From: Herbaspirillum sp. GW103
Lineage (GTDB): Bacteria; Pseudomonadota; Gammaproteobacteria; Burkholderiales; Burkholderiaceae_D
Direction of reading: 5' to 3'
Length of the DNA: 64,000 nt
NCBI RefSeq assembly: GCF_000261365.1
Contig: NZ_AJVC01000003.1
Location: forward strand, 1,798,001 to 1,862,000
Under the pieces are notes generated by a model. The model saw nothing but the letters and a program-made list of their open reading frames with translations, was not told where the DNA came from and did not search any database. How positions within the stretch are numbered: the stretch's first letter is position 1; the number at the start of each line of letters is the position of its first letter. This document shows, piece by piece, positions 1-64,000 of the stretch. A program made the position numbers and the translations under genes.

Positions 1-1
1 G

Positions 2-502
2 GATGGCTGGCAGGTCATGAGCGCGCTGCGCAGCAAGCGCGATCTGCCGGTGCTGTTCCTGACGGCCAAGGACCAGGTGGAAGACCGTATCCGCGGTCTG
101 CAACTGGGCGCCGACGACTATCTGGTCAAGCCCTTTTCCTTCACCGAGCTGGTCCTGCGCATCCGCACCCTGCTGCGCCGCGGCGTCACGCGTGAAGCCG
201 AGGTCTACGAGATCGCCGACCTGCAACTGGACCACGTGCGCCACAAGGTCACGCGCCAGGGTGTCAACATCGCGCTGACCAACAAGGAGTTCATGCTGCT
301 GCACCTGCTCATCAAGCGCCAGGGTGAAGCCCTGTCCCGCACCGTGATCGCCTCGCAGATCTGGGATATGAACTTTGACAGCGACACCAACGTGGTCGAT
401 GTCGCCATCAAGCGCCTGCGCGCCAAGATCGATGCCCCCTTCGAGAAGAAACTGATCCACACCGTGCGCAGCGTCGGCTACATGTTCTCGGAAACGCCGT
501 GA
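2..502 (+). CDS. Response regulator, OmpR family, heavy-metal type (5' partial)
   Basis: The gene enters from the left edge; the frame is open from base 2 and the first Met in view (base 17) is internal. The visible part is the second half of a receiver domain, with the conserved Lys in LVKPFSF, then a winged-helix DNA-binding domain ending at the [10 protein letters not shown] motif. The wording ([29 protein letters not shown]) resembles CopR/CusR-type metal-responsive regulators. The phosphoacceptor Asp lies outside the window. Its stop overlaps the GTG start of the downstream kinase by 4 bases, so the two form a translationally coupled two-component pair. The metal signal is inferred from family resemblance only. 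Confidence 0.9.
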
Positions 503-1953
503 GCGCCGCGCTTGCCCCCGTGCGCGGCTGGACCCTGACCGCCCGGGTCACTGCCCTGTTCGCCCTGATGACCGCGCTGGTGGTGACCGGCCTGGGCGTC
601 TACCTGGACCGCGCCGCCGGCGAGGCGCTCTCGCAGCGTGCCGACCAGGCGCTGATCGGGCGGGTGGAGCACTTCCGCAACCTGATGCACGATCTGTACA
701 ACGTCGAGCAGATGGAGCAGCGCCCCGCCCTTTTCGAAAGCATGATGGGCAACGAGCAGGATGTGCGCATCTTCCGTCGCCAGGGAGGCGCGCCCTTCAT
801 CCAGAGCAATCCCGACCATCTGGTGCCGCCGCCGATGACGCCGCTGCCGGTGGGCAGCCCGGTCAGCTCGGCCAGCCTGCAGACCAGCTATCGGACCGAT
901 GGCGTGCGGGTGCGCTGGGTATCGGCCCTGGCCGATGTCGGCCAGGGCGGTCAGGGCGGCAACCGCGTGGAGATCGTCGCGGCCTATGTCATGGTGCAGG
1001 AAAGCCGCATGATGCACAGCTACCGCTGGCGTATCGCCGGGGCCGCCGGGGCGGCGATCCTGCTGACCTCGCTGTTGGGATTCGTGCTGTTGCGGCGCGG
1101 ACTGCAACCGCTGGAGGCCATGAGCCAGCGCGCCGCCCAGATCACGCCGGACCATCTGTCGACCCGCCTGGAGCAGCACGGCATGCCGGCCGAACTGCGG
1201 CGCGTGGCGCTGTCCTTCAATGCCATGCTGGATCGCCTGGAAGCCGGCTATGACCACCTGGCACAGTTCTCCGGCGACCTGGCCCACGAGATCCGCACCC
1301 CCATCAACGTGCTGATGGGCCAGAGCCAGGTGGCGCTGGGTCAGCGCCGCAGCCTGGACGAATATGAACAGTTGCTCGAATCGAATGTGGAAGAATTGCA
1401 GCGGCTCGCGCGCATCGTCGAGAACATCCTGTTCCTGGCCCAGGCCGACCATGCCACGCTGGCAGTGGAGTGCAGCGCACTGGACCTGCATGAAGAACTG
1501 GGCAAGGTGACCGATTACTTCGAGGGCATCGCCGACGAACGCGGCCTGCGTTTCGAACTGCAGGCGCAAGGCATCTGCCATGCCAATCGCGACATGTGGC
1601 GCCGTGCGGTCAACAACCTGGTCATCAACGCGGTGCGCTACGGCCAGGCCGACAGCGTCATCCGCATCCAGGCCGCAGCGGACGCCAGCGGCAGCCGCAT
1701 CCTGGTGGACAACCGCTGCGAGGGGGTCACGCCCCAGGCGATGGCACGCATGTTCGACCGTTTCTATCGCGGCGACCGCTCGCGCAGCGCCTTCACCGAA
1801 TCCAATGGCCTGGGACTGGCCATCGTCAAGGCTATCCTGGCCCTGCATCGTGGCACGGCGGCGGTGGAGTGTCCGCAGCCGGGCTGGATACGCTTCAGCC
1901 TGTTCTTCCCTGCGGCGGCAGCGCAGTCGGGGCCGCTTCCGGCGCCGCACTGA
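499..1953 (+). CDS. Sensor histidine kinase, heavy-metal (CusS-like) type
   Basis: Inner-membrane sensor kinase of 484 residues, partner of the upstream regulator. A hydrophobic segment at about residues 14-34 and a second at about 178-198 bracket a periplasmic sensor loop. A HAMP linker follows, then the H-box [10 protein letters not shown] with the phosphoaccepting His near residue 262, an N-box ([10 protein letters not shown]) and a glycine-rich [10 protein letters not shown] motif of the HATPase domain. The start is GTG and overlaps the regulator stop. The 3' end overlaps by 59 bases the convergent permease gene. The likely ligand (copper/silver or another metal) is inferred from family type; no efflux genes are in view. 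Confidence 0.88.
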
Positions 1954-3052
1954 CGGTCTTCTGCGCGGCCTGGGCTGCCAGTTCGGCCTCGCGGGCTTCG
2001 GCAGCACGGCGCGCCTTCTGCGCCGCCGACGCGCGGGTGAAGATGATCTTCAGGGCGGCCATCACCGGCACCGAGAGGAAGATGCCGGCCACTCCGCCCA
2101 GCTGGTCTCCGGCCAAGAGGCCCAGAATCACCATCAGCGGGCTGACCTCCACGCCTTCGCTCATCAGATAGGGATTGAGCACGTAATCCTGAAACACCCG
2201 ATAGGCGACGATGAAGCCGACCAGCCACAGCAGGTGGTCATAGCCACTGAAACCGGCCACCACCAGCGCCGCCGCACTGGCCGCCAGCGGGCCGGCAAAG
2301 GGAATGAACTCCAGCACCGCCGCCAGCCCCGCCAGCAGCATGGCGTAGGGGACGCCCATGAGGGAGAAGGCGATACTGTAGGCCACGAAGGTGGCAATGG
2401 CCAGCAAGAGCAGCGCCCGTACGTAGCGCGAGAGCAGCACGTCCAGATCCTTGATGATGCCATCCCACAGCTTGCGGTTGGAACGATTCATCCAGGACAG
2501 AATTTCATCACGCATGGCCGGTGCCTCCTTGATCAGCAGGAAGCTGATGACCGGCACCAGCACCAGGTAGATCAGGTTGCTGGCCGCGTGCATCACGCCC
2601 ACGCCGAACTGCTTGGCCAAGGGCATGGCCTGGTCGGTGCCATTGGCGAGCTGGTCGCGAACGAAACCGAGGATGCGCGCGCGCAGCGGTTCGGCAAATC
2701 CCGGCAGCGGGATGTGCGAGACGGCATCGCTGGAGCGCAGCAGCGCCGGCAGCTGTTCTGACAGCCGCAAGGCCTCTTCCTGGATACGCACCCCGAAAAT
2801 GCTCACGACCGCTGCCACCATACCGATGGCCAGCACGAACACCACTGCGATGGAAACCGCACGCGGCACCCGGGCCGGGCGTACCCGCTCGATCTGCTCC
2901 ACCAGCGGATAGACCAGATAACTGAAGAAGACGGCAAACACCAGCACCAGCACGGTGGCCGAAATGGTATAGGTGACGTAGAGCAACAAGGCCACCAGGA
3001 AGACGGTCCAGACGATCCTGGCGACGCGAAAATCGAAACCCAGCATAAACAT
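1895..3052 (-). CDS. AI-2E family transporter (PerM/UPF0118)
   Basis: Polytopic inner-membrane protein of 385 residues with the usual family layout: a pair of N-terminal membrane helices (FLVALLLYVTYTISATVLV), a cytoplasmic/helical middle, and a C-terminal cluster of helices including the family-typical DYVLNPYLMSEGVEVSP stretch. Family members include TqsA, an autoinducer-2 exporter, and various ion-linked transporters, so the substrate cannot be named. An AAGG ribosome binding site sits 4 bases before the chosen ATG; a second ATG two codons later is possible. The C-terminus is a low-complexity Ala/Pro-rich tail that overlaps the kinase gene on the other strand. Confidence 0.85.
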   Translation of the reverse strand: MFMLGFDFRVARIVWTVFLVALLLYVTYTISATVLVLVFAVFFSYLVYPLVEQIERVRPARVPRAVSIAVVFVLAIGMVAAVVSIFGVRIQEEALRLSEQLPALLRSSDAVSHIPLPGFAEPLRARILGFVRDQLANGTDQAMPLAKQFGVGVMHAASNLIYLVLVPVISFLLIKEAPAMRDEILSWMNRSNRKLWDGIIKDLDVLLSRYVRALLLLAIATFVAYSIAFSLMGVPYAMLLAGLAAVLEFIPFAGPLAASAAALVVAGFSGYDHLLWLVGFIVAYRVFQDYVLNPYLMSEGVEVSPLMVILGLLAGDQLGGVAGIFLSVPVMAALKIIFTRASAAQKARRAAEAREAELAAQAAQKTVSAAPEAAPTALPPQGRTG

Positions 3053-3479
3053 TCATCCTTGGAAAATCAGACGCGCCTCACCTGCGTCACGGAGCACCCC
3101 GCCCCCGCTACGGCTGAGCTGCGATTGCACCTTATTTGATCCGCATCATGTTTCCTATCAGTCAAATCCTTCAGGCTGTGTAGGAAAGCGTGAAAATACC
3201 TTCATGCAGCGCGACAAGATGCTGAACTCAGGGCTGCGTCCTTGCGGAACCGGGAAGTCCGCAAGACGCGATGTCGTCACGAAGAGACATTCATACGTCT
3301 CCTCCGCCCTGTCAGCCGCCTGAGCCTGCCGCCGACCTGCGCCCGCGAATGCACACGGGGCGCGTGTCATTCTCATCAGTGATATCTGTTATCAGGAAAT
3401 ACACGAGAACATGACATTGCGACGGGTCAAGCAATTGCTTTAAATTTCAGTAATTACTGAAATTTCGAAAGTTTTTAAC
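3053..3479. other. Intergenic region, 427 bp, without a convincing gene
   Basis: This lies between the divergent AI-2E permease gene and the GbsR-type regulator. A 72-codon frame on the minus strand (3158-3376) has no ribosome binding site and a composition like random high-GC sequence, so no gene is called. The final 60 bases are AT-rich and contain the palindrome listed separately. Confidence 0.6.
3442..3465. promoter_or_regulatory. Perfect 24-bp palindrome, candidate operator of the GbsR/MarR regulator
   Basis: A perfect inverted repeat (half-site AAATTTCAGTAA) ends 14 bases before the ATG of the regulator gene. MarR-superfamily repressors commonly bind such AT-rich dyads in their own promoters, so autoregulation is the simplest reading. 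Its position, almost on the start codon, would block transcription or translation initiation directly. Whether it also controls the downstream cyd genes depends on readthrough. Confidence 0.6.
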
Positions 3480-4049
3480 ATGGAAAAACAGGTACTCAGT
3501 CCTCTCATGCAGCGCTTCATCAGCCACTTCGGCGAGATGGGCAGCCGCTGGGGCATCAATCGTACGGTGGGCCAGATCTATGCCCTGCTGTATATCTGCG
3601 GCTGCCCGCTCAATGCCGACGAGATTGCCGAATACCTCAGTTTTTCGCGCTCCAACGTGAGCATGGGCCTGAAGGAACTGCAGTCCTGGCGGCTGGTGAA
3701 ATTGCTGCACAAGCCGAATGATCGTCGTGAATATTTCGAACCGCCCGGCGACATCTGGGAAATCTTCAAGGTCCTGCTGGAGGAACGTCGCCGCCGCGAG
3801 ATCGAACCGACCCTCTCGATGCTGCGCGATGCCCTGCTGGAAGCGCCCGGCAGCAAGGATGACAAGGAAGTGCAAAAGCGCATGCGCCAGATGTATGAAC
3901 TGATCGAGCTCTCCAGTTCCTGGTTCGACGATGTGCAGCGCCTCTCGCCGGAGACCCTGGTGTCATTGATGAAGATGGGTTCCAAGGTCAAGAAACTGCT
4001 GGACGTGCGCGACAAGTTCCGCCTCGGCAGCAGCAACGACAAGGAGTAA
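3480..4049 (+). CDS. GbsR/MarR family transcriptional regulator
   Basis: DNA-binding protein of 189 residues. The winged helix-turn-helix is at about residues 25-90 (TVGQIYALLYICGCPLNAD, then SFSRSNVSMGLKELQSW as the recognition region), followed by a helical C-terminal region. The GbsR branch of the MarR superfamily usually controls osmoprotectant or respiratory genes. Here it lies 5 bases upstream of cydP and the bd oxidase genes in the same direction, so a role in controlling cytochrome bd expression is inferred. A perfect 24-bp palindrome immediately precedes the gene. Confidence 0.85.
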   Translation: MEKQVLSPLMQRFISHFGEMGSRWGINRTVGQIYALLYICGCPLNADEIAEYLSFSRSNVSMGLKELQSWRLVKLLHKPNDRREYFEPPGDIWEIFKVLLEERRRREIEPTLSMLRDALLEAPGSKDDKEVQKRMRQMYELIELSSSWFDDVQRLSPETLVSLMKMGSKVKKLLDVRDKFRLGSSNDKE

Positions 4050-4054
4050 TTCAG

Positions 4055-4315
4055 ATGCAGCTCACGCAATCCCGCAAACGACCGTGGCGCTGGCCACGCC
4101 TGACCCAGCTGCCGCTGGGGGTGGAGATCACCCTGCTGCTGGTGGTCAAGATCGCCCTCATCACGGTGCTGGCCAGGACCTTCTTCGCCCATCCCGAGGC
4201 CAAGCACATGCAGATGCCTGTGCAGCGGGTGGAGCAGCGCATGCTGTCCTTCACCGCGCCGCCGGCAAGCACCGAACAAATTCAAGACCTGTCCGCCAAA
4301 CAACAAACGGAGTAA
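4055..4315 (+). CDS. cydP: Cytochrome oxidase putative small subunit CydP
   Basis: Small 86-residue protein with one membrane helix (about residues 22-42, VEITLLLVVKIALITVLART) after a basic N-terminus, and a polar tail rich in Gln/Glu. Its length, single helix and position directly upstream of cydA match the CydP family, which is found next to bd oxidase genes in beta- and gammaproteobacteria. It is 6 bases upstream of cydA and 5 bases downstream of the regulator, so the four genes are probably one transcript. Its molecular role is not established; association with the oxidase is inferred. Confidence 0.8.
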   Translation: MQLTQSRKRPWRWPRLTQLPLGVEITLLLVVKIALITVLARTFFAHPEAKHMQMPVQRVEQRMLSFTAPPASTEQIQDLSAKQQTE

Positions 4316-4321
4316 CACAAC

Positions 4322-5947
4322 ATGGTTCCCATCGATGAAGTCGTCTCGCTATCGCGGCTGCAGTTTGCCGTCACGGCGCTCTATCACTTCCTGTTCGTCC
4401 CCCTGACCCTGGGCCTGTCCTGGATCCTGGTCATCATGGAGTCGGTCTATGTCATGACCGGCAACCAGATCTACAAGGACATGACCCGCTTCTGGGGCAA
4501 GCTCTTCGGCATCAACTTCGCCATGGGCGTGGCCACCGGCATCACCCTGGAATTCCAGTTCGGCACCAACTGGTCCTACTATTCGCACTACGTGGGTGAC
4601 ATCTTCGGCACCCCGCTGGCCATCGAGGGCTTGATGGCCTTCTTCATGGAATCGACCTTCGTCGGCCTGTTCTTCTTCGGCTGGGACAAGCTCTCCCGCA
4701 AGCAGCATTTGATCGTCACCGTGCTGGTGGCGCTGGGCTCGAACCTGTCGGCGCTGTGGATCCTCATCGCCAACGGCTGGATGAACAATCCGGTGGGCGC
4801 CGAATTCAACTTCGAGACCATGCGCATGGAACTGGTCAGCATGACCGACGTGATCTTCAACCCGGTGGCCCAGGTCAAGTTCGTGCATACCGTGGCAGCG
4901 GGCTATGTCACGGCCTCCATGTTCGTGCTGGGGGTCTCCGCCTGGTATCTGCTCAAGGCGCGTGATACCGCCTTCGCGCTGCGTTCCTTCGCCGTGGCTG
5001 CCGGTTTCGGCCTGGCCGCCACGCTCTCGGTGATCGTCCTGGGGGATGAATCGGGCTATACCGCCGGTGAAGTCAACAAGGTCAAGCTGGCCGCCATCGA
5101 AGCCGAGTGGGACACCCACCCCGCCCCGGCCGGCCTGACCCTGTTCGGCCTGCCCAACGACAAGGAAGAGCGCACCGATTACGCCATCAAGATTCCCTAC
5201 GTACTGGGCTTGATCGGGACACGCTCGGTCGATACCCAGGTGCTGGGCATCAAGGACCTCAAGAAGGAACATGAAGTCCGCATCCGCAACGGCATGCTGG
5301 CCTATGCGGCGTTGACCCGCCTGAAGTCCGGCGACAAGTCGCCCGAAGCCCGCGCCGAATTCGACAAGCTCAAGAAGGACCTGGGCTACGGCCTGCTGTT
5401 GAAGAAGTACACCAACAACGTGGTCGATGCCACGCCCGAGCAGATCGCCATGGCGGTGAACGACACCATTCCCAAGGTGGCGCCGATGTTCTGGGCGTTC
5501 CGCGGCATGGTGGGGCTGGGCTTCCTGTTCCTGTTCATCTTCTCGGCCTCGTTCTGGTTCCTGGCCAAGAAGCAGCTGGCCCCGCAACGCTGGCTGCTGC
5601 GCCTGGCCGTGGTCGCCATTCCGCTGCCGTGGATCGCCGCCGAACTGGGCTGGATCGTGGCCGAATATGGCCGCCAGCCCTGGACCATTGCCGGCATCCT
5701 GCCCACGCACCTGTCGGCCTCTTCGCTGCAACCGGGCAGCCTCTACTTCAGCCTGGCTGGCTTCATCCTGTTCTATACCTTCCTGCTGGTGGTGGAGATG
5801 ATCCTGATGGTGAAGTACGCCCGTCTCGGCCCCAGCAGCCTGCATACCGGCCAGTATCACTGGGAAACCAAGGGCAAGGAACACGGCCCCGACGATGTCC
5901 TGCCGCCGCCCCTGAACCCGTCGGCCAACGCCGGCAGCCAATCCTGA
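4322..5947 (+). CDS. cydA: Cytochrome bd ubiquinol oxidase subunit I
   Basis: Heme-bearing subunit of the cytochrome bd quinol oxidase, which reduces O2 to water at high affinity in the inner membrane. His22 (TALYHFLF), His189 (KFVHTVAAGYV) and Met396 (RGMVGLGF) sit where the heme b595/d and b558 ligands of E. coli CydA lie. The GRQPW motif near the C-terminal helices is also present. At 541 residues it is the long Q-loop type. It is followed by cydB after 28 bases and later cydX, a standard operon; cydDC maturation genes are not in the window. Confidence 0.97.
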   Translation: MVPIDEVVSLSRLQFAVTALYHFLFVPLTLGLSWILVIMESVYVMTGNQIYKDMTRFWGKLFGINFAMGVATGITLEFQFGTNWSYYSHYVGDIFGTPLAIEGLMAFFMESTFVGLFFFGWDKLSRKQHLIVTVLVALGSNLSALWILIANGWMNNPVGAEFNFETMRMELVSMTDVIFNPVAQVKFVHTVAAGYVTASMFVLGVSAWYLLKARDTAFALRSFAVAAGFGLAATLSVIVLGDESGYTAGEVNKVKLAAIEAEWDTHPAPAGLTLFGLPNDKEERTDYAIKIPYVLGLIGTRSVDTQVLGIKDLKKEHEVRIRNGMLAYAALTRLKSGDKSPEARAEFDKLKKDLGYGLLLKKYTNNVVDATPEQIAMAVNDTIPKVAPMFWAFRGMVGLGFLFLFIFSASFWFLAKKQLAPQRWLLRLAVVAIPLPWIAAELGWIVAEYGRQPWTIAGILPTHLSASSLQPGSLYFSLAGFILFYTFLLVVEMILMVKYARLGPSSLHTGQYHWETKGKEHGPDDVLPPPLNPSANAGSQS

Positions 5948-5975
5948 TGCCACCAGAAGAAATGAGGAAAGCAGA

Positions 5976-7115
5976 ATGATCTTCGATTACGAAACACTCA
6001 AACTGATCTGGTGGGCCTTCGTGGGCGTGCTCATCATCGGCTTCGCGCTCACCGACGGCTTCGACTTCGGCGTGGGCATGATGCTGCCCTTCGCCGGCAA
6101 GAACGATACCGAGCGGCGCATCCTGATCAACGCCATCGGCCCCACCTGGGAAGGCAACCAGACCTGGTTCATCACCGCCGGCGGCGCCACCTTCGCAGCC
6201 TGGCCGCTGGTCTATGCGACCGCCTTCTCGGGCTTCTACATCGCCCTGATGGTGCTGCTGTTCTCGCTGTTCTTCCGTCCGGTGGGCTTCGACTACCGCA
6301 GCAAGGTGGCCGATCCGCGCTGGCGCAATGCCTGGGACTGGGGGCTGTTCATCGGCGGTTTCGTGCCGCCCCTGATCTGCGGTGTGGCCTTCGGCAACCT
6401 GCTGCTGGGTGTGCCCTTCCACTATGACGACACCATGCGCGTGGAATACACCGGCAGTTTCTTTGCCCTGTTGAATCCCTTCGGTCTGCTGGCCGGTCTG
6501 CTGTCGGTGGCCATGCTGCTGATGCACGGTGCGGCGTTTGCCTTCGTCAAGACCGAGGCCGCCGTGGGCGAGCGTTCGCGCAAGACCGTCATCGGTGCGG
6601 CGCTGGTGACGGTGCTGCTGTTCGTGGCCGGTGGCTTCTGGGTGGCCCAGATGCCGGGCTACCGCATCACCGCCATGCCCGACGCCAACAGCGCCTTCAC
6701 GCCCCTGGCCAAGACCGTGGAAGTGGTCGCCGGTGCCTGGTTCGACAACTACGCCAAGTGGCCCGTGACCAAGCTGTTCCCGGCACTCGGTGTGGCCGGT
6801 GCCGTGCTGGCCGCGCTGCTGGCGCTGGTGCGCAGTGCGCGCCTGGCCTTCATCGCCAGCGGCCTGTCGGTGACCGGCATCATCCTCACGGCCGGCATGT
6901 CGCTGTTCCCCTTCGTGATGCCCTCCTCGCTGGATGCAAAGAGCAGCCTGACGATGTGGGATGCCGTCTCCAGCCACAAGACTCTGGGCCTGATGTTCTG
7001 GATGGTGCTGATCTTCCTGCCGCTCATCATCGTCTATACCGGCTGGGTCTATCGCGTGGTCAAGGGCAAGGTCACCGCCCGCGACATCCACGAGAACGAA
7101 CACACGGCGTATTGA
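5976..7115 (+). CDS. cydB: Cytochrome bd ubiquinol oxidase subunit II
   Basis: Second subunit of the bd oxidase, 379 residues, the same length class as the E. coli protein. It begins with the family-typical segment ending LTDGFDFGVGMMLPF, followed by PTWEGNQTWF, and carries about eight or nine membrane helices. It pairs with CydA to form the quinol-oxidising, O2-reducing complex. A GAGG-type ribosome binding site precedes the ATG. cydX starts 36 bases downstream in the same direction. Confidence 0.97.
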   Translation: MIFDYETLKLIWWAFVGVLIIGFALTDGFDFGVGMMLPFAGKNDTERRILINAIGPTWEGNQTWFITAGGATFAAWPLVYATAFSGFYIALMVLLFSLFFRPVGFDYRSKVADPRWRNAWDWGLFIGGFVPPLICGVAFGNLLLGVPFHYDDTMRVEYTGSFFALLNPFGLLAGLLSVAMLLMHGAAFAFVKTEAAVGERSRKTVIGAALVTVLLFVAGGFWVAQMPGYRITAMPDANSAFTPLAKTVEVVAGAWFDNYAKWPVTKLFPALGVAGAVLAALLALVRSARLAFIASGLSVTGIILTAGMSLFPFVMPSSLDAKSSLTMWDAVSSHKTLGLMFWMVLIFLPLIIVYTGWVYRVVKGKVTARDIHENEHTAY

Positions 7116-7151
7116 TTACGCGCAATCGCAAACTGCAACGAGGAGAACATC

Positions 7152-7322
7152 ATGTGGTATTTCGCCTGGATACTCGGCATCGGCCTGGCACTGGCCTTCG
7201 GCATCATCAACGTCATGTGGCTGGAAGCCAACTATGCCTTCGGCCGTCGCAAGGCCGAGGAAACCCACGAACGCTTCGCCAGCGCCCGTGCGGCGGAAAA
7301 GCAGCGGCGCAACGGCAGGTAA
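7152..7322 (+). CDS. cydX: Cytochrome bd small subunit CydX
   Basis: Tiny gene of 56 codons with a good GAGGAG ribosome binding site 8 bases before the ATG. The product begins MWYFAWILGIGLALAFGI, a single membrane helix typical of CydX/CbdX, followed by NVMWLE and a charged tail of about 30 residues. CydX is known to stabilise the heme d site of the bd oxidase. Its place just after cydB and before a strong terminator marks it as the last gene of the operon. Confidence 0.93.
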   Translation: MWYFAWILGIGLALAFGIINVMWLEANYAFGRRKAEETHERFASARAAEKQRRNGR

Positions 7323-7353
7323 GTTCGCGTGATCGTGTAATCCCGCGAGCAAG

Positions 7354-7381
7354 GCCGGCAGCGTCGCTGCCGGCTTTTTTT
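7354..7381 (+). terminator. Rho-independent terminator of the cyd operon
   Basis: A perfect 9-bp stem (GCCGGCAGC / GCTGCCGGC) with a 3-base loop is followed by seven T residues. It lies 31 bases after the cydX stop and closes the cyd operon. Confidence 0.92.
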
Positions 7382-7401
7382 CAACTTGCCTGGAGATCAT
7401 C

Positions 7402-7917
7402 ATGCCCGCCGCCCCTGCCCCGCACGCCGAAGAAGTCGCCCCCGCAGCCCGTCACTGGGCCCTGTTGCCGGGCGCAGGTTTCGCCGACAGCTACCGCATC
7501 CGCCTCACGCCGCAACTGGCGCAATTGAACAGCACCGAGATCGCCGAACGCATGATGGCCTCGCAGCCGGCCTGGATCAGCGCCTTGATGCAGTTGCGCG
7601 ATCGCCTGGTGGCGCCGCTGGGTCTCAAGCGCGCCGGCGACCATGGCGCGCCGGCGGGCTTTCCGCTGCTGCTGGCCGAACCGGCGCGCGTGGTCATGGG
7701 GCTCGATGACAGCCATCTGGATTTCCGTCTGTGCGTGGAAAAATTTCCCGATACGGCGGCGCAAGCGGCAGACGATCAGTGGCTCATCGTGACCACCGTC
7801 GTACGCACCAAGCGCTGGCTGGGCAAGCTCCACCTGGCCGCGATCATGCCCTTTCATCGCTGCATCGCGCGTACCTTGCTGCAAGGCTTGCTGCGCCACG
7901 AACATCGGGCCTGCTGA
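7402..7917 (+). CDS. DUF2867 domain-containing protein
   Basis: Cytoplasmic protein of 171 residues without signal peptide or membrane helix. The pattern FADSYRIRL near the start, LMQLRDRLVAPLGLK in the middle and LHLAAIMPFHRCIARTLL near the end matches DUF2867 proteins, whose function is unknown. A GGAG ribosome binding site precedes the ATG. It stands alone between the cyd terminator and the convergent ohr gene, so context gives no functional hint. Confidence 0.75.
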   Translation: MPAAPAPHAEEVAPAARHWALLPGAGFADSYRIRLTPQLAQLNSTEIAERMMASQPAWISALMQLRDRLVAPLGLKRAGDHGAPAGFPLLLAEPARVVMGLDDSHLDFRLCVEKFPDTAAQAADDQWLIVTTVVRTKRWLGKLHLAAIMPFHRCIARTLLQGLLRHEHRAC

Positions 7918-8028
7918 AACACCTTCCAACGCAACAACGCCGCGGCGACCTCAGGGACGCAGCGGCGTTTTCTTTCAGACTGACCAGCGCAGGCAGGAGC
8001 CGTGTCGGCCCCGCCTCGCCTGAAGGCA

Positions 8029-8463
8029 TTACACCAGGTTCAGGGTCACGTTGATGTTGTCGCGGGTGGCGTTGGAGTACGGGCACACCTGGTGCGCCTT
8101 GTTCACCAGATCCTGCGCCACGGCACGGTCCACGCCCGGCAGCGAGATGTTCAGTTCGGCTTCGATGCCGAAACCTTGCGGAATCTGGCCGATGCCGACC
8201 TTGCCGGTGATGCTGGCGTCCGCAGGCAGGGCCACCTTGGCCTGGCCGGCGACGAACTTGAGCGCGCCCAGGAAGCAAGCCGAGTAACCGGCGGCGAACA
8301 GTTGTTCCGGGTTGGTGCCGTTACCACCGGCGCCGCCCAGTTCCTTGGGGGTGGACAGCTTGACGTCCAGGACGCCGTCGGAGGACTTGGCCGAACCTTC
8401 ACGGCCGCCAGTGGCGGTAGCGGTGGCGGTGTAGAGGGCTTTTTCGATCTTGTTCGAGGGCAT
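8029..8463 (-). CDS. ohr: Organic hydroperoxide resistance protein Ohr
   Basis: Thiol-dependent peroxidase of 144 residues, OsmC/Ohr family, which reduces organic hydroperoxides in the cytoplasm. The two catalytic Cys are visible in [10 protein letters not shown] and [11 protein letters not shown], and the active-site Glu in [10 protein letters not shown]. The ATG at 8463 is chosen because GAAAGG lies at the right spacing; an upstream TTG would only add five residues. ohrR lies immediately upstream in the same direction with a promoter-like AT-rich gap between, the common redox-sensing arrangement. Confidence 0.95.
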
Positions 8464-8657
8464 GGTATTTCCTTTCAAAGTTCAGGTTGTCGTCACCCTT
8501 GCGGGTTTCGTTTGAGGGGTGGGATGTCGAAAGATTCGCTTTCGTTCTTTCGTTCATCACCGGCTTGCCAGATTGTCTTGCTGCTTCACTTCCAATGCTG
8601 CGGTGCTGCGTTCTTGCGACCTTCCCTGCGGCGGCGTCAACGATATAAATAATTAAC

Positions 8658-8678
8658 TATATTATTGCGCACAATATA
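8658..8678. promoter_or_regulatory. Candidate OhrR operator upstream of ohr
   Basis: An inverted repeat TATATT-N9-AATATA lies in the AT-rich gap between ohrR and ohr, about 200 bases before the ohr start. Placement in an ohr promoter region fits an OhrR site; the 200-base leader is longer than usual. Confidence 0.4.
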
Positions 8679-8700
8679 AACCACAAAGCTTGTTACATTT

Positions 8701-9186
8701 TCATTCATTTTCGGCGTCGACCAGGCCCTTGCGGACCTGCTTCAATTCCACCACCAGCGCCTTGATCCGGTCCAGCGCGGGCAGCATGCAGCTCATCTGC
8801 TGCGGGACGGCCTTGGCCTTTTCCCGCAGGGCGCGACCGGCCTCGCTCAGGCTCACGACCACCCGGCGCTCATCGCCGGCATCGCGATTGCGGTGAAGCA
8901 AACCCATGCTTTCCATGCGCTTGAGCAGGGGGGTCAGCGTACCAGAATCCAGAAACAGACGCGTGCCCAGCTCCGAGACGGTGATGCCATCCCTTTCCCA
9001 CAGCACCAGCATCACCAGATATTGCGGATAGGTGATCTCCAGCGGGGCCAGGATCTGCTTGTACGCCTTGGTCATGGCCAGCGACGCCGAATACATCGCG
9101 AAACACAGCTGATTGTCCAGAAGCAGGGCTTCGTCCATCAGTGCGTCGGGGAGATTCGTTGTCTGCGTCTTGTCCATGTGCTGCAT
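8701..9186 (-). CDS. ohrR: MarR-family organic peroxide sensor OhrR
   Basis: Repressor of about 161 residues that releases DNA when its N-terminal reactive Cys is oxidised by organic peroxides. The Cys is visible in the family motif [12 protein letters not shown], followed by a winged helix-turn-helix ([20 protein letters not shown]) with the beta wing containing DERRVVVSL. The ATG at 9186 is preferred; another ATG at 9177 or a TTG at 9213 is possible. It lies upstream of ohr and probably controls both genes. A site resembling known OhrR operators overlaps the region just upstream. Confidence 0.9.
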
Positions 9187-9197
9187 ATTAAACTGCT

Positions 9198-9212
9198 CAA
9201 AATTTAATTGCA
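9198..9212. promoter_or_regulatory. Candidate OhrR operator upstream of ohrR
   Basis: The 15 bases CAAAATTTAATTGCA match 12 of 15 positions of the TACAATTTAATTGTA operator remembered for Xanthomonas OhrR. They lie 12 bases before the chosen ohrR start. The core AATTTAATT is symmetric around one base. Confidence 0.5.
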
Positions 9213-9317
9213 AGCTATTTAATTTGAAAAAATTTGTCCAAGTCGTTCATTTCCCTTCATCCGCCACGCGGCCAAGCCGGTATCATGCGGCCTGCTTCTG
9301 CTTTTTTCTGCATATCG

Positions 9318-10511
9318 ATGAATTCCCACCCCAATCCCCTGCGCTCACTGGACCTGTTCTGCAAGGTCGTCGACAACTACGGCGATATCGGCATCTGCTG
9401 GCGCCTGGCGCGGCAGCTGGCGCACGAGCACGGGCTGGCGGTGCGGCTGTGGGTGGATGACCTGGTGAGCTTCCGGCGCATCTGGCCCACGGTAGACACG
9501 CAGGCGCATGCGCAAGAGCTCAGCGGCGTGACGGTCCTGCACTGGCGTGGCCAGGATGGTCAGTTCACGCCGGACGACGTGGCCGATATCGTCATTGAAT
9601 TCTTCGGCTGCGAGATTCCGCCCGGCTATGTGGAAGCCATGGCACAGCGCTCGCCCAAGCCCGTCTGGTTCAACCTGGAAGGCTTGTCAGCCGAAGCCTG
9701 GGTCGAAGGCTGCCACACCCTGCCCTCCCCGCATCGCGCGCTGAAGCTGACCAAGTATTTCTTCTTTCCCGGCTTCAATGAGCGCACCGGCGGGCTCAGC
9801 TTCGAAGCCGACCTGCAAGCCCGACGGCAGGCCTTCCTGGCCGCGAACGAAGGACCGGCCTTCCTGGCCAGGCTGGGCGTGACACCAGAGCAGGCGCAGG
9901 CCTGCAAGGTCTCGCTGTTCTGCTACGACTACGCCCCGATCCCCGAATTGTTTGCGGCCTGGCAAGCTTCGCCGGCCCCCATCACCTGCCTGGTGCCGGA
10001 AGGCGTGGGACGCGCTGCGATCGAGGCCTTCTTTGGCACGCCGATGCGCGCCGGCAGGGTGGCGACACAAGGTGCATTGACCGTGCGCGTGCTGCCCTTC
10101 GTGCCGCAGACGGATTACGACAACCTGTTGTGGAGCTGCGATCTCAATTTCGTGCGGGGTGAAGATTCCTTCGTACGGGCCCAATGGGCCGCTCGCCCTT
10201 TCATCTGGAACATCTACCACCAGGACAAGAACCTGCACCACACCAAGCTCAATGCCTTCCTGAACATCTATGACCCGGCCACACCGGCCGTAGCCGACCT
10301 CAACCGCGCCTGGAACGGCGCCTGTCCGGGTGAGCCGGACTGGCACGCCATCTGGCAAACCCTGCAAACGCAGTTGCCGGCATTGAACGGGCAAGCAGAA
10401 CAATGGGTACAGAAGATGTTGGCAAATGGCGACTGGATGAACAATTTGCTGAGCTTCGCCGCGCGACTGGCCGCCGAAGACTGGAAGACTGCAGAAAATG
10501 GGTTAAAATAG
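9318..10511 (+). CDS. earP: EF-P arginine rhamnosyltransferase EarP
   Basis: GT-B fold enzyme of 397 residues that transfers rhamnose from dTDP-L-rhamnose to an Arg of elongation factor P, enabling EF-P to relieve ribosome stalling at polyproline. The N-terminal VVDNYGDIG motif holds the catalytic Asp region, and FVRGEDSFVRAQWA near the C-terminus is the nucleotide-sugar binding signature. The start at MNSHPNPLRS is chosen because the family begins just before DLFCKVVDNYGD; an upstream Met would add 28 unrelated residues. The substrate gene efp follows 116 bases downstream. Confidence 0.95.
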   Translation: MNSHPNPLRSLDLFCKVVDNYGDIGICWRLARQLAHEHGLAVRLWVDDLVSFRRIWPTVDTQAHAQELSGVTVLHWRGQDGQFTPDDVADIVIEFFGCEIPPGYVEAMAQRSPKPVWFNLEGLSAEAWVEGCHTLPSPHRALKLTKYFFFPGFNERTGGLSFEADLQARRQAFLAANEGPAFLARLGVTPEQAQACKVSLFCYDYAPIPELFAAWQASPAPITCLVPEGVGRAAIEAFFGTPMRAGRVATQGALTVRVLPFVPQTDYDNLLWSCDLNFVRGEDSFVRAQWAARPFIWNIYHQDKNLHHTKLNAFLNIYDPATPAVADLNRAWNGACPGEPDWHAIWQTLQTQLPALNGQAEQWVQKMLANGDWMNNLLSFAARLAAEDWKTAENGLK

Positions 10512-10627
10512 CGGGCTATCGTTTTAACTAACGCAATTTGGAATTCAATCGAACGTGGGCTTGCGGTGAAGTTTTACCAGTGGGCTACTGACAGTTTGAA
10601 AAAACCTACTTTTCACGACACATCGCT

Positions 10628-11203
10628 ATGAAATTTGCAAAAGAAATCCGCGTCGGCAACATCATTATGGTCGACAGCAAGCCCATGATCGTCCTGCGCT
10701 CGGACGTCAACGGTTCTTCCCGCACCGGTTTCACCTACAAGTGGAAGATGAAGAACCTGCTGACCAACAGCCCGCTGGAAAGCGTCTTCCGTGGCGACGA
10801 CAAGTTCGACGTCGTGGTGCTGGACAAGAAGCCGGTGACCTACTCCTACTTCGCTGACCCGCTGTTCGTCTTCATGGATGAAGAGTACAACCAGTACGAA
10901 ATCGAAGGCGAGAACATGGGCGACGCCATCGGTTACCTGAAGGATGGCATGCAGTGCGAAGCCGTCTTCTACGAAGGCAAGGCCATCTCGGTCGAAATGC
11001 CGACCACCATCGTGCGCAAGGTTGCCTACTCGGAACCGGCCGTCAAGGGCAACACCTCGGGCAACGTCCTGAAGGAAGCCAAGATCGAAAACGCCATCGA
11101 AGCCAACCAGATCACCGTGATGGTGCCGCTGTTCGTGAGCCAGGATGACGACATCGAAATCGACACCCGCACCAACGAATACAAGAAGGTCGTGCGCGGC
11201 TGA
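10628..11203 (+). CDS. efp: Elongation factor P (Arg32 type)
   Basis: Translation factor of 191 residues that binds between the P and E sites and promotes peptide bond formation at polyproline. Three beta-barrel domains are expected; the domain I loop reads NGSSRTGF, and counting gives Arg at position 32, the residue rhamnosylated by EarP in the Arg-type lineage. There is no Lys34-type loop, so EpmABC-style modification is not expected. A strong terminator follows 17 bases after the stop. Confidence 0.97.
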
Positions 11204-11220
11204 TCATTGCCGGTGCCAAT

Positions 11221-11250
11221 AAAAAACGCTGCCTGGTGCAGCGTTTTTTT
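11221..11250 (+). terminator. Terminator after efp
   Basis: The stem AAAACGCTGC / GCAGCGTTTT with a 5-base loop is followed by further T residues, giving a classical Rho-independent terminator. Leading A residues make it potentially active in both directions. Confidence 0.92.
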
Positions 11251-11286
11251 ATGCCTGTTTTCCGGGCAGCAAATGAAGCGCCGCGC

Positions 11287-12123
11287 TCACCCTCCACTCC
11301 TCACCCGCGCCAGATCCCGCGCCGCCGCCTGCCCTTGTGCACTGGCCCAGAAAGCCTTGTCGGCCGCCTGCAGGCGCTGGGCGGAATTCTCCATGTGACG
11401 CAAGGCCGCCGCCCGGGCGGCCTCGGCATTGCCGTCGCTGATGGCTTGCGCCAGCGCCGCATGTTCGGCGCGCACCTGCTGCACGAACTCGCTGCTGCGC
11501 GCCTCGTTCATGCGCGCCACCCGGATGGCGGCATGCAGGAACTGGCTCAGGAACTGCACCAGCGAGGTGTAGAGCGGATTGTGCGAGGCATTGGAAATGG
11601 CGGCATGGAAGGCAAAATCTTCCTGCACGCCATCGCGCCCCGCCGCTGCTGCCGTATCGATGTCCTGCAAGGCTTGCCGGATCGCCAGGTTCTGCGCCCG
11701 CGTGCGGCGCTGCGCCGCCAGGGCCGCCATCTCCCCTTCCACCCCGCGCCGCAGCTCGATGACCCGCAGCACCGCCTGGATGGAGTCGCGGCCGTCATCC
11801 ACCTTCAGATCCAGCCGGAACGGCGTGGCCTGCGTGACCGGTAGCACTACCGTGCCACTGCCCCGGCGCGAACCGACCAGGCCCTCGGATTTCAGGCGCG
11901 AGATGGCTTCGCGAATCACCGTGCGGCTGACCGAAAAACGTTCCGTCAACTCCATCTCCGACGGCAGCCGCGCATCAGGGGCAAATTCCCCGCTGCGAAT
12001 CTGCTGCGCCAGCACGCTGGTGACATGGTCGGCCAGCGTGGTCTTGCCACGCGCGGCCGCCGCCATCGAGCCAAGGGCCGACGCCTGCGGCCTGGAGGAG
12101 GATGAAGTCTTCATGGCGCGCAT
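11287..12123 (-). CDS. GntR family transcriptional regulator, FCD (FadR) branch
   Basis: Regulator of up to 278 residues. The winged helix at about residues 30-95 contains RLPSEMELTERFSVSRTVIR, the GntR signature. The C-terminal all-helical FCD domain carries conserved His/Asp positions (DFAFHAAISNASHNP; AHAALAQAI) that usually bind a metal and a carboxylate ligand. A second Met at 12114 is an alternative start. It is divergent from the DenD-like dehydrogenase gene, with a perfect FadR-type palindrome between, so it probably represses that gene in response to a sugar-acid-like ligand (inference). Confidence 0.88.
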   Translation of the reverse strand: MRAMKTSSSSRPQASALGSMAAAARGKTTLADHVTSVLAQQIRSGEFAPDARLPSEMELTERFSVSRTVIREAISRLKSEGLVGSRRGSGTVVLPVTQATPFRLDLKVDDGRDSIQAVLRVIELRRGVEGEMAALAAQRRTRAQNLAIRQALQDIDTAAAAGRDGVQEDFAFHAAISNASHNPLYTSLVQFLSQFLHAAIRVARMNEARSSEFVQQVRAEHAALAQAISDGNAEAARAAALRHMENSAQRLQAADKAFWASAQGQAAARDLARVRSGG

Positions 12124-12170
12124 GATACCGCGCAGGCATGGGCTTTTGTGACTTACGCTTCATATTCTCA

Positions 12171-12187
12171 AAGTTGTATTACAACTT
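12171..12187. promoter_or_regulatory. FadR/GntR-type operator between divergent genes
   Basis: A perfect inverted repeat, AAGTTGTA-T-TACAACTT, contains the GTA-N-TAC core typical of FCD-type GntR regulators. A TATAAT hexamer at 12192-12197 lies 4 bases beyond, reading toward the dehydrogenase gene, so bound repressor would cover the promoter. Confidence 0.7.
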
Positions 12188-12191
12188 CCGC

Positions 12192-12197
12192 TATAAT
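12192..12197 (+). promoter_or_regulatory. Candidate -10 element for the DenD-like gene
   Basis: An exact TATAAT lies 67 bases before the ATG. No clear -35 hexamer is found at 16-18 bp, because that region is occupied by the palindromic operator. Confidence 0.5.
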
Positions 12198-12264
12198 GCG
12201 CAGCACGGGTTTCGCTCAAGCGTTCATATCCCCCTATTCCGACGACAGATCACGAGGAGAACAC

Positions 12265-13239
12265 ATGCACATCGTCATCACCGGCGGCGCCGGTTTCCTG
12301 GGTAGCCGACTGGCGCGCCAGCTGCTGCAGCGCGGCACCCTGACCGGCCGCGACGGCCAGCCGCAAGCCATCAAACGCATCACCCTGCTGGATGTGGTAC
12401 CGGCGCAGGGTTTCAATGATCCGCGCATCGAAGCCGTCACCGGCGATATCGCCGACGCTGCCGTGATCGAGCGCGTCATCACGCCCGAGACGCAGTCCAT
12501 CTTCCACCTGGCCGCCATCGTCAGCGGCCACGCCGAGGCCGATTTCGACCTGGGCATGAAGATCAACTTCGACGCCACCCGCGTCATCCTCGAGCGCGCC
12601 CGCGCCCTGGGCACCAAGCCGCGCGTGGTCTTTACCAGCTCGGTGGCGGTATTCGGCGGCGAGCTGCCGGCCGTGGTCCCGGACAACACCCTGCTGATGC
12701 CGCAGAGCTCCTACGGCGCACAGAAGGTCATGGGCGAACTGCTGGTGCAGGATTATTCGCGCAAGGGTTTCATCGATGGCCGGGCGCTGCGCATGCCGAC
12801 CATTTCGGTGCGTCCGGGCGCGCCCAACAAGGCGGCTTCCAGCTTCGCCTCGGGCATCATCCGCGAACCGCTCAATGGCCAGCCCTCGGTCTGCCCGGTC
12901 ACGCCCGATACCCGCATGTGGCTGATGTCGCCGCGCCAGGCCATCGCCAACCTGATCCATGGTCATGAAATCAATGGCGCCGACCTCGGTCTGGCCCGCT
13001 TCCTCTCCATCGACGGCTTGTGCGTGACCGTCGGGGAGATGGTCGATGCCCTCGAACAAGTGGCCGGCAAGGAAGTGGCACAACTGATCGAGTGGAAAGA
13101 AGACGAAGCCATCAAACGCATCGTCAACTCCTGGCCCGGCGCCTTCGAAGCCAAGCGCGCCAAGGCGCTGGGCTTTACGGCCGATGCCAGCTTCGCCGAC
13201 ATCATCCGTGCCCACATCGAGGATGAAGTGAAGAAATAA
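12265..13239 (+). CDS. denD: NAD-dependent epimerase/dehydratase, D-erythronate dehydrogenase (DenD)-like
   Basis: Extended short-chain dehydrogenase of 324 residues. The Rossmann motif TGGAGFLG is at residues 6-13 and the catalytic pair is in SSYGAQK. DenD enzymes oxidise D-erythronate to 2-keto-D-erythronate with NAD in tetronate catabolism. The phrases RALRMPTISVRPGAPNKAAS and ASGIIREPLNGQ are typical of that group, but related sugar-acid substrates cannot be excluded. The start at MHIVITGG follows GAGGAG. The usual partners (otnK, otnC, otnI) are absent nearby. Confidence 0.75.
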   Translation: MHIVITGGAGFLGSRLARQLLQRGTLTGRDGQPQAIKRITLLDVVPAQGFNDPRIEAVTGDIADAAVIERVITPETQSIFHLAAIVSGHAEADFDLGMKINFDATRVILERARALGTKPRVVFTSSVAVFGGELPAVVPDNTLLMPQSSYGAQKVMGELLVQDYSRKGFIDGRALRMPTISVRPGAPNKAASSFASGIIREPLNGQPSVCPVTPDTRMWLMSPRQAIANLIHGHEINGADLGLARFLSIDGLCVTVGEMVDALEQVAGKEVAQLIEWKEDEAIKRIVNSWPGAFEAKRAKALGFTADASFADIIRAHIEDEVKK

Positions 13240-13265
13240 GCTGCACATCCGCATGCAGAAAAAGG

Positions 13266-13299
13266 AAGGGACGGCCCCGCAAGCGGCCGTCCCTTTTTT
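13266..13299 (+). terminator. Terminator between convergent denD-like and mmsB genes
   Basis: A GGGACGGCC / GGCCGTCCC stem with flanking A-T pairs and a run of six T forms a strong hairpin between the two convergent genes, probably usable from either side. Confidence 0.9.
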
Positions 13300-13318
13300 C
13301 TGCCTGCGGGCCTTGGCC

Positions 13319-14212
13319 TTACTTCGCCTTGCCCAGCATGTTGAAGATGCTGGAGAAGTCCAGCTTGCCGGCACCGTTCATGCTGTGGATGTCGTAGAGG
13401 TTGCGGGCGGTAGAGCCCAGCGGAATGGCGCAGTTGGTTGCCAGCGCATTTTCCACCGCCAGACCCAGATCCTTCAACATCAGGTCCACGCCGAAACCGC
13501 CGGCATAGTCCTTGGAGGCAGGTGCCGTTTCCATCACACCGGGGCAAGGGTTGTAGACTTCCAGCGCCCAGTTGCGTCCAGAGCTCTTGGACATGATTTC
13601 CGAGAGCACCTTGGGATCCATGCCGTTGGCCATGCCCAGGCGGATGGCTTCGGACGTACCGATCATCAGGATGCCCAGCAGCATGTTGTTGCAGACCTTG
13701 ACGGTCTGGCCGCTGCCGCTGTCCCCTGCGTGATAGATCGCCTTCCCCATCTTTTGCAGATAAGGCTGGGCCGCCTCGAAGGCTTGCTGGCTGCCGCCCA
13801 CCATGAAGGTCAGTGTGCCTGCCGTGGCGCCATTGGTCCCCCCCGAGACCGGTGCATCGAGCATCTCGAAGCCGCGCGCCCCGGCCGCTGCCGCCACCTT
13901 GCGCGCCGCTTCCGGCGCGATGGTGGAGCAGTCGATCAGCAGCGCCCCCGGCTTGGCCGAGGCCAGTACGCCGGCCTCGCCCAGGTAGAGGGACTCCACA
14001 TGCCGGCTGGCCGGCAGCATGGTGATGACGACGTCGGCCTTGGCCACCGCTGCCATGGAATCGGCTTCGGTCTTGCCCCCGCTTGCCACCAGCTTGTCCA
14101 CACTGGCCTTGACCAGGTCATGTCCACTGACCGAGAAACCGGCCCGGACCAGGTTCTGCGCCATCGGCAAACCCATGTTGCCCAGGCCGATGAAGACGAT
14201 GTTGGCGCTCAT
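13319..14212 (-). CDS. mmsB: 3-hydroxyisobutyrate dehydrogenase
   Basis: NAD-dependent enzyme of 297 residues that oxidises 3-hydroxyisobutyrate to methylmalonate semialdehyde in valine catabolism. It has the Rossmann motif GLGNMGLPMA near residue 9, the substrate-binding DAPVSGG motif, and the catalytic Lys in GQTVKVCNNML. The C-terminal SKDYAGGFGVDLMLKDL is typical of the family. It lies 10 bases downstream of mmsA in the same direction; the semialdehyde it makes is the MmsA substrate. Tartronate semialdehyde reductases are close relatives, but the neighbour favours MmsB. Confidence 0.9.
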   Translation of the reverse strand: MSANIVFIGLGNMGLPMAQNLVRAGFSVSGHDLVKASVDKLVASGGKTEADSMAAVAKADVVITMLPASRHVESLYLGEAGVLASAKPGALLIDCSTIAPEAARKVAAAAGARGFEMLDAPVSGGTNGATAGTLTFMVGGSQQAFEAAQPYLQKMGKAIYHAGDSGSGQTVKVCNNMLLGILMIGTSEAIRLGMANGMDPKVLSEIMSKSSGRNWALEVYNPCPGVMETAPASKDYAGGFGVDLMLKDLGLAVENALATNCAIPLGSTARNLYDIHSMNGAGKLDFSSIFNMLGKAK

Positions 14213-14222
14213 GCTGCTCTCC

Positions 14223-15743
14223 TTACTTCAGGGTGATGGTGGTGTTGACCTGACCGGCCTCTTCGTCGGGCGCATACCAGCGCGCGGTGACGGTCTTGGT
14301 CTGGGTCCAGAAGGTGACGGCCTGCTTGCCGTTGGGGCCGAGGTCGCCCAGCTTGGAAGCGCGCGAACCAGTAAAGCTGAAATAGGCCACCGGCACGGGA
14401 ATAGGCACGTTGATGCCGACCTGACCGACGTCGATCTCGTTCTGGAACTTGCGCGCCGCATAGCCCGAGCTGGTGAAGATGGAAGTACCGTTCCCATTGG
14501 GATTGGCATTGATGAAGGCAATGGCTTCATCCAGCGTCTCCAGTTCGACAATGCACATGGCCGGGCCGAAGATTTCCTGGGTGTAGATATCCATCTCCGG
14601 CTTGACGCCTGTGAAGACGGTTGGACCGACGAAATTGCCGTTCTCGCTGCCGGCCACCTTGCAGTTGCGACCATCGAGCAGCAGCTTGGCACCCTGCTCC
14701 ACGCCGCTGGCGATGAGGCGTTCGACACGTTCCTTGGCCGCCTTGGAAACCAGCGGGCCGACATCGGCCTTGCGGTCGGTGCCGGGGCCGACCTTCATGG
14801 CCTTGGAGCGTTCCACGATTTCCGGAATCCATTCACGCGTCTGGCCCACCAGCACCACCACCGAGTTCGCCATGCAGCGCTGGCCCGCCGCACCGAAGGC
14901 CGCGCCCAGCAGGTTGTTGATGGCCTGATCCTTGGGTGCATCGGGCAGCACGATGCAGTGGTTCTTGGCACCCATCATGCACTGGGCGCGCTTGCCGGCC
15001 TCGCTGGCGCGACGGTAGATGTGGGTACCGACATGGGTCGAACCGATGAAGGAGACCGCCTTGATATCAGGATGGTCGCAGATCATGTTGGCCACGTCCG
15101 GGCCGCCATGCACCACGTTCAATACGCCCGGCGGCAGGCCGGCCTGGTTGGCCAGTTCGACCAGGAACAGCGACGAGGTCGGATCCTGCTCGGAGGGCTT
15201 CAACACGAAGGTATTGCCGCAGGCCACGGCGATGGGGAACATGAAGCAAGGCAGCATCACCGGGAAGTTGAAGGCAGTGATGCCAGCGCCCACGCCCAGC
15301 GGCTGGTAGAGCGTATAGACGTCCACGCCACCGGCCACGTTCTCGGCCAGTTCGCCCAGTTGCAGCGAGGTGATCGAGCAGGCGTGCTCCACCACTTCCA
15401 GGCCGCGCATGACTTCACCTTCGGCGTCCGGCAGGGTCTTGCCGTGTTCGCGGGTGATCAGTTCAGCCAGCGGGGCGATGTTCTCGCGCAGCAGTTGCTG
15501 GAACTTGAGCATGATACGCATGCGCTGCGCCAGTGAGGTATTGCGCCAGGTCTTGAAGGTTTCCTTGGCGTTGGCCACGGCCCGGTCGACTTCTTCCTTG
15601 GTGGCGAAGGGCACGCGGGCTACCACTTCCTGGGTGGCCGGGTTCAATACATCGCGCCACTCCTTGGAAGTGGACTGCACCTTTTCACCGTTGAGGTACA
15701 GGGGAACGTTGGGGATGTTGGCTTGGCTCATTGCGATTTCCAT
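14223..15743 (-). CDS. mmsA: CoA-acylating methylmalonate-semialdehyde dehydrogenase
   Basis: Aldehyde dehydrogenase superfamily enzyme of about 506 residues converting methylmalonate semialdehyde, NAD and CoA to propionyl-CoA. The catalytic Cys is in [10 protein letters not shown], the cofactor motif FIGSTHVG is visible, and the region [13 protein letters not shown] is typical of this class. A second ATG four codons later (15731) is an alternative start; neither has a strong ribosome binding site. It is the middle gene of the binding protein-mmsA-mmsB run. Confidence 0.93.
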
Positions 15744-15765
15744 AGTGAAGAGGTGGGGAGAGCAA

Positions 15766-15788
15766 GGCCGGCAGCACGGCTGCCGGCC
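15766..15788 (-). terminator. GC-rich hairpin between binding-protein gene and mmsA
   Basis: A 10-bp perfect stem (GGCCGGCAGC / GCTGCCGGCC) with a 3-base loop lies 8 bases after the binding-protein stop. There is no T run, so it more likely stabilises the upstream mRNA or attenuates than fully terminates. Confidence 0.45.
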
Positions 15789-15795
15789 AGAGGCA

Positions 15796-17028
15796 TTACT
15801 GCTTGACCAGCGGGCAGGCCGCGTCCATCGGACGGAAAGCCTGCTGAGCCGGGATCACCGAGAGCAGCTTCAGGTAATCCCACGGGCCCTTGGACTCGGC
15901 CGGGGTCTTGACCTGGTACAGGTACATGTCGTGGATCACGCGCCCATCCGGACGGATGGAGGCATTGCGCATGACGGCATCCGAGATCGGGATTTCGCGC
16001 ATCTTCTGCGCCACCACCTTCCAGTCGGAGGTCTTGGCGGCTGCACGTGCCTTGAGGAACTGATAGACGCTGGAATACACGCCCGCCTGCACCATGGTCG
16101 GCTTGTTGTTCTTGAACTGCGCTTCGAAGCGCTTGGAGAAGGCGCGCGTCTGCTCGTCGTAATCCCAGTAGAAGCCATCGGTATAGACCAGCCCCTGCGC
16201 GGCCTCCAGTCCCAGCGCATGCACATCCGACAGGAACACCAGCAGTGCCACCAGGCGCTGGTCCTTGCCGCCGATGGCAAAGGAGCGTGCCTGTTTGATG
16301 GCATTGACCACATCGGTGCCGCCATCGGCCAGACCGATCACCTGGGCCTTGGAGGCCTGCGCCTGCAGCAGGAAGGAAGAGAAGTCGGAAGCATTCAGCG
16401 GATGCCGCACCGAGCCCACCACCGTGCCGCCATTGGCCTTGACCACGTCAGCAGCATCCTTTTCCAGCGAGTGACCGAAGGCGTAGTCCACCGTCACGAA
16501 GTACCAGGATTTGTTGCCCAGCTTGGTCAGCGCCGCCGCCGCACCAGCCGCTTGCGAGTAGGTGTCGAACATCCAGTGGAAGCCATTGGGCGCGCATTCT
16601 GCCGTGGTCAGCGCACCGGTGGCCGGGCCGCTGTACATGGCAATGCCGCCCTTGTCCTTGATGAGCTTTTGCACCGCCAGGGCGACCGAGGAATTGGTGA
16701 GGTCGGCGATGGCCTCGACCTTGTCGCGGTCCAGCCATTCGCGGGCGCGGGTGACGCCAACATCCGGCTTGTTCTGGTTGTCCGCCGAGAGGATCTCGAT
16801 CTTCATCCCCTTGCACTCATTCTTGAGGCAATCCTCCACCGCCATCTTGGCAGCGACCACCGAGCCCTGCCCACCCATGGCCGAATACGGGCCGGACATG
16901 TCGGTGAGCACGCCGATCTTGACGGTGTTGGCGTCCTGCGCCAGGGCGGGAATGGCAGTGGCGCCCAGCGATACCGCACAGGCCACGGCCGCAGCCGTGA
17001 GGGAACGGCCGAAAGCGTTCTTGGACAT
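15796..17028 (-). CDS. ABC transporter substrate-binding protein, branched-chain amino acid (LIV) type
   Basis: Periplasmic binding protein of 410 residues. A Sec signal peptide (basic start, then [22 protein letters not shown]) precedes the mature protein, which opens with [14 protein letters not shown], the usual start of type-1 LIV-family proteins. The ATG at 17028 follows AAGGAGAC; a longer upstream frame is not needed. No permease or ATPase genes are adjacent, so it is an orphan component or serves a transporter elsewhere. Its place ahead of mmsAB suggests that it takes up a compound feeding valine catabolism, which is inference. Confidence 0.9.
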
Positions 17029-17237
17029 CTTGTCTCCTTGATCTTGTGATTGTTGTCGGACCTGCCCGCGTTCATGGACGGCGGGTCTTGCCGTTGTCTC
17101 CTGCCTTGCAGCACCTCTCCTCTCTACGCGGGGTGCCGTCACGGCCCCGCTATTCTGCATGTGCGTATTTATCGATACAATAACCACAAAGACAAAACGC
17201 TTTTGCATTGATGCAAATCGCAAATCACGGAGAGCAC

Positions 17238-18155
17238 ATGCTGGACTGGGACAACCTCAGGATCTTTCTCGAACTCACGCGCAGCCAGGGCCTGGTGGAT
17301 GCCGCCAAGAAGCTGGGCATCGACCACTCCACCGTATCGCGGCGCATGAAACGTTTTGAAGAACAGGTCGGCAGCCAGCTGTTTGACCGCAACAATCACG
17401 GCTACAAGCTCACCGCGGACGGCTACCGGCTGGTGGAATATGCCGAGCAGGTCGAAAGCACGCTCTACGCCGCCACCGACGAGCTGGGCGGACACAACAG
17501 CAAGCTCTCCGGCCAGGTGCGGCTAGGCGCCACCGAAGGTTTCGGCACCTTCGTGCTGGCGCCGCACATTGCACATTTTTGTGCGCGCAATCCGCACATC
17601 ACGGTGGACATGCTGCCCATGCCGCGTTTCGTGAATCTGTCCAAGCATGAAGCCGACATCAGCGTCTCGATCGAGCGGCCCTTGTCGGGTAATTACGTGG
17701 TCACAAAACTGTCCGACTATGTTCTGAAGCTTTATGCTTCACGTGACTACCTGGCGCAGCACCCGCCCATTCATACTGTGGATGACCTGGCGCAACACAA
17801 CTTCATCGGCTACATCGATGATCTGGTCTTCAGTGAAGAATTGCGCTACAAGGATACGGTGGCGCCGGACGCCTTCCGGGCCTTTCGCAGCACCAGCGTG
17901 GTGGCGCAATACACGGCGGCCTGTGCCGGCCGGGCGCTGGCCATCCTGCCCTGCTTCCTGGCCCAGCAGTCCGAAGAGCTGGTGCCGGTGCTGCCCGGGG
18001 AGATCGCCATCACGCGCACCTTCTGGCTGGTGGCCTCCAGCGAACAACGCCATGTGGCGCGGGTGTCGGCCCTGTGGAGCTACCTGCGCGAGTGCGTGGA
18101 ACTGAACCGCGACTTCCTGATGGGCCAGTCGCGTCGGATGCGCTGGCTGGAGTGA
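17238..18155 (+). CDS. LysR family transcriptional regulator
   Basis: Regulator of 305 residues with a helix-turn-helix at about residues 5-65 ([19 protein letters not shown]) and a LysR substrate-binding domain behind it. The start [10 protein letters not shown] follows GGAGAG at good spacing and matches typical LysR N-termini. It is divergent from the binding protein-mmsA-mmsB genes across a 209-base gap, the classical layout for a regulator of that operon. The ligand is unknown; a valine-pathway intermediate is a reasonable guess. Confidence 0.9.
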
Positions 18156-18247
18156 GACTGGCGGCCAGCCCATCCGCGACGAAATGCGTTTCAACCCGGC
18201 CGCCCGGCTCCTCCCCGCGCTGGCGGCCTTATCCCAAGGAGATGACG

Positions 18248-18829
18248 ATGGCTGCAAAGAAGATCCTGCTCTTGACCGGTGATTTCGCCGAGGATTATGA
18301 AACCATGGTGCCCTTCCAGGCCCTGCAGATGGTCGGCCACACTGTTCATGCGGTCTGCCCCGGCAAGAAAGCCGGTGACAAGGTGAAGACCGCGATCCAC
18401 GATTTCGAAGGCGACCAGACCTATACCGAAAAGCCGGGCCACCAGTTCGCCCTCAACGCCAGCTTCGATGAGGTCAGCGCTGCCGCCTACGATGCCCTGG
18501 TGGTGGCCGGTGGCCGCGCGCCGGAATATCTGCGCCTGAACCCCAAGGTGATCGAACTGGTGCAAGCCTTCGCCAAGGCCGACAAGCCCATCGCGGCGGT
18601 CTGTCACGGCCCGCAGGTGCTGGCGGCGGCCGGTGTGCTGGAAGGCAAGAAGGTGTCGGCCTATCCGGCTTGCGCCCCGGAAGTGAAGCTGGCCGGTGGT
18701 CAGTTCGCCGATATCGCCGTGGATGCGGCCATCACCGATGGCAAGCTGGTCACGGCACCGGCGTGGCCGGCGCATCCGGCCTGGCTGGCGCAGTTCCTGC
18801 AGGTGCTGGGCACGCGCATCGAACTGTAA
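18248..18829 (+). CDS. DJ-1/PfpI family protein
   Basis: Class-I glutamine-amidotransferase-like protein of 193 residues. The nucleophile elbow [14 protein letters not shown] holds the conserved Cys, and an acidic residue near the start ([11 protein letters not shown]) completes the usual site. Family members include proteases, chaperones, glyoxalases and isocyanide hydratases, so a specific reaction is not assigned. The second of two close ATGs (18248) is preferred because the AAGGAG site abuts the first. It is transcribed with, but 92 bases after, the LysR gene. Confidence 0.88.
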
Positions 18830-19009
18830 GGCCTGGCGCCTCAAGCGGGGAGCGGCTGCCAAGGGTGGGGGGCTCCCCGCAAACCCGCTGATTTTGCTTG
18901 TTTCTTCATTTACCCTTCGCAGTTTCCCCCCTTTTTTTCCTGCTGGCCCACAATATGCCCCGAGATCAACCGTCTTCAGGGCATGCAGCCCATTTCCACC
19001 CTCTCCCCG

Positions 19010-19570
19010 ATGAGCGACCAGGACCGCGAGATTACCGCCACCGTCATGCGCGAGCGTAGCCGGCTGGGCGGTTTCATCCGCCGTCGGGTAGCCGACGCCG
19101 GTGAGGCCGAAGACATCCTGCAGGAAGTGTTCTACGAGTTCGTCCAGGCCTATCGCCTGCCGGAACCCATCGAGCAGGTCAGCGCCTGGCTGTTCCGGGT
19201 GGCGCGCAACCGCATCATCGACCGCTTCCGCAAGAAGAAGGAAGAGCCGCTGCCCGAGGCGCACGACATCGAGGAAGTCGACGGCGCCGAAGATGCCTGG
19301 CGGCTGGACTTGGTCCTGCCGGCCAGCGATGGCGGGCCCGAAGCGGCCTATGCCCGTGCGGCGCTGATCGAAGCCTTGCAGGCGGCGCTGGACGAATTGC
19401 CGGAGGCGCAGCGCGAAGTCTTCATCGCGCACGAACTTGATGGCCTCAGCTTCAAGGAAATGGCCGCTGCCAGTGGCACCAGCTTGAATACCCTGCTGGC
19501 GCGCAAGCGCTATGCAGTCCTGCATTTGCGTGAACGCTTGCAGGCGGTTTATGACGAATTGGAGATGTAA
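19010..19570 (+). CDS. ECF-type RNA polymerase sigma factor
   Basis: Sigma-70 family factor of about 186 residues. Region 2 is at about residues 15-85 (AGEAEDILQEVFYEFVQAYR and SAWLFRVARNRIIDRFRKK) and region 4 at about 120-180 (LPEAQREVFIAHELDGLSFKE). A Met nine codons upstream (18983) is an alternative start. The stop shares a base with the start of a small membrane-protein gene, so the two are translationally coupled, the usual arrangement of a sigma factor and its regulator. The regulon cannot be read from here. Confidence 0.9.
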   Translation: MSDQDREITATVMRERSRLGGFIRRRVADAGEAEDILQEVFYEFVQAYRLPEPIEQVSAWLFRVARNRIIDRFRKKKEEPLPEAHDIEEVDGAEDAWRLDLVLPASDGGPEAAYARAALIEALQAALDELPEAQREVFIAHELDGLSFKEMAAASGTSLNTLLARKRYAVLHLRERLQAVYDELEM

Positions 19571-19950
19571 TGGATCAGAATGAAATGCCTCAAAATCCCC
19601 CCACCCCGGCACGCCGCGATCGTGGCTTCCGTGGCGGGCGTGACCCGCGCCGCTGGGGCGTGAAGCTGCTGCTGTGCCTGCTGTGCGTGCCCCTGCTGGG
19701 TGTGGTGGTGATGCTGCTGTGGAACTGGGTGATGCCGCCGATCTTCCCGGGCGTGGCCGAGATCGGCTTCTGGCGGGCGCTGGGATTGCTGGTGCTGTGC
19801 CGGGTGCTGTTCGGCGGCTTTCGCGGGCGGCATGGCAGCTGGCATGAGAAGCGCCGCTTCATGCGCGCTCGCTGGGAAGCGATGACGCCTGAGGAACGCG
19901 AACGCTGCCAGCTGCGCAGCCGCATGTTCTGCCGCCAGGAGCGCAAGTGA
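19570..19950 (+). CDS. Small membrane protein coupled to the ECF sigma gene
   Basis: Protein of 126 residues with a basic N-terminus (RRDRGFRGGRDPRRW), two hydrophobic segments at about 31-53 and 65-82, and a basic tail containing MRARWEAMTPEERERC. No zinc-dependent anti-sigma signature (HxxxCxxC) is present. Its start overlaps the sigma-factor stop, so a regulatory partnership is likely but unproven. The EAMTPEERERC stretch is reminiscent of heavy-metal-sensor-like periplasmic helices. I do not recognise a named family. Confidence 0.75.
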   Translation: MDQNEMPQNPPTPARRDRGFRGGRDPRRWGVKLLLCLLCVPLLGVVVMLLWNWVMPPIFPGVAEIGFWRALGLLVLCRVLFGGFRGRHGSWHEKRRFMRARWEAMTPEERERCQLRSRMFCRQERK

Positions 19951-19979
19951 AGGAAAACGCCCTCCCGGGCTGAACGCCA

Positions 19980-21233
19980 TCAGCCCAGGGCCGAGGGCTG
20001 GGGCGCGATGTTCCAGTCGCGCTCCTGCAAGCCAATCGAGGTGAAGGGATCGACCAGGGTACCGGCCACCATCCGGGCCAGCAGTTGCGGTGCAGGCGGC
20101 ACCACCGACAAGCGCGCCGCCAATTGGTCGCGCACCCATGGCAACCACACCGAATCGGACTGGTAGAACGGCGTGAACATCGCCGACATCGCCTGGAAGG
20201 TCCGCACGTGGCGGCGTCGCGAGGCGGCATAGCGCGGCAGCGCCTGTTCCGGCGTATCGGACTGCTGCAGGGCATGAATCAGCGCCCGTGCATCAAGCAA
20301 GGCCATGTTGGCCCCCTGCCCCAACTGCGGGCTGGTCGAGTGGGCGGCATCACCAATGATGGCCAGCCGCTGTCCATACGGCGCAGGCAAGGTGTGATGG
20401 CCGTAGCGCGCCAGCGTCATCTGCTCGAAGCCATCGATCTGGGCCAGATAGGGATCACATTCCGGCCACAGCGCATGAATTCCCTCCTTCCATGCTTCCA
20501 GCCCCCGTTGCTTGAGCTGCTCCACCTGGTCCGGCTTGGTACTCCAGAAGAAGGCCACCATGGGATCATCCTGCTGCCTCGGACGACCAATGGGCAGCAC
20601 TCCGATCATGGTGCTGGCGCGGCGATAGCGCTGCACCAGTGAATTGACACCGAACGACAGACCGGGCTGGGCGCGCAAGGAAACCCAGAAGGCGCCATAG
20701 GGCAGGCGCTTGGGCTCGCAGGTATTGAGCGCGTAGCGGCGCAGCAGCGAACGGGCACCGCTGGCATCGATGACCAGATCGAAGGGGCCGATGCGGCGGC
20801 CGTCCGCAGTCGTGAGGCTGGCACCGGCGCTGCCCTGCTCCAGGCCGTTGATCTCATGGCCGGTTTCGGCTTCGAGCCCTTCCCTCTGCGCCGCCTCCTG
20901 CAGGACACCGAACAGGGCTGCACGATGGACGGCAATGCCATAGCGTCCGCCGCGCACGGCGTCATATCGCACATCCAGCACCGTCTTGCCGCTGAGGGCG
21001 TCGGCCCCGTAGAGGCGGTCGATGCGCTGGCCCAGCGCGGCGATGCGCGAGAACAGGCCCAGGTCTTCGAGCACCGTCAGTCCGGTGGGCTGCAGGATCA
21101 GGCCGGAACCCACCGGTGCGGCCGTGACGAAGCGTTCCAGCAAGGTGACGCGATGGCCGGCGCGCTTGAGATAGAGCGCCATGGCCAAGCCGGCCGGGCC
21201 GGCACCGGCGATGGCTACGTGCATGGATTTCAT
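19980..21233 (-). CDS. FAD-dependent monooxygenase/oxidoreductase (UbiH/PHBH-like)
   Basis: Flavoprotein of 417 residues. The FAD-binding GAGPAGLAMALYLKR motif is near residue 10, the middle motif DLVIDASGARS corresponds to the DG region, and the second FAD motif IIGDAAHSTSPQLGQGAN is clear. Such class-A monooxygenases hydroxylate aromatic or quinone-like substrates with NAD(P)H and O2. The substrate cannot be assigned. It is 2 bases downstream of an enoyl-CoA hydratase gene, suggesting a small catabolic operon. Confidence 0.87.
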   Translation of the reverse strand: MKSMHVAIAGAGPAGLAMALYLKRAGHRVTLLERFVTAAPVGSGLILQPTGLTVLEDLGLFSRIAALGQRIDRLYGADALSGKTVLDVRYDAVRGGRYGIAVHRAALFGVLQEAAQREGLEAETGHEINGLEQGSAGASLTTADGRRIGPFDLVIDASGARSLLRRYALNTCEPKRLPYGAFWVSLRAQPGLSFGVNSLVQRYRRASTMIGVLPIGRPRQQDDPMVAFFWSTKPDQVEQLKQRGLEAWKEGIHALWPECDPYLAQIDGFEQMTLARYGHHTLPAPYGQRLAIIGDAAHSTSPQLGQGANMALLDARALIHALQQSDTPEQALPRYAASRRRHVRTFQAMSAMFTPFYQSDSVWLPWVRDQLAARLSVVPPAPQLLARMVAGTLVDPFTSIGLQERDWNIAPQPSALG

Positions 21234-21235
21234 GC

Positions 21236-22039
21236 TTATCCTGCTGCAGATGAATTGCGAGTCCAGGCGGGGGCGTCTTTTTCGAGGAAGGCGCGCAGGC
21301 CTTCCCGCCCTTCAGGCGAGGCGCGCAGGTCGGCGATGACGCCGGCCGTGTATTCCGCCAATTCAGGCGTGACCTGCAGCGGATTGGCCACCTGTACCAG
21401 TTGCTTGGCGGCGCGCATCGCCTGCGGTCCGTTGGCCAGCAAGGTATCGATCACTTGCAGGACCTTGGCATCCAGTTCCTGGGCCATCACCACTTCATGC
21501 ACCAGGCCGATGGCGGCGGCGCGAATGGCAGTGAAACGCTCGCCCGAGACGAAGAAGCGGCGCGCCTGCGATACGCCCATCTTGGCGATCACGTAGGGGC
21601 TGATGGCGGCCGGAGCCAAGCCCAGCTTGACTTCGGAAAGTGCAAAGAAAGCCGCCTCGGAAGCTACCACGATGTCGCAGCACGAGACCAGGCCAACACC
21701 GCCGCCCATGACCGCGCCCTGGACCTTGGCTACCGTCGGCGCCGGGAAGCTGTTGAGGGTTTCCATCAGCAGTGCCAGCTTGCGGGCATCGTGCAGATTG
21801 TCCTCGCGCGAGGCATCGGCCATGCGGCGCATCCAGGCCAGGTCGGCGCCGGCGGAGAAGGACTTGCCGGTGGAGGCCAGCAGCAGGACGCGAGTGCGTT
21901 TGTCGTCACGCGCCTCGTTGATGAGGACGATCAGGCGGGCGATCAGCTGATCGTCGAAAGCATTGTGGACATCAGGGCGATTGAGGGTCAACGTGGCCAG
22001 GCCACGAGGGTCGATGTCGAGATGGGCGGCTGCGGTCAT
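21236..22039 (-). CDS. Enoyl-CoA hydratase/isomerase family protein
   Basis: Crotonase-fold enzyme of 267 residues. The oxyanion-hole motifs are KSFSAGADLAWM and the region GAVMGGGVGLVSCCDI, and a catalytic Glu is plausible in FALSEVKLGLAPA. The sequence layout resembles methylglutaconyl-CoA hydratases and other short-chain enoyl-CoA hydratases; the exact substrate is open. The ATG at 22039 follows a GGAGC site; upstream codons look non-coding. It is the last core gene before the accessory island. Confidence 0.88.
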   Translation of the reverse strand: MTAAAHLDIDPRGLATLTLNRPDVHNAFDDQLIARLIVLINEARDDKRTRVLLLASTGKSFSAGADLAWMRRMADASREDNLHDARKLALLMETLNSFPAPTVAKVQGAVMGGGVGLVSCCDIVVASEAAFFALSEVKLGLAPAAISPYVIAKMGVSQARRFFVSGERFTAIRAAAIGLVHEVVMAQELDAKVLQVIDTLLANGPQAMRAAKQLVQVANPLQVTPELAEYTAGVIADLRASPEGREGLRAFLEKDAPAWTRNSSAAG

Positions 22040-22350
22040 TTTCGCTCCTGCGATCAGTGGGGTCCTGCAACGAGATTGAAAACAGAGGTGCGGTGGAGGA
22101 TAGCGCAAAATTCCTGCGGCAAGTGTTACGGGGAAGACAAACACCGACTGGCTGGTCTGGAAAAAATGATGCTGTCGGGGAGCGTTCGAGGGATCGTTGC
22201 GCTACCGACGTCCAACGCTGGACAGGATTTCTGCTGGCCATTTCGGCTTGCTCTTGAGGTGATAGCAGACCCAGCCCAGCAAGCCATAAGGAATCGTGAA
22301 CCACAAGAAACAAAGCGCAAACAACTGCGCCAGCAACATGAGGAAAGTAA
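22040..22350. other. Junction between core genes and the accessory island
   Basis: This 311-base stretch has no convincing gene on the plus strand. The minus strand carries a 45-codon frame, listed separately. Composition shifts from core-like GC-rich to more balanced sequence toward 22300, which suggests that the left border of the acquired segment lies here. No direct repeat or attachment site is recognised. Confidence 0.5.
22202..22339 (-). CDS. Possible 45-residue membrane peptide
   Basis: The frame begins MLLAQLFALCFLWFTIPYG, one hydrophobic helix followed by a short basic segment (YHLKSKPKWPAE). Protein-like composition supports it, but no ribosome binding site is visible and the frame is open upstream of the ATG, so it could also be the tail of a broken gene. 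It overlaps nothing else convincing. Confidence 0.2.
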   Translation of the reverse strand: MLLAQLFALCFLWFTIPYGLLGWVCYHLKSKPKWPAEILSSVGRR

Positions 22351-22902
22351 ACGGATAGCCTGAAGCTGTCCGGCTCGCAAGAGTTCCGGCGCGAAGCCTG
22401 GTTGCAAGCTGAGTCGCAAGGCATCAAGACACAGGGTTACACGCCCAAGCAAAGTGACCTGGCCGCGCTGGAAACCTTGCGGAAAGAGCGCTCTACGAAC
22501 GCCATCACGCCCCTGCAGGAGCGCAAGGCAGAGCGCGCAACAACGGTACGCGAAGAGGCCATAACGGCGGCACCGCGCCACGATCTGAACAAGAACCAAG
22601 CGGCCATGCACGTTGAGGCCAGCAAGTTCATCGCCACCAACATGCAAGCGCTGCAAAAACGGCCCGGCATGGCCGACAAGTCGGTAGAGGACTTGACCAA
22701 GCTGGCCTACTGGCGCGGCATCGTGACCGAACAGAACAAGTTGCAGCCCAAGCCTGTGCAAGATGAAGCGCTCGCGCGCTTCGACAAACAGGCGGTTGAC
22801 CCGCAGTTTTTAAAGCGCCTGAATCAGGAGACAGAGTCGAAGATTCAGGACAAGACCACTGAGCGCGTGCAACAGCGCGATACACACGAGCAATCGCTTT
22901 GA
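22351..22902 (+). pseudogene. C-terminal fragment of a relaxase/TraI-like conjugation protein
   Basis: An open frame of 183 codons starts directly after a stop and has no good start codon (a TTG at 22402 at best), so the 5' end is missing. It opens with SGSQEFRREAWLQAESQGI and GYTPKQSDLAALE, resembling the LPD7-type region near the end of large TraI-type relaxases and plasmid primases. The rest is a charged helical tail containing DLTKLAYWRGIVTE. The same kind of tail occurs in the second zeta-like gene of this island. It is probably a remnant of a conjugative or mobilisable element. Confidence 0.55.
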
Positions 22903-22946
22903 TGAGGCCTGCCGTGCACCCACTGAATAATTTCGAGTTAGGAAAT

Positions 22947-23222
22947 ATGAAAAGGGCCTTCGCACAAACTGATGCGATTTTTGCACTCGAAGGATTTGAG
23001 CCTGACGCGGACATGCACGCAATTCGTGAAGCGCTTTTAGCAGGGCGTGTCACTCACGCTCAAGTCATCCAAGAAAAACTTGACTTCATAAAATGCACAA
23101 AACTCTCGATGGATTCAAACAGTCTCGCTCTTGGATCTAAAGTTGTTTCATGGCCAACTCCTACACCGATACCAATGGAATCTATCGGAACAAACTTGGC
23201 GCTACTGATGCCGCCCGGTTAA
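22947..23222 (+). CDS. VbhA-like antitoxin of a Fic toxin (possibly frameshifted)
   Basis: The gene starts at an ATG after AGGAAAT. Its first 50 residues (FALEGFEPD, then LLAGRVTHAQVIQEKLDF) match VbhA-family antitoxins, which block Fic AMP-transferases with an S/T-x-x-x-E-G/N helix. Here the motif reads IFALEG, so the first position is Ile rather than Ser/Thr. The annotated frame runs 73 bases into the following fic start, which is unusual. A second frame from 23093 ends with TAA at 23140, ten bases before fic, suggesting a one-base deletion. The antitoxin would naturally have been about 65 residues. Confidence 0.55.
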   Translation: MKRAFAQTDAIFALEGFEPDADMHAIREALLAGRVTHAQVIQEKLDFIKCTKLSMDSNSLALGSKVVSWPTPTPIPMESIGTNLALLMPPG

Positions 23223-23278
23223 AACAACTTGAGTACGGCCTCACTGCCGAGCGTTCTAGTGAAATACTGAACAAGAAA
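23150..23278 (+). pseudogene. Truncated Fic (VbhT-like) toxin, N-terminal fragment
   Basis: The frame starts MANSYTDTNGIYRNKLGATD and continues LKQLEYGLTAERSSEIL, which is how VbhT-type Fic proteins begin. After about 43 residues the similarity ends and the frame runs into sequence belonging to the opposite-strand zeta-like region. The catalytic HPFxxGNGR motif is absent, so no AMP-transferase can be made. The upstream antitoxin is partly preserved, as often happens when the toxin is lost first. Confidence 0.55.
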
Positions 23279-23331
23279 GCCAACTATCGGCTCCGATCCA
23301 CCAACAATAAGACGAACAAGCCGCACGTGCC

Positions 23332-23470
23332 CTACGTCGAACGAGGACTCGCGGAGGTGTGCAGCAGCGATGAATCAACGGCCTCCCGCTCCACGCGCGC
23401 TATGTTCTGTTTGATGGATTCTAACTGCTCGTCGCGGCGCAGAATCTCACCACGCTTCCGATCAGCTTCC
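23332..23470 (-). pseudogene. Out-of-frame continuation of the zeta-like protein tail
   Basis: This frame, shifted relative to the zeta-like gene, reads LEADRKRGEILRRDEQLES and then IKQNIARVEREAV, a convincing charged coiled-coil that would follow naturally on the tail if a one-base change near 23485 were corrected. It has no start of its own with a ribosome binding site. I read it as the lost C-terminus of the gene at 23462-24667. Confidence 0.4.
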
Positions 23471-24667
23471 AGATTCTGCACGAAATTCTCGGTGAAAAGC
23501 CTGTTGGTCTGCTGCGGTTGCGTCGTACTTCGCAAAGTCCGGCGCTATCCCCTTGAACTCTGAGGCCTTCTCGTGGAACCCGCGAAAGTACACCGCCTTG
23601 GCCAGCTCGCCCCCGGTGTGCTGGCCATACCTGGCATCACGCGCAAGCGTGGCTGCGTTCGCGTCGAGCTGGTTCATGGCGTGGACATGAATCCGCTCTT
23701 TCTGTACTGCGGTCAGATCGTCTTTTAACGAGTGACGCTCTGAATGTACTTGCGATACTCCGGGTCTGTCTCCATGCGATTCCCGGCTTCCACCATCTTG
23801 CGGCCGAGTTCCTGCCTCCAAGCTATGCGGCTGTCGGCCTGCTGCTTGGGTGTAGAACCCTGCTGAGTACCTTCCTTCTCGATAACCGGTGTCGAGGGCT
23901 GCTGAGAGTCTTGCGTAGATTTCGTCACGATTGCCTTCCTTTTCTAAAAAATTGATCTGCTTCCATCCTTCATACGCAGTTCTTTGCCTAGGGTTGTTGT
24001 CCAACACCTCAAGGCCCACACGATCAACAAACCGCTCATTGATTCGACGCAGCCCGGCGGGCAAGTTCCCTTGAATGTCGGCCATGACACTCAAGGATGC
24101 CCCGCGTCCATTGTTGGGATCAAGATAGCGGTAGTTCGTGCGCTCCAAGGCCACCTCGGGCGCAACGTGAACCGCCACGATTTCCACATTAAACCCTTTT
24201 TCAAGCGCCTGTTCGATCTTCTGCATCGCCGGTTCTGGGCGACTTAGTTGCCCTTCGAACACGACGGCAGCTACACCCAGCACAGCAGAGGCAACAGTCG
24301 ATGATTTCCCTGCACCTGGGATTCCCGTCACAAACACCACGGTATCACGGTCAGGCGCTGGCCCTGCTTCAACAAGCCGCCGAAACTGCTCCGAGGACAG
24401 AACAGCAGCCGCGTTGTGAACCGCACCATTCAGCGCTGAACGGCTCTCTCGTGACTGCGCAAAGCCTGGCATCAATTCTTTAAAACTGTCGGCACATACA
24501 TAGCGCCCGCCAAAGGTGTCCGGCCTAGCTGCATACTCGCTCAAAACCTGGTCGGTTCGCTTCGTGGCCAGCTCGATCGCCCTAGCCTCTGCCTCTATCC
24601 GTACCGGGTCAGTAAAGCCTCTTGTAGTGATGGTTTCCATGAGTGGGTTCGCTTTCGCGTCAGCCAT
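23462..24667 (-). CDS. Zeta-toxin-like P-loop kinase with conjugation-type C-terminal tail
   Basis: Protein of 401 residues. A Walker A motif, GIPGAGKSS, is at residues 115-123 within a zeta-like kinase domain (about 80-270). Then comes a linker of odd composition (about 280-330) and a tail with KERIHVHAMN, ELAKAVYFRGFHE and DFAKYDATAAD. Zeta toxins phosphorylate UDP-N-acetylglucosamine or similar substrates; here the kinase reaction is inferred. It starts 6 bases after the preceding zeta gene ends. The linker is overlapped by another frame with a strong ribosome binding site. The C-terminus looks frameshifted: the next frame extends EFVQNLEADRKRGEI for about 45 more residues. Functionality is doubtful. 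Confidence 0.6.
   Translation of the reverse strand: MADAKANPLMETITTRGFTDPVRIEAEARAIELATKRTDQVLSEYAARPDTFGGRYVCADSFKELMPGFAQSRESRSALNGAVHNAAAVLSSEQFRRLVEAGPAPDRDTVVFVTGIPGAGKSSTVASAVLGVAAVVFEGQLSRPEPAMQKIEQALEKGFNVEIVAVHVAPEVALERTNYRYLDPNNGRGASLSVMADIQGNLPAGLRRINERFVDRVGLEVLDNNPRQRTAYEGWKQINFLEKEGNRDEIYARLSAALDTGYREGRYSAGFYTQAAGRQPHSLEAGTRPQDGGSRESHGDRPGVSQVHSERHSLKDDLTAVQKERIHVHAMNQLDANAATLARDARYGQHTGGELAKAVYFRGFHEKASEFKGIAPDFAKYDATAADQQAFHREFRAESGS
23628..23704. repeat. 77-bp direct repeat, copy 1 (with 24674-24750)
   Basis: This segment matches 24674-24750 at 70 of 77 positions. Both copies encode the same peptide module (KERIH-HAMNQL-ANAATLARDAR) at equivalent places in the two zeta-like genes. 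Five of the seven differences are transitions. Confidence 0.85.
23725..23928 (-). CDS. Small protein overlapping the zeta-like gene in another frame
   Basis: A GTG start is preceded by AGGAAGG at 5-base spacing, one of the best ribosome binding sites in the island, and the frame is closed by a stop just upstream. The 67-residue product has a Gln/Thr/Pro-rich first half and then RIAWRQELGRKMVEAGNR and DPEYRKYIQSVTR. Third-position GC by eye is higher in this frame than in the overlapping zeta frame. No family is recognised. It may be a genuine nested gene, or a former separate gene absorbed into the zeta frame by rearrangement. Confidence 0.4.
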   Translation of the reverse strand: MTKSTQDSQQPSTPVIEKEGTQQGSTPKQQADSRIAWRQELGRKMVEAGNRMETDPEYRKYIQSVTR

Positions 24668-24672
24668 GTTGG

Positions 24673-25557
24673 TTACCTGGCATCACGCGCAAGCGTGGCC
24701 GCATTTGCGTTGAGCTGGTTCATGGCGTGGCAATGAATCCGCTCCTTCTGCATCTCCTCGATGCGCTTATGGTGGTCTTGTAGCGTCGCTTGATAGCCGG
24801 GTGGTGCTTGACGCTGCGCGGCCATTTCACGAGTTTCCGCCCACACATCGGCGGTTTCCTTGAGCTTGTCATCTGTGAGTTTGCGGCCCTCGGCGAGCGC
24901 TTCCAACACGTTGCCTCGCCCCTGAGCCTGGCTGTCGAAGAAGACATTGCCGCCACGGTCAATGACGCGAGTACGATCGAGCACGCCACCAGCCTTTGTA
25001 AGCGTATTTTCAAAGCCACGCATAGCGTCGTCGTGGTACGTCTCCGCCACCATGCGCGGATTGTCGGCCTTTGCTTGGTGCTGCAATTCATGTCGGTTGT
25101 AGATGCCTAGCAAGCTCTGCTCGCGTGGCGTGGCCACAGCCAGCATTTCGACGTTGTAGCCCTGCTCTCGCTTGCCAGCCACGAAGCGCTCTGCGCCTTC
25201 TGCCTCCCTGTAGGTACCTTCTTCCAAGATGTTGCGACGGTTGGCCACAGCCAATTCACGCAATGCCTGCACCAGCTTGCCGGCGTCAGCTTGCGTCTCC
25301 TGAGATGTCGGCTTGCTGTTGCCCAAAGGGATGCGCTCCCGCATCCGGTCGGCGTCGATATGAATGTAACCGCCCTGCTCACGCAGTTCCGACTTAGCCA
25401 GCATAGATGCTTGAGACTTGCCCGCGCCTGGCTGCCCGCCAACGAGCACCATTCGCGGCTCATCCTGTGCCGTCGTTTTTCCAGCTCGCTTTACGTAGTA
25501 GTCAAGCGCGATAGCTTTCACCTGCTCATCAGTGAGCGGCTTGTATGCTTCAACCAT
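24673..25557 (-). CDS. Zeta toxin family protein (C-terminally truncated)
   Basis: Protein of 294 residues with the classical zeta arrangement: Walker A GQPGAGKS at 41-48, then IHIDADRMRERIP at about 66-78 carrying the substrate-site Asp, and the motif ILEEGTYREAE typical of these kinases. Zeta/PezT toxins phosphorylate UDP-GlcNAc and block wall synthesis. It starts 2 bases after a small gene that may encode its antitoxin. The tail stops at TLARDAR exactly where sequence identity with the neighbouring gene's tail ends, so the terminal module seems deleted. The kinase core looks intact. Confidence 0.78.
   Translation of the reverse strand: MVEAYKPLTDEQVKAIALDYYVKRAGKTTAQDEPRMVLVGGQPGAGKSQASMLAKSELREQGGYIHIDADRMRERIPLGNSKPTSQETQADAGKLVQALRELAVANRRNILEEGTYREAEGAERFVAGKREQGYNVEMLAVATPREQSLLGIYNRHELQHQAKADNPRMVAETYHDDAMRGFENTLTKAGGVLDRTRVIDRGGNVFFDSQAQGRGNVLEALAEGRKLTDDKLKETADVWAETREMAAQRQAPPGYQATLQDHHKRIEEMQKERIHCHAMNQLNANAATLARDAR
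24674..24750. repeat. 77-bp direct repeat, copy 2
   Basis: Second copy of the 23628-23704 repeat, encoding the last residues of the first zeta-like protein. The homology breaks at the GCCAGGTA position, where this copy goes directly to a TAA stop. Confidence 0.85.
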
Positions 25558-25559
25558 TC

Positions 25560-25802
25560 TCAGCGCACCGCAAACGCGGCATCTGCATCAAGGATGCGCT
25601 GAATGGTTTCTGTGTCCGTGGGGGTGAGGCTGTCTTGAAGTTCATCAAGTGCAGCCAAACGCATTTCACAATAACGGATGAAGTCCTGCGATGGCTTAGC
25701 TTTCTGCTGTTCATCATGGATGGCCTGCATAAATGGCTGGCGACCCTGCCCCAAAACTTCTAACGCCACCTCGTACCGCACACCGTTTTTTAGGTCTGAC
25801 AT
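25560..25802 (-). CDS. Small protein upstream of zeta toxin, candidate antitoxin
   Basis: Acidic 80-residue protein starting MSDLKNGVRYEVALEVL after a strong AAAGGA site; no signal peptide or membrane segment. Predicted mostly helical, with the C-terminal half LAALDELQDSLTPTDTETIQ. It ends 2 bases before the zeta toxin ATG, the standard antitoxin-first arrangement with translational coupling. It does not resemble epsilon or PezA, so the role is assigned from position only. Other possibilities are a plasmid accessory gene unrelated to toxicity. Confidence 0.6.
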   Translation of the reverse strand: MSDLKNGVRYEVALEVLGQGRQPFMQAIHDEQQKAKPSQDFIRYCEMRLAALDELQDSLTPTDTETIQRILDADAAFAVR

Positions 25803-26042
25803 TTCTATTCCTTTCAAAACTATTTGCGCTTGCGCCGCCTTTGGCCGCGCCCCTTGGCTTCCCATACCGTGGTGCCCGCTTCTAGCACCCGAAGCACCTT
25901 GCCAGTGTGCTCCCTTATCTCGCGTCGTAGTGAGGCAATTTTCTTACATACTTCAGGGTGACGCCCACCGACGCGCTGCCGGTGGCCAGCAAGGGGAGGA
26001 TGGCACGCTTGGGAAGTAAGTAGGTCATGTGCTCTTTCTTTA
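25803..26042. other. Gap with an open frame that lacks a start codon
   Basis: On the minus strand a frame is open from 26080 to the TAG at 25820 and contains a protein-like stretch (HPEVCKKIASLRREI and then VLRVLEAGTTVWEAKGRG with a very basic end), but no ATG, GTG or TTG occurs in it. A competing 37-codon frame starts at an ATG at 26024. One of them is probably a decayed small conjugation-element gene; I cannot choose. Confidence 0.35.
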
Positions 26043-26690
26043 TCAAAGTTGAGGGCGAATCGTACGGTACAAATTGTTGTTCATGTACACTTTAATGGCG
26101 AAGCCGCTCAAGAATGGGTCAATGAATACGACGCGGTCATAAACGCCCACCTCGTACATGGTTCGATCATCCCAGCTTTTGCCCACTGTGACATTCACAG
26201 TGCCAACAGAGTTGCCCACACAAACCTTTTTCTGAGGGCTTCCACCCTCCCCGCCATAACCAAGATTCGAGTATGACCCTTCACCAATGCCAACGAAAAA
26301 GCTCGTGAAGGGGCCATTTCTCCACCAACCAGCGTTGTTTTGCGCCTGGACTTGGGCGGGTGTTCCCTGCACTGCATTTCGGCCCGAAGAAAGGGCGCTT
26401 GTACCAGCAGGGCAGGCGTCATAATAGTTGTTGTACTCGACATTGGCATAGCTGCGCGTACCGTTCGCGCTGGTGGCCATGGCGCACGTGGGGAAGGGGT
26501 CAGGCTTCCACTTGAAGATGGCCTCATACAGCCGCTTAATGGGTGGCACACACTGAGACACGGCCATGGGACCAGCGGGGTTAGAGAGGCACAAGAGCAC
26601 CTCACAACCCCAATCATCCGCGTTTGCGGCACTCGAAAAAGTGGCGGCACACGACGCGGAAAACACAGCTAAAACACGCGAAATTTTCAT
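26043..26690 (-). CDS. trbM: TrbM/KikA family conjugal transfer protein
   Basis: Exported protein of 215 residues. A signal peptide (LAVFSASCAATFSSAANA) is followed by DDWGCEVLLCLSNPAGP and AVSQCVPPIKRLYEAIF, the Cys-containing hallmark of TrbM/KikA proteins encoded in the mating-pair-formation region of IncP-like plasmids and integrative elements. Its exact role in the type IV secretion channel is not known. No other trb genes remain here, so it marks a decayed conjugative element. GC content is clearly below that of the flanking core genes. Confidence 0.8.
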   Translation of the reverse strand: MKISRVLAVFSASCAATFSSAANADDWGCEVLLCLSNPAGPMAVSQCVPPIKRLYEAIFKWKPDPFPTCAMATSANGTRSYANVEYNNYYDACPAGTSALSSGRNAVQGTPAQVQAQNNAGWWRNGPFTSFFVGIGEGSYSNLGYGGEGGSPQKKVCVGNSVGTVNVTVGKSWDDRTMYEVGVYDRVVFIDPFLSGFAIKVYMNNNLYRTIRPQL

Positions 26691-26750
26691 CTTTTTTATC
26701 TCTAAAAATGGAGATATTTTGCCTGTAAATCAGATAGAAAGTTAACCGTT

Positions 26751-26890
26751 TCACGCACCTTTATTGGTAGCTGGATCAGTCTTAGTTTGCGCTTGAGTTC
26801 CCTTGTTGCGCATCGCCAGCAACTCCGCCTTGTAGTCTTCGCATACCTCAAACTGACCCCTGATTTTCGCCAATTCTTCGCAGGTTACTG
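26751..26890 (-). pseudogene. C-terminal fragment of an unidentified gene upstream of trbM
   Basis: The last 46 codons before the TGA at 26751 (TCEELAKIRGQFEVCEDYKA, LLAMRNKG, then a Thr/Gln-rich end) look protein-coding. Upstream the same frame enters the antisense of the TnpB fragment and turns into low-quality sequence. The original 5' part has been replaced. No family recognised. Confidence 0.35.
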
Positions 26891-26894
26891 CGGC

Positions 26895-27134
26895 ATCGGC
26901 AACGCCCGCCGCGACTACCTGCACGAGGCCACGACTACGATCAGCCAAAACCACGCGATGGTGCGCAGCATGTCCAAGTCGGCAGCAGGTACAACCGAGC
27001 AGCCGGGTAGGAATGTTAGGGCCAAGTCCGGCCTGAACAAGACCATCCTCGATCAGGGGTGCTTCGAGTCCCGCCGCCAACTGGATTACAAGCTAGCGTG
27101 GGCCGGCGGGCATCTCATCGCCGTGCCGCCGCAG
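26895..27134 (+). pseudogene. TnpB (IS200/IS605 OrfB) fragment
   Basis: About 80 codons without a proper start read IGNARRDYLHEATTTIS, then MSKSAAGTTEQPGRNVRAKS and QLDYKLAWAGGHLIAVPP, unmistakably the RuvC-region of an IS605-family RNA-guided nuclease TnpB. The conserved ED(L) segment expected after NHAMV is deleted in frame, and everything after VPPQ, including the zinc finger, is missing. It is therefore inactive. It joins directly to the RelE-like tail. Confidence 0.75.
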
Positions 27135-27137
27135 GAA

Positions 27138-27244
27138 TCCCCAGCCTTCAAGCGGGGGAGGATGTCAAATACTCAAAATCAAAGAAGGATGATCTGACCG
27201 AGCGGGAAACGGCCCTGCTGCGAGACTTTGTGAAGGAGCTATGA
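27138..27244 (+). pseudogene. C-terminal fragment of a RelE/HigB-like toxin
   Basis: The frame ends VKYSKSKKDDLTERETALL followed by RDFVKEL and a stop, resembling the end of Gp49/HigB-type RelE toxins. The N-terminal part is absent, replaced by TnpB sequence. The downstream antitoxin start follows after one base, as in HigBA operons (toxin first). Confidence 0.45.
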
Positions 27245-27245
27245 G

Positions 27246-27295
27246 ATGGAACAAGCACTATTTGATGATCTGCTGCAAAGCCTGCAAGAAGCTAA
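27246..27295 (+). pseudogene. HigA-like antitoxin start interrupted by the IS element
   Basis: An ATG one base after the toxin stop opens a frame reading MEQALFDDLLQSLQEA, similar to the beginning of XRE-type HigA antitoxins. After 16 codons the sequence becomes the inverted repeat of the IS1380-family element. The remainder of the gene is not found beyond the right end of the IS, so insertion was accompanied by deletion or later rearrangement. Confidence 0.45.
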
Positions 27296-27431
27296 CCCGG
27301 ATATTTCACCAGTCTTGAAATCGATGAGCAAAGTGCGCTGGAAGGGGGCGATGTATGTCGTATAACCGTTTCTCGAGGCGTATTCTGCCGCTTCGCGTAT
27401 TTTGAGGCGCAATTCCCCCTACCCCCGTTGT

Positions 27432-28775
27432 TTATGGCGTGCCGGGGACAGCACTTTTTGTCTTTAAGGAGCCAGTGCCTGCGCGGCGTGGATGAAGACG
27501 TGTTTGAGCGGGTGTTGGGACGCTAGCAGCACCCGCACGCGACGCGTGTTGCGCACGATGGTCGTGCCGATCTTGAGTAGTTTGACTCGGATGGTGGCGG
27601 TGCAGGCGCGCGCCAGCTCGGTGCCCCCCCAGGGCGAGTCGGCGCAGGTTGATCATCAGCGTGTAGGCGAATGCCGCCAATAGCAGGCGCAACTGGTTGG
27701 CCTGAAATTTGTGGCAGCTGGCACGCCGTCCGAATAGATCGAGCTGGGCTTCCTTGATGCGGTTTTCAGCCTCGCCTCGGGCACAGTACAGTCGCTCGTA
27801 CAAGGCTTTGGGGTCGCCCTGCAGGTTGGTGACGACGAAGCGCGGATTGGTGCCGTGTGCATCGTGCTCAAGCCGCGCGATCACGCGGCGCTCACGATCC
27901 CAGCTACGCGCGGCGTAGTCGAATTCACCGATCATGCGCTGTTTGGTGCCGGCCTCTTGATACATATCCGCCAACGCCAGCTCGGCCAACTCGACACGCT
28001 GTATCAAGGCGGCGTTCTTTTGCAGGCCGACGATATAGTGCAGTCCCCATCGCTCGAAGCGCCGCAGCGCTTGCGGGCGGCAGAAGCCCGAATCGCCGCG
28101 CACGATAATGCGCACGCGCGGCCACGCCTGACGCAGGCGCCGCACGAGCAGCTTGATCAGCGCACTCAGGATACTGGCCGGGTCGCGGCTGCTCGGACGC
28201 AGCACGCAGGCCAGGATATCCTGCCCGCAGAACACGTACAGTGGGAGATAGCAGTAGTTGTCGTAGTAACTGTGGAAGTGAGATCTCTCCTGCGCACCAT
28301 GGAGCGGTATGTGGGTGGCGTCGATGTCGAGAATCAGTTCTCGCGGACGCTCCGATTTGCTGGCGATGAACTGGTCGAGCAGCACGCCATGCAAGGCCGC
28401 TGCGTGCGCGCGCGTGGCCGAGGTCTCGAGGCGGCTCAAGGTAGGTGCCGAGGCCAGTTCATTGGCCCGACCCACGGCGGTTTGCAACGCCAGATCGCGT
28501 CGCAGCACGTTGTGGTCGCACACATCCTCCCAGCCGCAGCACAGGCCGTAAATCCGTTGCGCCAGCATGTCGCGCATGCTGTGTGCCACGCTGGCGTGGC
28601 GACGACGATCATCGAACACGCGCGCTATCGATTGGGTCAAGCCGATACGTTGATCAACCTGCCGCAGCAGCAACACGCCGCCGTCACTAACGATGTCGCC
28701 TCCATCGAAAGCCGCCTCGATCACGCGGCGGCCGCCCCGTCCAAACTCCACTGCTTCAACGGTACAATTTGGCAT
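27432..28775 (-). CDS. IS1380 family transposase, C-terminus frameshifted
   Basis: DDE transposase of 447 residues as read. Catalytic motifs are in LILDIDATHIPLHG (Asp), IIVRGDSGFCR (Asp) and CARGEAENRIKE (Glu). After NLRRLAL the frame passes a run of seven G (27624-27630, C on the plus strand) and turns into His/Arg-rich nonsense. Removing one G gives TELARACTATIRVKLLKIG and continues sensibly to a TAA at 27464. The true product would be about 436 residues. The change could be inactivating, a sequencing error, or slippery-run frameshifting. The catalytic core itself is intact. Confidence 0.88.
   Translation of the reverse strand: MPNCTVEAVEFGRGGRRVIEAAFDGGDIVSDGGVLLLRQVDQRIGLTQSIARVFDDRRRHASVAHSMRDMLAQRIYGLCCGWEDVCDHNVLRRDLALQTAVGRANELASAPTLSRLETSATRAHAAALHGVLLDQFIASKSERPRELILDIDATHIPLHGAQERSHFHSYYDNYCYLPLYVFCGQDILACVLRPSSRDPASILSALIKLLVRRLRQAWPRVRIIVRGDSGFCRPQALRRFERWGLHYIVGLQKNAALIQRVELAELALADMYQEAGTKQRMIGEFDYAARSWDRERRVIARLEHDAHGTNPRFVVTNLQGDPKALYERLYCARGEAENRIKEAQLDLFGRRASCHKFQANQLRLLLAAFAYTLMINLRRLALGGHRAGARLHRHHPSQTTQDRHDHRAQHASRAGAASVPTPAQTRLHPRRAGTGSLKTKSAVPGTP
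27624..27630 (-). other. Seven-base homopolymer at transposase frameshift
   Basis: Seven C on the plus strand (seven G in the gene) mark the point where the coding frame changes. Six would keep the standard family C-terminus. Confidence 0.8.
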
Positions 28776-28868
28776 CGGCGGTACTCGGTTGTTATTTGGT
28801 GTGAGAGCCTTTAATAACGCGCTTCATCGCGCGACCGCCGACTTCTAGTCATGAAATATCCGGGCTAG

Positions 28869-28975
28869 CGCTCGCTGCGCGAGCGAGGGATTCGCCCACG
28901 TGCCGCGGGCCCGGTTTCGCTTGCAAGCGAAACCCTTCGAATCCCCCCCGCGATGTGCTCAAGCACATCGCTAGG
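28869..28975. repeat. 107-bp palindrome-rich repeat, copy 1
   Basis: It matches 29066-29172 at 105 of 107 positions, 197 bases apart. It holds successive palindromes: CGCTCGC-TGC-GCGAGCG, GGTTTCGCTTG/CAAGCGAAACC and GCGATGTGCT-CA-AGCACATCGC. It starts 4 bases beyond the IS end. Confidence 0.9.
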
Positions 28976-28985
28976 TGACGCCAAA

Positions 28986-29011
28986 CAAAAAAGCCCGCAT
29001 GCGCGGGCTTT
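28986..29011. terminator. Hairpin terminator, copy 1
   Basis: AGCCCGC-AT-GCGCGGGCT-type stem with A residues before and three T after; part of the same duplicated unit as the palindromes. The A run makes it suited to terminate minus-strand transcripts from the tRNA array. Confidence 0.6.
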
Positions 29012-29065
29012 CGGCTGGCTGGGGTGGCTTGGATTGCGTTCGGTGCGCGCTCCACCGCCCTCTAA

Positions 29066-29172
29066 CGCTCGCTGCGCGAGCGAGGGATGCGCCCACGTGC
29101 CGCGGGCCCGGTTTCGCTTGCAAGCGAAACCTTTCGAATCCCCCCCGCGATGTGCTCAAGCACATCGCTAGG
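29066..29172. repeat. 107-bp palindrome-rich repeat, copy 2
   Basis: Second copy of 28869-28975 with two substitutions. Like copy 1 it is followed by a hairpin with flanking A and T runs, so the duplicated unit is really about 145 bp. Confidence 0.9.
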
Positions 29173-29183
29173 GGCCACCAAAT

Positions 29184-29212
29184 AAAAAAGCCCGCATGCG
29201 CGGGCTTTTTTA
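29184..29212 (-). terminator. Terminator of the tRNA array
   Basis: The stem AAAAAGCCCGC / GCGGGCTTTTT lies 3 bases past the end of the last tRNA-Glu. On the minus strand it ends in a T run, so it should terminate the tRNA transcript. Confidence 0.85.
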
Positions 29213-29214
29213 TT

Positions 29215-29290
29215 TGGCGTCCCCTGGGGGATTCGAACCCCCGTACTCACCGTGAAAGGGTGATGTCCTAGGCCTCTAGACGAAGGGGAC
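29215..29290 (-). tRNA. tRNA-Glu (UUC)
   Basis: A 76-base cloverleaf with encoded CCA. Acceptor GTCCCCT pairs with AGGGGAC, the anticodon loop contains TTC, and the T loop reads GTTCGAATC. Last of five tRNAs in the array and identical to the other two Glu copies. Confidence 0.97.
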
Positions 29291-29363
29291 AAAACGGTCA
29301 CAACTACTACATTCCTCGAATCAGCTCTTCCGCCAATTCACCCCACATTTCCATGCGGGTCGC

Positions 29364-29439
<76 letters not shown>

Positions 29440-29517
29440 TGCGAAAGGAAAAGTCCCAAACTCCGGACTATCCAACCTCAAGGTAGCCTGACCGGTCAGA
29501 TCAGACTACTTACTACC

Positions 29518-29593
29518 TGGCGTCCCCTGGGGGATTCGAACCCCCGTACTCACCGTGAAAGGGTGATGTCCTAGGCCTCTAGACGAAGGGGAC
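29518..29593 (-). tRNA. tRNA-Glu (UUC)
   Basis: Identical 76-base copy of the other tRNA-Glu genes, CCA encoded. It lies 78 bases upstream of the tRNA-Ala at 29364 in transcription order. Confidence 0.97.
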
Positions 29594-29649
29594 ACTATAC
29601 CGCTACCTACCTGCGCTGCCTGCTGGGTGACAGCGCAGATATCGAAATC

Positions 29650-29725
29650 TGGCGTCCCCTGGGGGATTCGAACCCCCGTACTCACCGTGAAAGGGTGATG
29701 TCCTAGGCCTCTAGACGAAGGGGAC
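29650..29725 (-). tRNA. tRNA-Glu (UUC)
   Basis: Third identical tRNA-Glu copy with encoded CCA, 56 bases from the next tRNA-Glu. Confidence 0.97.
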
Positions 29726-29805
29726 AAGCAGGTACTTCATATTACTTCTTGTTTCTACACTTCAAGCTTCGCCTGAAATATCACCGCCAAACATCTGCGG
29801 GTCGC

Positions 29806-29881
<76 letters not shown>

Positions 29882-29897
29882 GTTGCGAAGAAGCGAG

Positions 29898-29926
29898 ATT
29901 ATGCAATACCTATTTTCAAAAGACAA
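29898..29926 (-). promoter_or_regulatory. Promoter of the tRNA array
   Basis: On the minus strand TTGTCT (29926-29921) and CATAAT (29903-29898) are separated by exactly 17 bases, giving a strong sigma-70-type promoter. The -10 element ends 16 bases before the first tRNA-Ala base. A GC-rich discriminator follows, as expected for stringently controlled stable RNA. Confidence 0.75.
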
Positions 29927-29954
29927 CATGTTTTTGAAAAATAATTTCTCTTTT

Positions 29955-31355
29955 TCAAAGATATGCCGCCAAACGTACCTTAACAGCCTCACGACCAAAC
30001 AATTGCAACACGGCGTCAATGGCCGGCGTCTGCAATTGACCCGCCACGATCAGGCGCAAGGGCATGGCCAGCTGCGGCATCTTGATGCCGTGCGCAGCCA
30101 GGACTTCCTTGATCATCGGGGCAATGGCTTCCTTGGTCCATTCCACGGTCGCCACACGCTGGGCAAAGTCGGCCAGTGCCGGCTTGATGGCATCCGTAAT
30201 GTGCTGCGCCACCAAAGCCGCATCCGGGGCCGGCTGGCGGTAGAACATCAGGGCCGCCGCAGCAATCTCGTTGACGGTATTGGCGCGATCCTTCAGCAAA
30301 GCGATCACGGCCGCCAGATCAGGCGCACCCTCGAACACCGCACCCTGTGCTTGCAACAACGGACGGACCAGATCAGCCAGGCGGGCGTTGTCGGCCAGCT
30401 TGATATAGTGGTTGTTGAGCCAGTTCAGCTTTTCCGGGTTGAACTGCGCCGGGGCCTTGGTCAGGTGATCCAGGTCGAACCATTCACAGAACTGCTGCAT
30501 CGAGAAAATCTCGTCGTCGCCATGGCTCCAGCCCAAACGCGCCAGATAGTTCAGCATGGCTTCAGGCAGATAGCCCTGCGCCGGGTAATCCATCACGCTG
30601 ACTGCACCGTGACGCTTGGACAGCTTCTCGCCATCCGCACCCAGGATCATCGGCACGTGGCCATACTCGGGCAACGTGCCGCCCAGGGCCTTCAGGATAT
30701 TGATCTGGCGCGGCGTATTGTTCACATGGTCATCGCCACGGATGACGTGGGTGATCTTCATATCCCAATCGTCCACCACTACGCAGAAGTTGTAGGTCGG
30801 CGTGCCGTCCGGACGGGCGATGACCAGATCGTCCAGCTCACGGTTGGAAATGGTGATGGGGCCCTTGACCACATCGTTCCAGCTGACTTCGCCATCCTGC
30901 GGATTCTTGAAACGCACCACCGGCTTGCGACCTTCCGGAATGGCCGGCAGGGTCTTGCCCGGTTCCGGACGCCAGGTGCCGTCGTAGCGCGGCTTCTCGC
31001 CTGCCGCACGCTGACGCTCGCGCATGGCTTCCACTTCTTCCGGGGTGCAATAGCAGTAATACGCCGTGCCCTGCTCCAGCATCTGCGCAATCACTTCGCG
31101 ATAGCGATCCATGCGCTTCATCTGGTAGAACGGACCTTCGTCATGCTCCAGCCCCAGCCACTGCATGCCCTCGATGATGGCCTGCACCGCTTCCGGGGTG
31201 GAACGCTCGACGTCGGTATCTTCGATACGCAACACGAAAGTGCCGCCAAAGCGACGGGCGTAGGCCCAGGAGAACAGCGCCGTGCGGGCGCCGCCCAGGT
31301 GCAGGTAGCCGGTGGGACTGGGAGCGAAACGGGTACGAACTTGAGTGGCAGTCAT
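29955..31355 (-). CDS. gltX: Glutamate--tRNA ligase
   Basis: Class I aminoacyl-tRNA synthetase of 466 residues that charges tRNA-Glu. The HIGH-type motif is in [12 protein letters not shown] near residue 12 and the KMSKS-type motif is EKLSKRHGA in the middle. The C-terminal anticodon-binding domain is complete. It lies just upstream, in transcription order, of an array with three tRNA-Glu genes, its own substrate, though these have their own promoter. Confidence 0.97.
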
Positions 31356-31365
31356 GATAGCGAGT

Positions 31366-31401
31366 AAAAATCAGGCCGGTCCTGGAATGCCAGGGCCGGC
31401 C
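31366..31401 (-). terminator. Terminator after apbC
   Basis: On the minus strand a 12-bp stem (GGCCGGCCCTGG / CCAGGACCGGCC, one G-T pair) with a 4-base loop is followed by TGATTTTT. It lies about 90 bases after the apbC stop and before gltX. Confidence 0.75.
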
Positions 31402-31490
31402 ATCGGTCAAGCAAAGGAATTCGGAAAGGCGTCATTTTAACGCCTTTGCAGGGCGGCACGCCATGCCGGCAGCCCGCCCCGAGGCGCGCA

Positions 31491-32579
31491 TCAGTCGTTC
31501 TGCACCACGATGCTGGGGAACTTGCTGGTCATATCGCGCGCCTTCTCGGCCACCTTCACGGCGACCTTGCGGGCGATGGCCATGTAGATCTCGGCCACCT
31601 TGCCATCCGGATCAGCCACCACGGTGGGCTTGCCGGAATCGGTCTGCTGGCGGATTTCCATGGTCAGCGGCAAGGCGCCCAGGAAGTCCACGCCAAAGTC
31701 GGCACACATCTTCTCGCCACCGCCCACGCCAAAGATGGGCTCGGCATGGCCGCAATTGGAACAGACGTGCATGCTCATGTTTTCCACGATGCCCAGGATG
31801 GGGATGCCGACCTTCTCGAACATGCGCAAACCCTTGCGCGCATCCAGCAGCGCAATATCCTGCGGGGTGGTCACGATGACCGCACCGGTGACCGGCACCT
31901 TCTGCGACAAGGTCAGCTGCACATCACCGGTGCCCGGCGGCATGTCGACGATCAGGTAATCCAGGTCGCGCCAGTTGGTCTGGTCCAGCAATTGCTGCAG
32001 GGCTTGCGTGACGATGGGACCGCGCCAGACCATGGGTTCGTCGGGATCGATCATGAAACCGATGGAAGAGACCTGCAGGCCGTGATTCTCCAGCGGCTCC
32101 ATGGTCTTGCCATCCTTGGTCTCGGGCTGGCCGGAGATGCCCATCATCATCGGTTGCGAAGGACCGTAGATATCGGCATCCAGGATCCCCACGCGCGCGC
32201 CTTCGGCCGACAGCGCCAGCGCCAGGTTCACGGCCGTGGTGGACTTGCCCACCCCGCCCTTGCCGGAGGCCACGGCGATGATGTTCTTGACGTTGCTCTT
32301 GAGCTTGATGCCGCGCTGCACCGCGTGCGCCACGATCTTGAAATAGACGTTGGCCTCGACGCCGGTCACGCCGGGCAGCTTGCCCAGCGCCTCTTCGACC
32401 AGCTGGCGGATCGCTGCGATCTGGCTGGCGGCCGGATAGCCCAGTTCCACGTCCAGCAGCACACGGCCGCCCTCGACGCGGATGTTGCGGGCTTCCTTGC
32501 CCCGGATCAGATCCTTGCCGGTATTGGGGTCGATCACCTGCAACAGGGCCGCCTTGATCTCTTCCACGGTAATGCTCAT
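31491..32579 (-). CDS. apbC: Iron-sulfur cluster carrier protein ApbC (Mrp/NBP35 family)
   Basis: ATP-binding scaffold of 362 residues that delivers Fe-S clusters to target enzymes. An N-terminal MIP18-like domain (about 1-85) precedes the P-loop ATPase with the deviant Walker A ASGKGGVGKST and the motif DILDADIYGPSQP. The cluster-binding CxxC appears in MHVCSNCGHAEP. The gene faces away from metG across a 230-base shared promoter region. Confidence 0.95.
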   Translation of the reverse strand: MSITVEEIKAALLQVIDPNTGKDLIRGKEARNIRVEGGRVLLDVELGYPAASQIAAIRQLVEEALGKLPGVTGVEANVYFKIVAHAVQRGIKLKSNVKNIIAVASGKGGVGKSTTAVNLALALSAEGARVGILDADIYGPSQPMMMGISGQPETKDGKTMEPLENHGLQVSSIGFMIDPDEPMVWRGPIVTQALQQLLDQTNWRDLDYLIVDMPPGTGDVQLTLSQKVPVTGAVIVTTPQDIALLDARKGLRMFEKVGIPILGIVENMSMHVCSNCGHAEPIFGVGGGEKMCADFGVDFLGALPLTMEIRQQTDSGKPTVVADPDGKVAEIYMAIARKVAVKVAEKARDMTSKFPSIVVQND

Positions 32580-32809
32580 TGGTTCTCCTTGCTCAGAACC
32601 CGCAAGTCTAAACCAATCGCGCCAGCGCCGCCCTGTGCGGCGATCAAAGCGCCCTTGCAGAACCCTTCATATTGATTGCAACGGAGCAACTACTGCGCCC
32701 AAGGCCCGCTGGCTGATAGAATGCCCCTCTTTCATGGCAGTTTTATTGCAGTTTTCTTGCTATTTCGGCGCGCACGCGCCTTAACCCACTTGCATCGTCC
32801 GTATCGCCA

Positions 32810-34873
32810 ATGAGCACTTCCGCACCTCGCCAACTCTTCGTCACGACCGCACTCCCCTACGCCAACGGCGCTTTCCACATCGGCCACATCATGGAATACA
32901 TCCAGGCCGATATCTGGGTCCGGTTCCAGCGAATGCAGGGCAATGAGGTGCATTTCGTCGGCGCCGACGATGCCCACGGCGCGCCCATCATGATCGCCGC
33001 CGAAAAGGCCGGCATCACGCCGCAGCAGTTCGTGGCCAACATCGCCGCCGGCCGCAAGCAATACCTGGATGGCTTCCACATCGCCTTCGACAACTGGAGC
33101 TCCACCGACAGCCCGGAAAACCACGAACTGTCGCAGGAAATCTATCGCGCCCTGCGCGACGAGGCCAAGCTGATCTCCACCAAGACCATCGACCAGTTCT
33201 ACGATCCGGTGAAGAACATGTTCCTGCCGGACCGCTACATCAAGGGCGAATGCCCCAAGTGCGGCACCAAGGACCAGTACGGCGACTCCTGCGAGAACTG
33301 CAGCGCAGTCTATTCGCCCACCGACCTGAAGAACCCGTACTCGACCCTCTCGGGCGCCACGCCCGTGATGAAGTCCTCCGAGCACTTCTTCTTCAAGCTG
33401 TCGGATCCGAAATGCGTGGCCTTCCTGCGCGAATGGGCGCTGGACAGCAACCGCCTGCAGCCGGAAGTGGCCAACAAGGCCCGCGAATGGCTGGATGGCG
33501 AAGGCGGCCTGGGCGACTGGGACATCAGCCGCGACGCGCCCTACTTCGGCATCGAGATTCCGGATGCACCGGGCAAGTACTTCTATGTCTGGCTGGATGC
33601 GCCCATCGGCTACCTGGCCTCGCTGAAGAACTACTTCGTCAAGACCGGCCGCGACTTCGACGCCTTCATGGCCGATGACAAGACCGAGCAGTACCACTTC
33701 ATCGGCAAGGACATCACCTACTTCCACACCCTGTTCTGGCCGGCCATGCTCAAGTTCGCCGGCCGCAAGACGCCGACCAACGTCTTCGCACACGGCTTCA
33801 TCACCGTCAGCGGCGAGAAGATGTCCAAGTCGCGCGGCACCGGCATCTCGCCGCTGCGCTATCTGGACATCGGCATGAACCCGGAATGGCTGCGCTACTA
33901 CATCGCCGCCAAGTTGAACGCCAAGGTCGAAGACGTGGACTTCAACCCGGACGACTTCGTCGCCCGCGTCAACGCCGACCTGATCGGCAAGTACGTCAAC
34001 ATCGCCAGCCGCGCTGCCGGCTTCATCGCCAAGCGTTTCGACGGCCGCGTGTCCACGCAGTGGGCCACGGCGGACGATGCCTTCCTGGCCAAGCTGCGCG
34101 GCGTGGCCGACGAGATCCGCAGCCTCTACGAGCAGCGCGAATACGGCAAGGCCCTGCGCCTGGTGATGGAGCAAGCCGACGCCATCAACGCCTACGTCGA
34201 CGCCAACAAACCCTGGGAACTGGCCAAGGACAGCAGCAAGGATGCGCAACTGCACGAAGTCTGCAGCCGCCTGCTGGAAGCCTTCCGCATCCTGACCATC
34301 TACCTCAAGCCCGTGCTGCCGCAGCTGGCGGCCCAGGTGGAAGCCTTCCTGCAGGTCCAGCCCTTCCAGTGGAACGATGTGGCCGCACCGCTGGCCGACG
34401 GCCATGTCATCCATGCCTATTCGCACCTGATGCAGCGTGTCGATCCGAAGATGCTGGATGCTCTGTTCGAAGCCCCCGAAGCACCCGCAGCGGCCCCGGC
34501 GGCGCAAGAAAGCGCCATCGAGGAACTGGCCCCGGAGATTTCCATCGATGACTTCGCCAAGATCGACCTGCGCATCGCCAAGATCGTCAACTGCGAAGCC
34601 GTGGAAGGTTCCACCAAGCTGCTGCGCCTGACCCTGGATGCCGGCGAAGGCCGGACCCGCAATGTCTTCTCCGGCATCGCCTCGGCCTACAAGCCGGAAG
34701 AACTGGTCGGCAAGCTGACCGTGATGGTGGCCAACCTGGCGCCGCGCAAGATGAAGTTCGGCGTCTCTGAAGGTATGGTGCTGGCGGCTTCGGCCAAGGA
34801 TGAGAAGGCCAATCCGGGCATCTATGTGCTCAACCCGTGGCCGGGCGCCGAGCCGGGCATGCGGGTGCGCTAA
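32810..34873 (+). CDS. metG: Methionine--tRNA ligase
   Basis: Class I synthetase of 687 residues charging tRNA-Met. It has the HIGH-type motif [11 protein letters not shown] near residue 21, a zinc knuckle with [17 protein letters not shown], the KMSKS motif [10 protein letters not shown], and a C-terminal EMAP/Trbp111-like tRNA-binding domain (from about residue 580, [13 protein letters not shown]) used for dimerisation. The Ala/Pro-rich linker before that domain is usual in this group. A GNAT gene follows after 33 bases. Confidence 0.97.
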
Positions 34874-34906
34874 AGCACAGTCGCCTGCGCTGGAGGAAAG
34901 ATCGCA

Positions 34907-35386
34907 ATGAACCTGGTGATACGTGAAGCCACTTCGGAAGATGCCAGTCTGATCGCCGAACTGACCCGCCACAGCTGGGCCAACAAGGTCGCGCCCAGCT
35001 CCTCGGGCCACCGCGAGGCGCCCGACCATGTGCAGGAAGACCTGCAGAACGGCGGCGCCTTCATCCTGCTCAGCGGCGAGACGCCCGCCGGCTCCGTGCG
35101 CTGGCTGCCACTGGATACCGAAAGCGATGTCTGGGAAATCCGCCGCATGGGCATCGCCCCGGCCTTCCGGGGTGAGCGCCTGTCCCAGCATCTGATGGAA
35201 GCCCTGATCCACCGCGCCCAGTCAGCCGATGTGCGCGAGCTGCGGCTGGCGGTACGTACCGACCAGGCACAGCTGGTGGATCTGTACGCCGCCTTCGGCT
35301 TCGAGATCGCGCCGGAACTGGAATACACCCGCGCCAATCCTCAGGAAGCACCGCCCATCGTGATGCGACGGGTCATGCGGCACTGA
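34907..35386 (+). CDS. GNAT family N-acetyltransferase
   Basis: Acetyl-CoA-dependent transferase of 159 residues. Motif A is visible as IRRMGIAPAFRGERLSQHLM and a typical C-terminal LYAAFGFEIA strand-helix follows. The acceptor is unknown. It is probably cotranscribed with metG and is closed by a strong terminator 22 bases after the stop. Confidence 0.85.
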   Translation: MNLVIREATSEDASLIAELTRHSWANKVAPSSSGHREAPDHVQEDLQNGGAFILLSGETPAGSVRWLPLDTESDVWEIRRMGIAPAFRGERLSQHLMEALIHRAQSADVRELRLAVRTDQAQLVDLYAAFGFEIAPELEYTRANPQEAPPIVMRRVMRH

Positions 35387-35408
35387 TCATCCACCCTTCC
35401 CCTCCCAA

Positions 35409-35440
35409 AAAAGCGACGCCTGGTGCGTCGCTTTTCTTTT
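35409..35440 (+). terminator. Terminator after the GNAT gene
   Basis: An 11-bp perfect stem AAAAGCGACGC / GCGTCGCTTTT with a 5-base loop is followed by CTTTT. Confidence 0.9.
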
Positions 35441-35605
35441 GCCCGACCGCCGCCACCGGAAATTGGAACGTTTGTTCATCAAGCGGTAACAATCGCTCGC
35501 TACCATCGTGAAAACGTTGTCAGGAGGCGCTGCCCGCCTGGCTCGCCGGGGGGCGGTCCAAGAGCATGCGCTGAAAATTCACATTCACTGGTAAGCACCA
35601 TCACA

Positions 35606-36586
35606 ATGGCCCAAGGGGATAGACAGGAAACCGCCTACCTGGCCGTGCGCGTGGCGCGGCTGTATTACTTCCAGAACATGACCACCGCCGCGATCGCCGA
35701 TGAAATCGGCACCTCGCGCGCCACCGTCTCGCGCCTGCTGTCCTTCGCGCTGGAGCGCGGGCTGGTGGAAATCCGCGTACACGATCCGCAGCAAGTCTCC
35801 GGCAGCCTGGAAGCGGCCATCGCCCATCACTACCGGCTGCGCTCGATTCAGGTGGTGCCAGTGGCTGCCGCCGCCACCGACAAGGAAACCCTGCAGCGCG
35901 TCACCTGTCACGCTGCCGCCTACGTCAACTCGCTGGTCACGCCCGGCACCATCATCGGTCTGGCCTGGGGCACGACGGTGGCACAGATCGCCGACCAGTT
36001 GCTGCCGCGCCATGTGCACGACGTCGACGTGGTGGCGCTCAATGGCTCCGGCAGCGGCGCCAGCTTCATCAACAGCTTCAGCGAATCCATCGTCTCGCGC
36101 TTCGCCCAGAACTATGGCGCGCGCGCCCATCATCTGCCGGTACCGGCCTTCTTCGACTACCCCGAAACGCGTACCGCGCTCTGGCGCGAGAAGAGCATCA
36201 AGGCCATCCGCGACCTGCAGGAGCGCGCCTCCATCCTGCTGTTCTCCATCGGCGCCGAAGCCACCGGCAGTTACATCCATACCGCCGGCTACCTGGGTGA
36301 AGAAGAACGCCAGATCCTGCGCGAGGAAGGGCTGGTGGGCGACATCGCCACCGTCTTCTTCCGCGCCGATGGCAGCTGGCGCGATGTGGCCTTCAATGGC
36401 CGCAACAGCGGCCCGGACATGGACTGCTTCACGCACGCGGCGCACTCGCTGTGCGTGGTCTCCGGCACCGGCAAGCTGCCCGGCCTGAAAGCGGCGCTGC
36501 GCGGCGGCTTCATCAACGAACTGATCATCGACGAACCGAGCGCGCGCCTGCTGGTGGAGCAGATCCGCAACGGCGCGGCGGCGTGA
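35606..36586 (+). CDS. SorC/DeoR-type sugar-binding transcriptional regulator
   Basis: Regulator of 326 residues. The helix-turn-helix is near the start (MTTAAIADEIGTSRATVSRL) and a sugar-phosphate isomerase-like effector domain occupies the rest (TIIGLAWGTTVAQIADQL; ALNGSGSG). SorC members control polyol and sugar catabolism and are relieved by phosphosugars. The ATG at 35606 is used because family proteins start just before the helix-turn-helix. It leads an ABC importer operon that it probably controls. Confidence 0.9.
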   Translation: MAQGDRQETAYLAVRVARLYYFQNMTTAAIADEIGTSRATVSRLLSFALERGLVEIRVHDPQQVSGSLEAAIAHHYRLRSIQVVPVAAAATDKETLQRVTCHAAAYVNSLVTPGTIIGLAWGTTVAQIADQLLPRHVHDVDVVALNGSGSGASFINSFSESIVSRFAQNYGARAHHLPVPAFFDYPETRTALWREKSIKAIRDLQERASILLFSIGAEATGSYIHTAGYLGEEERQILREEGLVGDIATVFFRADGSWRDVAFNGRNSGPDMDCFTHAAHSLCVVSGTGKLPGLKAALRGGFINELIIDEPSARLLVEQIRNGAAA

Positions 36587-36610
36587 TCGCATCTCCACGA
36601 GGAAACCAGC

Positions 36611-37660
36611 ATGGCAGCCATCTCCTTGCAGGGCGTCGGCAAGCACTGGGGTGACGCCCAGGCCGTCAGGAACATCGATTTCGAGGTGCAGTCGGGCCAG
36701 TTCACCGTCTTGCTGGGCCCCTCCGGCTGCGGCAAGTCGACCACCCTGCGGCTGATCGCGGGACTGGACAAACCCAGCTCGGGCAGCATCCACATCGGTG
36801 GACGCGACGTGACGCAGCTGCCGCCGGCGCAGCGCAAGATTTCCATGGTGTTCCAGTCCTATGCGCTGTTCCCGCACCTGAGCGTGCGCGACAACATCCT
36901 CTTCGGCGTACGCGTGCGCAAGGAGCCGCGCGCCGGTTACGAATCGCGCTTGAAGCGCGTGGCCGACATCCTCGGCCTGGCTCATCTGCTGGAACGCCGC
37001 CCGGCGCAGCTTTCCGGTGGCCAGCAGCAGCGCGTGGCGTTGGGCCGCGCCATCATCGCCGATGCCCCGGTCTGCCTGATGGACGAGCCACTGTCCAACC
37101 TCGATGCCCAGCTGCGCCAGGAAATGCGCCGCGAAATCCGCGCCCTGCAGCAGCAACTGAACATGACCATGGTCTACGTCACCCACGACCAGACCGAGGC
37201 CATGAGCATGGCCGATCAGGTGATCTTGCTGCGCGAGGGCCGCATCGAACAGGATGCCGCCCCGGCCGATCTGTATGCCCAGCCCGCGACGGCCTTTGCG
37301 GCCCGCTTCATCGGTACACCGCCGATGAACCTGCTGCCGCTGGACACCCACGCCGAAGGATTGACCATCAGCGGCAGCGAGGTGATCCTGCGCGAGCTCG
37401 GCCAGGCCCCGTTGCAATTGGGCCTGCGTCCGGAACACATCCGACTGGCCAGTGCCAGCGATGCGTCGGTGCCGGCAGTGGTGGAGACCGTCGAATACTT
37501 CGGTGCCGACACCATCATTGGCGCCCGCATCGGCACCGCCTCGTTGCTGGTGCGCGCGCCCGGACAACACCGAATCAGCGCTGGTGAGCCCGTGCACCTG
37601 GCATGGGATGCCCGCGACCAGTATTTCTTTGATCGGGATAGCGGCCTGCGCCGGTCCTGA
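36611..37660 (+). CDS. ABC transporter ATP-binding protein (MalK/UgpC type)
   Basis: Importer ATPase of 349 residues. Walker A GPSGCGKST (about residues 37-45), Q-loop VFQSYALFPH, signature LSGGQQQRVALGRA, Walker B VCLMDEPLSNLD and H-loop VTHDQTEA are all intact. A C-terminal TOBE/MalK regulatory domain follows. It energises uptake through the two permeases downstream. Gene order is regulator, ATPase, binding protein, two permeases. Confidence 0.93.
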   Translation: MAAISLQGVGKHWGDAQAVRNIDFEVQSGQFTVLLGPSGCGKSTTLRLIAGLDKPSSGSIHIGGRDVTQLPPAQRKISMVFQSYALFPHLSVRDNILFGVRVRKEPRAGYESRLKRVADILGLAHLLERRPAQLSGGQQQRVALGRAIIADAPVCLMDEPLSNLDAQLRQEMRREIRALQQQLNMTMVYVTHDQTEAMSMADQVILLREGRIEQDAAPADLYAQPATAFAARFIGTPPMNLLPLDTHAEGLTISGSEVILRELGQAPLQLGLRPEHIRLASASDASVPAVVETVEYFGADTIIGARIGTASLLVRAPGQHRISAGEPVHLAWDARDQYFFDRDSGLRRS

Positions 37661-37714
37661 TCCACACCACGATTTCCGCAGCAAGCCAACCCATCCACCT
37701 CATGGAGATGCACT

Positions 37715-39016
37715 ATGCGTAGAACCTTCCTCAAGTCCCTGTCCGCCCTGGCCGCGGTGGCCGCTACAGCCGCCTTCTGTGCACCGGCCATGGCCGCCAA
37801 CCCGGTCGAGATCAGCTTCTATTACCCGGTCGCCGTGGGCGGTGCAGTCACCAAGACCATCGACAGCATGGTGGCCGACTTTGAAAAGGCCAATCCCGAC
37901 ATCAAGGTCAAGGCCATCTATGCCGGCACCTACCAGGAAAGCATCGTCAAGGCGCTGACCGCCTTCAAGGGCGGCACCCCGCCGACCCTGGCCGTGCTGC
38001 TCTCGACCGACCTCTTCACGCTGATCGACGAAAACGCCATCGTGCCCATCGACAGCCTGGCTGGCAGCGCCGACGACAAGAAATGGATCGATGGCTTCTA
38101 CAAGGGCTTCATGGAAAACAGTCAGACCGACGGCAAGACCTGGGGCATTCCCTTCCAGCGTTCGACCATCGTGATGTACTACAACAAGAGCCTGTTCAAG
38201 CAAGCTGGCCTGAACCCGGACAAGGCCCCCGCCAACTGGAACGAGATGGTGGAAGCAGCCAAGAAGCTGACCAGGCGCGATGCCAACGGCAACGTCACCC
38301 AATGGGGCGTGAAGATTCCTTCCACCGGCTTCGGCTACTGGATGTTCCAGGCCATGACCGCCTCCAATGACGCGATCCTCATGAACAATGTCGGCACCAA
38401 GACCTACTTCGACAAGCCGGGTGCGGTGCAGGCCCTGCAACACTGGGTCGACCTGACGACCAGGGACAAGGTGATGCCGGCCGGTTCCATCGAATGGGGC
38501 ACCATCCCCAAGGACTTCCTGGAGCAGAAGGCCGCCATGATCTGGACCACCACCGGCAACCTGACCAACATCCGTACCAACGCCAGCTTCCCCTTCGGCG
38601 TGGCGATGCTGCCGGGCATCAAGCATCCGGGCAGCCCCACGGGTGGCGGCAACTTCTATGTCTTCAACAAGACCTCTCCAGCCGAGCAGCAGGCCGCCAT
38701 GAAGTTCATCCGCTTTGCCACCGAACCGGCGCGCGCCGCGCAGTGGTCGATTGCCACCGGCTATGTGGCCCCGCGTCAGGATGCCTGGGATACCCCGGAA
38801 ATGAAGAAGTATCTGCAGGACGTTCCGGCCGCCGACGTGGCGCGTGAGCAGATGAAATATGGCGTGGCCGAACTCTCCACCCATGACAACCAGCGCGTGA
38901 CCAAGGCCTTGAACGACAACCTGCAGGCCGCCCTGTCCGGCACCAAGACACCGGAAGCGGCCCTGAAGGATGCCCAGCGCGAAGCCGAGCGCATCCTGCG
39001 CGCCTACGGTCGCTAA
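37715..39016 (+). CDS. ABC transporter substrate-binding protein (UgpB-like, family 1)
   Basis: Periplasmic solute-binding protein of 433 residues. The signal peptide is clear (basic RRTFLKSL, then LAAVAATAAFCAPAMA). The mature part resembles glycerol-3-phosphate/sugar-alcohol binding proteins: FYYPVAVGGAVTKTIDSM, YQESIVKALTAFKGGTPP and GIPFQRSTIVMYYNK. The SorC regulator suggests a polyol or sugar phosphate ligand, but the exact substrate cannot be read from sequence. Confidence 0.92.
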   Translation: MRRTFLKSLSALAAVAATAAFCAPAMAANPVEISFYYPVAVGGAVTKTIDSMVADFEKANPDIKVKAIYAGTYQESIVKALTAFKGGTPPTLAVLLSTDLFTLIDENAIVPIDSLAGSADDKKWIDGFYKGFMENSQTDGKTWGIPFQRSTIVMYYNKSLFKQAGLNPDKAPANWNEMVEAAKKLTRRDANGNVTQWGVKIPSTGFGYWMFQAMTASNDAILMNNVGTKTYFDKPGAVQALQHWVDLTTRDKVMPAGSIEWGTIPKDFLEQKAAMIWTTTGNLTNIRTNASFPFGVAMLPGIKHPGSPTGGGNFYVFNKTSPAEQQAAMKFIRFATEPARAAQWSIATGYVAPRQDAWDTPEMKKYLQDVPAADVAREQMKYGVAELSTHDNQRVTKALNDNLQAALSGTKTPEAALKDAQREAERILRAYGR

Positions 39017-39043
39017 GTCCTGCCCGTTGCACAAGAGCTGCCG

Positions 39044-39919
39044 ATGAAACGCCTGCCCTCCTCCGTGCTGCCCTGGCTGCTGCTGTCGCCAGCGATGGTG
39101 CTGCTGATCGCCTTCACGCACTATCCGGCGCTGGCGACGCTCTGGCACAGCGTCTTTTCCACGCCCAAGGGAGCCCGGCCATCGGTCTTCGTCGGGCTGG
39201 AAAACTATCGCCTCATGGTGGACGATCCGGTGTTCTGGCAAGCCCTGTGCAACAACCTCTGGTTTGCCCTGGGCACCATCCCGCTGGCCATTGCCCTGGC
39301 CATCCTGATGGCGCTGTGGGTCAACGAGAAACTGGCCGGGCGCGGCGTACTGCGCCTGGCCTATTTCACGCCGACCGTGCTGCCGATGATCGCGGTGGCC
39401 AATATCTGGCTGTTCTTCTACACCCCGCAATACGGCTTGCTGGAGCAGATCACCGGCGCGCTGGGCCTGCCCTCGCACAACTGGCTGGGCAATCCCGATA
39501 CCGTGCTGGGGGCGCTGATGGTGGTGGCGGTGTGGAAGGAAGCCGGCTTCTTCATGATCTTCTACCTGGCCGCGTTGCAGCAGATCTCGCCGGTATTGGC
39601 CGAAGCGGCCGCACTCGAAGGGGCGTCGCGCTGGCAATACTTCTGGCGCGTACAGTTCCCCTTGCTGATGCCGACCACGCTGTTCGTGCTGATCAATGCG
39701 CTCATCAACGCCTTCCGCCTGGTCGACCACATCGTGGTGATGACCAAGGGTGGGCCGGACAATGCCAGTACCCTGCTGCTGTACTACATCTATGAAGTTG
39801 GCTTCGCCTTCTGGGACTCTTCCTACGCTGCAGCCCTAACGGTAGTGCTGCTGGCCCTGTTGGGATTGATTGCGCTGGTGAAGTTTCGTGTACTTGACCG
39901 CCGGACTCATTACCAATGA
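39044..39919 (+). CDS. ABC transporter permease (UgpA/MalF-like)
   Basis: Inner-membrane permease of 291 residues with six predicted helices. The EAA loop reads EAAALEGASRWQYFWRVQFP, the contact site for the ATPase. The last residues overlap the next permease start by 4 bases, indicating coupling. Together with its neighbours it forms a carbohydrate-type importer. Confidence 0.92.
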   Translation: MKRLPSSVLPWLLLSPAMVLLIAFTHYPALATLWHSVFSTPKGARPSVFVGLENYRLMVDDPVFWQALCNNLWFALGTIPLAIALAILMALWVNEKLAGRGVLRLAYFTPTVLPMIAVANIWLFFYTPQYGLLEQITGALGLPSHNWLGNPDTVLGALMVVAVWKEAGFFMIFYLAALQQISPVLAEAAALEGASRWQYFWRVQFPLLMPTTLFVLINALINAFRLVDHIVVMTKGGPDNASTLLLYYIYEVGFAFWDSSYAAALTVVLLALLGLIALVKFRVLDRRTHYQ

Positions 39920-40746
39920 TCGCCCCCACCTCGCCTTTCGCCGCACGCCATCGCGCGCTGGAAACCGTCTCTGCCTGGGTGCTGGCGCTGCTGTGGCTGC
40001 TGCCGCTCTTGTATGCGCTGTGGACGGCCTTTCATCCGGCGGCCTACGCCACCCGCTTCGCGCTGGACGCCCCGCTGACGCTGCAGAACTTCGCCAACGC
40101 CTGGCAGGCCGCCCCCTTCCCGCGCTATTTCCTCAACACCTTCCTGCTGGTGACCTTGATCCTGGTGGCGCAGCTGATCCTCTCTACCCTGGCGGCCTAT
40201 GCCTTTGCCCGCTTCACCTTCCGGGGCAGCAATGTGATGTTCATGCTGGTGCTGCTGCAACTGATGGTGATGCCCGACATCTTGATCGTGGAGAACTACC
40301 AGACCATGAACCTGCTGGGGCTGCGCGATACCATCCTCTCGATTGGGCTGCCTTACTTTGCCTCGGCTTTTGGTATTTTTTTGCTGCGCCAGACCTTCAA
40401 GACGGTGCCGCGCGAGCTGGATGAAGCGGCTACCGTCGAGGGAGCATCAGCCTGGCAGATCCTGATGCAGGTGTATGTGCCGCTGGCCAGGCCGATCTAT
40501 ATCGCTTTCGGGCTGGTCTCGGTGAGCACCCACTGGAACAACTTCCTGTGGCCGCTGATCGTAACCAATTCGGTGGAATCGCGCCCGCTGACGGTGGGGC
40601 TGCAGGTGTTCTCGTCCACCGACCAGGGGGTGGACTGGTCCGTCATCACGGCGGCCACGCTGATGACGTCGGCGCCGCTGTTGCTGGCTTTCCTGCTGTT
40701 TCAGCGGCAGTTCGTGCAGTCGTTCATGCGGGCGGGGATACGCTGA
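39916..40746 (+). CDS. ABC transporter permease (UgpE/MalG-like)
   Basis: Second permease of the importer, 276 residues and six helices. The EAA loop is DEAATVEGASAWQILMQVYV, followed by the family-typical HWNNFLWPLIVTNS. The start overlaps the stop of the first permease. No enzyme gene follows, so the catabolic partner is elsewhere. Confidence 0.92.
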   Translation: MIAPTSPFAARHRALETVSAWVLALLWLLPLLYALWTAFHPAAYATRFALDAPLTLQNFANAWQAAPFPRYFLNTFLLVTLILVAQLILSTLAAYAFARFTFRGSNVMFMLVLLQLMVMPDILIVENYQTMNLLGLRDTILSIGLPYFASAFGIFLLRQTFKTVPRELDEAATVEGASAWQILMQVYVPLARPIYIAFGLVSVSTHWNNFLWPLIVTNSVESRPLTVGLQVFSSTDQGVDWSVITAATLMTSAPLLLAFLLFQRQFVQSFMRAGIR

Positions 40747-40758
40747 AGTGGCCGGGTC

Positions 40759-41286
40759 TCAATGGCCCGAGATTTCCGAGATCGAGGTCCGCACGACCTG
40801 CTTGGTATTCATGTCGAAATGCACATTGAAGAGCCGGTCCTCGTGCACGTAGTGATACTTCCAGTCCCACACCTCCTCATTCTTGCGGGCGAACTGCACC
40901 ACGCTGCGCGGACGGCCGAACTCGCGGCGAATCTGCTCGGTGCTCATGCCCGGACGGATGGTGTCGAAATGCTCCTGGGTCAGCACCTGGGTGTAATCGA
41001 TCAGCGTACCGGAAGCACCGATACGAAACATCCAGGTGCGGATGCCTTCCGGTCCCTTGGGATATTCCAGCGTCCGGGCACCCCCGCCATCCTCCCAGAC
41101 CGTGTCGGGTTGGCCCATCACGCCGCGTACGTCGGCTTCGCTGGAAATGCCCTTTTGCAACTTGTCCAAACCGAACTCCTCGATGGGATTGCCGTTGCGG
41201 TCGCAGCCGAACAGGGCCAGGGCAACAAATAAAGCCCCGAAATGGGCGGCATGGCGACGCAGGCGAGTGAAGATGGGTTCACGCAT
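40759..41286 (-). CDS. Lipoprotein with two BamE-like (SmpA/OmlA) modules
   Basis: Outer-membrane-type lipoprotein of 175 residues. A signal peptide ends in the lipobox LALFGCDR. Two similar modules follow: LDKLQKGISSEADVRGVMGQ and FDTIRPGMSTEQIRREFGRP, each the start of a BamE/SmpA fold with a following WxW-type strand. BamE itself has one module and aids beta-barrel assembly, so this is a tandem relative of unknown task. It is convergent with the ABC operon. Confidence 0.8.
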   Translation of the reverse strand: MREPIFTRLRRHAAHFGALFVALALFGCDRNGNPIEEFGLDKLQKGISSEADVRGVMGQPDTVWEDGGGARTLEYPKGPEGIRTWMFRIGASGTLIDYTQVLTQEHFDTIRPGMSTEQIRREFGRPRSVVQFARKNEEVWDWKYHYVHEDRLFNVHFDMNTKQVVRTSISEISGH

Positions 41287-41357
41287 AGGTATTTGATTAT
41301 CCCTGATGAAGACAAGGTAAAATACGGCTTCTGTGTAACATTTGGCCTGAAAATATC

Positions 41358-41561
41358 ATGCTCTTCGGAAAAAAGACCACCTACGTATCTGAAATCACCC
41401 AGTTCATCGACGAACTGAAGACGAAGAACCCGAAGCTGGAAGAATCGCAACGCGCCGGCCGCGCCCTGCTGTGGGACAAGGAACCGCTGGACCTGGACAA
41501 GACCGCCCGTGACAAGGCCTCGCGCGTGGCCCAGCAGCCCTACGTCTACCAGAGCCACTAA
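41358..41561 (+). CDS. DUF3460 family protein
   Basis: Small soluble protein of 67 residues, MLFGKKTTYVSEITQFIDEL at the start and ALLWDKEPLDLDK in the middle, matching DUF3460, which is common in Burkholderiales just upstream of scpA and panC. It is lysine- and acid-rich, with no membrane segment. Function unknown. The scpA gene starts 9 bases after its stop, so they share a transcript. Confidence 0.85.
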   Translation: MLFGKKTTYVSEITQFIDELKTKNPKLEESQRAGRALLWDKEPLDLDKTARDKASRVAQQPYVYQSH

Positions 41562-41570
41562 GCTGTTGGC

Positions 41571-42467
41571 ATGACGGCCCAAGCAGGTGGCGCCGACCCC
41601 GCCGGCCAGCCCGGCGCGGAACCCAGCGCCGACGCCATCGACATCACCCCCGCAGGCCAGCAGGACACCACGCCCGACGTGATCGACGGCGTGGCATTGG
41701 CACGTCTGTACGGCGAACCGCTGTTCCAGCTGCCCAATGATCTCTACATCCCCCCGGATGCGCTGGAAGTCTTCCTGGAAGCCTTTCAGGGGCCGCTGGA
41801 CCTGCTGCTGTACCTGATCCGCAAGCAGAACTTCAACATCCTCGATATTCCGCTGGCGCAGGTCACCGCACAGTATCTGGAATACGTCGAGCAGATCCGC
41901 AAGCAGAACCTGGAGCTGGCCGCCGAATACCTGCTGATGGCCGCCATGCTCATCGAAATCAAGTCGCGCATGCTGCTGCCGGCCAAGAAGGCCGAGCCCG
42001 GCGAGGAGCCCGAAGACCCGCGCGCCGAGCTGGTGCGCCGCCTGCTGGAATACGAACAGATCAAGCTGGCCGCCCAGGAGCTGGACCAGCTGCCGCAGGT
42101 CGGCCGCGACTACGTGCGCACCCAGGTTCACATCGAGCAGACCGTGGTCACCCGCTGGCCCGAGGTCGACATCGACGACCTCAAGGCGGTCTGGGCCGAT
42201 ATCCTCAAGCGCGCCAAGCTGACCCAGCATCACCACATCAGCCGCGAAGAACTGTCCGTGCGCGAGCACATGACGGGCATCTTGCGGCGTTTGCAGTCGG
42301 CACGCTTCGTCGAGTTCTCGGACCTCTTCGATCCCTCGCGCGGGGTCCCTGTGGTGGTGGTCAACTTCATCGCCCTGCTGGAGCTGGCCAAGGAAACGCT
42401 CATCGAAATCACCCAGGCCGAAGCCTTCGCGCCCATCTATGTCAGACTGTCCTACTCGCCCAGCTGA
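41571..42467 (+). CDS. scpA: Segregation and condensation protein A
   Basis: Kleisin subunit of the SMC-ScpA-ScpB condensin, 298 residues. After a 60-residue low-complexity lead it has the hallmark FQGPLDLLLYLIRKQNFNIL and AAEYLLMAAMLIEIKSRMLL, the neck-binding helix region, and a C-terminal winged helix. It organises and segregates the chromosome. scpB is not adjacent. The extended acidic N-terminus is typical of betaproteobacterial versions. Confidence 0.95.
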   Translation: MTAQAGGADPAGQPGAEPSADAIDITPAGQQDTTPDVIDGVALARLYGEPLFQLPNDLYIPPDALEVFLEAFQGPLDLLLYLIRKQNFNILDIPLAQVTAQYLEYVEQIRKQNLELAAEYLLMAAMLIEIKSRMLLPAKKAEPGEEPEDPRAELVRRLLEYEQIKLAAQELDQLPQVGRDYVRTQVHIEQTVVTRWPEVDIDDLKAVWADILKRAKLTQHHHISREELSVREHMTGILRRLQSARFVEFSDLFDPSRGVPVVVVNFIALLELAKETLIEITQAEAFAPIYVRLSYSPS

Positions 42468-43367
<900 letters not shown>

Positions 43368-43370
43368 TTC

Positions 43371-44261
43371 ATGCGTGTGCTGGCGGGATGCTTGCTGTCC
43401 TGGGCGGCGTTGCTGGTAGCCGGTACCGCCCACGCCAGCATCACTGTCCAGGATGACCTGGGCCAGAGCGTCACCCTGACCCAACCCGCGCGCCGCATCG
43501 TCAGCCTGGCGCCGCATGTCACCGAACTGCTGTACGCGTCCGGCGCGGGCGAACAGATCGTCGGCGCCAGCAACCACAGCGACTATCCCCCGCAAGCCGC
43601 CCAACTGCCCAGTCTGGGCGGCTACAACGCGCTCGACATCGAGCGCATCGCCAGTCTCAAGCCCGACCTCATCGTGGCCTGGCACAGCGGCAACAAACCC
43701 CTGCAACTGGCGCGCCTGCGCAGCCTCGGCATTCCCGTCTACGAGAGCCAGCCGGACGACTTCGGCATGATCGCCTCCTCGCTGGAAAGACTGGGCCGAC
43801 TGGCCGGCACCGACACCACCGCGCAAGCGGCTGCAGCGGCCTTCCGGGCGCGCTGGCAGCAGCTCGAGGCGCAATACCGGGGACGCACACCCGTGACCGT
43901 GTTCTACCAGATCTGGAGCCAGCCCCTGATGACGCTCAACGGCCGACACATGGTATCGGCCGTGCTGCGGCTGTGCGGCGGGCGCAACATCTTCGCCGAT
44001 CTTCCCCAACTGGCCCCCACCGTGAGCGTGGAATCGGTACTGGCTGCGGATCCCCAGGTGATCCTCAGCGCCGGCGACGCACGCGACCAACCGCTGGCGC
44101 GCTGGAAGCAGTTCACGCGCCTGCGCGCGGTGCGCGACGGGCAACTGTATTCGGTCAATGCGGACTGGCTGAACCGGGCCGGGCCGCGGGTGCTGCAAGC
44201 GGCCGAGGAGGTCTGCGGCAAGCTGGAGCAGGCGCGTCAGGCAGCCACGCGCAGCCCATAA
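43371..44261 (+). CDS. btuF: Cobalamin-binding periplasmic protein BtuF
   Basis: ABC importer binding protein of 296 residues, class III (helical backbone) type. It has a short signal peptide (GCLLSWAALLVAGTAHA), then RRIVSLAPHVTELLYASGAG and VGASNHSDYPPQA, typical of BtuF-like proteins, and HSGNKPLQLARL. It binds vitamin B12 (or a similar corrinoid) for BtuCD. The permease and ATPase genes are convergent and immediately downstream, supporting the assignment. A weak hairpin (44266-44286) lies after the stop. Confidence 0.88.
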   Translation: MRVLAGCLLSWAALLVAGTAHASITVQDDLGQSVTLTQPARRIVSLAPHVTELLYASGAGEQIVGASNHSDYPPQAAQLPSLGGYNALDIERIASLKPDLIVAWHSGNKPLQLARLRSLGIPVYESQPDDFGMIASSLERLGRLAGTDTTAQAAAAAFRARWQQLEAQYRGRTPVTVFYQIWSQPLMTLNGRHMVSAVLRLCGGRNIFADLPQLAPTVSVESVLAADPQVILSAGDARDQPLARWKQFTRLRAVRDGQLYSVNADWLNRAGPRVLQAAEEVCGKLEQARQAATRSP

Positions 44262-44325
44262 GCAACATCCCTCGCGAAAAGGGATGCAGATTGACATACG
44301 GGTGCACGAGAATACGAAGCTTCTT

Positions 44326-45126
44326 TCAAATCTTCGGGATCAGCGGGCTGCCCTGGGCGGCCAGGAAAACCATTCCGTCCGGGCTTGCGAGGGCGACGAA
44401 GCGGCAACCGAAGGCGGCTTCCAGCGCAGCGGGCTGCATGACCGCCTCCACCCTGCCACCTTGCGCGGCACTGCCATCGAGCAGCAAAACGTGCGAAGCA
44501 AAGCGCCTGGCCAGATTAATGTCATGACAACTGGCCACTACCGCCCCACCCTGCTGCGCCAATGCCTGCAGCAGCTGCATCACCTGCCATTGCGCGGCGA
44601 TATCCTGATGCGAGGTCGGTTCGTCCAGCAGATAGAGCGCGGGGGCCTGGACCAGCAGGGTCGCCAGCGCCACGCGCTGGCGCTCGCCGCCGGAGAGTCG
44701 CAACAGGTCCTGGGTCGCCAGAGCAGCCAGGCCGACCTGTTCGAGCGCCAGGCTGGCCGGTGCGGTGTCGCGTTTCTCGCCACCCCAGCCATCGCCATGG
44801 GCGAAGCGGCCGGCCATGACGGCCTCCAGTACCGGCAGCGAAAACGCATCCTGTTGATGTTGCAATAGCAGACCCCGCTGCAAGGCCAGTTGCGCCGGCG
44901 AGTAGCAAGACAGCGCACGCCCCTGCAACAGTACCTGCCCGCCATGGGGCGGCTGCAAACCCGCCAGCACATGCAGCAGGCTGCTCTTGCCCACGCCATT
45001 GCGGCCCAATACGCACCAGAACTGGCCGGGCCGGACCTGCCAGTCCAGTCCATCGAGCAGCAGGCGGGCACCGGCCCGCACGACCAGCTGGCGCGTCTCC
45101 AACAAGGGAACGGAAGACCCCTTCAT
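44326..45126 (-). CDS. btuD: Vitamin B12 ABC transporter ATP-binding protein BtuD
   Basis: ATPase of 266 residues. Walker A is LGRNGVGKSS, the signature LRLSGGERQRVALA, Walker B LYLLDEPTSHQD, and the H-loop ASCHDINLARR. It powers corrinoid import with the BtuC permease. The ATG at 45126 overlaps the btuC stop by 4 bases. Fe-siderophore ATPases are close relatives; the B12 riboswitch on the upstream receptor gene favours BtuD. Confidence 0.85.
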   Translation of the reverse strand: MKGSSVPLLETRQLVVRAGARLLLDGLDWQVRPGQFWCVLGRNGVGKSSLLHVLAGLQPPHGGQVLLQGRALSCYSPAQLALQRGLLLQHQQDAFSLPVLEAVMAGRFAHGDGWGGEKRDTAPASLALEQVGLAALATQDLLRLSGGERQRVALATLLVQAPALYLLDEPTSHQDIAAQWQVMQLLQALAQQGGAVVASCHDINLARRFASHVLLLDGSAAQGGRVEAVMQPAALEAAFGCRFVALASPDGMVFLAAQGSPLIPKI

Positions 45127-46106
45127 GTGCGACTCCGCGCCAGCAGCCACAGAAACAGCGGCACCCCCACCAGGGCGGTGATGACGCCCACCGGCAACTG
45201 CACCGGCGCCACCACCGTGCGCGCCAGCAGGTCGGCCAGGGTCAGCGCCGCGCCGCCGGCCAAACCACAAGCCGGCAGCAGCAGACGCTGGTCATTGCCC
45301 AGTACCAGCCGCAGACCATGCGGCACCACCAGTCCGACAAAGCCGATGGTCCCGGCCATGGCCACGGCGCCAGCGGTGCAGGCGGCGGCCACGCACAGCA
45401 GCATCACGCGCAGCCGCATCACCGGCACGCCCAGCAACTGCGCAAAGGCATCGCCGCGCGCCAGCAGGTTCAGCGACGGAGCATGACGCCAGCTCCACAG
45501 CAGCGCCAGCAGCAGGACCGGTGCCACCAGGGGCAGCAGACGCGCATCGTCGAGGTCGCCGATGAGCCAGAACACCATGCCGCGCAATTGGGCATCGGGC
45601 GCAATCGACAAAGCCAGGGAAATGAGCGCGCCGAAACCGGCCGCCAGCATCACCCCCGTCAGCAGCAGGCGCTGACTGGAAAGCAAGGGCGAGATCGCCA
45701 GATGCCGCAGCGACTGGCGCACCAGCCCGAACAGCAGCAGCATGGCCAGGCCTGCACCCAGCAAGGCGCCGGGCGCCGTGACCGCCTGCAGCGGCCAGCC
45801 CAGCCGCAACGCCACCAGCATGGCCAGCAGGGCACCCGCCGCAGAACCACCGGACAGGCCCAATACATAAGGATCAGCCAGGGGATTGCGCAACAGGACC
45901 TGCATCAGCGCGCCCGCCAGGGCCAGCGCACCGCCCACCACAAAAGCCGTCAGCGCCCGCGGCACCCGCAGCGACAGCAACAGTGCCACGCTGTCGGCCG
46001 GCGATGAAGGACGCAGGCACCCCGTGCTGCCGCACAGCGCCGCCACCGACAAGGCCAGCAGGGATAGCAGCAGCAAGATGCACAGCACGGGCAGATAAGG
46101 TCGCAT
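45123..46106 (-). CDS. btuC: Vitamin B12 ABC transporter permease BtuC (FecCD family)
   Basis: Inner-membrane permease of 327 residues with about ten helices. Typical FecCD motifs are visible: RVPRALTAFVVGGALALAGA, LRNPLADPYVLGLSGGSAAG and GLVVPHGLRLVLG. It forms the membrane channel for BtuD and BtuF. It lies 42 bases downstream of the btuB-type receptor gene on the same strand. Confidence 0.88.
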   Translation of the reverse strand: MRPYLPVLCILLLLSLLALSVAALCGSTGCLRPSSPADSVALLLSLRVPRALTAFVVGGALALAGALMQVLLRNPLADPYVLGLSGGSAAGALLAMLVALRLGWPLQAVTAPGALLGAGLAMLLLFGLVRQSLRHLAISPLLSSQRLLLTGVMLAAGFGALISLALSIAPDAQLRGMVFWLIGDLDDARLLPLVAPVLLLALLWSWRHAPSLNLLARGDAFAQLLGVPVMRLRVMLLCVAAACTAGAVAMAGTIGFVGLVVPHGLRLVLGNDQRLLLPACGLAGGAALTLADLLARTVVAPVQLPVGVITALVGVPLFLWLLARSRT

Positions 46107-46148
46107 GGGTGGCAGGCTCAGATCAGTGGCAGAAGCGCGGGCTTGGCT

Positions 46149-48125
46149 TCAGAAGTCGTAGCGGGCGGTGAATTTTACTGCCCGTCCATCTTCCGGATAG
46201 ATGCCCGATACCGCCCCGCCACTGCAGTCATAGGCTTGCGAGTAATACTTGCGGTCGGCCAGGTTGGTGCCGGTGACGGCCAATTCCCAGGCGCTGACAC
46301 GTACCGCATAGCGGGCATCGAAGGTGGTGAAGGACGGCATGCGCGCGCAGGTGTTGGCAAAATCATTGCCCATGCGCTGGCGGTCCACCCAGCGCGCCCC
46401 CACATCGGCACTGTGCTGGCCGGACTTCCAGTTCAATCGGGTCGACAGCGTATTGGCCGGCACCAGCGCCAGTTGCTTGCCGCTGTTGTCGCCCTGCACG
46501 AAACGCGCATCGATGTGCTGGTAGGTGGCACGCCACCCCAGGGTCTCGGTCAGCTGCACGCGCCCTTCCAGTTCCACGCCCTGATGACGGGTCGGGGCCA
46601 GGTTGCTGTTGGCACCGTTGCCGCCATTGGCGGTGGGGTCGTAATACAGCTCGTCACGCACGCGATGGCGGAACCAGCGCAGCGTCACCTGGCGTGCGCT
46701 ATTGCCCAGGGTCGCGCCCAGTTCCAGATCATGCGAGACCTGGGGCTTCAGGACCGCGCCGCTGGGCAAGGCGGTGAAACCGTTCTCGTCGGCCGTGGCC
46801 AGGCGATAGCTCTGGCCGGTCTTGACGAAGCCGCGCAGCAACGGCAGCGGTGCGTAGCTGGCCTGCAGGTCCCAGGCATTGACGGCACTGGTGCGGCCAT
46901 AGGCACCGGAACCACTTAGCTGGGTGAACTGCTCGCGGCGCACGCCGGCGGCCACGCGGGCATTGTGGTCGAACTCGATTTCATCGCGCAGATACAGCGC
47001 CTTCGAATGCTGGGAGGCATCGCTGTTGCCATAGCTGGCGTTGGTGGCCGAACTCCATTGGGCCAGGTCGACGCCGGCAATGGCCTCGTTCTTCCAGAAA
47101 CCACTCTCGAGTACGTGGCGCAGGCGCGGCGAGAACTGGGTAGTGCGTACATTGTTCTGCGCGGTCGAGCCGCTGCTGACATAGGTGGAGCGCGAGATCT
47201 TCTCGCGATGCGACAGTTCGGCGGCCACATCAAAGGCACCAAAACGGCGTTCCAGGAAGGCCGTAATGCTGTCGTTGTCATAGGAGCCATGGTCCAGTGG
47301 CTTGCTGGTCTGGCGCGCATTGGCTTCATATTGCGCTTGCGTCAGGCTGCCCGGCAGGCCGAAATCGGCCCGGGACAGGTTGGCACGCAGGCCGAAGCGC
47401 CAGTCGCTGGCGAACCATTGCACCGTGGTGCTGGCGTTTTCCTGGTTGGCACGGCTGTTGTGGCGCCAGTTGTCGGCGTGCGATTTGGCATAGCTGGCAT
47501 CGATGGACATGTTGTCCCAGCCGCGCGAGACCGCCGCCCGGCCCGCGCGCTGACCGTTGCTGCCGACTTCGCCCACCACGGTACCGTGCGCCGCATTGGC
47601 CTGCGGGCGGCGGGTGATGATCTGGATGGTGCCGCCGGTGGCGCCGCTGCCATAGAGGACGCTGCTGCCACCGCGCACGATCTCGATACGTTCGATGGTC
47701 TCGATGGGAATCGACGACAGCAAGGGCGTCGTCAGTTCGTTCTCGGAAATACGTACACCGTCGACCAGCACCACCATGTTCTGGTCCCCATTGGCGCCGA
47801 AGCCGCGCAGGTCCAGCGGGAAGTCGCGCGGACCGGCCAGGCTCTGGCGTCCGTAGACGCCGCCCAGCTTGCGGATGGCTTCATTGGCGTTGTCGATGCC
47901 GGCTTCGCGGATCTGCTCGGCGGTGATGACCGTGGTGGCCACCGGCGCAAAGGCCGGATCGTTCGGGAAGCGCGAGGCCGACACCACCACGGCCGACAGC
48001 GGCTGGCTGGCGTCGGCTGCCTGGCTGCCGGCGGCCAGGGTCGAGAGGATGAGCGCAACGGCGGTGCGCAGGGCAAAACGGGGGCGTGGACCGCCGCAGC
48101 GGGCCTGGAAATGAGCGATGTGCAT
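46149..48125 (-). CDS. btuB: TonB-dependent receptor, BtuB-like
   Basis: Outer-membrane receptor of 658 residues. A signal peptide (FALRTAVALILSTLAAGSQA) is followed by a plug domain with SAVVVSASRFPNDPAF as TonB box region and VEIVRGGSSVLYGSGATGG-like plug end, then a 22-strand barrel ending in an aromatic residue (TARYDF). The cobalamin riboswitch in its leader identifies the ligand as a corrinoid. The Met at 48125 is chosen because the upstream frame crosses the riboswitch. Confidence 0.9.
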   Translation of the reverse strand: MHIAHFQARCGGPRPRFALRTAVALILSTLAAGSQAADASQPLSAVVVSASRFPNDPAFAPVATTVITAEQIREAGIDNANEAIRKLGGVYGRQSLAGPRDFPLDLRGFGANGDQNMVVLVDGVRISENELTTPLLSSIPIETIERIEIVRGGSSVLYGSGATGGTIQIITRRPQANAAHGTVVGEVGSNGQRAGRAAVSRGWDNMSIDASYAKSHADNWRHNSRANQENASTTVQWFASDWRFGLRANLSRADFGLPGSLTQAQYEANARQTSKPLDHGSYDNDSITAFLERRFGAFDVAAELSHREKISRSTYVSSGSTAQNNVRTTQFSPRLRHVLESGFWKNEAIAGVDLAQWSSATNASYGNSDASQHSKALYLRDEIEFDHNARVAAGVRREQFTQLSGSGAYGRTSAVNAWDLQASYAPLPLLRGFVKTGQSYRLATADENGFTALPSGAVLKPQVSHDLELGATLGNSARQVTLRWFRHRVRDELYYDPTANGGNGANSNLAPTRHQGVELEGRVQLTETLGWRATYQHIDARFVQGDNSGKQLALVPANTLSTRLNWKSGQHSADVGARWVDRQRMGNDFANTCARMPSFTTFDARYAVRVSAWELAVTGTNLADRKYYSQAYDCSGGAVSGIYPEDGRAVKFTARYDF

Positions 48126-48217
48126 GAAAAGACAGTCGATGAATGTGTGCAGCCTGCCTCCCCGCAAGCCGCAATCAACGGAAAACCGCACCAGCATTGG
48201 CTGTGCAGCTCCCTCCT

Positions 48218-48445
48218 GTTCTGGCCGGTCTCCGGACTGCAGGCATGACCATCGGCCTTCCCATGTGGCGAAGTGAACGTTCGCGCAAAAAACACAGTGG
48301 CGTGGAAGACGGTCTCGCCGGCATGTCGAGACGTATCGTCTCACTGCTGCCGGCACCTGGTTACCGTTGCGGGGGCAGTACACCTTGGCCGGCCCTCCTG
48401 CTTGCTGCAGGCGGCCTGGCGCGTGTTTCCCGTTTAACGGCCGGC
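48218..48445 (-). promoter_or_regulatory. Cobalamin (adenosylcobalamin) riboswitch
   Basis: On the minus strand the leader starts with CGTTAAACGGGAA, contains the conserved CTGCCCCCGCAACGGTAA block, and ends with the B12-box region GTCCGGAGACCGGCC. These are the hallmarks of the B12 element, in the right order and spacing. It lies about 95 bases before the btuB start and should switch off receptor synthesis when B12 is sufficient. Confidence 0.93.
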
Positions 48446-48982
48446 GAGGATACGCCGGCGGGCACCAAAACCGCGCCATTGTAGGCGTGCAATGTGCAGG
48501 CTACAAGCGTCCGGCAACAGATGATGTAAATCAGCACAAGCCCGAGCACACTAATTGCTTTCAGGAAAAAGCCGGATAGAATTCATCCCCAGCAGCTTTA
48601 TATAGAATAAATTCGATTCTTCTATCGAAAACATTTGAAACGCGGTCTCCGGCGCTGGGTGGTCGGGGCCGAAAAATTGAAACAAATGGGGGATTTCACT
48701 CGCTGTTTGGCCGATGAGATCACGGCAAGCGGTCCTATACTCGGCGCCATGGCATCGTCGACCGATGGACTCTTGGCGGGTCCGCTGGCCTCACTGTCAT
48801 CCCTGAACCGTTGTCGTGGTCTGCGGGCCTTCAGACTCTGCCTCTGGCTGCCGATATCTCCTTGATATCGGGGAAAGGGTAGTTGCTGTGCCTCCCGGAA
48901 CGACGCATTTGATCCGCCTACGGGCAACTTTGCACAGCAGTGCGCCGACGAGCGCACACCTTTGTTGGGAGAATCAGTAATC
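48446..48982. other. Intergenic region between btuB riboswitch and cheZ
   Basis: About 540 bases with no convincing gene; a 76-codon plus-strand frame (48635-48865) has no ribosome binding site. The middle (48590-48640) is AT-rich and likely holds the divergent promoters. GCCGATGA at 48710-48717 resembles the -10 of a sigma-28 (FliA) promoter, but the expected TAAA-type -35 is not clear. Confidence 0.4.
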
Positions 48983-49717
48983 ATGAGCGACGACGTTGAT
49001 CTGGAAGCATTGTTTGACGAAATTTCCTCGCAGACGCTACCGGGCATGACCGCCGAACCGGCCGCCGCCACCGCCAGCAGCGACGAGGCAGCGGCAGGCG
49101 AACAGGAAGATCAGAGCGACAAGCCCATGTATGAACGCCTGGGCGGCATCGTGCGCCTGTTGCACGATTCCATGCGTGAACTGGGTTACGACCGCTCGCT
49201 CACCGACGTAGCCGAGCAGATCGGCGACGCCCAGAGCCGTCTCGAACACATCGCCACCCTCACCGAGCAGGCGGCCAACAAGGTGCTCAATGCGCTCGAT
49301 TCGGGCATGCCGGCCCAGGACCGCCTGCAGGAACAGGCCAAGGACATCAACGCCCGCTGGACCAGGCTCTATGCCGGCCAGATGAACATCGACGAGTTCA
49401 AGGCGCTGGCAGGCGACTCGCAGAAATTCTCCACCTCGGTCATGGAATCGACCGAAGCGGAAAAGGCGCGCATGCTGGAAATCATGATGGCCCAGGACTT
49501 CCAGGACATCACCGGCCAGCTGATCAAGAAGATCGTGGCCATCACCGCCACCGCCGAGCGCGAACTGGCGCAATTGCTGCGCGACAATGCACCGCCCGAG
49601 GTGAAGGCGCAGATGGATGCGGAAAAACCGGTCACCCTGATGAATGGCCCGTCCGTGGGGGGCACCGCCATGGCACAGGACGACGTGGACGACTTACTCG
49701 ATAGCCTGGGGTTCTAA
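48983..49717 (+). CDS. cheZ: Protein phosphatase CheZ
   Basis: Chemotaxis phosphatase of 244 residues that dephosphorylates CheY-P. A long four-helix region includes LTEQAANKVLNALDSG and MMAQDFQDITGQLIKKIV, in which DFQDITGQ holds the catalytic Asp/Gln pair. The C-terminus DDLLDSLGF is the CheY-tethering peptide. A GGAG site precedes the ATG. Its stop shares a base with the cheA-like start. No cheY lies adjacent. Confidence 0.95.
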   Translation: MSDDVDLEALFDEISSQTLPGMTAEPAAATASSDEAAAGEQEDQSDKPMYERLGGIVRLLHDSMRELGYDRSLTDVAEQIGDAQSRLEHIATLTEQAANKVLNALDSGMPAQDRLQEQAKDINARWTRLYAGQMNIDEFKALAGDSQKFSTSVMESTEAEKARMLEIMMAQDFQDITGQLIKKIVAITATAERELAQLLRDNAPPEVKAQMDAEKPVTLMNGPSVGGTAMAQDDVDDLLDSLGF

Positions 49718-51621
49718 TGGATGACGAAATGCTCAAGGATTTTGTCGTTGAAGCGTTGGAGCTCGCCACCAACGTGGAAGAGCATCTGCTGACGCTGGAA
49801 CGACATCCTGATGACCTTGAAATCCTCAACGCGGTCTTCCGCGCATTCCACACCATCAAGGGTGGCGCCGGGTTCGTGAACCTGCCGGCCATGGTGTCGG
49901 CCTGCCACCTGACCGAAAACCTGTTCGATGCGCTGCGCACCGGCAAGGCCCCGGTCACGCCGCTGGCCATCGAAGCGGCGCTGCAGGCCAGCGGCTTCGT
50001 GGCCGACCAGTTGAACGAATTGTCCAACGGCGCCGCGCCCGACAGCCTGGCCTCGATGCCGGCGGAACTGAAAGACATCCTGACCCAGGCCATCGAAGGC
50101 AAGAGCGAAGCGCCGGCGCCCGCTGCGGCTGCGGCTGCCCCGGCGGCAGCGGCACCCGCGGCAGCACCGGTGGCAGCAGCCCCCGCTGCTGCGGCCAGCG
50201 TCGATGGCAGTGCCAGCGTGATGAAAAATGGAGAACTGGACTGGCCCGCGCTGTATCAGGCGCTGGTGCCGGGCGCGGCTGCCGCGCCGGTGGCTGACAG
50301 CCCGGCCGAGGCCGCTCCGGTCACCGCTGCTGCGCCTGCCGCCGCCGCTGCCGCGGCCCCGGCAGCCGCTGCCGATGGCGAGCCCAAGGCTGCCGCGCCG
50401 GTGCAACAGAACCGTCGTTCCACGGATTCTCCCGGCGGAGCCAAGGAAGAAAGCATCCGTATCGATGCCGTCAAACTGGATGCCCTGCTGGAAGTGGCCG
50501 GTGAATCGGTGCAGGCCGCCAACCAGGCCGCCGTACTGCTGGAAAAGCTGCAACAATTCAAGTTCGAAGGCACCGCTGCGGCGCTCATGTCGACCCTGGC
50601 CGAAACCCTGGGCCGCGCCTCGCGCTACTCCAGCGAACTGCAACGCGCCACGCTGTCCACGCGCATGCAGCCGGTGGGCCGCCTGTTCCAGAAATTCCCC
50701 CGACTGGTCCGCGAACTGGCCAAGGACCTGGGCAAGGACGTGGACCTGGTCATCACCGGTGCCGAAACCGAAGTCGACCGCGTGGTGGTGGACAGTCTCT
50801 ACGACCCGCTGGTGCACATGCTGCGCAACTCACTGGACCACGGTATCGAAGTGGACCGCGCCGCCGCCGGCAAGCCCAACAAGGCGACCATTTCGCTCAA
50901 CGCCTGGCAGGCCGGCAGCAGCGTCATGATCGAAGTCTTCGATGATGGCAAGGGCATGGATCCGGACATGCTGCGCGGCAAGGCGCTGGCCAAGGGGCTG
51001 ATCAACGAACACCAGGCGCTGACCGCCGACGAGGCGCTGCAACTGGTGTTCCTGCCCGGTTTCTCGACGAAGGAAGTGGCTTCCAGCGTCTCCGGACGCG
51101 GCGTGGGCATGGACGTGGTCAAGACCGCCGTGGAAAAGCATCGAGGCACCATCCGCATCGAATCGACCGTCGGCAAGGGTACCAAGTTCTCGATCCGCCT
51201 GCCCATCGAACTGTCGATCATCCCGACCATGCTGGTGCGCTGTGCCGGCGCCCCGCTGGCCCTGCCGATGGCGGTGGTCGAACGCGTGGTCGAGCTGCCC
51301 GAGACCTTCGACGAAGTCGGCGGCGCCCCGGTGCTGCGCGACCAGGGCCGGCCGCTGCCGGTCAACTCGCTGGCCGGCGTGCTGGGCTACGAGCCGGGCA
51401 ATGAACGGGTCGGCATCGTCATGGCGGTACCGCATCCCTACATCCTCGGGGTGGAATCGGTGGAAGGCACGGCCGATCTGGTGATCAAGCCGCTGACCGC
51501 CATCCACACCGCCGGCATCACCGGTACGGCCCGTTCGGCTGAAGGTGAGCTGGTGCTGGTGGTGGGCTTGTCCTTCCTGCTGGACGGCTGCCGCGACATG
51601 GAGCGCACGGCAGTGGCGTAA
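49717..51621 (+). CDS. cheA: Chemotaxis histidine kinase CheA-like, without obvious P2 domain
   Basis: Soluble kinase of 634 residues. The N-terminal Hpt domain has AFHTIKGGAGFVNLP with the phosphorylated His near residue 46. A long Ala/Pro-rich linker (about 130-235) follows in place of a recognisable CheY-binding P2 domain. Then come a dimerisation domain, the HATPase with MLRNSLDHGIE, FDDGKGMD and GRGVGMDVVKTAV, and a CheW-like regulatory domain at the end. Only one Hpt is present. It is coupled to cheZ; cheW, cheY and receptors are not in the window, so this may be a secondary system. Confidence 0.9.
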   Translation: MDDEMLKDFVVEALELATNVEEHLLTLERHPDDLEILNAVFRAFHTIKGGAGFVNLPAMVSACHLTENLFDALRTGKAPVTPLAIEAALQASGFVADQLNELSNGAAPDSLASMPAELKDILTQAIEGKSEAPAPAAAAAAPAAAAPAAAPVAAAPAAAASVDGSASVMKNGELDWPALYQALVPGAAAAPVADSPAEAAPVTAAAPAAAAAAAPAAAADGEPKAAAPVQQNRRSTDSPGGAKEESIRIDAVKLDALLEVAGESVQAANQAAVLLEKLQQFKFEGTAAALMSTLAETLGRASRYSSELQRATLSTRMQPVGRLFQKFPRLVRELAKDLGKDVDLVITGAETEVDRVVVDSLYDPLVHMLRNSLDHGIEVDRAAAGKPNKATISLNAWQAGSSVMIEVFDDGKGMDPDMLRGKALAKGLINEHQALTADEALQLVFLPGFSTKEVASSVSGRGVGMDVVKTAVEKHRGTIRIESTVGKGTKFSIRLPIELSIIPTMLVRCAGAPLALPMAVVERVVELPETFDEVGGAPVLRDQGRPLPVNSLAGVLGYEPGNERVGIVMAVPHPYILGVESVEGTADLVIKPLTAIHTAGITGTARSAEGELVLVVGLSFLLDGCRDMERTAVA

Positions 51622-51647
51622 GCTGCGGGCAATATGGGCAAGAAAGC

Positions 51648-51681
51648 AAAACGGCCGGATCTTCTACGATCCGGCCGTTTT
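51648..51681. terminator. Bidirectional terminator between cheA and cysB-like gene
   Basis: A 14-bp perfect stem (AAAACGGCCGGATC / GATCCGGCCGTTTT) with a 6-base loop lies between the convergent genes. A and T runs on both sides suit termination in both directions. Confidence 0.93.
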
Positions 51682-51708
51682 GTTTCTACTCAGCCCCCAT
51701 GCGCTTGC

Positions 51709-52650
51709 TTAAAGTTCATACATGTCCTTCTCGCCCTCCATGACCTGCGCAATCAGCTTGCGGTTCAGGGTCGGCGCCAGCAATTCGATGAAGGTATAGA
51801 CATATCCCCGCAAATACGCCCCCTGCTTCAAGGCCACGCGCGAGACATTGGTGCCGAACAGGTGGCCGGCCGGAATGGCCCGCAATCCCCGGTCGCGCTC
51901 GGCATCGAAGGCAATGCCGGCAATGATGCCCACCCCCATGCCCAGCTCCACATAGGTCTTGATGACGTCGGCATCGATGGCTTCGAGCACCACATCGGGT
52001 TTCAACTGGCGCAGCGAGAAGGCATGGTCGATCTTGCTGCGGCCGCTGAAGGCGGAGTCATAGGTGATCAGCGGATTGGCGGCGATCTCTTCCAGCGTCA
52101 GGCTCTTCGATTGCAGCAGCGGATGGTCGGGCGGCACCACCACCACGTGCTCCCACTGGTAACAGGGCAGCGACACCAGCCCCTCGCCTGAGGCCAGCGC
52201 CTCGGTGGCGATGGCAATGTCGGCCTGGTCGTTGCGCACCATCTCGGTGATCTGCTTGGGATTGCCTTGCAGCAATGACAAATGCACCTTGGGATATTTC
52301 TGGGTGAAGGCTTGTACCACCTTGGGCAAGGCATAGCGCGCCTGCGTGTGCGTGGTGGCGATGGTGAAACTGCCGCTGTCGTGGGCGGCGAATTCCTTGC
52401 CGATGCGTTTCAAGCCATCCACTTCCTGCATGATCAGCTCCACCGACCGCAGCACCGCCCGACCCGGCTCGGTCAGGCCGCGAATCCGCTTGCCGTGGCG
52501 GGTGAAGATGTCCACGCCCAGCTCTTCCTCCAGCTCGATGATGGCCTTGGAAACGCCTGGCTGCGAGGTATAGAGGGCCTTGGCGGCCTCCGTGAGGTTG
52601 AAGTTCTGCCTTACCGCTTCACGAACGAAACGGAATTGATGAAGATTCAT
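51709..52650 (-). CDS. cysB: CysB-type LysR transcriptional regulator
   Basis: LysR protein of 313 residues. Its beginning (MNLHQFRFVREAVRQNFNLT; AKALYTSQPGVSKAIIELEE) is characteristic of the CysB/Cbl branch, which activates sulfate assimilation and responds to N-acetylserine or adenosine phosphosulfate. The effector domain has TTHTQARYALP and DVIKTYVELGMGVGI. It is divergent from the sulfur operon across a 171-base AT-rich region, so it is the obvious regulator of that operon. Confidence 0.92.
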   Translation of the reverse strand: MNLHQFRFVREAVRQNFNLTEAAKALYTSQPGVSKAIIELEEELGVDIFTRHGKRIRGLTEPGRAVLRSVELIMQEVDGLKRIGKEFAAHDSGSFTIATTHTQARYALPKVVQAFTQKYPKVHLSLLQGNPKQITEMVRNDQADIAIATEALASGEGLVSLPCYQWEHVVVVPPDHPLLQSKSLTLEEIAANPLITYDSAFSGRSKIDHAFSLRQLKPDVVLEAIDADVIKTYVELGMGVGIIAGIAFDAERDRGLRAIPAGHLFGTNVSRVALKQGAYLRGYVYTFIELLAPTLNRKLIAQVMEGEKDMYEL

Positions 52651-52821
52651 GTGGGAATTCCTTCGCTTCTACCTAGTAAGCGGGCGGCGCCCGGCGCCAG
52701 CCCTGCCTGCTTCATTCGCCGCATTTCCATATGCCAAAGGCGTATATAAGCAAATAAATACTATGTAGTTTGGTTTGAAACATAAGTTTATTACGATTCG
52801 CAGACTAATGGGCGAGGTGTT
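52651..52821. promoter_or_regulatory. Divergent promoter region, cysB and sulfur operon
   Basis: The region is AT-rich relative to the genes. A TTGGTT hexamer and TACGAT sixteen bases on could form a promoter toward the TauE/SafE gene. CysB sites are degenerate (ATAAC-type half-sites) and none can be fixed by eye, though ATAAG occurs twice. Confidence 0.4.
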
Positions 52822-53595
52822 ATGACTGTTTCTTATGTAGTAAGCGGATTTGCCGTAGGACTGCTGGTCGGACTGACCGGGGTTGGTGGCGGCTCGCTCA
52901 TGACACCGCTGTTGACCTTGCTGTTCGGCATTCATCCTTCGGTGGCCGTGGGCACCGACCTGGCCTTCGCGTCAGCCACCAAGACCGCCGGCACCCTGGC
53001 CCACCGCTTCAAGGGCACGGTGCGCTGGGATGTGGTGCGCCGCCTGTCTTATGGCGCCCTGCCCGCCGCGCTGCTGACCACTCTGCTGCTGAAGCATTTT
53101 GGTGCCGTCAGCGACGGCATTGCCCTGACCATCCGCTATTCGATCGCGATCTCGGTGTTCCTGACCGTGGTAGCGCTGCTGTTCCGCTCGCGCATGCAGG
53201 CCTGGCTCAACGCCCATCCGGAAGCCCAGTTGCAGGGTACCAGGCTGGCCAGTGCCACCATGGCCGCCGGGGCCCTGCTGGGCACGCTGGTGACCATTTC
53301 CTCCATCGGTGCCGGTGCCGTGGGCGCGACCTTGCTGGTCTTGCTGTATCCTCGCCTGTCTCCGGCGGAGATCGCCGGTACCGACATCGCCTATGCCGTG
53401 CCGCTGACTGCCATCGCTGCACTGGGCCACTGGTGGCTGGGTTCGATCAACTGGGAACTGTTGGCCACGCTGTTGCTGGGCTCGGTTCCGGGCATCACCA
53501 TCGGTTCGCTCGCAGCGCGGGCGGTGCCGGAGAAATTCTTGCGCGGCCTGCTGGCCATTACGCTGACGAGCGTTGCAGTCAAGCTGATTTGGTAG
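52822..53595 (+). CDS. Sulfite exporter TauE/SafE family protein
   Basis: Inner-membrane TSUP-family transporter of 257 residues with about seven or eight helices. The signature VGLTGVGGGSLMTPLLTLLF is near the start and is mirrored later by TLLGSVPGITIGSL. Such proteins move sulfite, sulfate, thiosulfate or organosulfonates. Its position as first gene of the sulfate-assimilation operon, opposite cysB, suggests a sulfur oxyanion importer or exporter. Direction of transport is not readable. Confidence 0.9.
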   Translation: MTVSYVVSGFAVGLLVGLTGVGGGSLMTPLLTLLFGIHPSVAVGTDLAFASATKTAGTLAHRFKGTVRWDVVRRLSYGALPAALLTTLLLKHFGAVSDGIALTIRYSIAISVFLTVVALLFRSRMQAWLNAHPEAQLQGTRLASATMAAGALLGTLVTISSIGAGAVGATLLVLLYPRLSPAEIAGTDIAYAVPLTAIAALGHWWLGSINWELLATLLLGSVPGITIGSLAARAVPEKFLRGLLAITLTSVAVKLIW

Positions 53596-53658
53596 GCTTA
53601 TTTTCAATCGGGCGCACCCTGATCCGGGCGCCCATAAGACGTTAACAGGGAAGACAAG

Positions 53659-55356
53659 ATGTACCGCTATGACCAATACGATCACCTGATCGTCAAAGAG
53701 CGAGTCGCACAATACCGAGACCAGGTGCGTCGGCGCCTGTCGGACGAACTGGCCGAAGACGAATTCCGTATCCTGCGCCTGCAGAACGGCCTGTACCTGC
53801 AACGCCATGCCTACATGCTGCGCATCGCCATTCCCTACGGCATGCTGGCCTCCAATCAACTGCGCAAGTTCGCCGAAATCGCCGTCAAGTATGACCGTGG
53901 CTACGGCCACTTCACCACGCGCCAGAACATCCAGTTCAACTGGATCAAGCTGGAAGAATCGCCCGAGATCCTGGAGCAGTTGGCCAGCGTGGAAATGCAC
54001 GCCATCCAGACCTCCGGCAACTGCATCCGCAATACCACCTCGGACGAACTGGCCGGCGTGGCCGCCGATGAAATCGTCGATCCGCGTCCCTATGCCGAAC
54101 TGATCCGCGAGTGGAGCACCTTCCACCCCGAGTTCGCCTACCTGCCACGCAAGTTCAAGATCGCCATCAGCGGCGCCGCCGAAGACCGTGCCGCAACTGC
54201 CGTACACGATATCGGCCTGCATGTCATCAAGAACGAGGCTGGCGAAGTCGGCTTCCGTGTGCTGGTCGGCGGCGGCATGGGCCGCACCCCGATCCTGGGC
54301 AGCGTGATCCGTGACTTCCTGCCCTGGAAGCACGCCATGTCCTATCTGGAAGCGATCCTGCGTGTGTACAACCAGCACGGCCGCCGCGACAACATGTACA
54401 AGGCCCGTATCAAGATCCTGGTCAAGGCCATCGGCCCCGAGGAGTTCGCGCGCCAGGTCGAAGCCGAATGGGCAGACATCAAGGATGGCCCCTCCACCCT
54501 GACCGAAGAAGAACTGCAGCGCGTGGCCAAGTTCTTCACCGATCCGGCCTACGAAACCCTGCCGGCCGTGGATGCGGAATATGAACGCCTGAAGGCTGAA
54601 GACCGTGGTTTCGCCAACTGGATCAAGCGCAACGTCAAGGCGCACAAGCAGGCCGGCTATGCAGCCGTGCTGCTGTCGCTCAAAAAACCGGGCGTGCCGC
54701 CGGGCGACATCACCGCCGACCAGATGAACTTCGTGGCCGACCTGGCCGACCAGTACAGCTTCGGCGAACTGCGCGTGACCCACGAACAGAACCTGGTGCT
54801 GGCCGACGTCAAGCAATCCGAACTGTATGCGCTGTGGAAGGCCGCCAAGTCGCATGGCCTGGCTACGCCCAACATCGGCCTCCTGACCGACATCATCTGC
54901 TGCCCGGGCGGCGACTTCTGCTCGCTGGCCAATGCCAAGTCGATCCCGATCGCCCAGGCCATCGCCGAGAAGTTCGAGAACATCGACTTCCAGCATGACA
55001 TCGGCGACATCGAACTGAACATCTCCGGCTGCATCAACGCCTGCGGCCACCACCACGTGGGCAACATCGGCATCCTGGGCGTGGACAAGGATGGTTCGGA
55101 GTGGTACCAGGTCTCGCTGGGCGGTGCCCAGGGCAACGAGTCCTCGATCGGCAAGATCATCGGCCCCTCGTTCTCGGCCACCCAGATGCCCACCGTGATC
55201 GACCGCCTGCTGCAGGTGTATGTCAAGCAGCGCACCGAGGAAGAACGCTTCATCGACACCGTGCGCCGCATCGGTGTGACCCCGTTCAAGGAATTCGTTT
55301 ACGCAACGCCGATCCGTTCGGCCGAGTATGTCGCAGGAGAAGACGCAAATGCCTGA
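53659..55356 (+). CDS. cysI: Sulfite reductase hemoprotein (nitrite/sulfite reductase family)
   Basis: Siroheme and [4Fe-4S] enzyme of 565 residues that reduces sulfite to sulfide with six electrons. The cluster ligands are visible as CCPGGDFC (C-x5-C) and SGCINACGHH (C-x3-C). Residues such as FTTRQNIQFNW and the HHVGNIGILG stretch are typical of the family. Nitrite reductase activity is a family alternative, but the neighbours are all sulfate-assimilation genes. A flavoprotein CysJ is absent nearby. Confidence 0.94.
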   Translation: MYRYDQYDHLIVKERVAQYRDQVRRRLSDELAEDEFRILRLQNGLYLQRHAYMLRIAIPYGMLASNQLRKFAEIAVKYDRGYGHFTTRQNIQFNWIKLEESPEILEQLASVEMHAIQTSGNCIRNTTSDELAGVAADEIVDPRPYAELIREWSTFHPEFAYLPRKFKIAISGAAEDRAATAVHDIGLHVIKNEAGEVGFRVLVGGGMGRTPILGSVIRDFLPWKHAMSYLEAILRVYNQHGRRDNMYKARIKILVKAIGPEEFARQVEAEWADIKDGPSTLTEEELQRVAKFFTDPAYETLPAVDAEYERLKAEDRGFANWIKRNVKAHKQAGYAAVLLSLKKPGVPPGDITADQMNFVADLADQYSFGELRVTHEQNLVLADVKQSELYALWKAAKSHGLATPNIGLLTDIICCPGGDFCSLANAKSIPIAQAIAEKFENIDFQHDIGDIELNISGCINACGHHHVGNIGILGVDKDGSEWYQVSLGGAQGNESSIGKIIGPSFSATQMPTVIDRLLQVYVKQRTEEERFIDTVRRIGVTPFKEFVYATPIRSAEYVAGEDANA

Positions 55357-55876
55357 AATCATCAAGAACAAGACCGTCGTGAGCGACGACTGGACCGTCC
55401 TGCGCCTGGCTGAAGGCGAGACCGCAGAGACCGTGACCGTGCCGCAAGGCCGCGTGATCGTGCCGCTGAAAGTGTGGCAGGCACAGGGCGAGGCCCTGAA
55501 GTCGCGCGCCGAGATCGGCGTGTGGCTGGCCAGCGATGAGCGTCCGGAAGAACTGAAGGGCCAGCTGGAGAACTTCAAGGTCGTCGCTGTCGACTTCCCC
55601 AAGTTTGCCGATGGCCGTGGCTATTCCATCGCCTACAACCTGCGCGCCCGCCTGGGCTACACCGGTGAGCTGCGTGCCATCGGCGACGTCCTGCGCGACC
55701 AGTTGTTCTACATGCAGCGCGTGGGCTTCGATGCCTTTGCCGTGCGAGCGGACAAGAACATCCACGATGCCGTCAAGGGCCTGACCGACTTCTCCGAGAA
55801 GTACCAGACCTCCTGGGACGAGAAGAACCCGCTGTTCCGCCGCGTCAAGCGCGAAACGGTGCAGGCCGCCGACTGA
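55349..55876 (+). CDS. DUF934 domain-containing protein
   Basis: Soluble protein of 175 residues always found next to cysI in many beta- and alphaproteobacteria. FADGRGYSIAYNLRARLGY and DQLFYMQRVGFDAFAVR are the conserved segments of DUF934. The ATG at 55349 has GGAGA at proper spacing and overlaps the cysI end by 8 bases; an earlier ATG (55328) would overlap more. A role in supplying electrons to or maturing the sulfite reductase is inferred from neighbourhood only. Confidence 0.9.
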   Translation: MPEIIKNKTVVSDDWTVLRLAEGETAETVTVPQGRVIVPLKVWQAQGEALKSRAEIGVWLASDERPEELKGQLENFKVVAVDFPKFADGRGYSIAYNLRARLGYTGELRAIGDVLRDQLFYMQRVGFDAFAVRADKNIHDAVKGLTDFSEKYQTSWDEKNPLFRRVKRETVQAAD

Positions 55877-55906
55877 ACCGCGATTGTGAAGAAGGAAGGA
55901 CAGCCC

Positions 55907-56638
55907 ATGGCCAACCCAGGCTTGCAAGACCTCATCGCCAAGACCCAGGCCACGCTGGAACGCATCGCCGCCGAGTACGCCCCGGCCGCGCTGGCCTCCA
56001 GCCTGGCCGCCGAAGACATGGTGCTGACCGACCTGATCCTGCGTGGCAAGCTGCAGGATCGCATCAGCATTTTCACGCTGGAAACCGGTCGCCTGCACAA
56101 GGAAACCGTTGGCATGCTGGACCGCATCCGCGAGACCTACGACTACGAGGTCGCGCCCTATCGTCCGCAGCCCGAAGCGGTAGAAGCCTACGTACGGAAG
56201 AACGGCGCCAACGCCTTCTACGACAGCGTGGAACTGCGCAAGGAGTGCTGCCACATCCGCAAGATGGAGCCGCTCAATCGCGCCCTGCAGGGCAAGGCTT
56301 CGTGGGTGACCGGCCAGCGCCGCGCACAATCGGTCACACGCGCCGAGCTGCATGTGCAGGAACGCGACGAAGCCCACGGCATGGAGAAGTTCAACCCCCT
56401 GGCCGACTGGTCGGAACAGGACGTGTGGGACTACATCCGCGCCAACGACGTGCCCTACAACCCGCTGCACGACCAGGGTTACCCTTCCATCGGCTGCGAG
56501 CCCTGTACCCGCGCCATCCAGCCCGGAGAAGACATCCGCGCCGGCCGCTGGTGGTGGGAGAACCCCGACTCCAAGGAGTGCGGCCTGCACGTGGTCGATG
56601 GCAAGCTGGTGCGCATCAAGGCGCATGCGGCGAGCTGA
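55907..56638 (+). CDS. cysH: Assimilatory adenylylsulfate (APS/PAPS) reductase
   Basis: Thiol-dependent reductase of 243 residues that makes sulfite from adenylylsulfate. Two Cys pairs, ECCHIRKMEP and GCEPCTRAIQPGED, show that it carries a [4Fe-4S] cluster and is therefore the APS-type rather than the E. coli PAPS type. The C-terminal catalytic Cys is in DSKECGLH. The ATG at 55907 follows AAGGA; a GTG seven codons earlier is less likely. No cysC (APS kinase) is needed in this pathway and none is seen. Confidence 0.94.
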   Translation: MANPGLQDLIAKTQATLERIAAEYAPAALASSLAAEDMVLTDLILRGKLQDRISIFTLETGRLHKETVGMLDRIRETYDYEVAPYRPQPEAVEAYVRKNGANAFYDSVELRKECCHIRKMEPLNRALQGKASWVTGQRRAQSVTRAELHVQERDEAHGMEKFNPLADWSEQDVWDYIRANDVPYNPLHDQGYPSIGCEPCTRAIQPGEDIRAGRWWWENPDSKECGLHVVDGKLVRIKAHAAS

Positions 56639-56687
56639 ACCAGAATTCAATCAAAGCAACAACAAGCAAAGCATCGGAAGGTCCGGC

Positions 56688-57623
56688 ATGAACACAGCGG
56701 TAGACAAACTCTTTTTGGACAACGCCAGCAACCGTCACCTCGACTGGCTGGAATCGGAAGCCATCCACATCATGCGCGAGGTCGCGGCCGAGTGCAGCAA
56801 CCCGGCGCTGCTGTTCTCCGGCGGCAAGGACTCCGTAGTACTGCTGCGCATCGCCGAAAAAGCCTTCCGCCCCGGCAAGTTCCCCTTCCCGCTGGTGCAC
56901 ATCGATACCGGCCACAACTTCCCGGAAGTCATCGAATTCCGCGACCGCCGCGCCGCCGAACTGGGCGAGCGCTTGGTAGTACGTTCGGTGGAAGATTCGA
57001 TCAAGCGCGGCACCGTGCGCCTGCGCAATCCGCAGACCGATTCGCGCAATGCAGCACAAGCCGTAACGCTGCTGGAAACCATCGAGGAATTCAAGTTCGA
57101 CGCCTGCATCGGCGGTGCTCGCCGCGATGAAGAAAAGGCCCGCGCCAAGGAACGCATCTTCTCCTTCCGCGACGAGTTCGGCCAGTGGAATCCCAAGGCC
57201 CAGCGCCCCGAACTGTGGGACCTGTATAACACCCGCGTGCATCCGGGCGAGAACATGCGTGTCTTCCCCATTTCCAACTGGACCGAGCTGGATGTGTGGC
57301 AATACATCGACCGCGAAAAACTGGCCCTGCCCTCGATCTACTTTGCGCACGAACGTGAAGTGATCCCGCGCAACGGCCTCTTGGTACCGCTGACCGACCT
57401 CACCCCGGCGCGCGAAGGCGAGACCGTCGAAAAGCAGGTCGTCCGCTTCCGTACCGTGGGCGACATTTCCTGCACCTGCCCGGTGTCTTCCGATGCCGCT
57501 TCCGTGGAAGCCATCATCGCCGAGACCGCAGTGACCCAGATTACCGAGCGCGGGGCCACCCGCATGGACGACCAGACGTCCGAAGCCTCGATGGAAAAAC
57601 GCAAGAAGGAAGGATATTTCTGA
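56688..57623 (+). CDS. cysD: Sulfate adenylyltransferase subunit 2
   Basis: ATP sulfurylase catalytic subunit of 311 residues, forming adenylylsulfate from sulfate and ATP. The PP-loop motif FSGGKDSVVLL is near residue 45, followed by PLVHIDTGHNFPEVIEFRD and CIGGARRDEEKARAKERI. It works as a heterodimer with CysN. Its stop shares a base with the cysN start. The ATG is the first Met in a frame without upstream coding signals. Confidence 0.96.
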   Translation: MNTAVDKLFLDNASNRHLDWLESEAIHIMREVAAECSNPALLFSGGKDSVVLLRIAEKAFRPGKFPFPLVHIDTGHNFPEVIEFRDRRAAELGERLVVRSVEDSIKRGTVRLRNPQTDSRNAAQAVTLLETIEEFKFDACIGGARRDEEKARAKERIFSFRDEFGQWNPKAQRPELWDLYNTRVHPGENMRVFPISNWTELDVWQYIDREKLALPSIYFAHEREVIPRNGLLVPLTDLTPAREGETVEKQVVRFRTVGDISCTCPVSSDAASVEAIIAETAVTQITERGATRMDDQTSEASMEKRKKEGYF

Positions 57624-58954
57624 TGAACGCCGCCGCAACCCAAGCACAACTGGCCCAGGCCACCGCACAATCGCATGAACGCGGCCTGCTGCGCTTCATC
57701 ACCGCCGGTTCCGTGGACGATGGCAAGAGCACCCTGATCGGCCGCCTGCTGTTCGACAGCAAGGGCATCTTCGCCGACCAGCTCGACGCCATCTCGCGTG
57801 CCAAGCACAAGCGTACCGTGGGCGATACCGTGGACCTGTCGCTGCTTACCGATGGCCTGGAAGCCGAGCGCGAGCAAGGCATCACCATCGACGTGGCCTA
57901 TCGCTACTTCGCCACGCCCAAGCGCAAGTTCATCATTGCCGATACCCCGGGTCATGAGCAGTACACCCGCAACATGGTCACCGGTGCATCTACCGCCGAT
58001 GCCGTCATCATTCTGGTGGACGTCTCCAAGGTGAAGCTGGGCGACGATGGCAGCGTGGAACTGCTGACCCAGACCAAGCGCCACTCCACCATCGCCCACC
58101 TGCTGCAGATCCAGCACGTGATCGTGGCCGTCAACAAGATGGACCTGGTGGATTACGACCAGACCGTCTATGACCGCATCGTCGGCGCCTACCAGCAGTT
58201 TGCGCAGCAACTGGGCTTGAAGGACGTGCGCGCCATCCCGCTGTCGGCGCTGGCCGGTGACAACGTAGTGGAGGCCAGCGCACGCATGTCCTGGTATCAG
58301 GGCCCGACGCTGATCAACCTGCTGGAGTCGCTGTCGGTGTATGAAGATGCGCACGAAGAAGCCTTCCGCTTCCCGGTGCAGCTGGTGGCGCGCCACAACG
58401 GCCACGAAGCCAATGATTTCCGTGGCTACATGGGCCGTATCGAAGCCGGCAAGGTCGCGCGAGGTGACAAGCTGGTGGTGCTGCCCAGCGGACAGAGCGC
58501 GACCGTCAAGGACATCCAGACCCTGGATGGTTCGCTGGAATCGGCCTCGGCCGGCCAGTCGGTGACCATCCTGCTGGACGAGTACCTGGACATCTCGCGC
58601 GGCGACCTGCTGGCCGCGGCGGCCCAGCCCTCGACCATCCTCAAGACCGTCAACGCGGATGTGTGCTGGCTCTCCGAAGAACCGCTGGACCTGCGCCGCA
58701 AGTACTGGCTCAAGCACACCACCAAGCAGGTCGCCGCACGCGTGGCCAAGGTCGATACGCTGCTGGACATCAACACTCAGGAACGCCGTCCCGCCGACAC
58801 GCTCAAGCTCAACGACATCGCCCGCATCAGCGTGAACGTGCAGCAGCCCATCGCGGCCGATGCCTACCAGGACATCCGCGCCACCGGCGCCTTCATCCTG
58901 ATCGATGAAGTGAGCCATCAGACGGTGGCCGCTGGTATGATTCGGATCGACTGA
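57623..58954 (+). CDS. cysN: Sulfate adenylyltransferase subunit 1 (GTPase)
   Basis: EF-Tu-like GTPase of 443 residues that drives ATP sulfurylase. G-motifs are visible: GSVDDGKSTLIGRL (P-loop), DTPGHEQYTRN and VAVNKMDLVDY. It ends after the elongation-factor-type beta domains, so there is no fused CysC kinase domain, in keeping with the APS-reductase route. It overlaps cysD by one base. Confidence 0.96.
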   Translation: MNAAATQAQLAQATAQSHERGLLRFITAGSVDDGKSTLIGRLLFDSKGIFADQLDAISRAKHKRTVGDTVDLSLLTDGLEAEREQGITIDVAYRYFATPKRKFIIADTPGHEQYTRNMVTGASTADAVIILVDVSKVKLGDDGSVELLTQTKRHSTIAHLLQIQHVIVAVNKMDLVDYDQTVYDRIVGAYQQFAQQLGLKDVRAIPLSALAGDNVVEASARMSWYQGPTLINLLESLSVYEDAHEEAFRFPVQLVARHNGHEANDFRGYMGRIEAGKVARGDKLVVLPSGQSATVKDIQTLDGSLESASAGQSVTILLDEYLDISRGDLLAAAAQPSTILKTVNADVCWLSEEPLDLRRKYWLKHTTKQVAARVAKVDTLLDINTQERRPADTLKLNDIARISVNVQQPIAADAYQDIRATGAFILIDEVSHQTVAAGMIRID

Positions 58955-58991
58955 ATTTCCTTCGATCCGCAATCGTCTCTTCGACCAGGCC

Positions 58992-59753
58992 ATGGCCACC
59001 CAACAGGCAGCGACTTCCTACTCTTCCGATTCACCCGCCCCCAGCCCGGACCATCCGGGCATGGTGTGGCTGGTTGGCTCCGGCCCTGGGGCCGCTGACC
59101 TGTTGACGGTGCGTGCCGCGCGCCTCTTGGCGCAAGCCGAGGTCGTGCTGCACGATGCCCTGGTCACGCCGGACATCCTGGCACTGTGTCCGCAGGCAGT
59201 GCTGGTCCCGGTGGGCAAGCGCAGCGGTCAGCGTTCCACGGCCCAGCCCGTGATCAACCAGAAGCTGGTGGAAGCGGCTCAGCAGTATCGCCGCGTGGTG
59301 CGCCTCAAAGGCGGCGACCCCATGCTCTTCGGTCGGGCCGATGAAGAAATGCGGGCGCTGGAAGAACACAACATCCCCTACGAAATCGTCCCCGGCATCA
59401 CCGCCGCACTGGCGGCCGCCTCGGCTGCCAAGCGGCCGCTGACGCGACGCGGGATTGCGCGCAGCGTTTCCCTGTTCACCTCCAGCACGGGCGTGGATGA
59501 GCCGGATGAAGTCCGTATGCCCAATGGCGATACCCTGGTCCAGTACATGGGCGGACGCGAAGCCACGGCCACCGCACAGCGCTTGCTGGCGCTGGGCCAT
59601 GCGCCTGATACGCCGGTGGTGGTGGTGGAGAACTGCAGCCGCCCTGACCAGCACATCTACCATCTGCAACTGGCAGGCCTGGAAGCCGGGCTGCAGGCCT
59701 GCAGCGGGCCGGTGCTGGTGATGATCGGGCCGGCGCTGGCGGATCGGGACTGA
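58992..59753 (+). CDS. cobA: Uroporphyrinogen-III C-methyltransferase
   Basis: SAM-dependent enzyme of 253 residues that makes precorrin-2, the siroheme precursor. The glycine-rich [18 protein letters not shown] is near residue 21 and [16 protein letters not shown] is the second family motif; [20 protein letters not shown] is also typical. It lacks the CysG dehydrogenase/chelatase domain. Its location at the end of the operon supplies siroheme for CysI, with the CbiX-type chelatase nearby. Confidence 0.94.
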
Positions 59754-59758
59754 CGCCC

Positions 59759-60130
59759 ATGCACCTGCTCCACGACCCTGCGGCCCCTGCCGCCGCCCCC
59801 ATCGATTTCGAGGCATTCCTCAAGGTCGATATCCGCATCGGCACCATCATCGCCGCCGATGCCTTCCCTGAAGCCCGCAAGCCTGCGTTCAAACTGAAGA
59901 TCGATTTCGGTCCGGGCATCGGTGTGCGCCAGAGCAGCGCCCAGATCACTACCCACTACACGCTGGAGCAGCTGGTCGGTCGCCAGGTGGCGGCGGTAGT
60001 GAATTTTCCGCCGCGCCAGATCGGCAAGTTCATGTCGGAAGTGCTCACGCTGGGCTTTCCGGATGCCCAGGGCGAGGTGGTGCTGTTCAAGCCAGACCAG
60101 GCCGTACCCAACGGCGCCCGGCTGTTCTGA
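59759..60130 (+). CDS. csaA: tRNA-binding domain protein, CsaA-like
   Basis: Small OB-fold protein of 123 residues. [40 protein letters not shown] and [20 protein letters not shown] follow the CsaA/Trbp111 tRNA-binding pattern closely, the same fold as the MetG tail. CsaA binds tRNA and has been linked to protein export in Bacillus; a role here is unknown. It starts 5 bases after cobA. Confidence 0.9.
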
Positions 60131-60136
60131 AGGGCT

Positions 60137-60215
60137 CTAGGGCCTGTTCACATTCAATCTGTGAGATGCGTTGCCCCCAGAAGGCGGGGTGGCAACCCTT
60201 CGGGAGAGGCCCTAG
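60137..60215. repeat. 79-bp structured inverted-repeat element
   Basis: CTAGGGCCT (60137-60145) and AGGCCCTAG (60207-60215) form long-range arms, extendable outward to GGGCT with a 2-base bulge. Between them are GTTGCC/GGCAAC and CCC-TTC-GGG hairpins. It sits between csaA and the convergent chelatase gene and may be an elaborate terminator or a small mobile-type repeat. Confidence 0.5.
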
Positions 60216-60283
60216 CCCGCTCCCAACAAGCAGATGGCCCGTATTCCGGGCCATCGTCGCATGCGGGAGTGCCGATGGCAGGA

Positions 60284-60667
60284 TCAGCTATTGGCCGTCC
60301 CCACGCAATAAGCGGCAATCGCCTGCAACACTGCCTCATCCTCGCCCACCGCAGCGACGGTGCGCACTTCCACACCTGGATGCGCCTGGCGCAGTTGCTC
60401 CAGCAATTCCGGCAGGTCACGGCGCACGTGCCCGCCCTGCCCCAGGAACACCGGAATGACGGTCACGCGCCGGCTGCCGGCGGCAATCTGCCGCGCCGCC
60501 ACGGTCGGCAGGTCCGGCTGCATCAGCTCCAGGAAGGCCAGCTCCACGCTGGTCCCCGGCATGGCCGCCTGCGTGAGCGCGCGCAGGCGCTCGAAAGGCG
60601 CCGCCCAGGCGGGGTCGCGAGCGCCGTGGGCGAACAGGATCAGGCTTTGGGAAATCGCTTCGCTCAT
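60284..60667 (-). CDS. cbiX: Sirohydrochlorin chelatase/CbiX family protein (short form)
   Basis: Single-domain chelatase of 127 residues (CbiX-S type). LILFAHGARDPAW near residue 10 holds the metal-binding His and PVFLGQGGHVRRDLPELL the second His. Such proteins insert cobalt or iron into sirohydrochlorin. With CobA in the adjacent operon it probably completes siroheme (iron) for sulfite reductase, or cobalt for corrinoid synthesis. A simple hairpin (ATGGCCCG/CGGGCCAT) lies downstream. Confidence 0.88.
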   Translation of the reverse strand: MSEAISQSLILFAHGARDPAWAAPFERLRALTQAAMPGTSVELAFLELMQPDLPTVAARQIAAGSRRVTVIPVFLGQGGHVRRDLPELLEQLRQAHPGVEVRTVAAVGEDEAVLQAIAAYCVGTANS

Positions 60668-60717
60668 GATGATGACAACAGTCTTTCAGGCAATGAAATC
60701 AAGATTGCAGAACGGAC

Positions 60718-61848
60718 TCAAGTCCGCTCCACCCACCACAGCGCACCAATGGCCAGCGCCATGAACAACAGGCTGGGCAGCGCCGCCGTCATGAAAGGCG
60801 GCCAGGTATTGAGCAGGCCAAGGTGGGAGAACAGGCTATTGATGAGCTGGAAGCACACCCCGATCATGATGCCGGTGAAAATCTTCAGGCTCACACCACC
60901 CGCGCGGAAGTGCAGATAGGCGAACGGCAAGGCCAGCGCCAGCATCACGAAGATCGACAGCGGATAGACGATCTTCTTCCAGAACGCGATCTCGTAACGA
61001 TCGGTACGCTGGTTGTTGGCCTCCAGATGCTTGGTATAGGCCAACAGGTCGTAGGCGGACATGCGATCCGGATCGGCGAAGAGCACCGAGAGAATTTCCG
61101 GCGTCACCTCGGAGACCAGCTTCACATGGGCGAGCTTGACGGTCTTGACCGGCTCGGTGATCTTGCGGTCCTTGCCGCCGACGAAGTCCGATTGCACCAC
61201 ATCATTGAGCACCCACTGATGATTGCCTTCGTAGATGCCGGTCTTGGCCGTCACCATGCGCGCCATGTGGAAGTCGGTATCGAGCTCATAGAGCTTGACA
61301 CCCTCGATGCGGCCATCCGGCTGCACCGTCTGGATATTGATGAAGCGGCTGCCGGTCACATTGCCTTCCAGGCCATTGTCCTTGATCACGTCCTTGGCCC
61401 ACATGCCCGAGCGGAACTGGGAGGACATCGAGGCGCCCTGGGCTTGCAGCTTCAACTTCTCCGCCCATTCGGAAGCCTTGGGCGCGATCAGCTCGCCGAA
61501 CACGATGGTCAGCACCGCAAACCCCACGCCGATACGCAGGAGCACCTTGGCCGCCATCCCGGTGGACATGCTGGAGACCCGCATGATGGTGAATTCCGAG
61601 CGCGCCGCCAGTTGCGAGAGCGTGTAGATGGTGCCGATGAGCACCGCCGTGGGCATCAGTTCATAGACATTGCCGGGCAAGCCCATGAGCACGTAGAACA
61701 CCGCCTGCTGCAACTGGTAGCCGTTGCGACCGACCTGTTCCAGCTGGCCCATCATCTCGAAGAAGGCGAACAGCGCCAGGAAGGCCGCCAGGGCGAAGAG
61801 CACCGAGCGCGTGATCTCGGTGGTGAAGTAACGTTGGATGACTCTCAT
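60718..61848 (-). CDS. lptG: LPS export ABC transporter permease LptG
   Basis: Inner-membrane permease of 376 residues with six helices, three before and three after a periplasmic jellyroll. It opens MRVIQRYFTTEITRSVLFAL, typical of LptG, and has the conserved YELMPTAVLIGTIYTLSQLA segment. With LptF and LptB it extracts lipopolysaccharide to the periplasmic bridge. One base separates it from lptF. Confidence 0.95.
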   Translation of the reverse strand: MRVIQRYFTTEITRSVLFALAAFLALFAFFEMMGQLEQVGRNGYQLQQAVFYVLMGLPGNVYELMPTAVLIGTIYTLSQLAARSEFTIMRVSSMSTGMAAKVLLRIGVGFAVLTIVFGELIAPKASEWAEKLKLQAQGASMSSQFRSGMWAKDVIKDNGLEGNVTGSRFINIQTVQPDGRIEGVKLYELDTDFHMARMVTAKTGIYEGNHQWVLNDVVQSDFVGGKDRKITEPVKTVKLAHVKLVSEVTPEILSVLFADPDRMSAYDLLAYTKHLEANNQRTDRYEIAFWKKIVYPLSIFVMLALALPFAYLHFRAGGVSLKIFTGIMIGVCFQLINSLFSHLGLLNTWPPFMTAALPSLLFMALAIGALWWVERT

Positions 61849-61849
61849 C

Positions 61850-62980
61850 TCAGGCCTCGCGCTGGAACGTCATGGCGCGCCGCACTCGGCTCCACAACCG
61901 GGATGGGTGGGCGGGATGATTGATGTTCAGGCGCAGGGCGAACATGCCCACCACCAGCAGCGCCACGATCACGTGCACCGGCCACCAGGCCATCATGAAA
62001 CTCATGCGCTGCTGCGCCACCGATGCCTGGAACACGCTGACCGTGTTGCTGTAGACCACGAACAGCAGCAAGGCCACCAAGAGTCCCAGCGAACGGCCGG
62101 CCCGCGGATTGACGAAGGACAGCGGAATGGCCAGCAGCATCAGCGTGAGCGCCATCAGCGGCAGCGCCATGCGCCAGAGCAGCTCGCCACGGGCATATCC
62201 GTCCTGCTTGCCCAGCAGCTCGGCCAGCTGCAGCGCGCGCGCCGAGCGCTCACCGGCCGCCGTTTGCGACTGATTGCCGATCAGCAGCCCATAGCGCTCG
62301 AAGTCGACGATCTGGAAATCCGGCAGGCTGGGCGAACCGTCATAGCGGCGCCCCTTCTGCATGACCACGAACTTCTCGCCATCCGGGTCCACCTTGGTTT
62401 CGCCTTCCTTGGCGACCACCACGCTGTTCTTGCCATCGGGGTTGATGGTATTGACGAAGATGTTGCGCACCTTGGAGGCATCGCCGGAAATGCCTTCGAC
62501 GAAGAAGATCCGGTTGGCCGCCGCTGACTGCTGGAACTTGCCCGGCGAGACACGGGCGATGTCCTCGCGCTGCTCGAAACGGCTGCGGTATTCGCTGCTC
62601 TGCTCATTGGCCCAGGGCGTAACCACGAAAGAGAGCGCGGCCACCAGCGCCACGATGGGCCAGCCAAAGCGCAGCACCGGCGCGATCCAGCGCGTGAGCG
62701 ACATGCCGCAGGCGAACCAGACCACGATCTCCGAATCCTGGTAGCTGCGCGTCATCACCAGCAGCACCGAGATGAAACCGGTGAGGATGAGGATGATGGG
62801 CATGTAGTTCAAGGCCTGGAAGCCGATCAGGGCCAGCACGTCTTGCGACGCAACCTGGCCGCCTGCGGCCTGGCCGAGGATCTTGATCAGCATCACGGTC
62901 AGGGTGATGGTGAACAGCGTAGTGAAGACCCCACCTGCGGTGCTGGTCAATTCGCGTCGTAGGGCGCGTTGGAAAATCAT
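61850..62980 (-). CDS. lptF: LPS export ABC transporter permease LptF
   Basis: Partner permease of LptG, 376 residues. The start MIFQRALRRELTSTAGGVF is the usual LptF N-terminus, so the ATG at 62980 is used rather than the long upstream frame. The six-helix plus periplasmic-domain layout is clear (FTTLFTITLTVMLIKILGQA; LWRMALPLMALTLMLLAIPL). It is divergent from pepA, an arrangement common in beta- and gammaproteobacteria. Confidence 0.95.
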   Translation of the reverse strand: MIFQRALRRELTSTAGGVFTTLFTITLTVMLIKILGQAAGGQVASQDVLALIGFQALNYMPIILILTGFISVLLVMTRSYQDSEIVVWFACGMSLTRWIAPVLRFGWPIVALVAALSFVVTPWANEQSSEYRSRFEQREDIARVSPGKFQQSAAANRIFFVEGISGDASKVRNIFVNTINPDGKNSVVVAKEGETKVDPDGEKFVVMQKGRRYDGSPSLPDFQIVDFERYGLLIGNQSQTAAGERSARALQLAELLGKQDGYARGELLWRMALPLMALTLMLLAIPLSFVNPRAGRSLGLLVALLLFVVYSNTVSVFQASVAQQRMSFMMAWWPVHVIVALLVVGMFALRLNINHPAHPSRLWSRVRRAMTFQREA

Positions 62981-63146
62981 GGGAAGGCTGGCTTGGTTTC
63001 TGGTGTCGGGGTCATTAACGGATGGCCTGCGCGGATGTCCGGCGCCCGGCATCGTGTCCGAAGCTGGCTTACCTGGCTGAACGCATGCGCGCGTAGCGTC
63101 GAAATGGGCTCTATAATCGCCAGGTAATTCATATAAAGGACGAACG

Positions 63147-64000
63147 ATGGACTTTAGCACAAAAACATTGGACGCAAAAAACGCCTTGACAGGCGTCAAG
63201 ACCGGCGCGCTGGTCGTTGGCATCTATGAAAATCGCAAGCTGACCAAGGCCGCCAGCGCCCTGGACAAGCTGGGCGCCATCAGCGCCGCGCTGAAGTCGG
63301 GTGACATTTCCGGCAAGCCCGGCTCGACCCTGCTGCTGCGCGGCGTGACCGGCATTGCCGCCGAACGCATCGTGCTGCTGGGCCTGGGCAACGAAGAAGA
63401 GACCGGCGACAAGAACTTCGCCGCCGCCAGCAGCGCCCTGGTGCGCACCCTGGCCACCCTGGGCTGCGACAACGCCGCCCTGGCCCTGCCCCTGGATGGC
63501 ATCAAGGGTCGCGGTCTGGACTGGGCCATCCGCACCGTGGTGCTGGCCGGCCATGACGCCGCCTATCGTTCCGACACGATGAAGAGCAAGAAGGACCCCG
63601 CTCCCACCGGTGTGAAGAAGATCACCCTGCTGGTGGCCGCCGAGCAAGGCGCAGCCGCCAAGACCGCCCTGGCCGAGGCCGTGGCGCTGGCCAACGGCAT
63701 GGCGCTGACCAAGGAACTGGGCAACCTGCCCGGCAACGTCTGCACCCCGACCTACCTGGCCACTACCGCCAGGAAGCTGGCCAAGCAATTCAAGCTGGGC
63801 GTGGAAGTGCTGGAGCGCAAGCAGCTCGAAGCGCTCAAGATGGGCAGCTTCCTGTCGGTCACCAATGGCAGCGACCAGCCGCCCAAGTTCATCGTCTTGA
63901 AGCACATGGGCGGCAAGGCCAAGGATGCACCGGTGGTGCTGGTGGGCAAGGGCATCACCTTCGACACCGGCGGCATCTCGCTCAAGCCGGGCCTGAACAT
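63147..64000 (+). CDS. pepA: Leucyl aminopeptidase PepA (3' partial)
   Basis: Metallo-aminopeptidase of family M17; 284 codons are visible before the window ends, of about 500. The N-terminal domain is complete, and the catalytic domain begins with [20 protein letters not shown] and the zinc/manganese-binding lysine region [18 protein letters not shown]. It cleaves N-terminal residues from peptides in the cytoplasm. An AAAGGA site precedes the ATG. It is divergent from lptFG. Confidence 0.95.

Follow-up and report, generated by a model that had tools for sequence, protein, structure and literature searches.

Probable remains of a pVEIS01/pPLS206-type conjugative plasmid, with tailed zeta toxins, in a variable chromosomal slot of Herbaspirillum sp. 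GW103

Genes and borders of the slot

The window, a stretch of 64,000 nucleotides from contig NZ_AJVC01000003.1 of Herbaspirillum sp. GW103, carries a series of gene fragments between an enoyl-CoA hydratase gene and a tRNA-Glu/Ala array. An earlier note, made from the sequence, placed their edges at 22351 and 28864; homology to the nearest relatives ends at 22357 and restarts at 28863. As also stated there, a tRNA cluster lies on the right side, and the GC content is below that of the flanks (0.553 in 22358–26899 vs 0.631 in window positions 1–22141 and 29301–64000). The features are:

21236–22039, minus strand: enoyl-CoA hydratase gene, left flank, chromosomal and conserved in the genus
22202–22357, minus strand: DUF6708 gene remnant, final 51 codons and stop
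22358–22902, plus strand: C-terminal part of an LPD7-domain protein with natural stop, shared tail at about 22591–22899
22948–23222, plus strand: VbhA-type antitoxin
23150–23269, plus strand: Fic toxin head, first 40 codons, then truncated
23465–24667, minus strand: zeta2, ng_zeta1-type kinase domain and C-terminal shared tail, single open frame of 401 codons
23498–23734, minus strand: shared tail of zeta2
24673–25557, minus strand: zeta1, PezT/pVEIS01-type kinase domain, tail stopping after 26 residues at the zeta2 junction
25560–25865, minus strand: zeta1 antitoxin ORF, homology beginning at residue 29
25825–25958, minus strand: DNA homologous to the mobC end, start approximate
26043–26690, minus strand: TrbM-like secreted plasmid protein, full ORF, label taken from the earlier note
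26893–27168, plus strand: IS200/IS605 TnpB remnant, internally deleted, end read by eye
27158–27290, plus strand: RelE-type toxin tail, then first codons of a presumed antitoxin, cut by IS1380
27291–28869, minus strand: IS1380-family element, inverted repeats 27291–27308 and 28852–28869, transposase ORF 27432–28775
28863–29214, no strand: right flank, chromosomal repeats downstream of a tRNA-Glu gene, about 95–97% identical to L034, L035 and L038

The left flank (query 21000–22500) is matched in 33 of 34 genomes of the genus, the own genome counted. In 29 relatives compared at the slot it was measurable in 24, with 22 empty and two holding other cargo. The empty site that the earlier note suggested looking for is thus found, with 136–1359 bp from the start of the hydratase gene to the nearest tRNA-Glu in those 22. 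The cargo is a 6.6 kb type VI secretion cassette in genome G007 and 7.2 kb including a TRAP transporter in G020, and the interval between the hydratase gene and the tRNA-Glu/Ala array is a variable slot. The DUF6708 remnant, read from its translation, is 94% identical in DNA to G007 as far as 22357; in that genome the gene is open (DUF6708, E = 8e-19) and adjoins a VasX_N protein, and the cassette gives a weak DUF4123 match (E = 0.0047, below its cut-off). Judged by this homology the scrap is what remains of an earlier type VI secretion cassette, overwritten by the plasmid piece described below, and since the window retains a scrap of G007-type cargo, tenants have succeeded one another in the slot. 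The right junction falls in the spacer 3' of the tRNA-Glu gene, outside the gene itself, where the repeat is a 197-bp tandem unit in G007. No integrase was detected among the ten ORFs scanned (Pfam, NCBIfam) and no direct repeat of at least 14 nt links both edges in 22100–29000, so that an integrative element at the tRNA is not evident from these scans.

Most of the toxin-antitoxin types named in the earlier note could be identified. The VbhA antitoxin matches its Pfam family (E = 3.5e-6, 27.3 bits vs a cut-off of 25.9), with a C-terminal reading frame that appears disturbed by eye against an Acidovorax protein, and the 40-residue Fic head and a Fic family protein from Acidovorax sp. DW039 share 55% identity (E = 3e-11). 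Both zeta kinases, enzymes that phosphorylate cell-wall sugar precursors according to a passage of PMC5512222, match Pfam Zeta_toxin: zeta2 with E = 3.2e-12, and with E = 1e-56 to the Zeta_1 toxin of PDB 6EPH/6EPG over residues 26–279, and zeta1 with E = 2.1e-43 (148.5 bits), and with E = 2e-12 to PezT (2p5t). The latter shows 60% identity to the pVEIS01 zeta, with the Walker A motif GGQPGAGKS conserved in the alignment. The adjoining candidate antitoxin shows 68% identity over 75 aa to an annotated antitoxin of Xylella plasmid pPLS206, in the same order as on that plasmid, and 62% to a Hydrogenophaga antitoxin, with no match to a Pfam family; from their sequences, kinase and antitoxin ORF may still work as an ordinary toxin-antitoxin pair. 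The RelE tail (27158–27241) and a RelE/ParE toxin are 87.5% identical over 24 aa (E = 3e-5), the start of its presumed antitoxin being placed by inspection. A 67-codon ORF (23725–23928) was rejected as a chance overlap, because zeta2 homology crosses the region in another frame, and a defence-system reading was rejected with marginal PADLOC scores (E = 0.0013 and 0.0019).

The TnpB scrap and the insertion sequence were likewise found as described. Positions 26893–27134 resemble TnpB genes with up to 79.8% DNA identity, and 26906–27112 and 27127–27169 match pPLS206 within and beside its transposase gene. The IS1380 transposase (E = 4e-111; NF033539 with 371.5 bits vs a cut-off of 180) leaves the C-terminal part of the Pfam profile, beyond position 381 of 435, unmatched. 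The terminal repeats of 18 nt are 94% identical, their outer bases may be target sequence, and the outer one coincides with the chromosomal right edge. The element has one match in its own genome, none in 33 others except for a 23-base match in G021, and none in a near search of plasmids. The earlier statement that nearly every gene is truncated holds for the LPD7, VbhA/Fic, mobC, TnpB and RelE pieces and the presumed antitoxin of the last; still open are the zeta1 kinase (with most of its tail missing), the zeta2 kinase with its tail, and the antitoxin and TrbM-like ORFs.

Colinearity with two conjugative plasmids

Six blocks in 22353–26899 are colinear, with deletions, with one strand of the conjugative plasmid pVEIS01 of Verminephrobacter eiseniae:

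22353–22926 to 3235–2665, minus strand: LPD7 end
23506–23704 to 1138–940, minus strand: zeta tail
24674–25378 to 1016–306, minus strand: zeta
25702–25958 to 31173–30909, minus strand: antitoxin/mobC region
25983–26030 to 28163–28116, minus strand
26042–26899 to 23503–22654, minus strand: TrbM-like gene

They cover an arc of 11.8 kb, on which 77 bp are shared by the two zeta blocks. Five blocks are colinear with the plus strand of pPLS206 of Xylella taiwanensis (14269–14826, 23920–24109, 24033–25341, 28488–28715 and 28964–29006), comprising LPD7 tail, zeta, antitoxin and TnpB piece, and matches to plasmid DNA reach E = 0. That plasmid carries the same gene set of LPD7, zeta, antitoxin and MobC, and on both plasmids, as in the window, the zeta-antitoxin genes adjoin MobC; further relatives are plasmids of mulberry strains of Xylella fastidiosa, going by the title of a reference in PMC3522642. 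The fragment described earlier as a relaxase-like tail is instead the C-terminus of the LPD7-domain protein (88% DNA identity to pVEIS01, 82.5% to pPLS206), and the pVEIS01 relaxase is unmatched. The LPD7 gene adjoins the coupling-protein gene on both plasmids and its product presumably has a role in transfer. The mobC region is 80% identical to pVEIS01, where mobC is annotated at 30484–31047. The supposed TrbM gene has no match to any family in Pfam (E ≤ 1) or NCBIfam (E ≤ 0.1), which leaves that label unconfirmed; it corresponds, with 81% identity over 215 aa and 83% in DNA, to a 'putative secreted protein' of pVEIS01 (22864–23499).

The chance of six blocks falling in one circular order and strand is about 1 in 4000 (5! 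orders × 2^5 strands); the figure is rough, as one plasmid gene accounts for two of the six blocks. In addition, LPD7 tail and TrbM-like gene are equally diverged from pVEIS01 (dS 0.49 and 0.50). The piece differs from pVEIS01-type plasmids in being chromosomal and in that the relaxase, the VirB/VirD4 secretion genes and the trfA replication gene of pVEIS01 are unmatched in window positions 19000–34000; the relaxase was found in none of the 34 genus genomes, the own included (E ≤ 1e-10), in a search with no positive control, whose empty answer shows little. It also has additions, and only these, the VbhA/Fic scrap, the zeta2 head, the RelE piece and IS1380, are without counterpart on pVEIS01 and pPLS206. 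When the toxin set was sought in intact plasmids, as the earlier note had proposed, none of 184 matching records covered 80% of the query.

The stretch is thus very probably a decayed segment of one conjugative plasmid of the pVEIS01/pPLS206 type, as judged from homology and gene order. The earlier note had instead seen successive insertions into a hot spot, that is, independent toxin-antitoxin cassettes and IS elements inserted serially beside the tRNA array, and part of this stands: 25 resolved genomes (own included) show three kinds of occupant in this variable slot, a DUF6708 scrap of an earlier tenant survives, and VbhA/Fic, zeta2 head, RelE and IS1380 are without plasmid counterparts; but serial insertion is improbable for the toxin types, given that six and five ordered blocks follow one strand of the respective plasmid, that LPD7 tail and TrbM-like gene have a common divergence, and that the VbhA/Fic and zeta2 pieces sit within the plasmid arc and not outside it. 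Zeta2 head, VbhA/Fic scrap and RelE piece may be later arrivals or may come from an unsampled plasmid relative, and their lack of a match on either plasmid is a point against a single arc. So are the zeta1 kinase, whose divergence (dS 1.5) far exceeds that of the backbone, the interval 23270–23505, to which nothing is assigned, and the lack of an intact relative with the complete set among the plasmids searched.

In the proposed history, the plasmid arc would have lodged between the hydratase gene and the tRNA array, its left edge cutting the older DUF6708 gene. Its entry is explained by no integrase or attachment repeat found, which also counts against the single arc. IS1380 presumably landed in the antitoxin gene of the RelE-type pair, and a later IS-driven rearrangement may have removed what remained of the plasmid as far as the chromosomal border, so that one end of IS1380 would now adjoin plasmid-borne DNA and the other end the chromosome; this order of events is read from one genome.

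A tail common to zeta toxins and an LPD7 protein

The tail of zeta2, and that of zeta1 as far as its start is preserved, is remotely homologous to the C-terminus of the plasmid LPD7 protein. On plasmids of the parent type this shared tail has 80–100 residues, and the zeta toxins of the parent plasmid would have borne it likewise. In hmmsearch with a zeta-only profile the LPD7 C-termini rank next after the zetas, and hhalign of zeta tail vs LPD7 tail gives P = 8.8e-5 (probability 59.7%). The zeta2 tail has 92% DNA identity to the pVEIS01 zeta tail in 23506–23704 (dS 0.295, dN/dS 0.10 over 64 codons); of the heads, zeta1 has dS 1.5 to the pVEIS01 zeta, and zeta2 belongs to another subfamily.

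The tail profile matched one of 399 genomes of the order and one of 398 of the phylum, in both cases the own genome (the samples share members), and a protein search of plasmids with the zeta2 tail gave six records, pVEIS01 and five Xylella taiwanensis plasmids, so that the tail is known from seven sources and effectively three lineages. No relatives were confirmed in two scans of genome contigs or in viral contigs (LPD7 tails; zeta alignment), where distant ones could escape because only two short peptides serve as seeds in any one scan. A limited literature search turned up no description of the tail, which is weak evidence of absence. The idea that the zeta tail of a plasmid always recurs in one of its transfer proteins was not supported: in two Paraburkholderia plasmids the zetas have a KfrB domain at their end, and neither plasmid has a second copy of it by sequence or profile. 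Matches by tblastn, up to residue 364, to LPD7 proteins of other plasmids as tail carriers were not upheld; that of a Serratia LPD7 protein looked by eye like linker likeness. A structure model of zeta2 was discarded (mean pLDDT 39).

The tail is a tentative candidate for a co-transfer tag tying zeta toxins to plasmid transfer. It is possible, though doubtful, that it constitutes a new conjugative co-transfer signal on the LPD7 protein and on swappable zeta heads, which the plasmid would exchange by recombination within the kept tail. Only somewhat short of an even chance is that the tail is a regulatory, multimerisation or antitoxin-docking domain, e.g. silencing zetas until plasmid loss, with the LPD7 likeness due to a duplicated structural module. 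The relaxase, the surest transfer substrate, does not carry it: only LPD7 and zeta match in each record (to a profile partly built from those rows), and the best relaxase reaches E = 0.048 in pairwise comparison. None of the LPD7 proteins of six other plasmids rises above background with the zeta-only profile (Sphingomonas: 4.5 bits, E = 5.6), and single-sequence folding predicts the LPD7 tail to be a bundle of helices (mean pLDDT 76; 49–76 over five models) whose best PDB match has E = 1.0. A zeta toxin does not need the tail, however, because antitoxin-paired relatives on two plasmids typed non-mobilizable are without it, and known conjugatively delivered toxins likewise share tails with a transfer protein, according to a passage of PMC5675462.

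Clearly short of even is the chance that the zeta2-tail chimera is a decay product, formed after integration when an untagged zeta2 head acquired the tail of the plasmid zeta by recombination at a 77-bp repeat. A direct repeat of this length and 91% identity is present in zeta2 (23628–23704) and zeta1 (24674–24750), zeta1 is cut precisely where it ends, relatives of the zeta2 head bear other tails (in an alignment with four plasmid relatives), and in two other genomes of the 399 the match is confined to the head. Against this, zeta2 is a single open frame and its tail has few amino-acid changes (dN/dS as above), although this divergence may for the most part be older than the integration.

Known tailed toxins and implications for the plasmid family

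Toxin tails of other kinds offer comparisons. Pfam includes models for BID and for XVIPCD, and neither was among the matches at E ≤ 1 of the zetas of window, pVEIS01 and pPLS206 and of the LPD7 proteins of the two plasmids. VbhT (FIC-BID) and PezT-BID, described in part of PMC5675462 as toxins that are delivered, or proposed to be, by conjugative secretion systems, similarly join heads of different families, each the toxin of a pair, to a C-terminal domain common to a transfer protein of the same plasmid; the window tail differs in not being BID by Pfam scan and in being common to an LPD7 protein and not a relaxase. The X-Tfe effectors with XVIPCD (in a section of PMC6536674) resemble it by toxin domains, including a zeta kinase, followed by a C-terminal signal for type IV secretion, about 120 residues long, and differ by that domain and by belonging to a chromosomal killing system, not a conjugative plasmid. 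Epsilon/zeta loci of gonococcal conjugative plasmids (passages of PMC2848598; 6EPG–6EPI) also have a tandem of two different zetas, which by search matches belong to the same two subfamilies, and a table there lists the V. eiseniae zeta as best match of gonococcal Zeta-2; the window lacks the epsilon-1 gene between the zetas, the matches end before the tail, and the plasmid family is another one. Polyvalent proteins of conjugative elements likewise include zeta-like kinases fused to other domains, and a passage of PMC5512222 proposes cell-wall weakening; by term search its main text names neither LPD7 nor KfrB, domains that occur on the plasmids compared (Pfam).

As genome features go, there is nothing unusual in a decayed plasmid piece occupying a variable slot; the value of this fossil lies in two zeta heads of different subfamilies on one tail, beside the remains of an LPD7 protein with that tail. 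Should the tail be a transfer signal, it would join BID and XVIPCD as another type of toxin tag, and would support the proposal of PMC5675462 that addiction toxins have repeatedly been converted by conjugative systems into proteins for delivery. Plasmids of the pVEIS01 type would then send toxins into recipients along with their DNA.

The slot beside the tRNA array

The genome carrying the window comprises 5.05 Mb in six contigs, and the GC-poor stretch has an enoyl-CoA hydratase gene on one side and a tRNA array of the order Glu-Ala-Glu-Glu-Ala on the other. Homology to the chromosome of the nearest relative (G007) ends at position 22357 and restarts at 28863, so that the borders of 22351 and 28864 proposed in the earlier note are correct within a few bases, and the lower GC content that it reported was confirmed, being 0.553 for 22358-26899 against 0.631 in 1-22141 plus 29301-64000. 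Region 45001-46000 also differs from the remaining window, with a GC content of 0.70 and an AT skew of 0.51, and is possibly a low-complexity coding region.

Features of the stretch and its right flank (window positions)
22202-22357, last 51 codons of a DUF6708 gene
23270-23505, 236 bp from the Fic head to the zeta2 tail, with no convincing match in the plasmid stretches compared
23465-24667, minus strand, zeta2, kinase and C-terminal tail
24673-25557, minus strand, zeta1, kinase
26043-26690, minus strand, TrbM-like open frame
27291-27308 and 28852-28869, 18-nt terminal repeats of an IS1380 element
28863-29214, tandem 197-bp unit downstream of a tRNA-Glu gene
29215-29881, Glu/Ala tRNA array

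The genus was searched in 34 genomes, source genome included, with the left flank matched in 33. In 29 of the 33 others (all but G002, G022, G029 and G032), the gap separating the start of the hydratase gene from the closest tRNA-Glu was measured. This gap is 136-1359 bp in 22 relatives, an empty or nearly empty site, while two have gaps of 6.6 kb (G007) and 7.2 kb (G020) with other cargo; for five (G023, G026, G008, G028 and G021) there is no tRNA-Glu within the compared sequence, which extends 241-1501 bp beyond that start. The identical gene order in many genomes, which by the earlier note would have refuted its reading, was not found at this site among the relatives examined. The cargo of G020 consists of the TRAP transporter proteins DctP and DctQ-DctM. 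That of G007 is of type VI secretion kind and encodes proteins with VasX_N and DUF6708 domains, together with a weak match to DUF4123. The 51-codon DUF6708 remnant in the window indicates that the plasmid piece described below took the place of this older tenant.

The G007 cargo (L034:2112-7742) is likely a type VI secretion cassette, with a VasX_N protein of 1234 aa. The 197-bp unit, also found at L034:7919-8530, contains hairpins and a terminator-like stem as judged by eye, and is present in 3.1 copies in G007 and fewer in the window. The tRNA arrays of the genus (loci L034-L052), where complete in the sequence compared, hold three to five genes and differ among species.

Probable plasmid origin of the stretch

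Region 22200-27450 was compared with 72,556 plasmid records, of which 184 matched and none covered 80% of the query. The best match is the 31 kb plasmid pVEIS01 of Verminephrobacter eiseniae (MOBP, MPF_T), whose minus strand is followed by six window blocks in circular order, the second and third sharing 77 bp of plasmid sequence, since the one zeta tail of pVEIS01 corresponds to two in the window. LPD7, zeta, antitoxin and MobC genes are likewise present on plasmid pPLS206 of Xylella taiwanensis, which gives five ordered blocks.

Plasmid blocks matching the window, in order
pVEIS01, minus strand: 3235-2665, 1138-940, 1016-306, 31173-30909, 28163-28116, 23503-22654
pPLS206, plus strand: 14269-14826, 23920-24109, 24033-25341, 28488-28715, 28964-29006

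With both sets ordered on a single strand, the many separate insertions assumed earlier are not supported, and the blocks point to one plasmid as the source. Two of the pieces have a similar dS to pVEIS01, 0.49 for the LPD7 tail and 0.50 for the TrbM-like gene. The last two pPLS206 blocks include the TnpB piece, which suggests that the IS bearing it may have been on the plasmid before arrival. Nothing in the window stretch compared matches the virB operon, coupling gene, relaxase or trfA of pVEIS01. In the annotation of pVEIS01, trfA and the BrnT/BrnA pair each occur twice (L002:20815-21681 and 26022-26834).

The TrbM-like and antitoxin frames are open, as are the zeta1 kinase of PezT type and the zeta2 kinase, which belongs to the subfamily of the solved gonococcal Zeta_1 (6EPH, E 1e-56) and whose core aligns to four plasmid relatives with every gap at most 7 residues. 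The LPD7 protein is broken, with the C-terminus alone remaining, and so are VbhA (frame disturbed, as judged by eye, beside a Fic head of 40 codons), the mobC region, TnpB, RelE (tail left) and its presumed antitoxin (start left). The profile match of the IS1380 transposase reaches position 381 of 435 and no further. This element sits directly between the RelE-antitoxin piece and the chromosomal repeats, an arrangement suggesting that an IS-driven deletion would have removed the remaining plasmid up to these repeats. The element is matched once in the source genome; across the 33 other genomes of the genus the search gave a single match, of 23 bases. Taken as a locus, this is a well-resolved plasmid fossil of an ordinary kind, lying in a variable slot.

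A tail common to zeta toxins and an LPD7 protein

A 77-bp repeat common to zeta1 and zeta2 (91%) is the start of the tail, which continues in zeta2 only and there shows 92% DNA identity to the zeta tail of pVEIS01; over 64 codons, 94% of the residues are identical and dS is 0.295. The zeta1 kinase has a dS of 1.5 and 56% identity to pVEIS01, and the zeta2 kinase is of a different zeta subfamily. Among 399 genomes of the order, two besides the source genome have a zeta2-type head, and the match there covers the head only; relatives of this head bear different tails, among them the KfrB tail of two Paraburkholderia plasmids. Plasmids of Hydrogenophaga and Diaphorobacter, typed as non-mobilizable in both cases, carry zetas that are paired with an antitoxin and lack the tail. 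Diverged or foreign heads on a close tail, with tail-less or other-tailed relatives, fit a tail that would be a property of the plasmid, on which toxin heads are exchanged. Between pVEIS01 and pPLS206 the dS of head (0.56) and tail (0.54) is equal, and the gene therefore moved whole there. Possibly the zeta2-tail fusion is a chimera born of decay. The KfrB-fused toxins (L071:9995-11245 and L072:9995-11260) lie beside F-type transfer genes, and a zeta2-type toxin gene of a Methylomonas plasmid has, immediately upstream, the gene of a stand-alone protein with a KfrB domain (L070:1178-1528), a possible partner or antitoxin.

The tail aligns with the LPD7 C-terminus with 12 invariant columns in six sequences. 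A profile built on the three zeta tails alone, run on 2220 stop-to-stop frames (at least 60 residues) from 15 plasmid stretches, ranked two zetas first, followed by the LPD7 proteins from the plasmids of these zetas, at 15.8 bits (E 0.0017) and 15.7 bits (E 0.0018). The frame after these scored 7.5 bits, with E 0.64, and among 11,100 shuffled frames the top score was 10.0 bits. The six zeta-LPD7 pairs gave E 1.6e-4 to 2e-3 by pairwise BLASTP without composition correction, where a match evidently due to chance had E 0.007 in these runs; with hhalign the P-value was 8.8e-5 and the probability 59.7%. We judge the likeness, as seen in these alignments, to be genuine but remote.

Possible roles of the tail

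In Bartonella the Fic toxin VbhT, delivered during conjugation, has a BID tail virtually identical to that of the relaxase, and delivery is likewise proposed for a PezT-BID toxin (PMC5675462); Zeta Toxin domains are also listed among XVIPCD-tagged effectors (PMC6536674). For VbhT, the tail is common to toxin and relaxase, whereas here the relaxase lacks it and the LPD7 protein has it. By analogy with these toxins the tail might be a tag for co-transfer, a reading that we consider less likely than not. It is absent from the plasmid relaxase and from other LPD7 proteins (0 of 6 above background), KfrB, the analogous zeta tail, has no second copy on its own two Paraburkholderia plasmids, and the tail is found in three lineages only, all of which count against a tag. 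The main rival is that the tail would be a domain for regulation or multimerisation. The lead from this locus is a tail common to toxins and a transfer-operon protein, of which no description was found in the limited literature searched.
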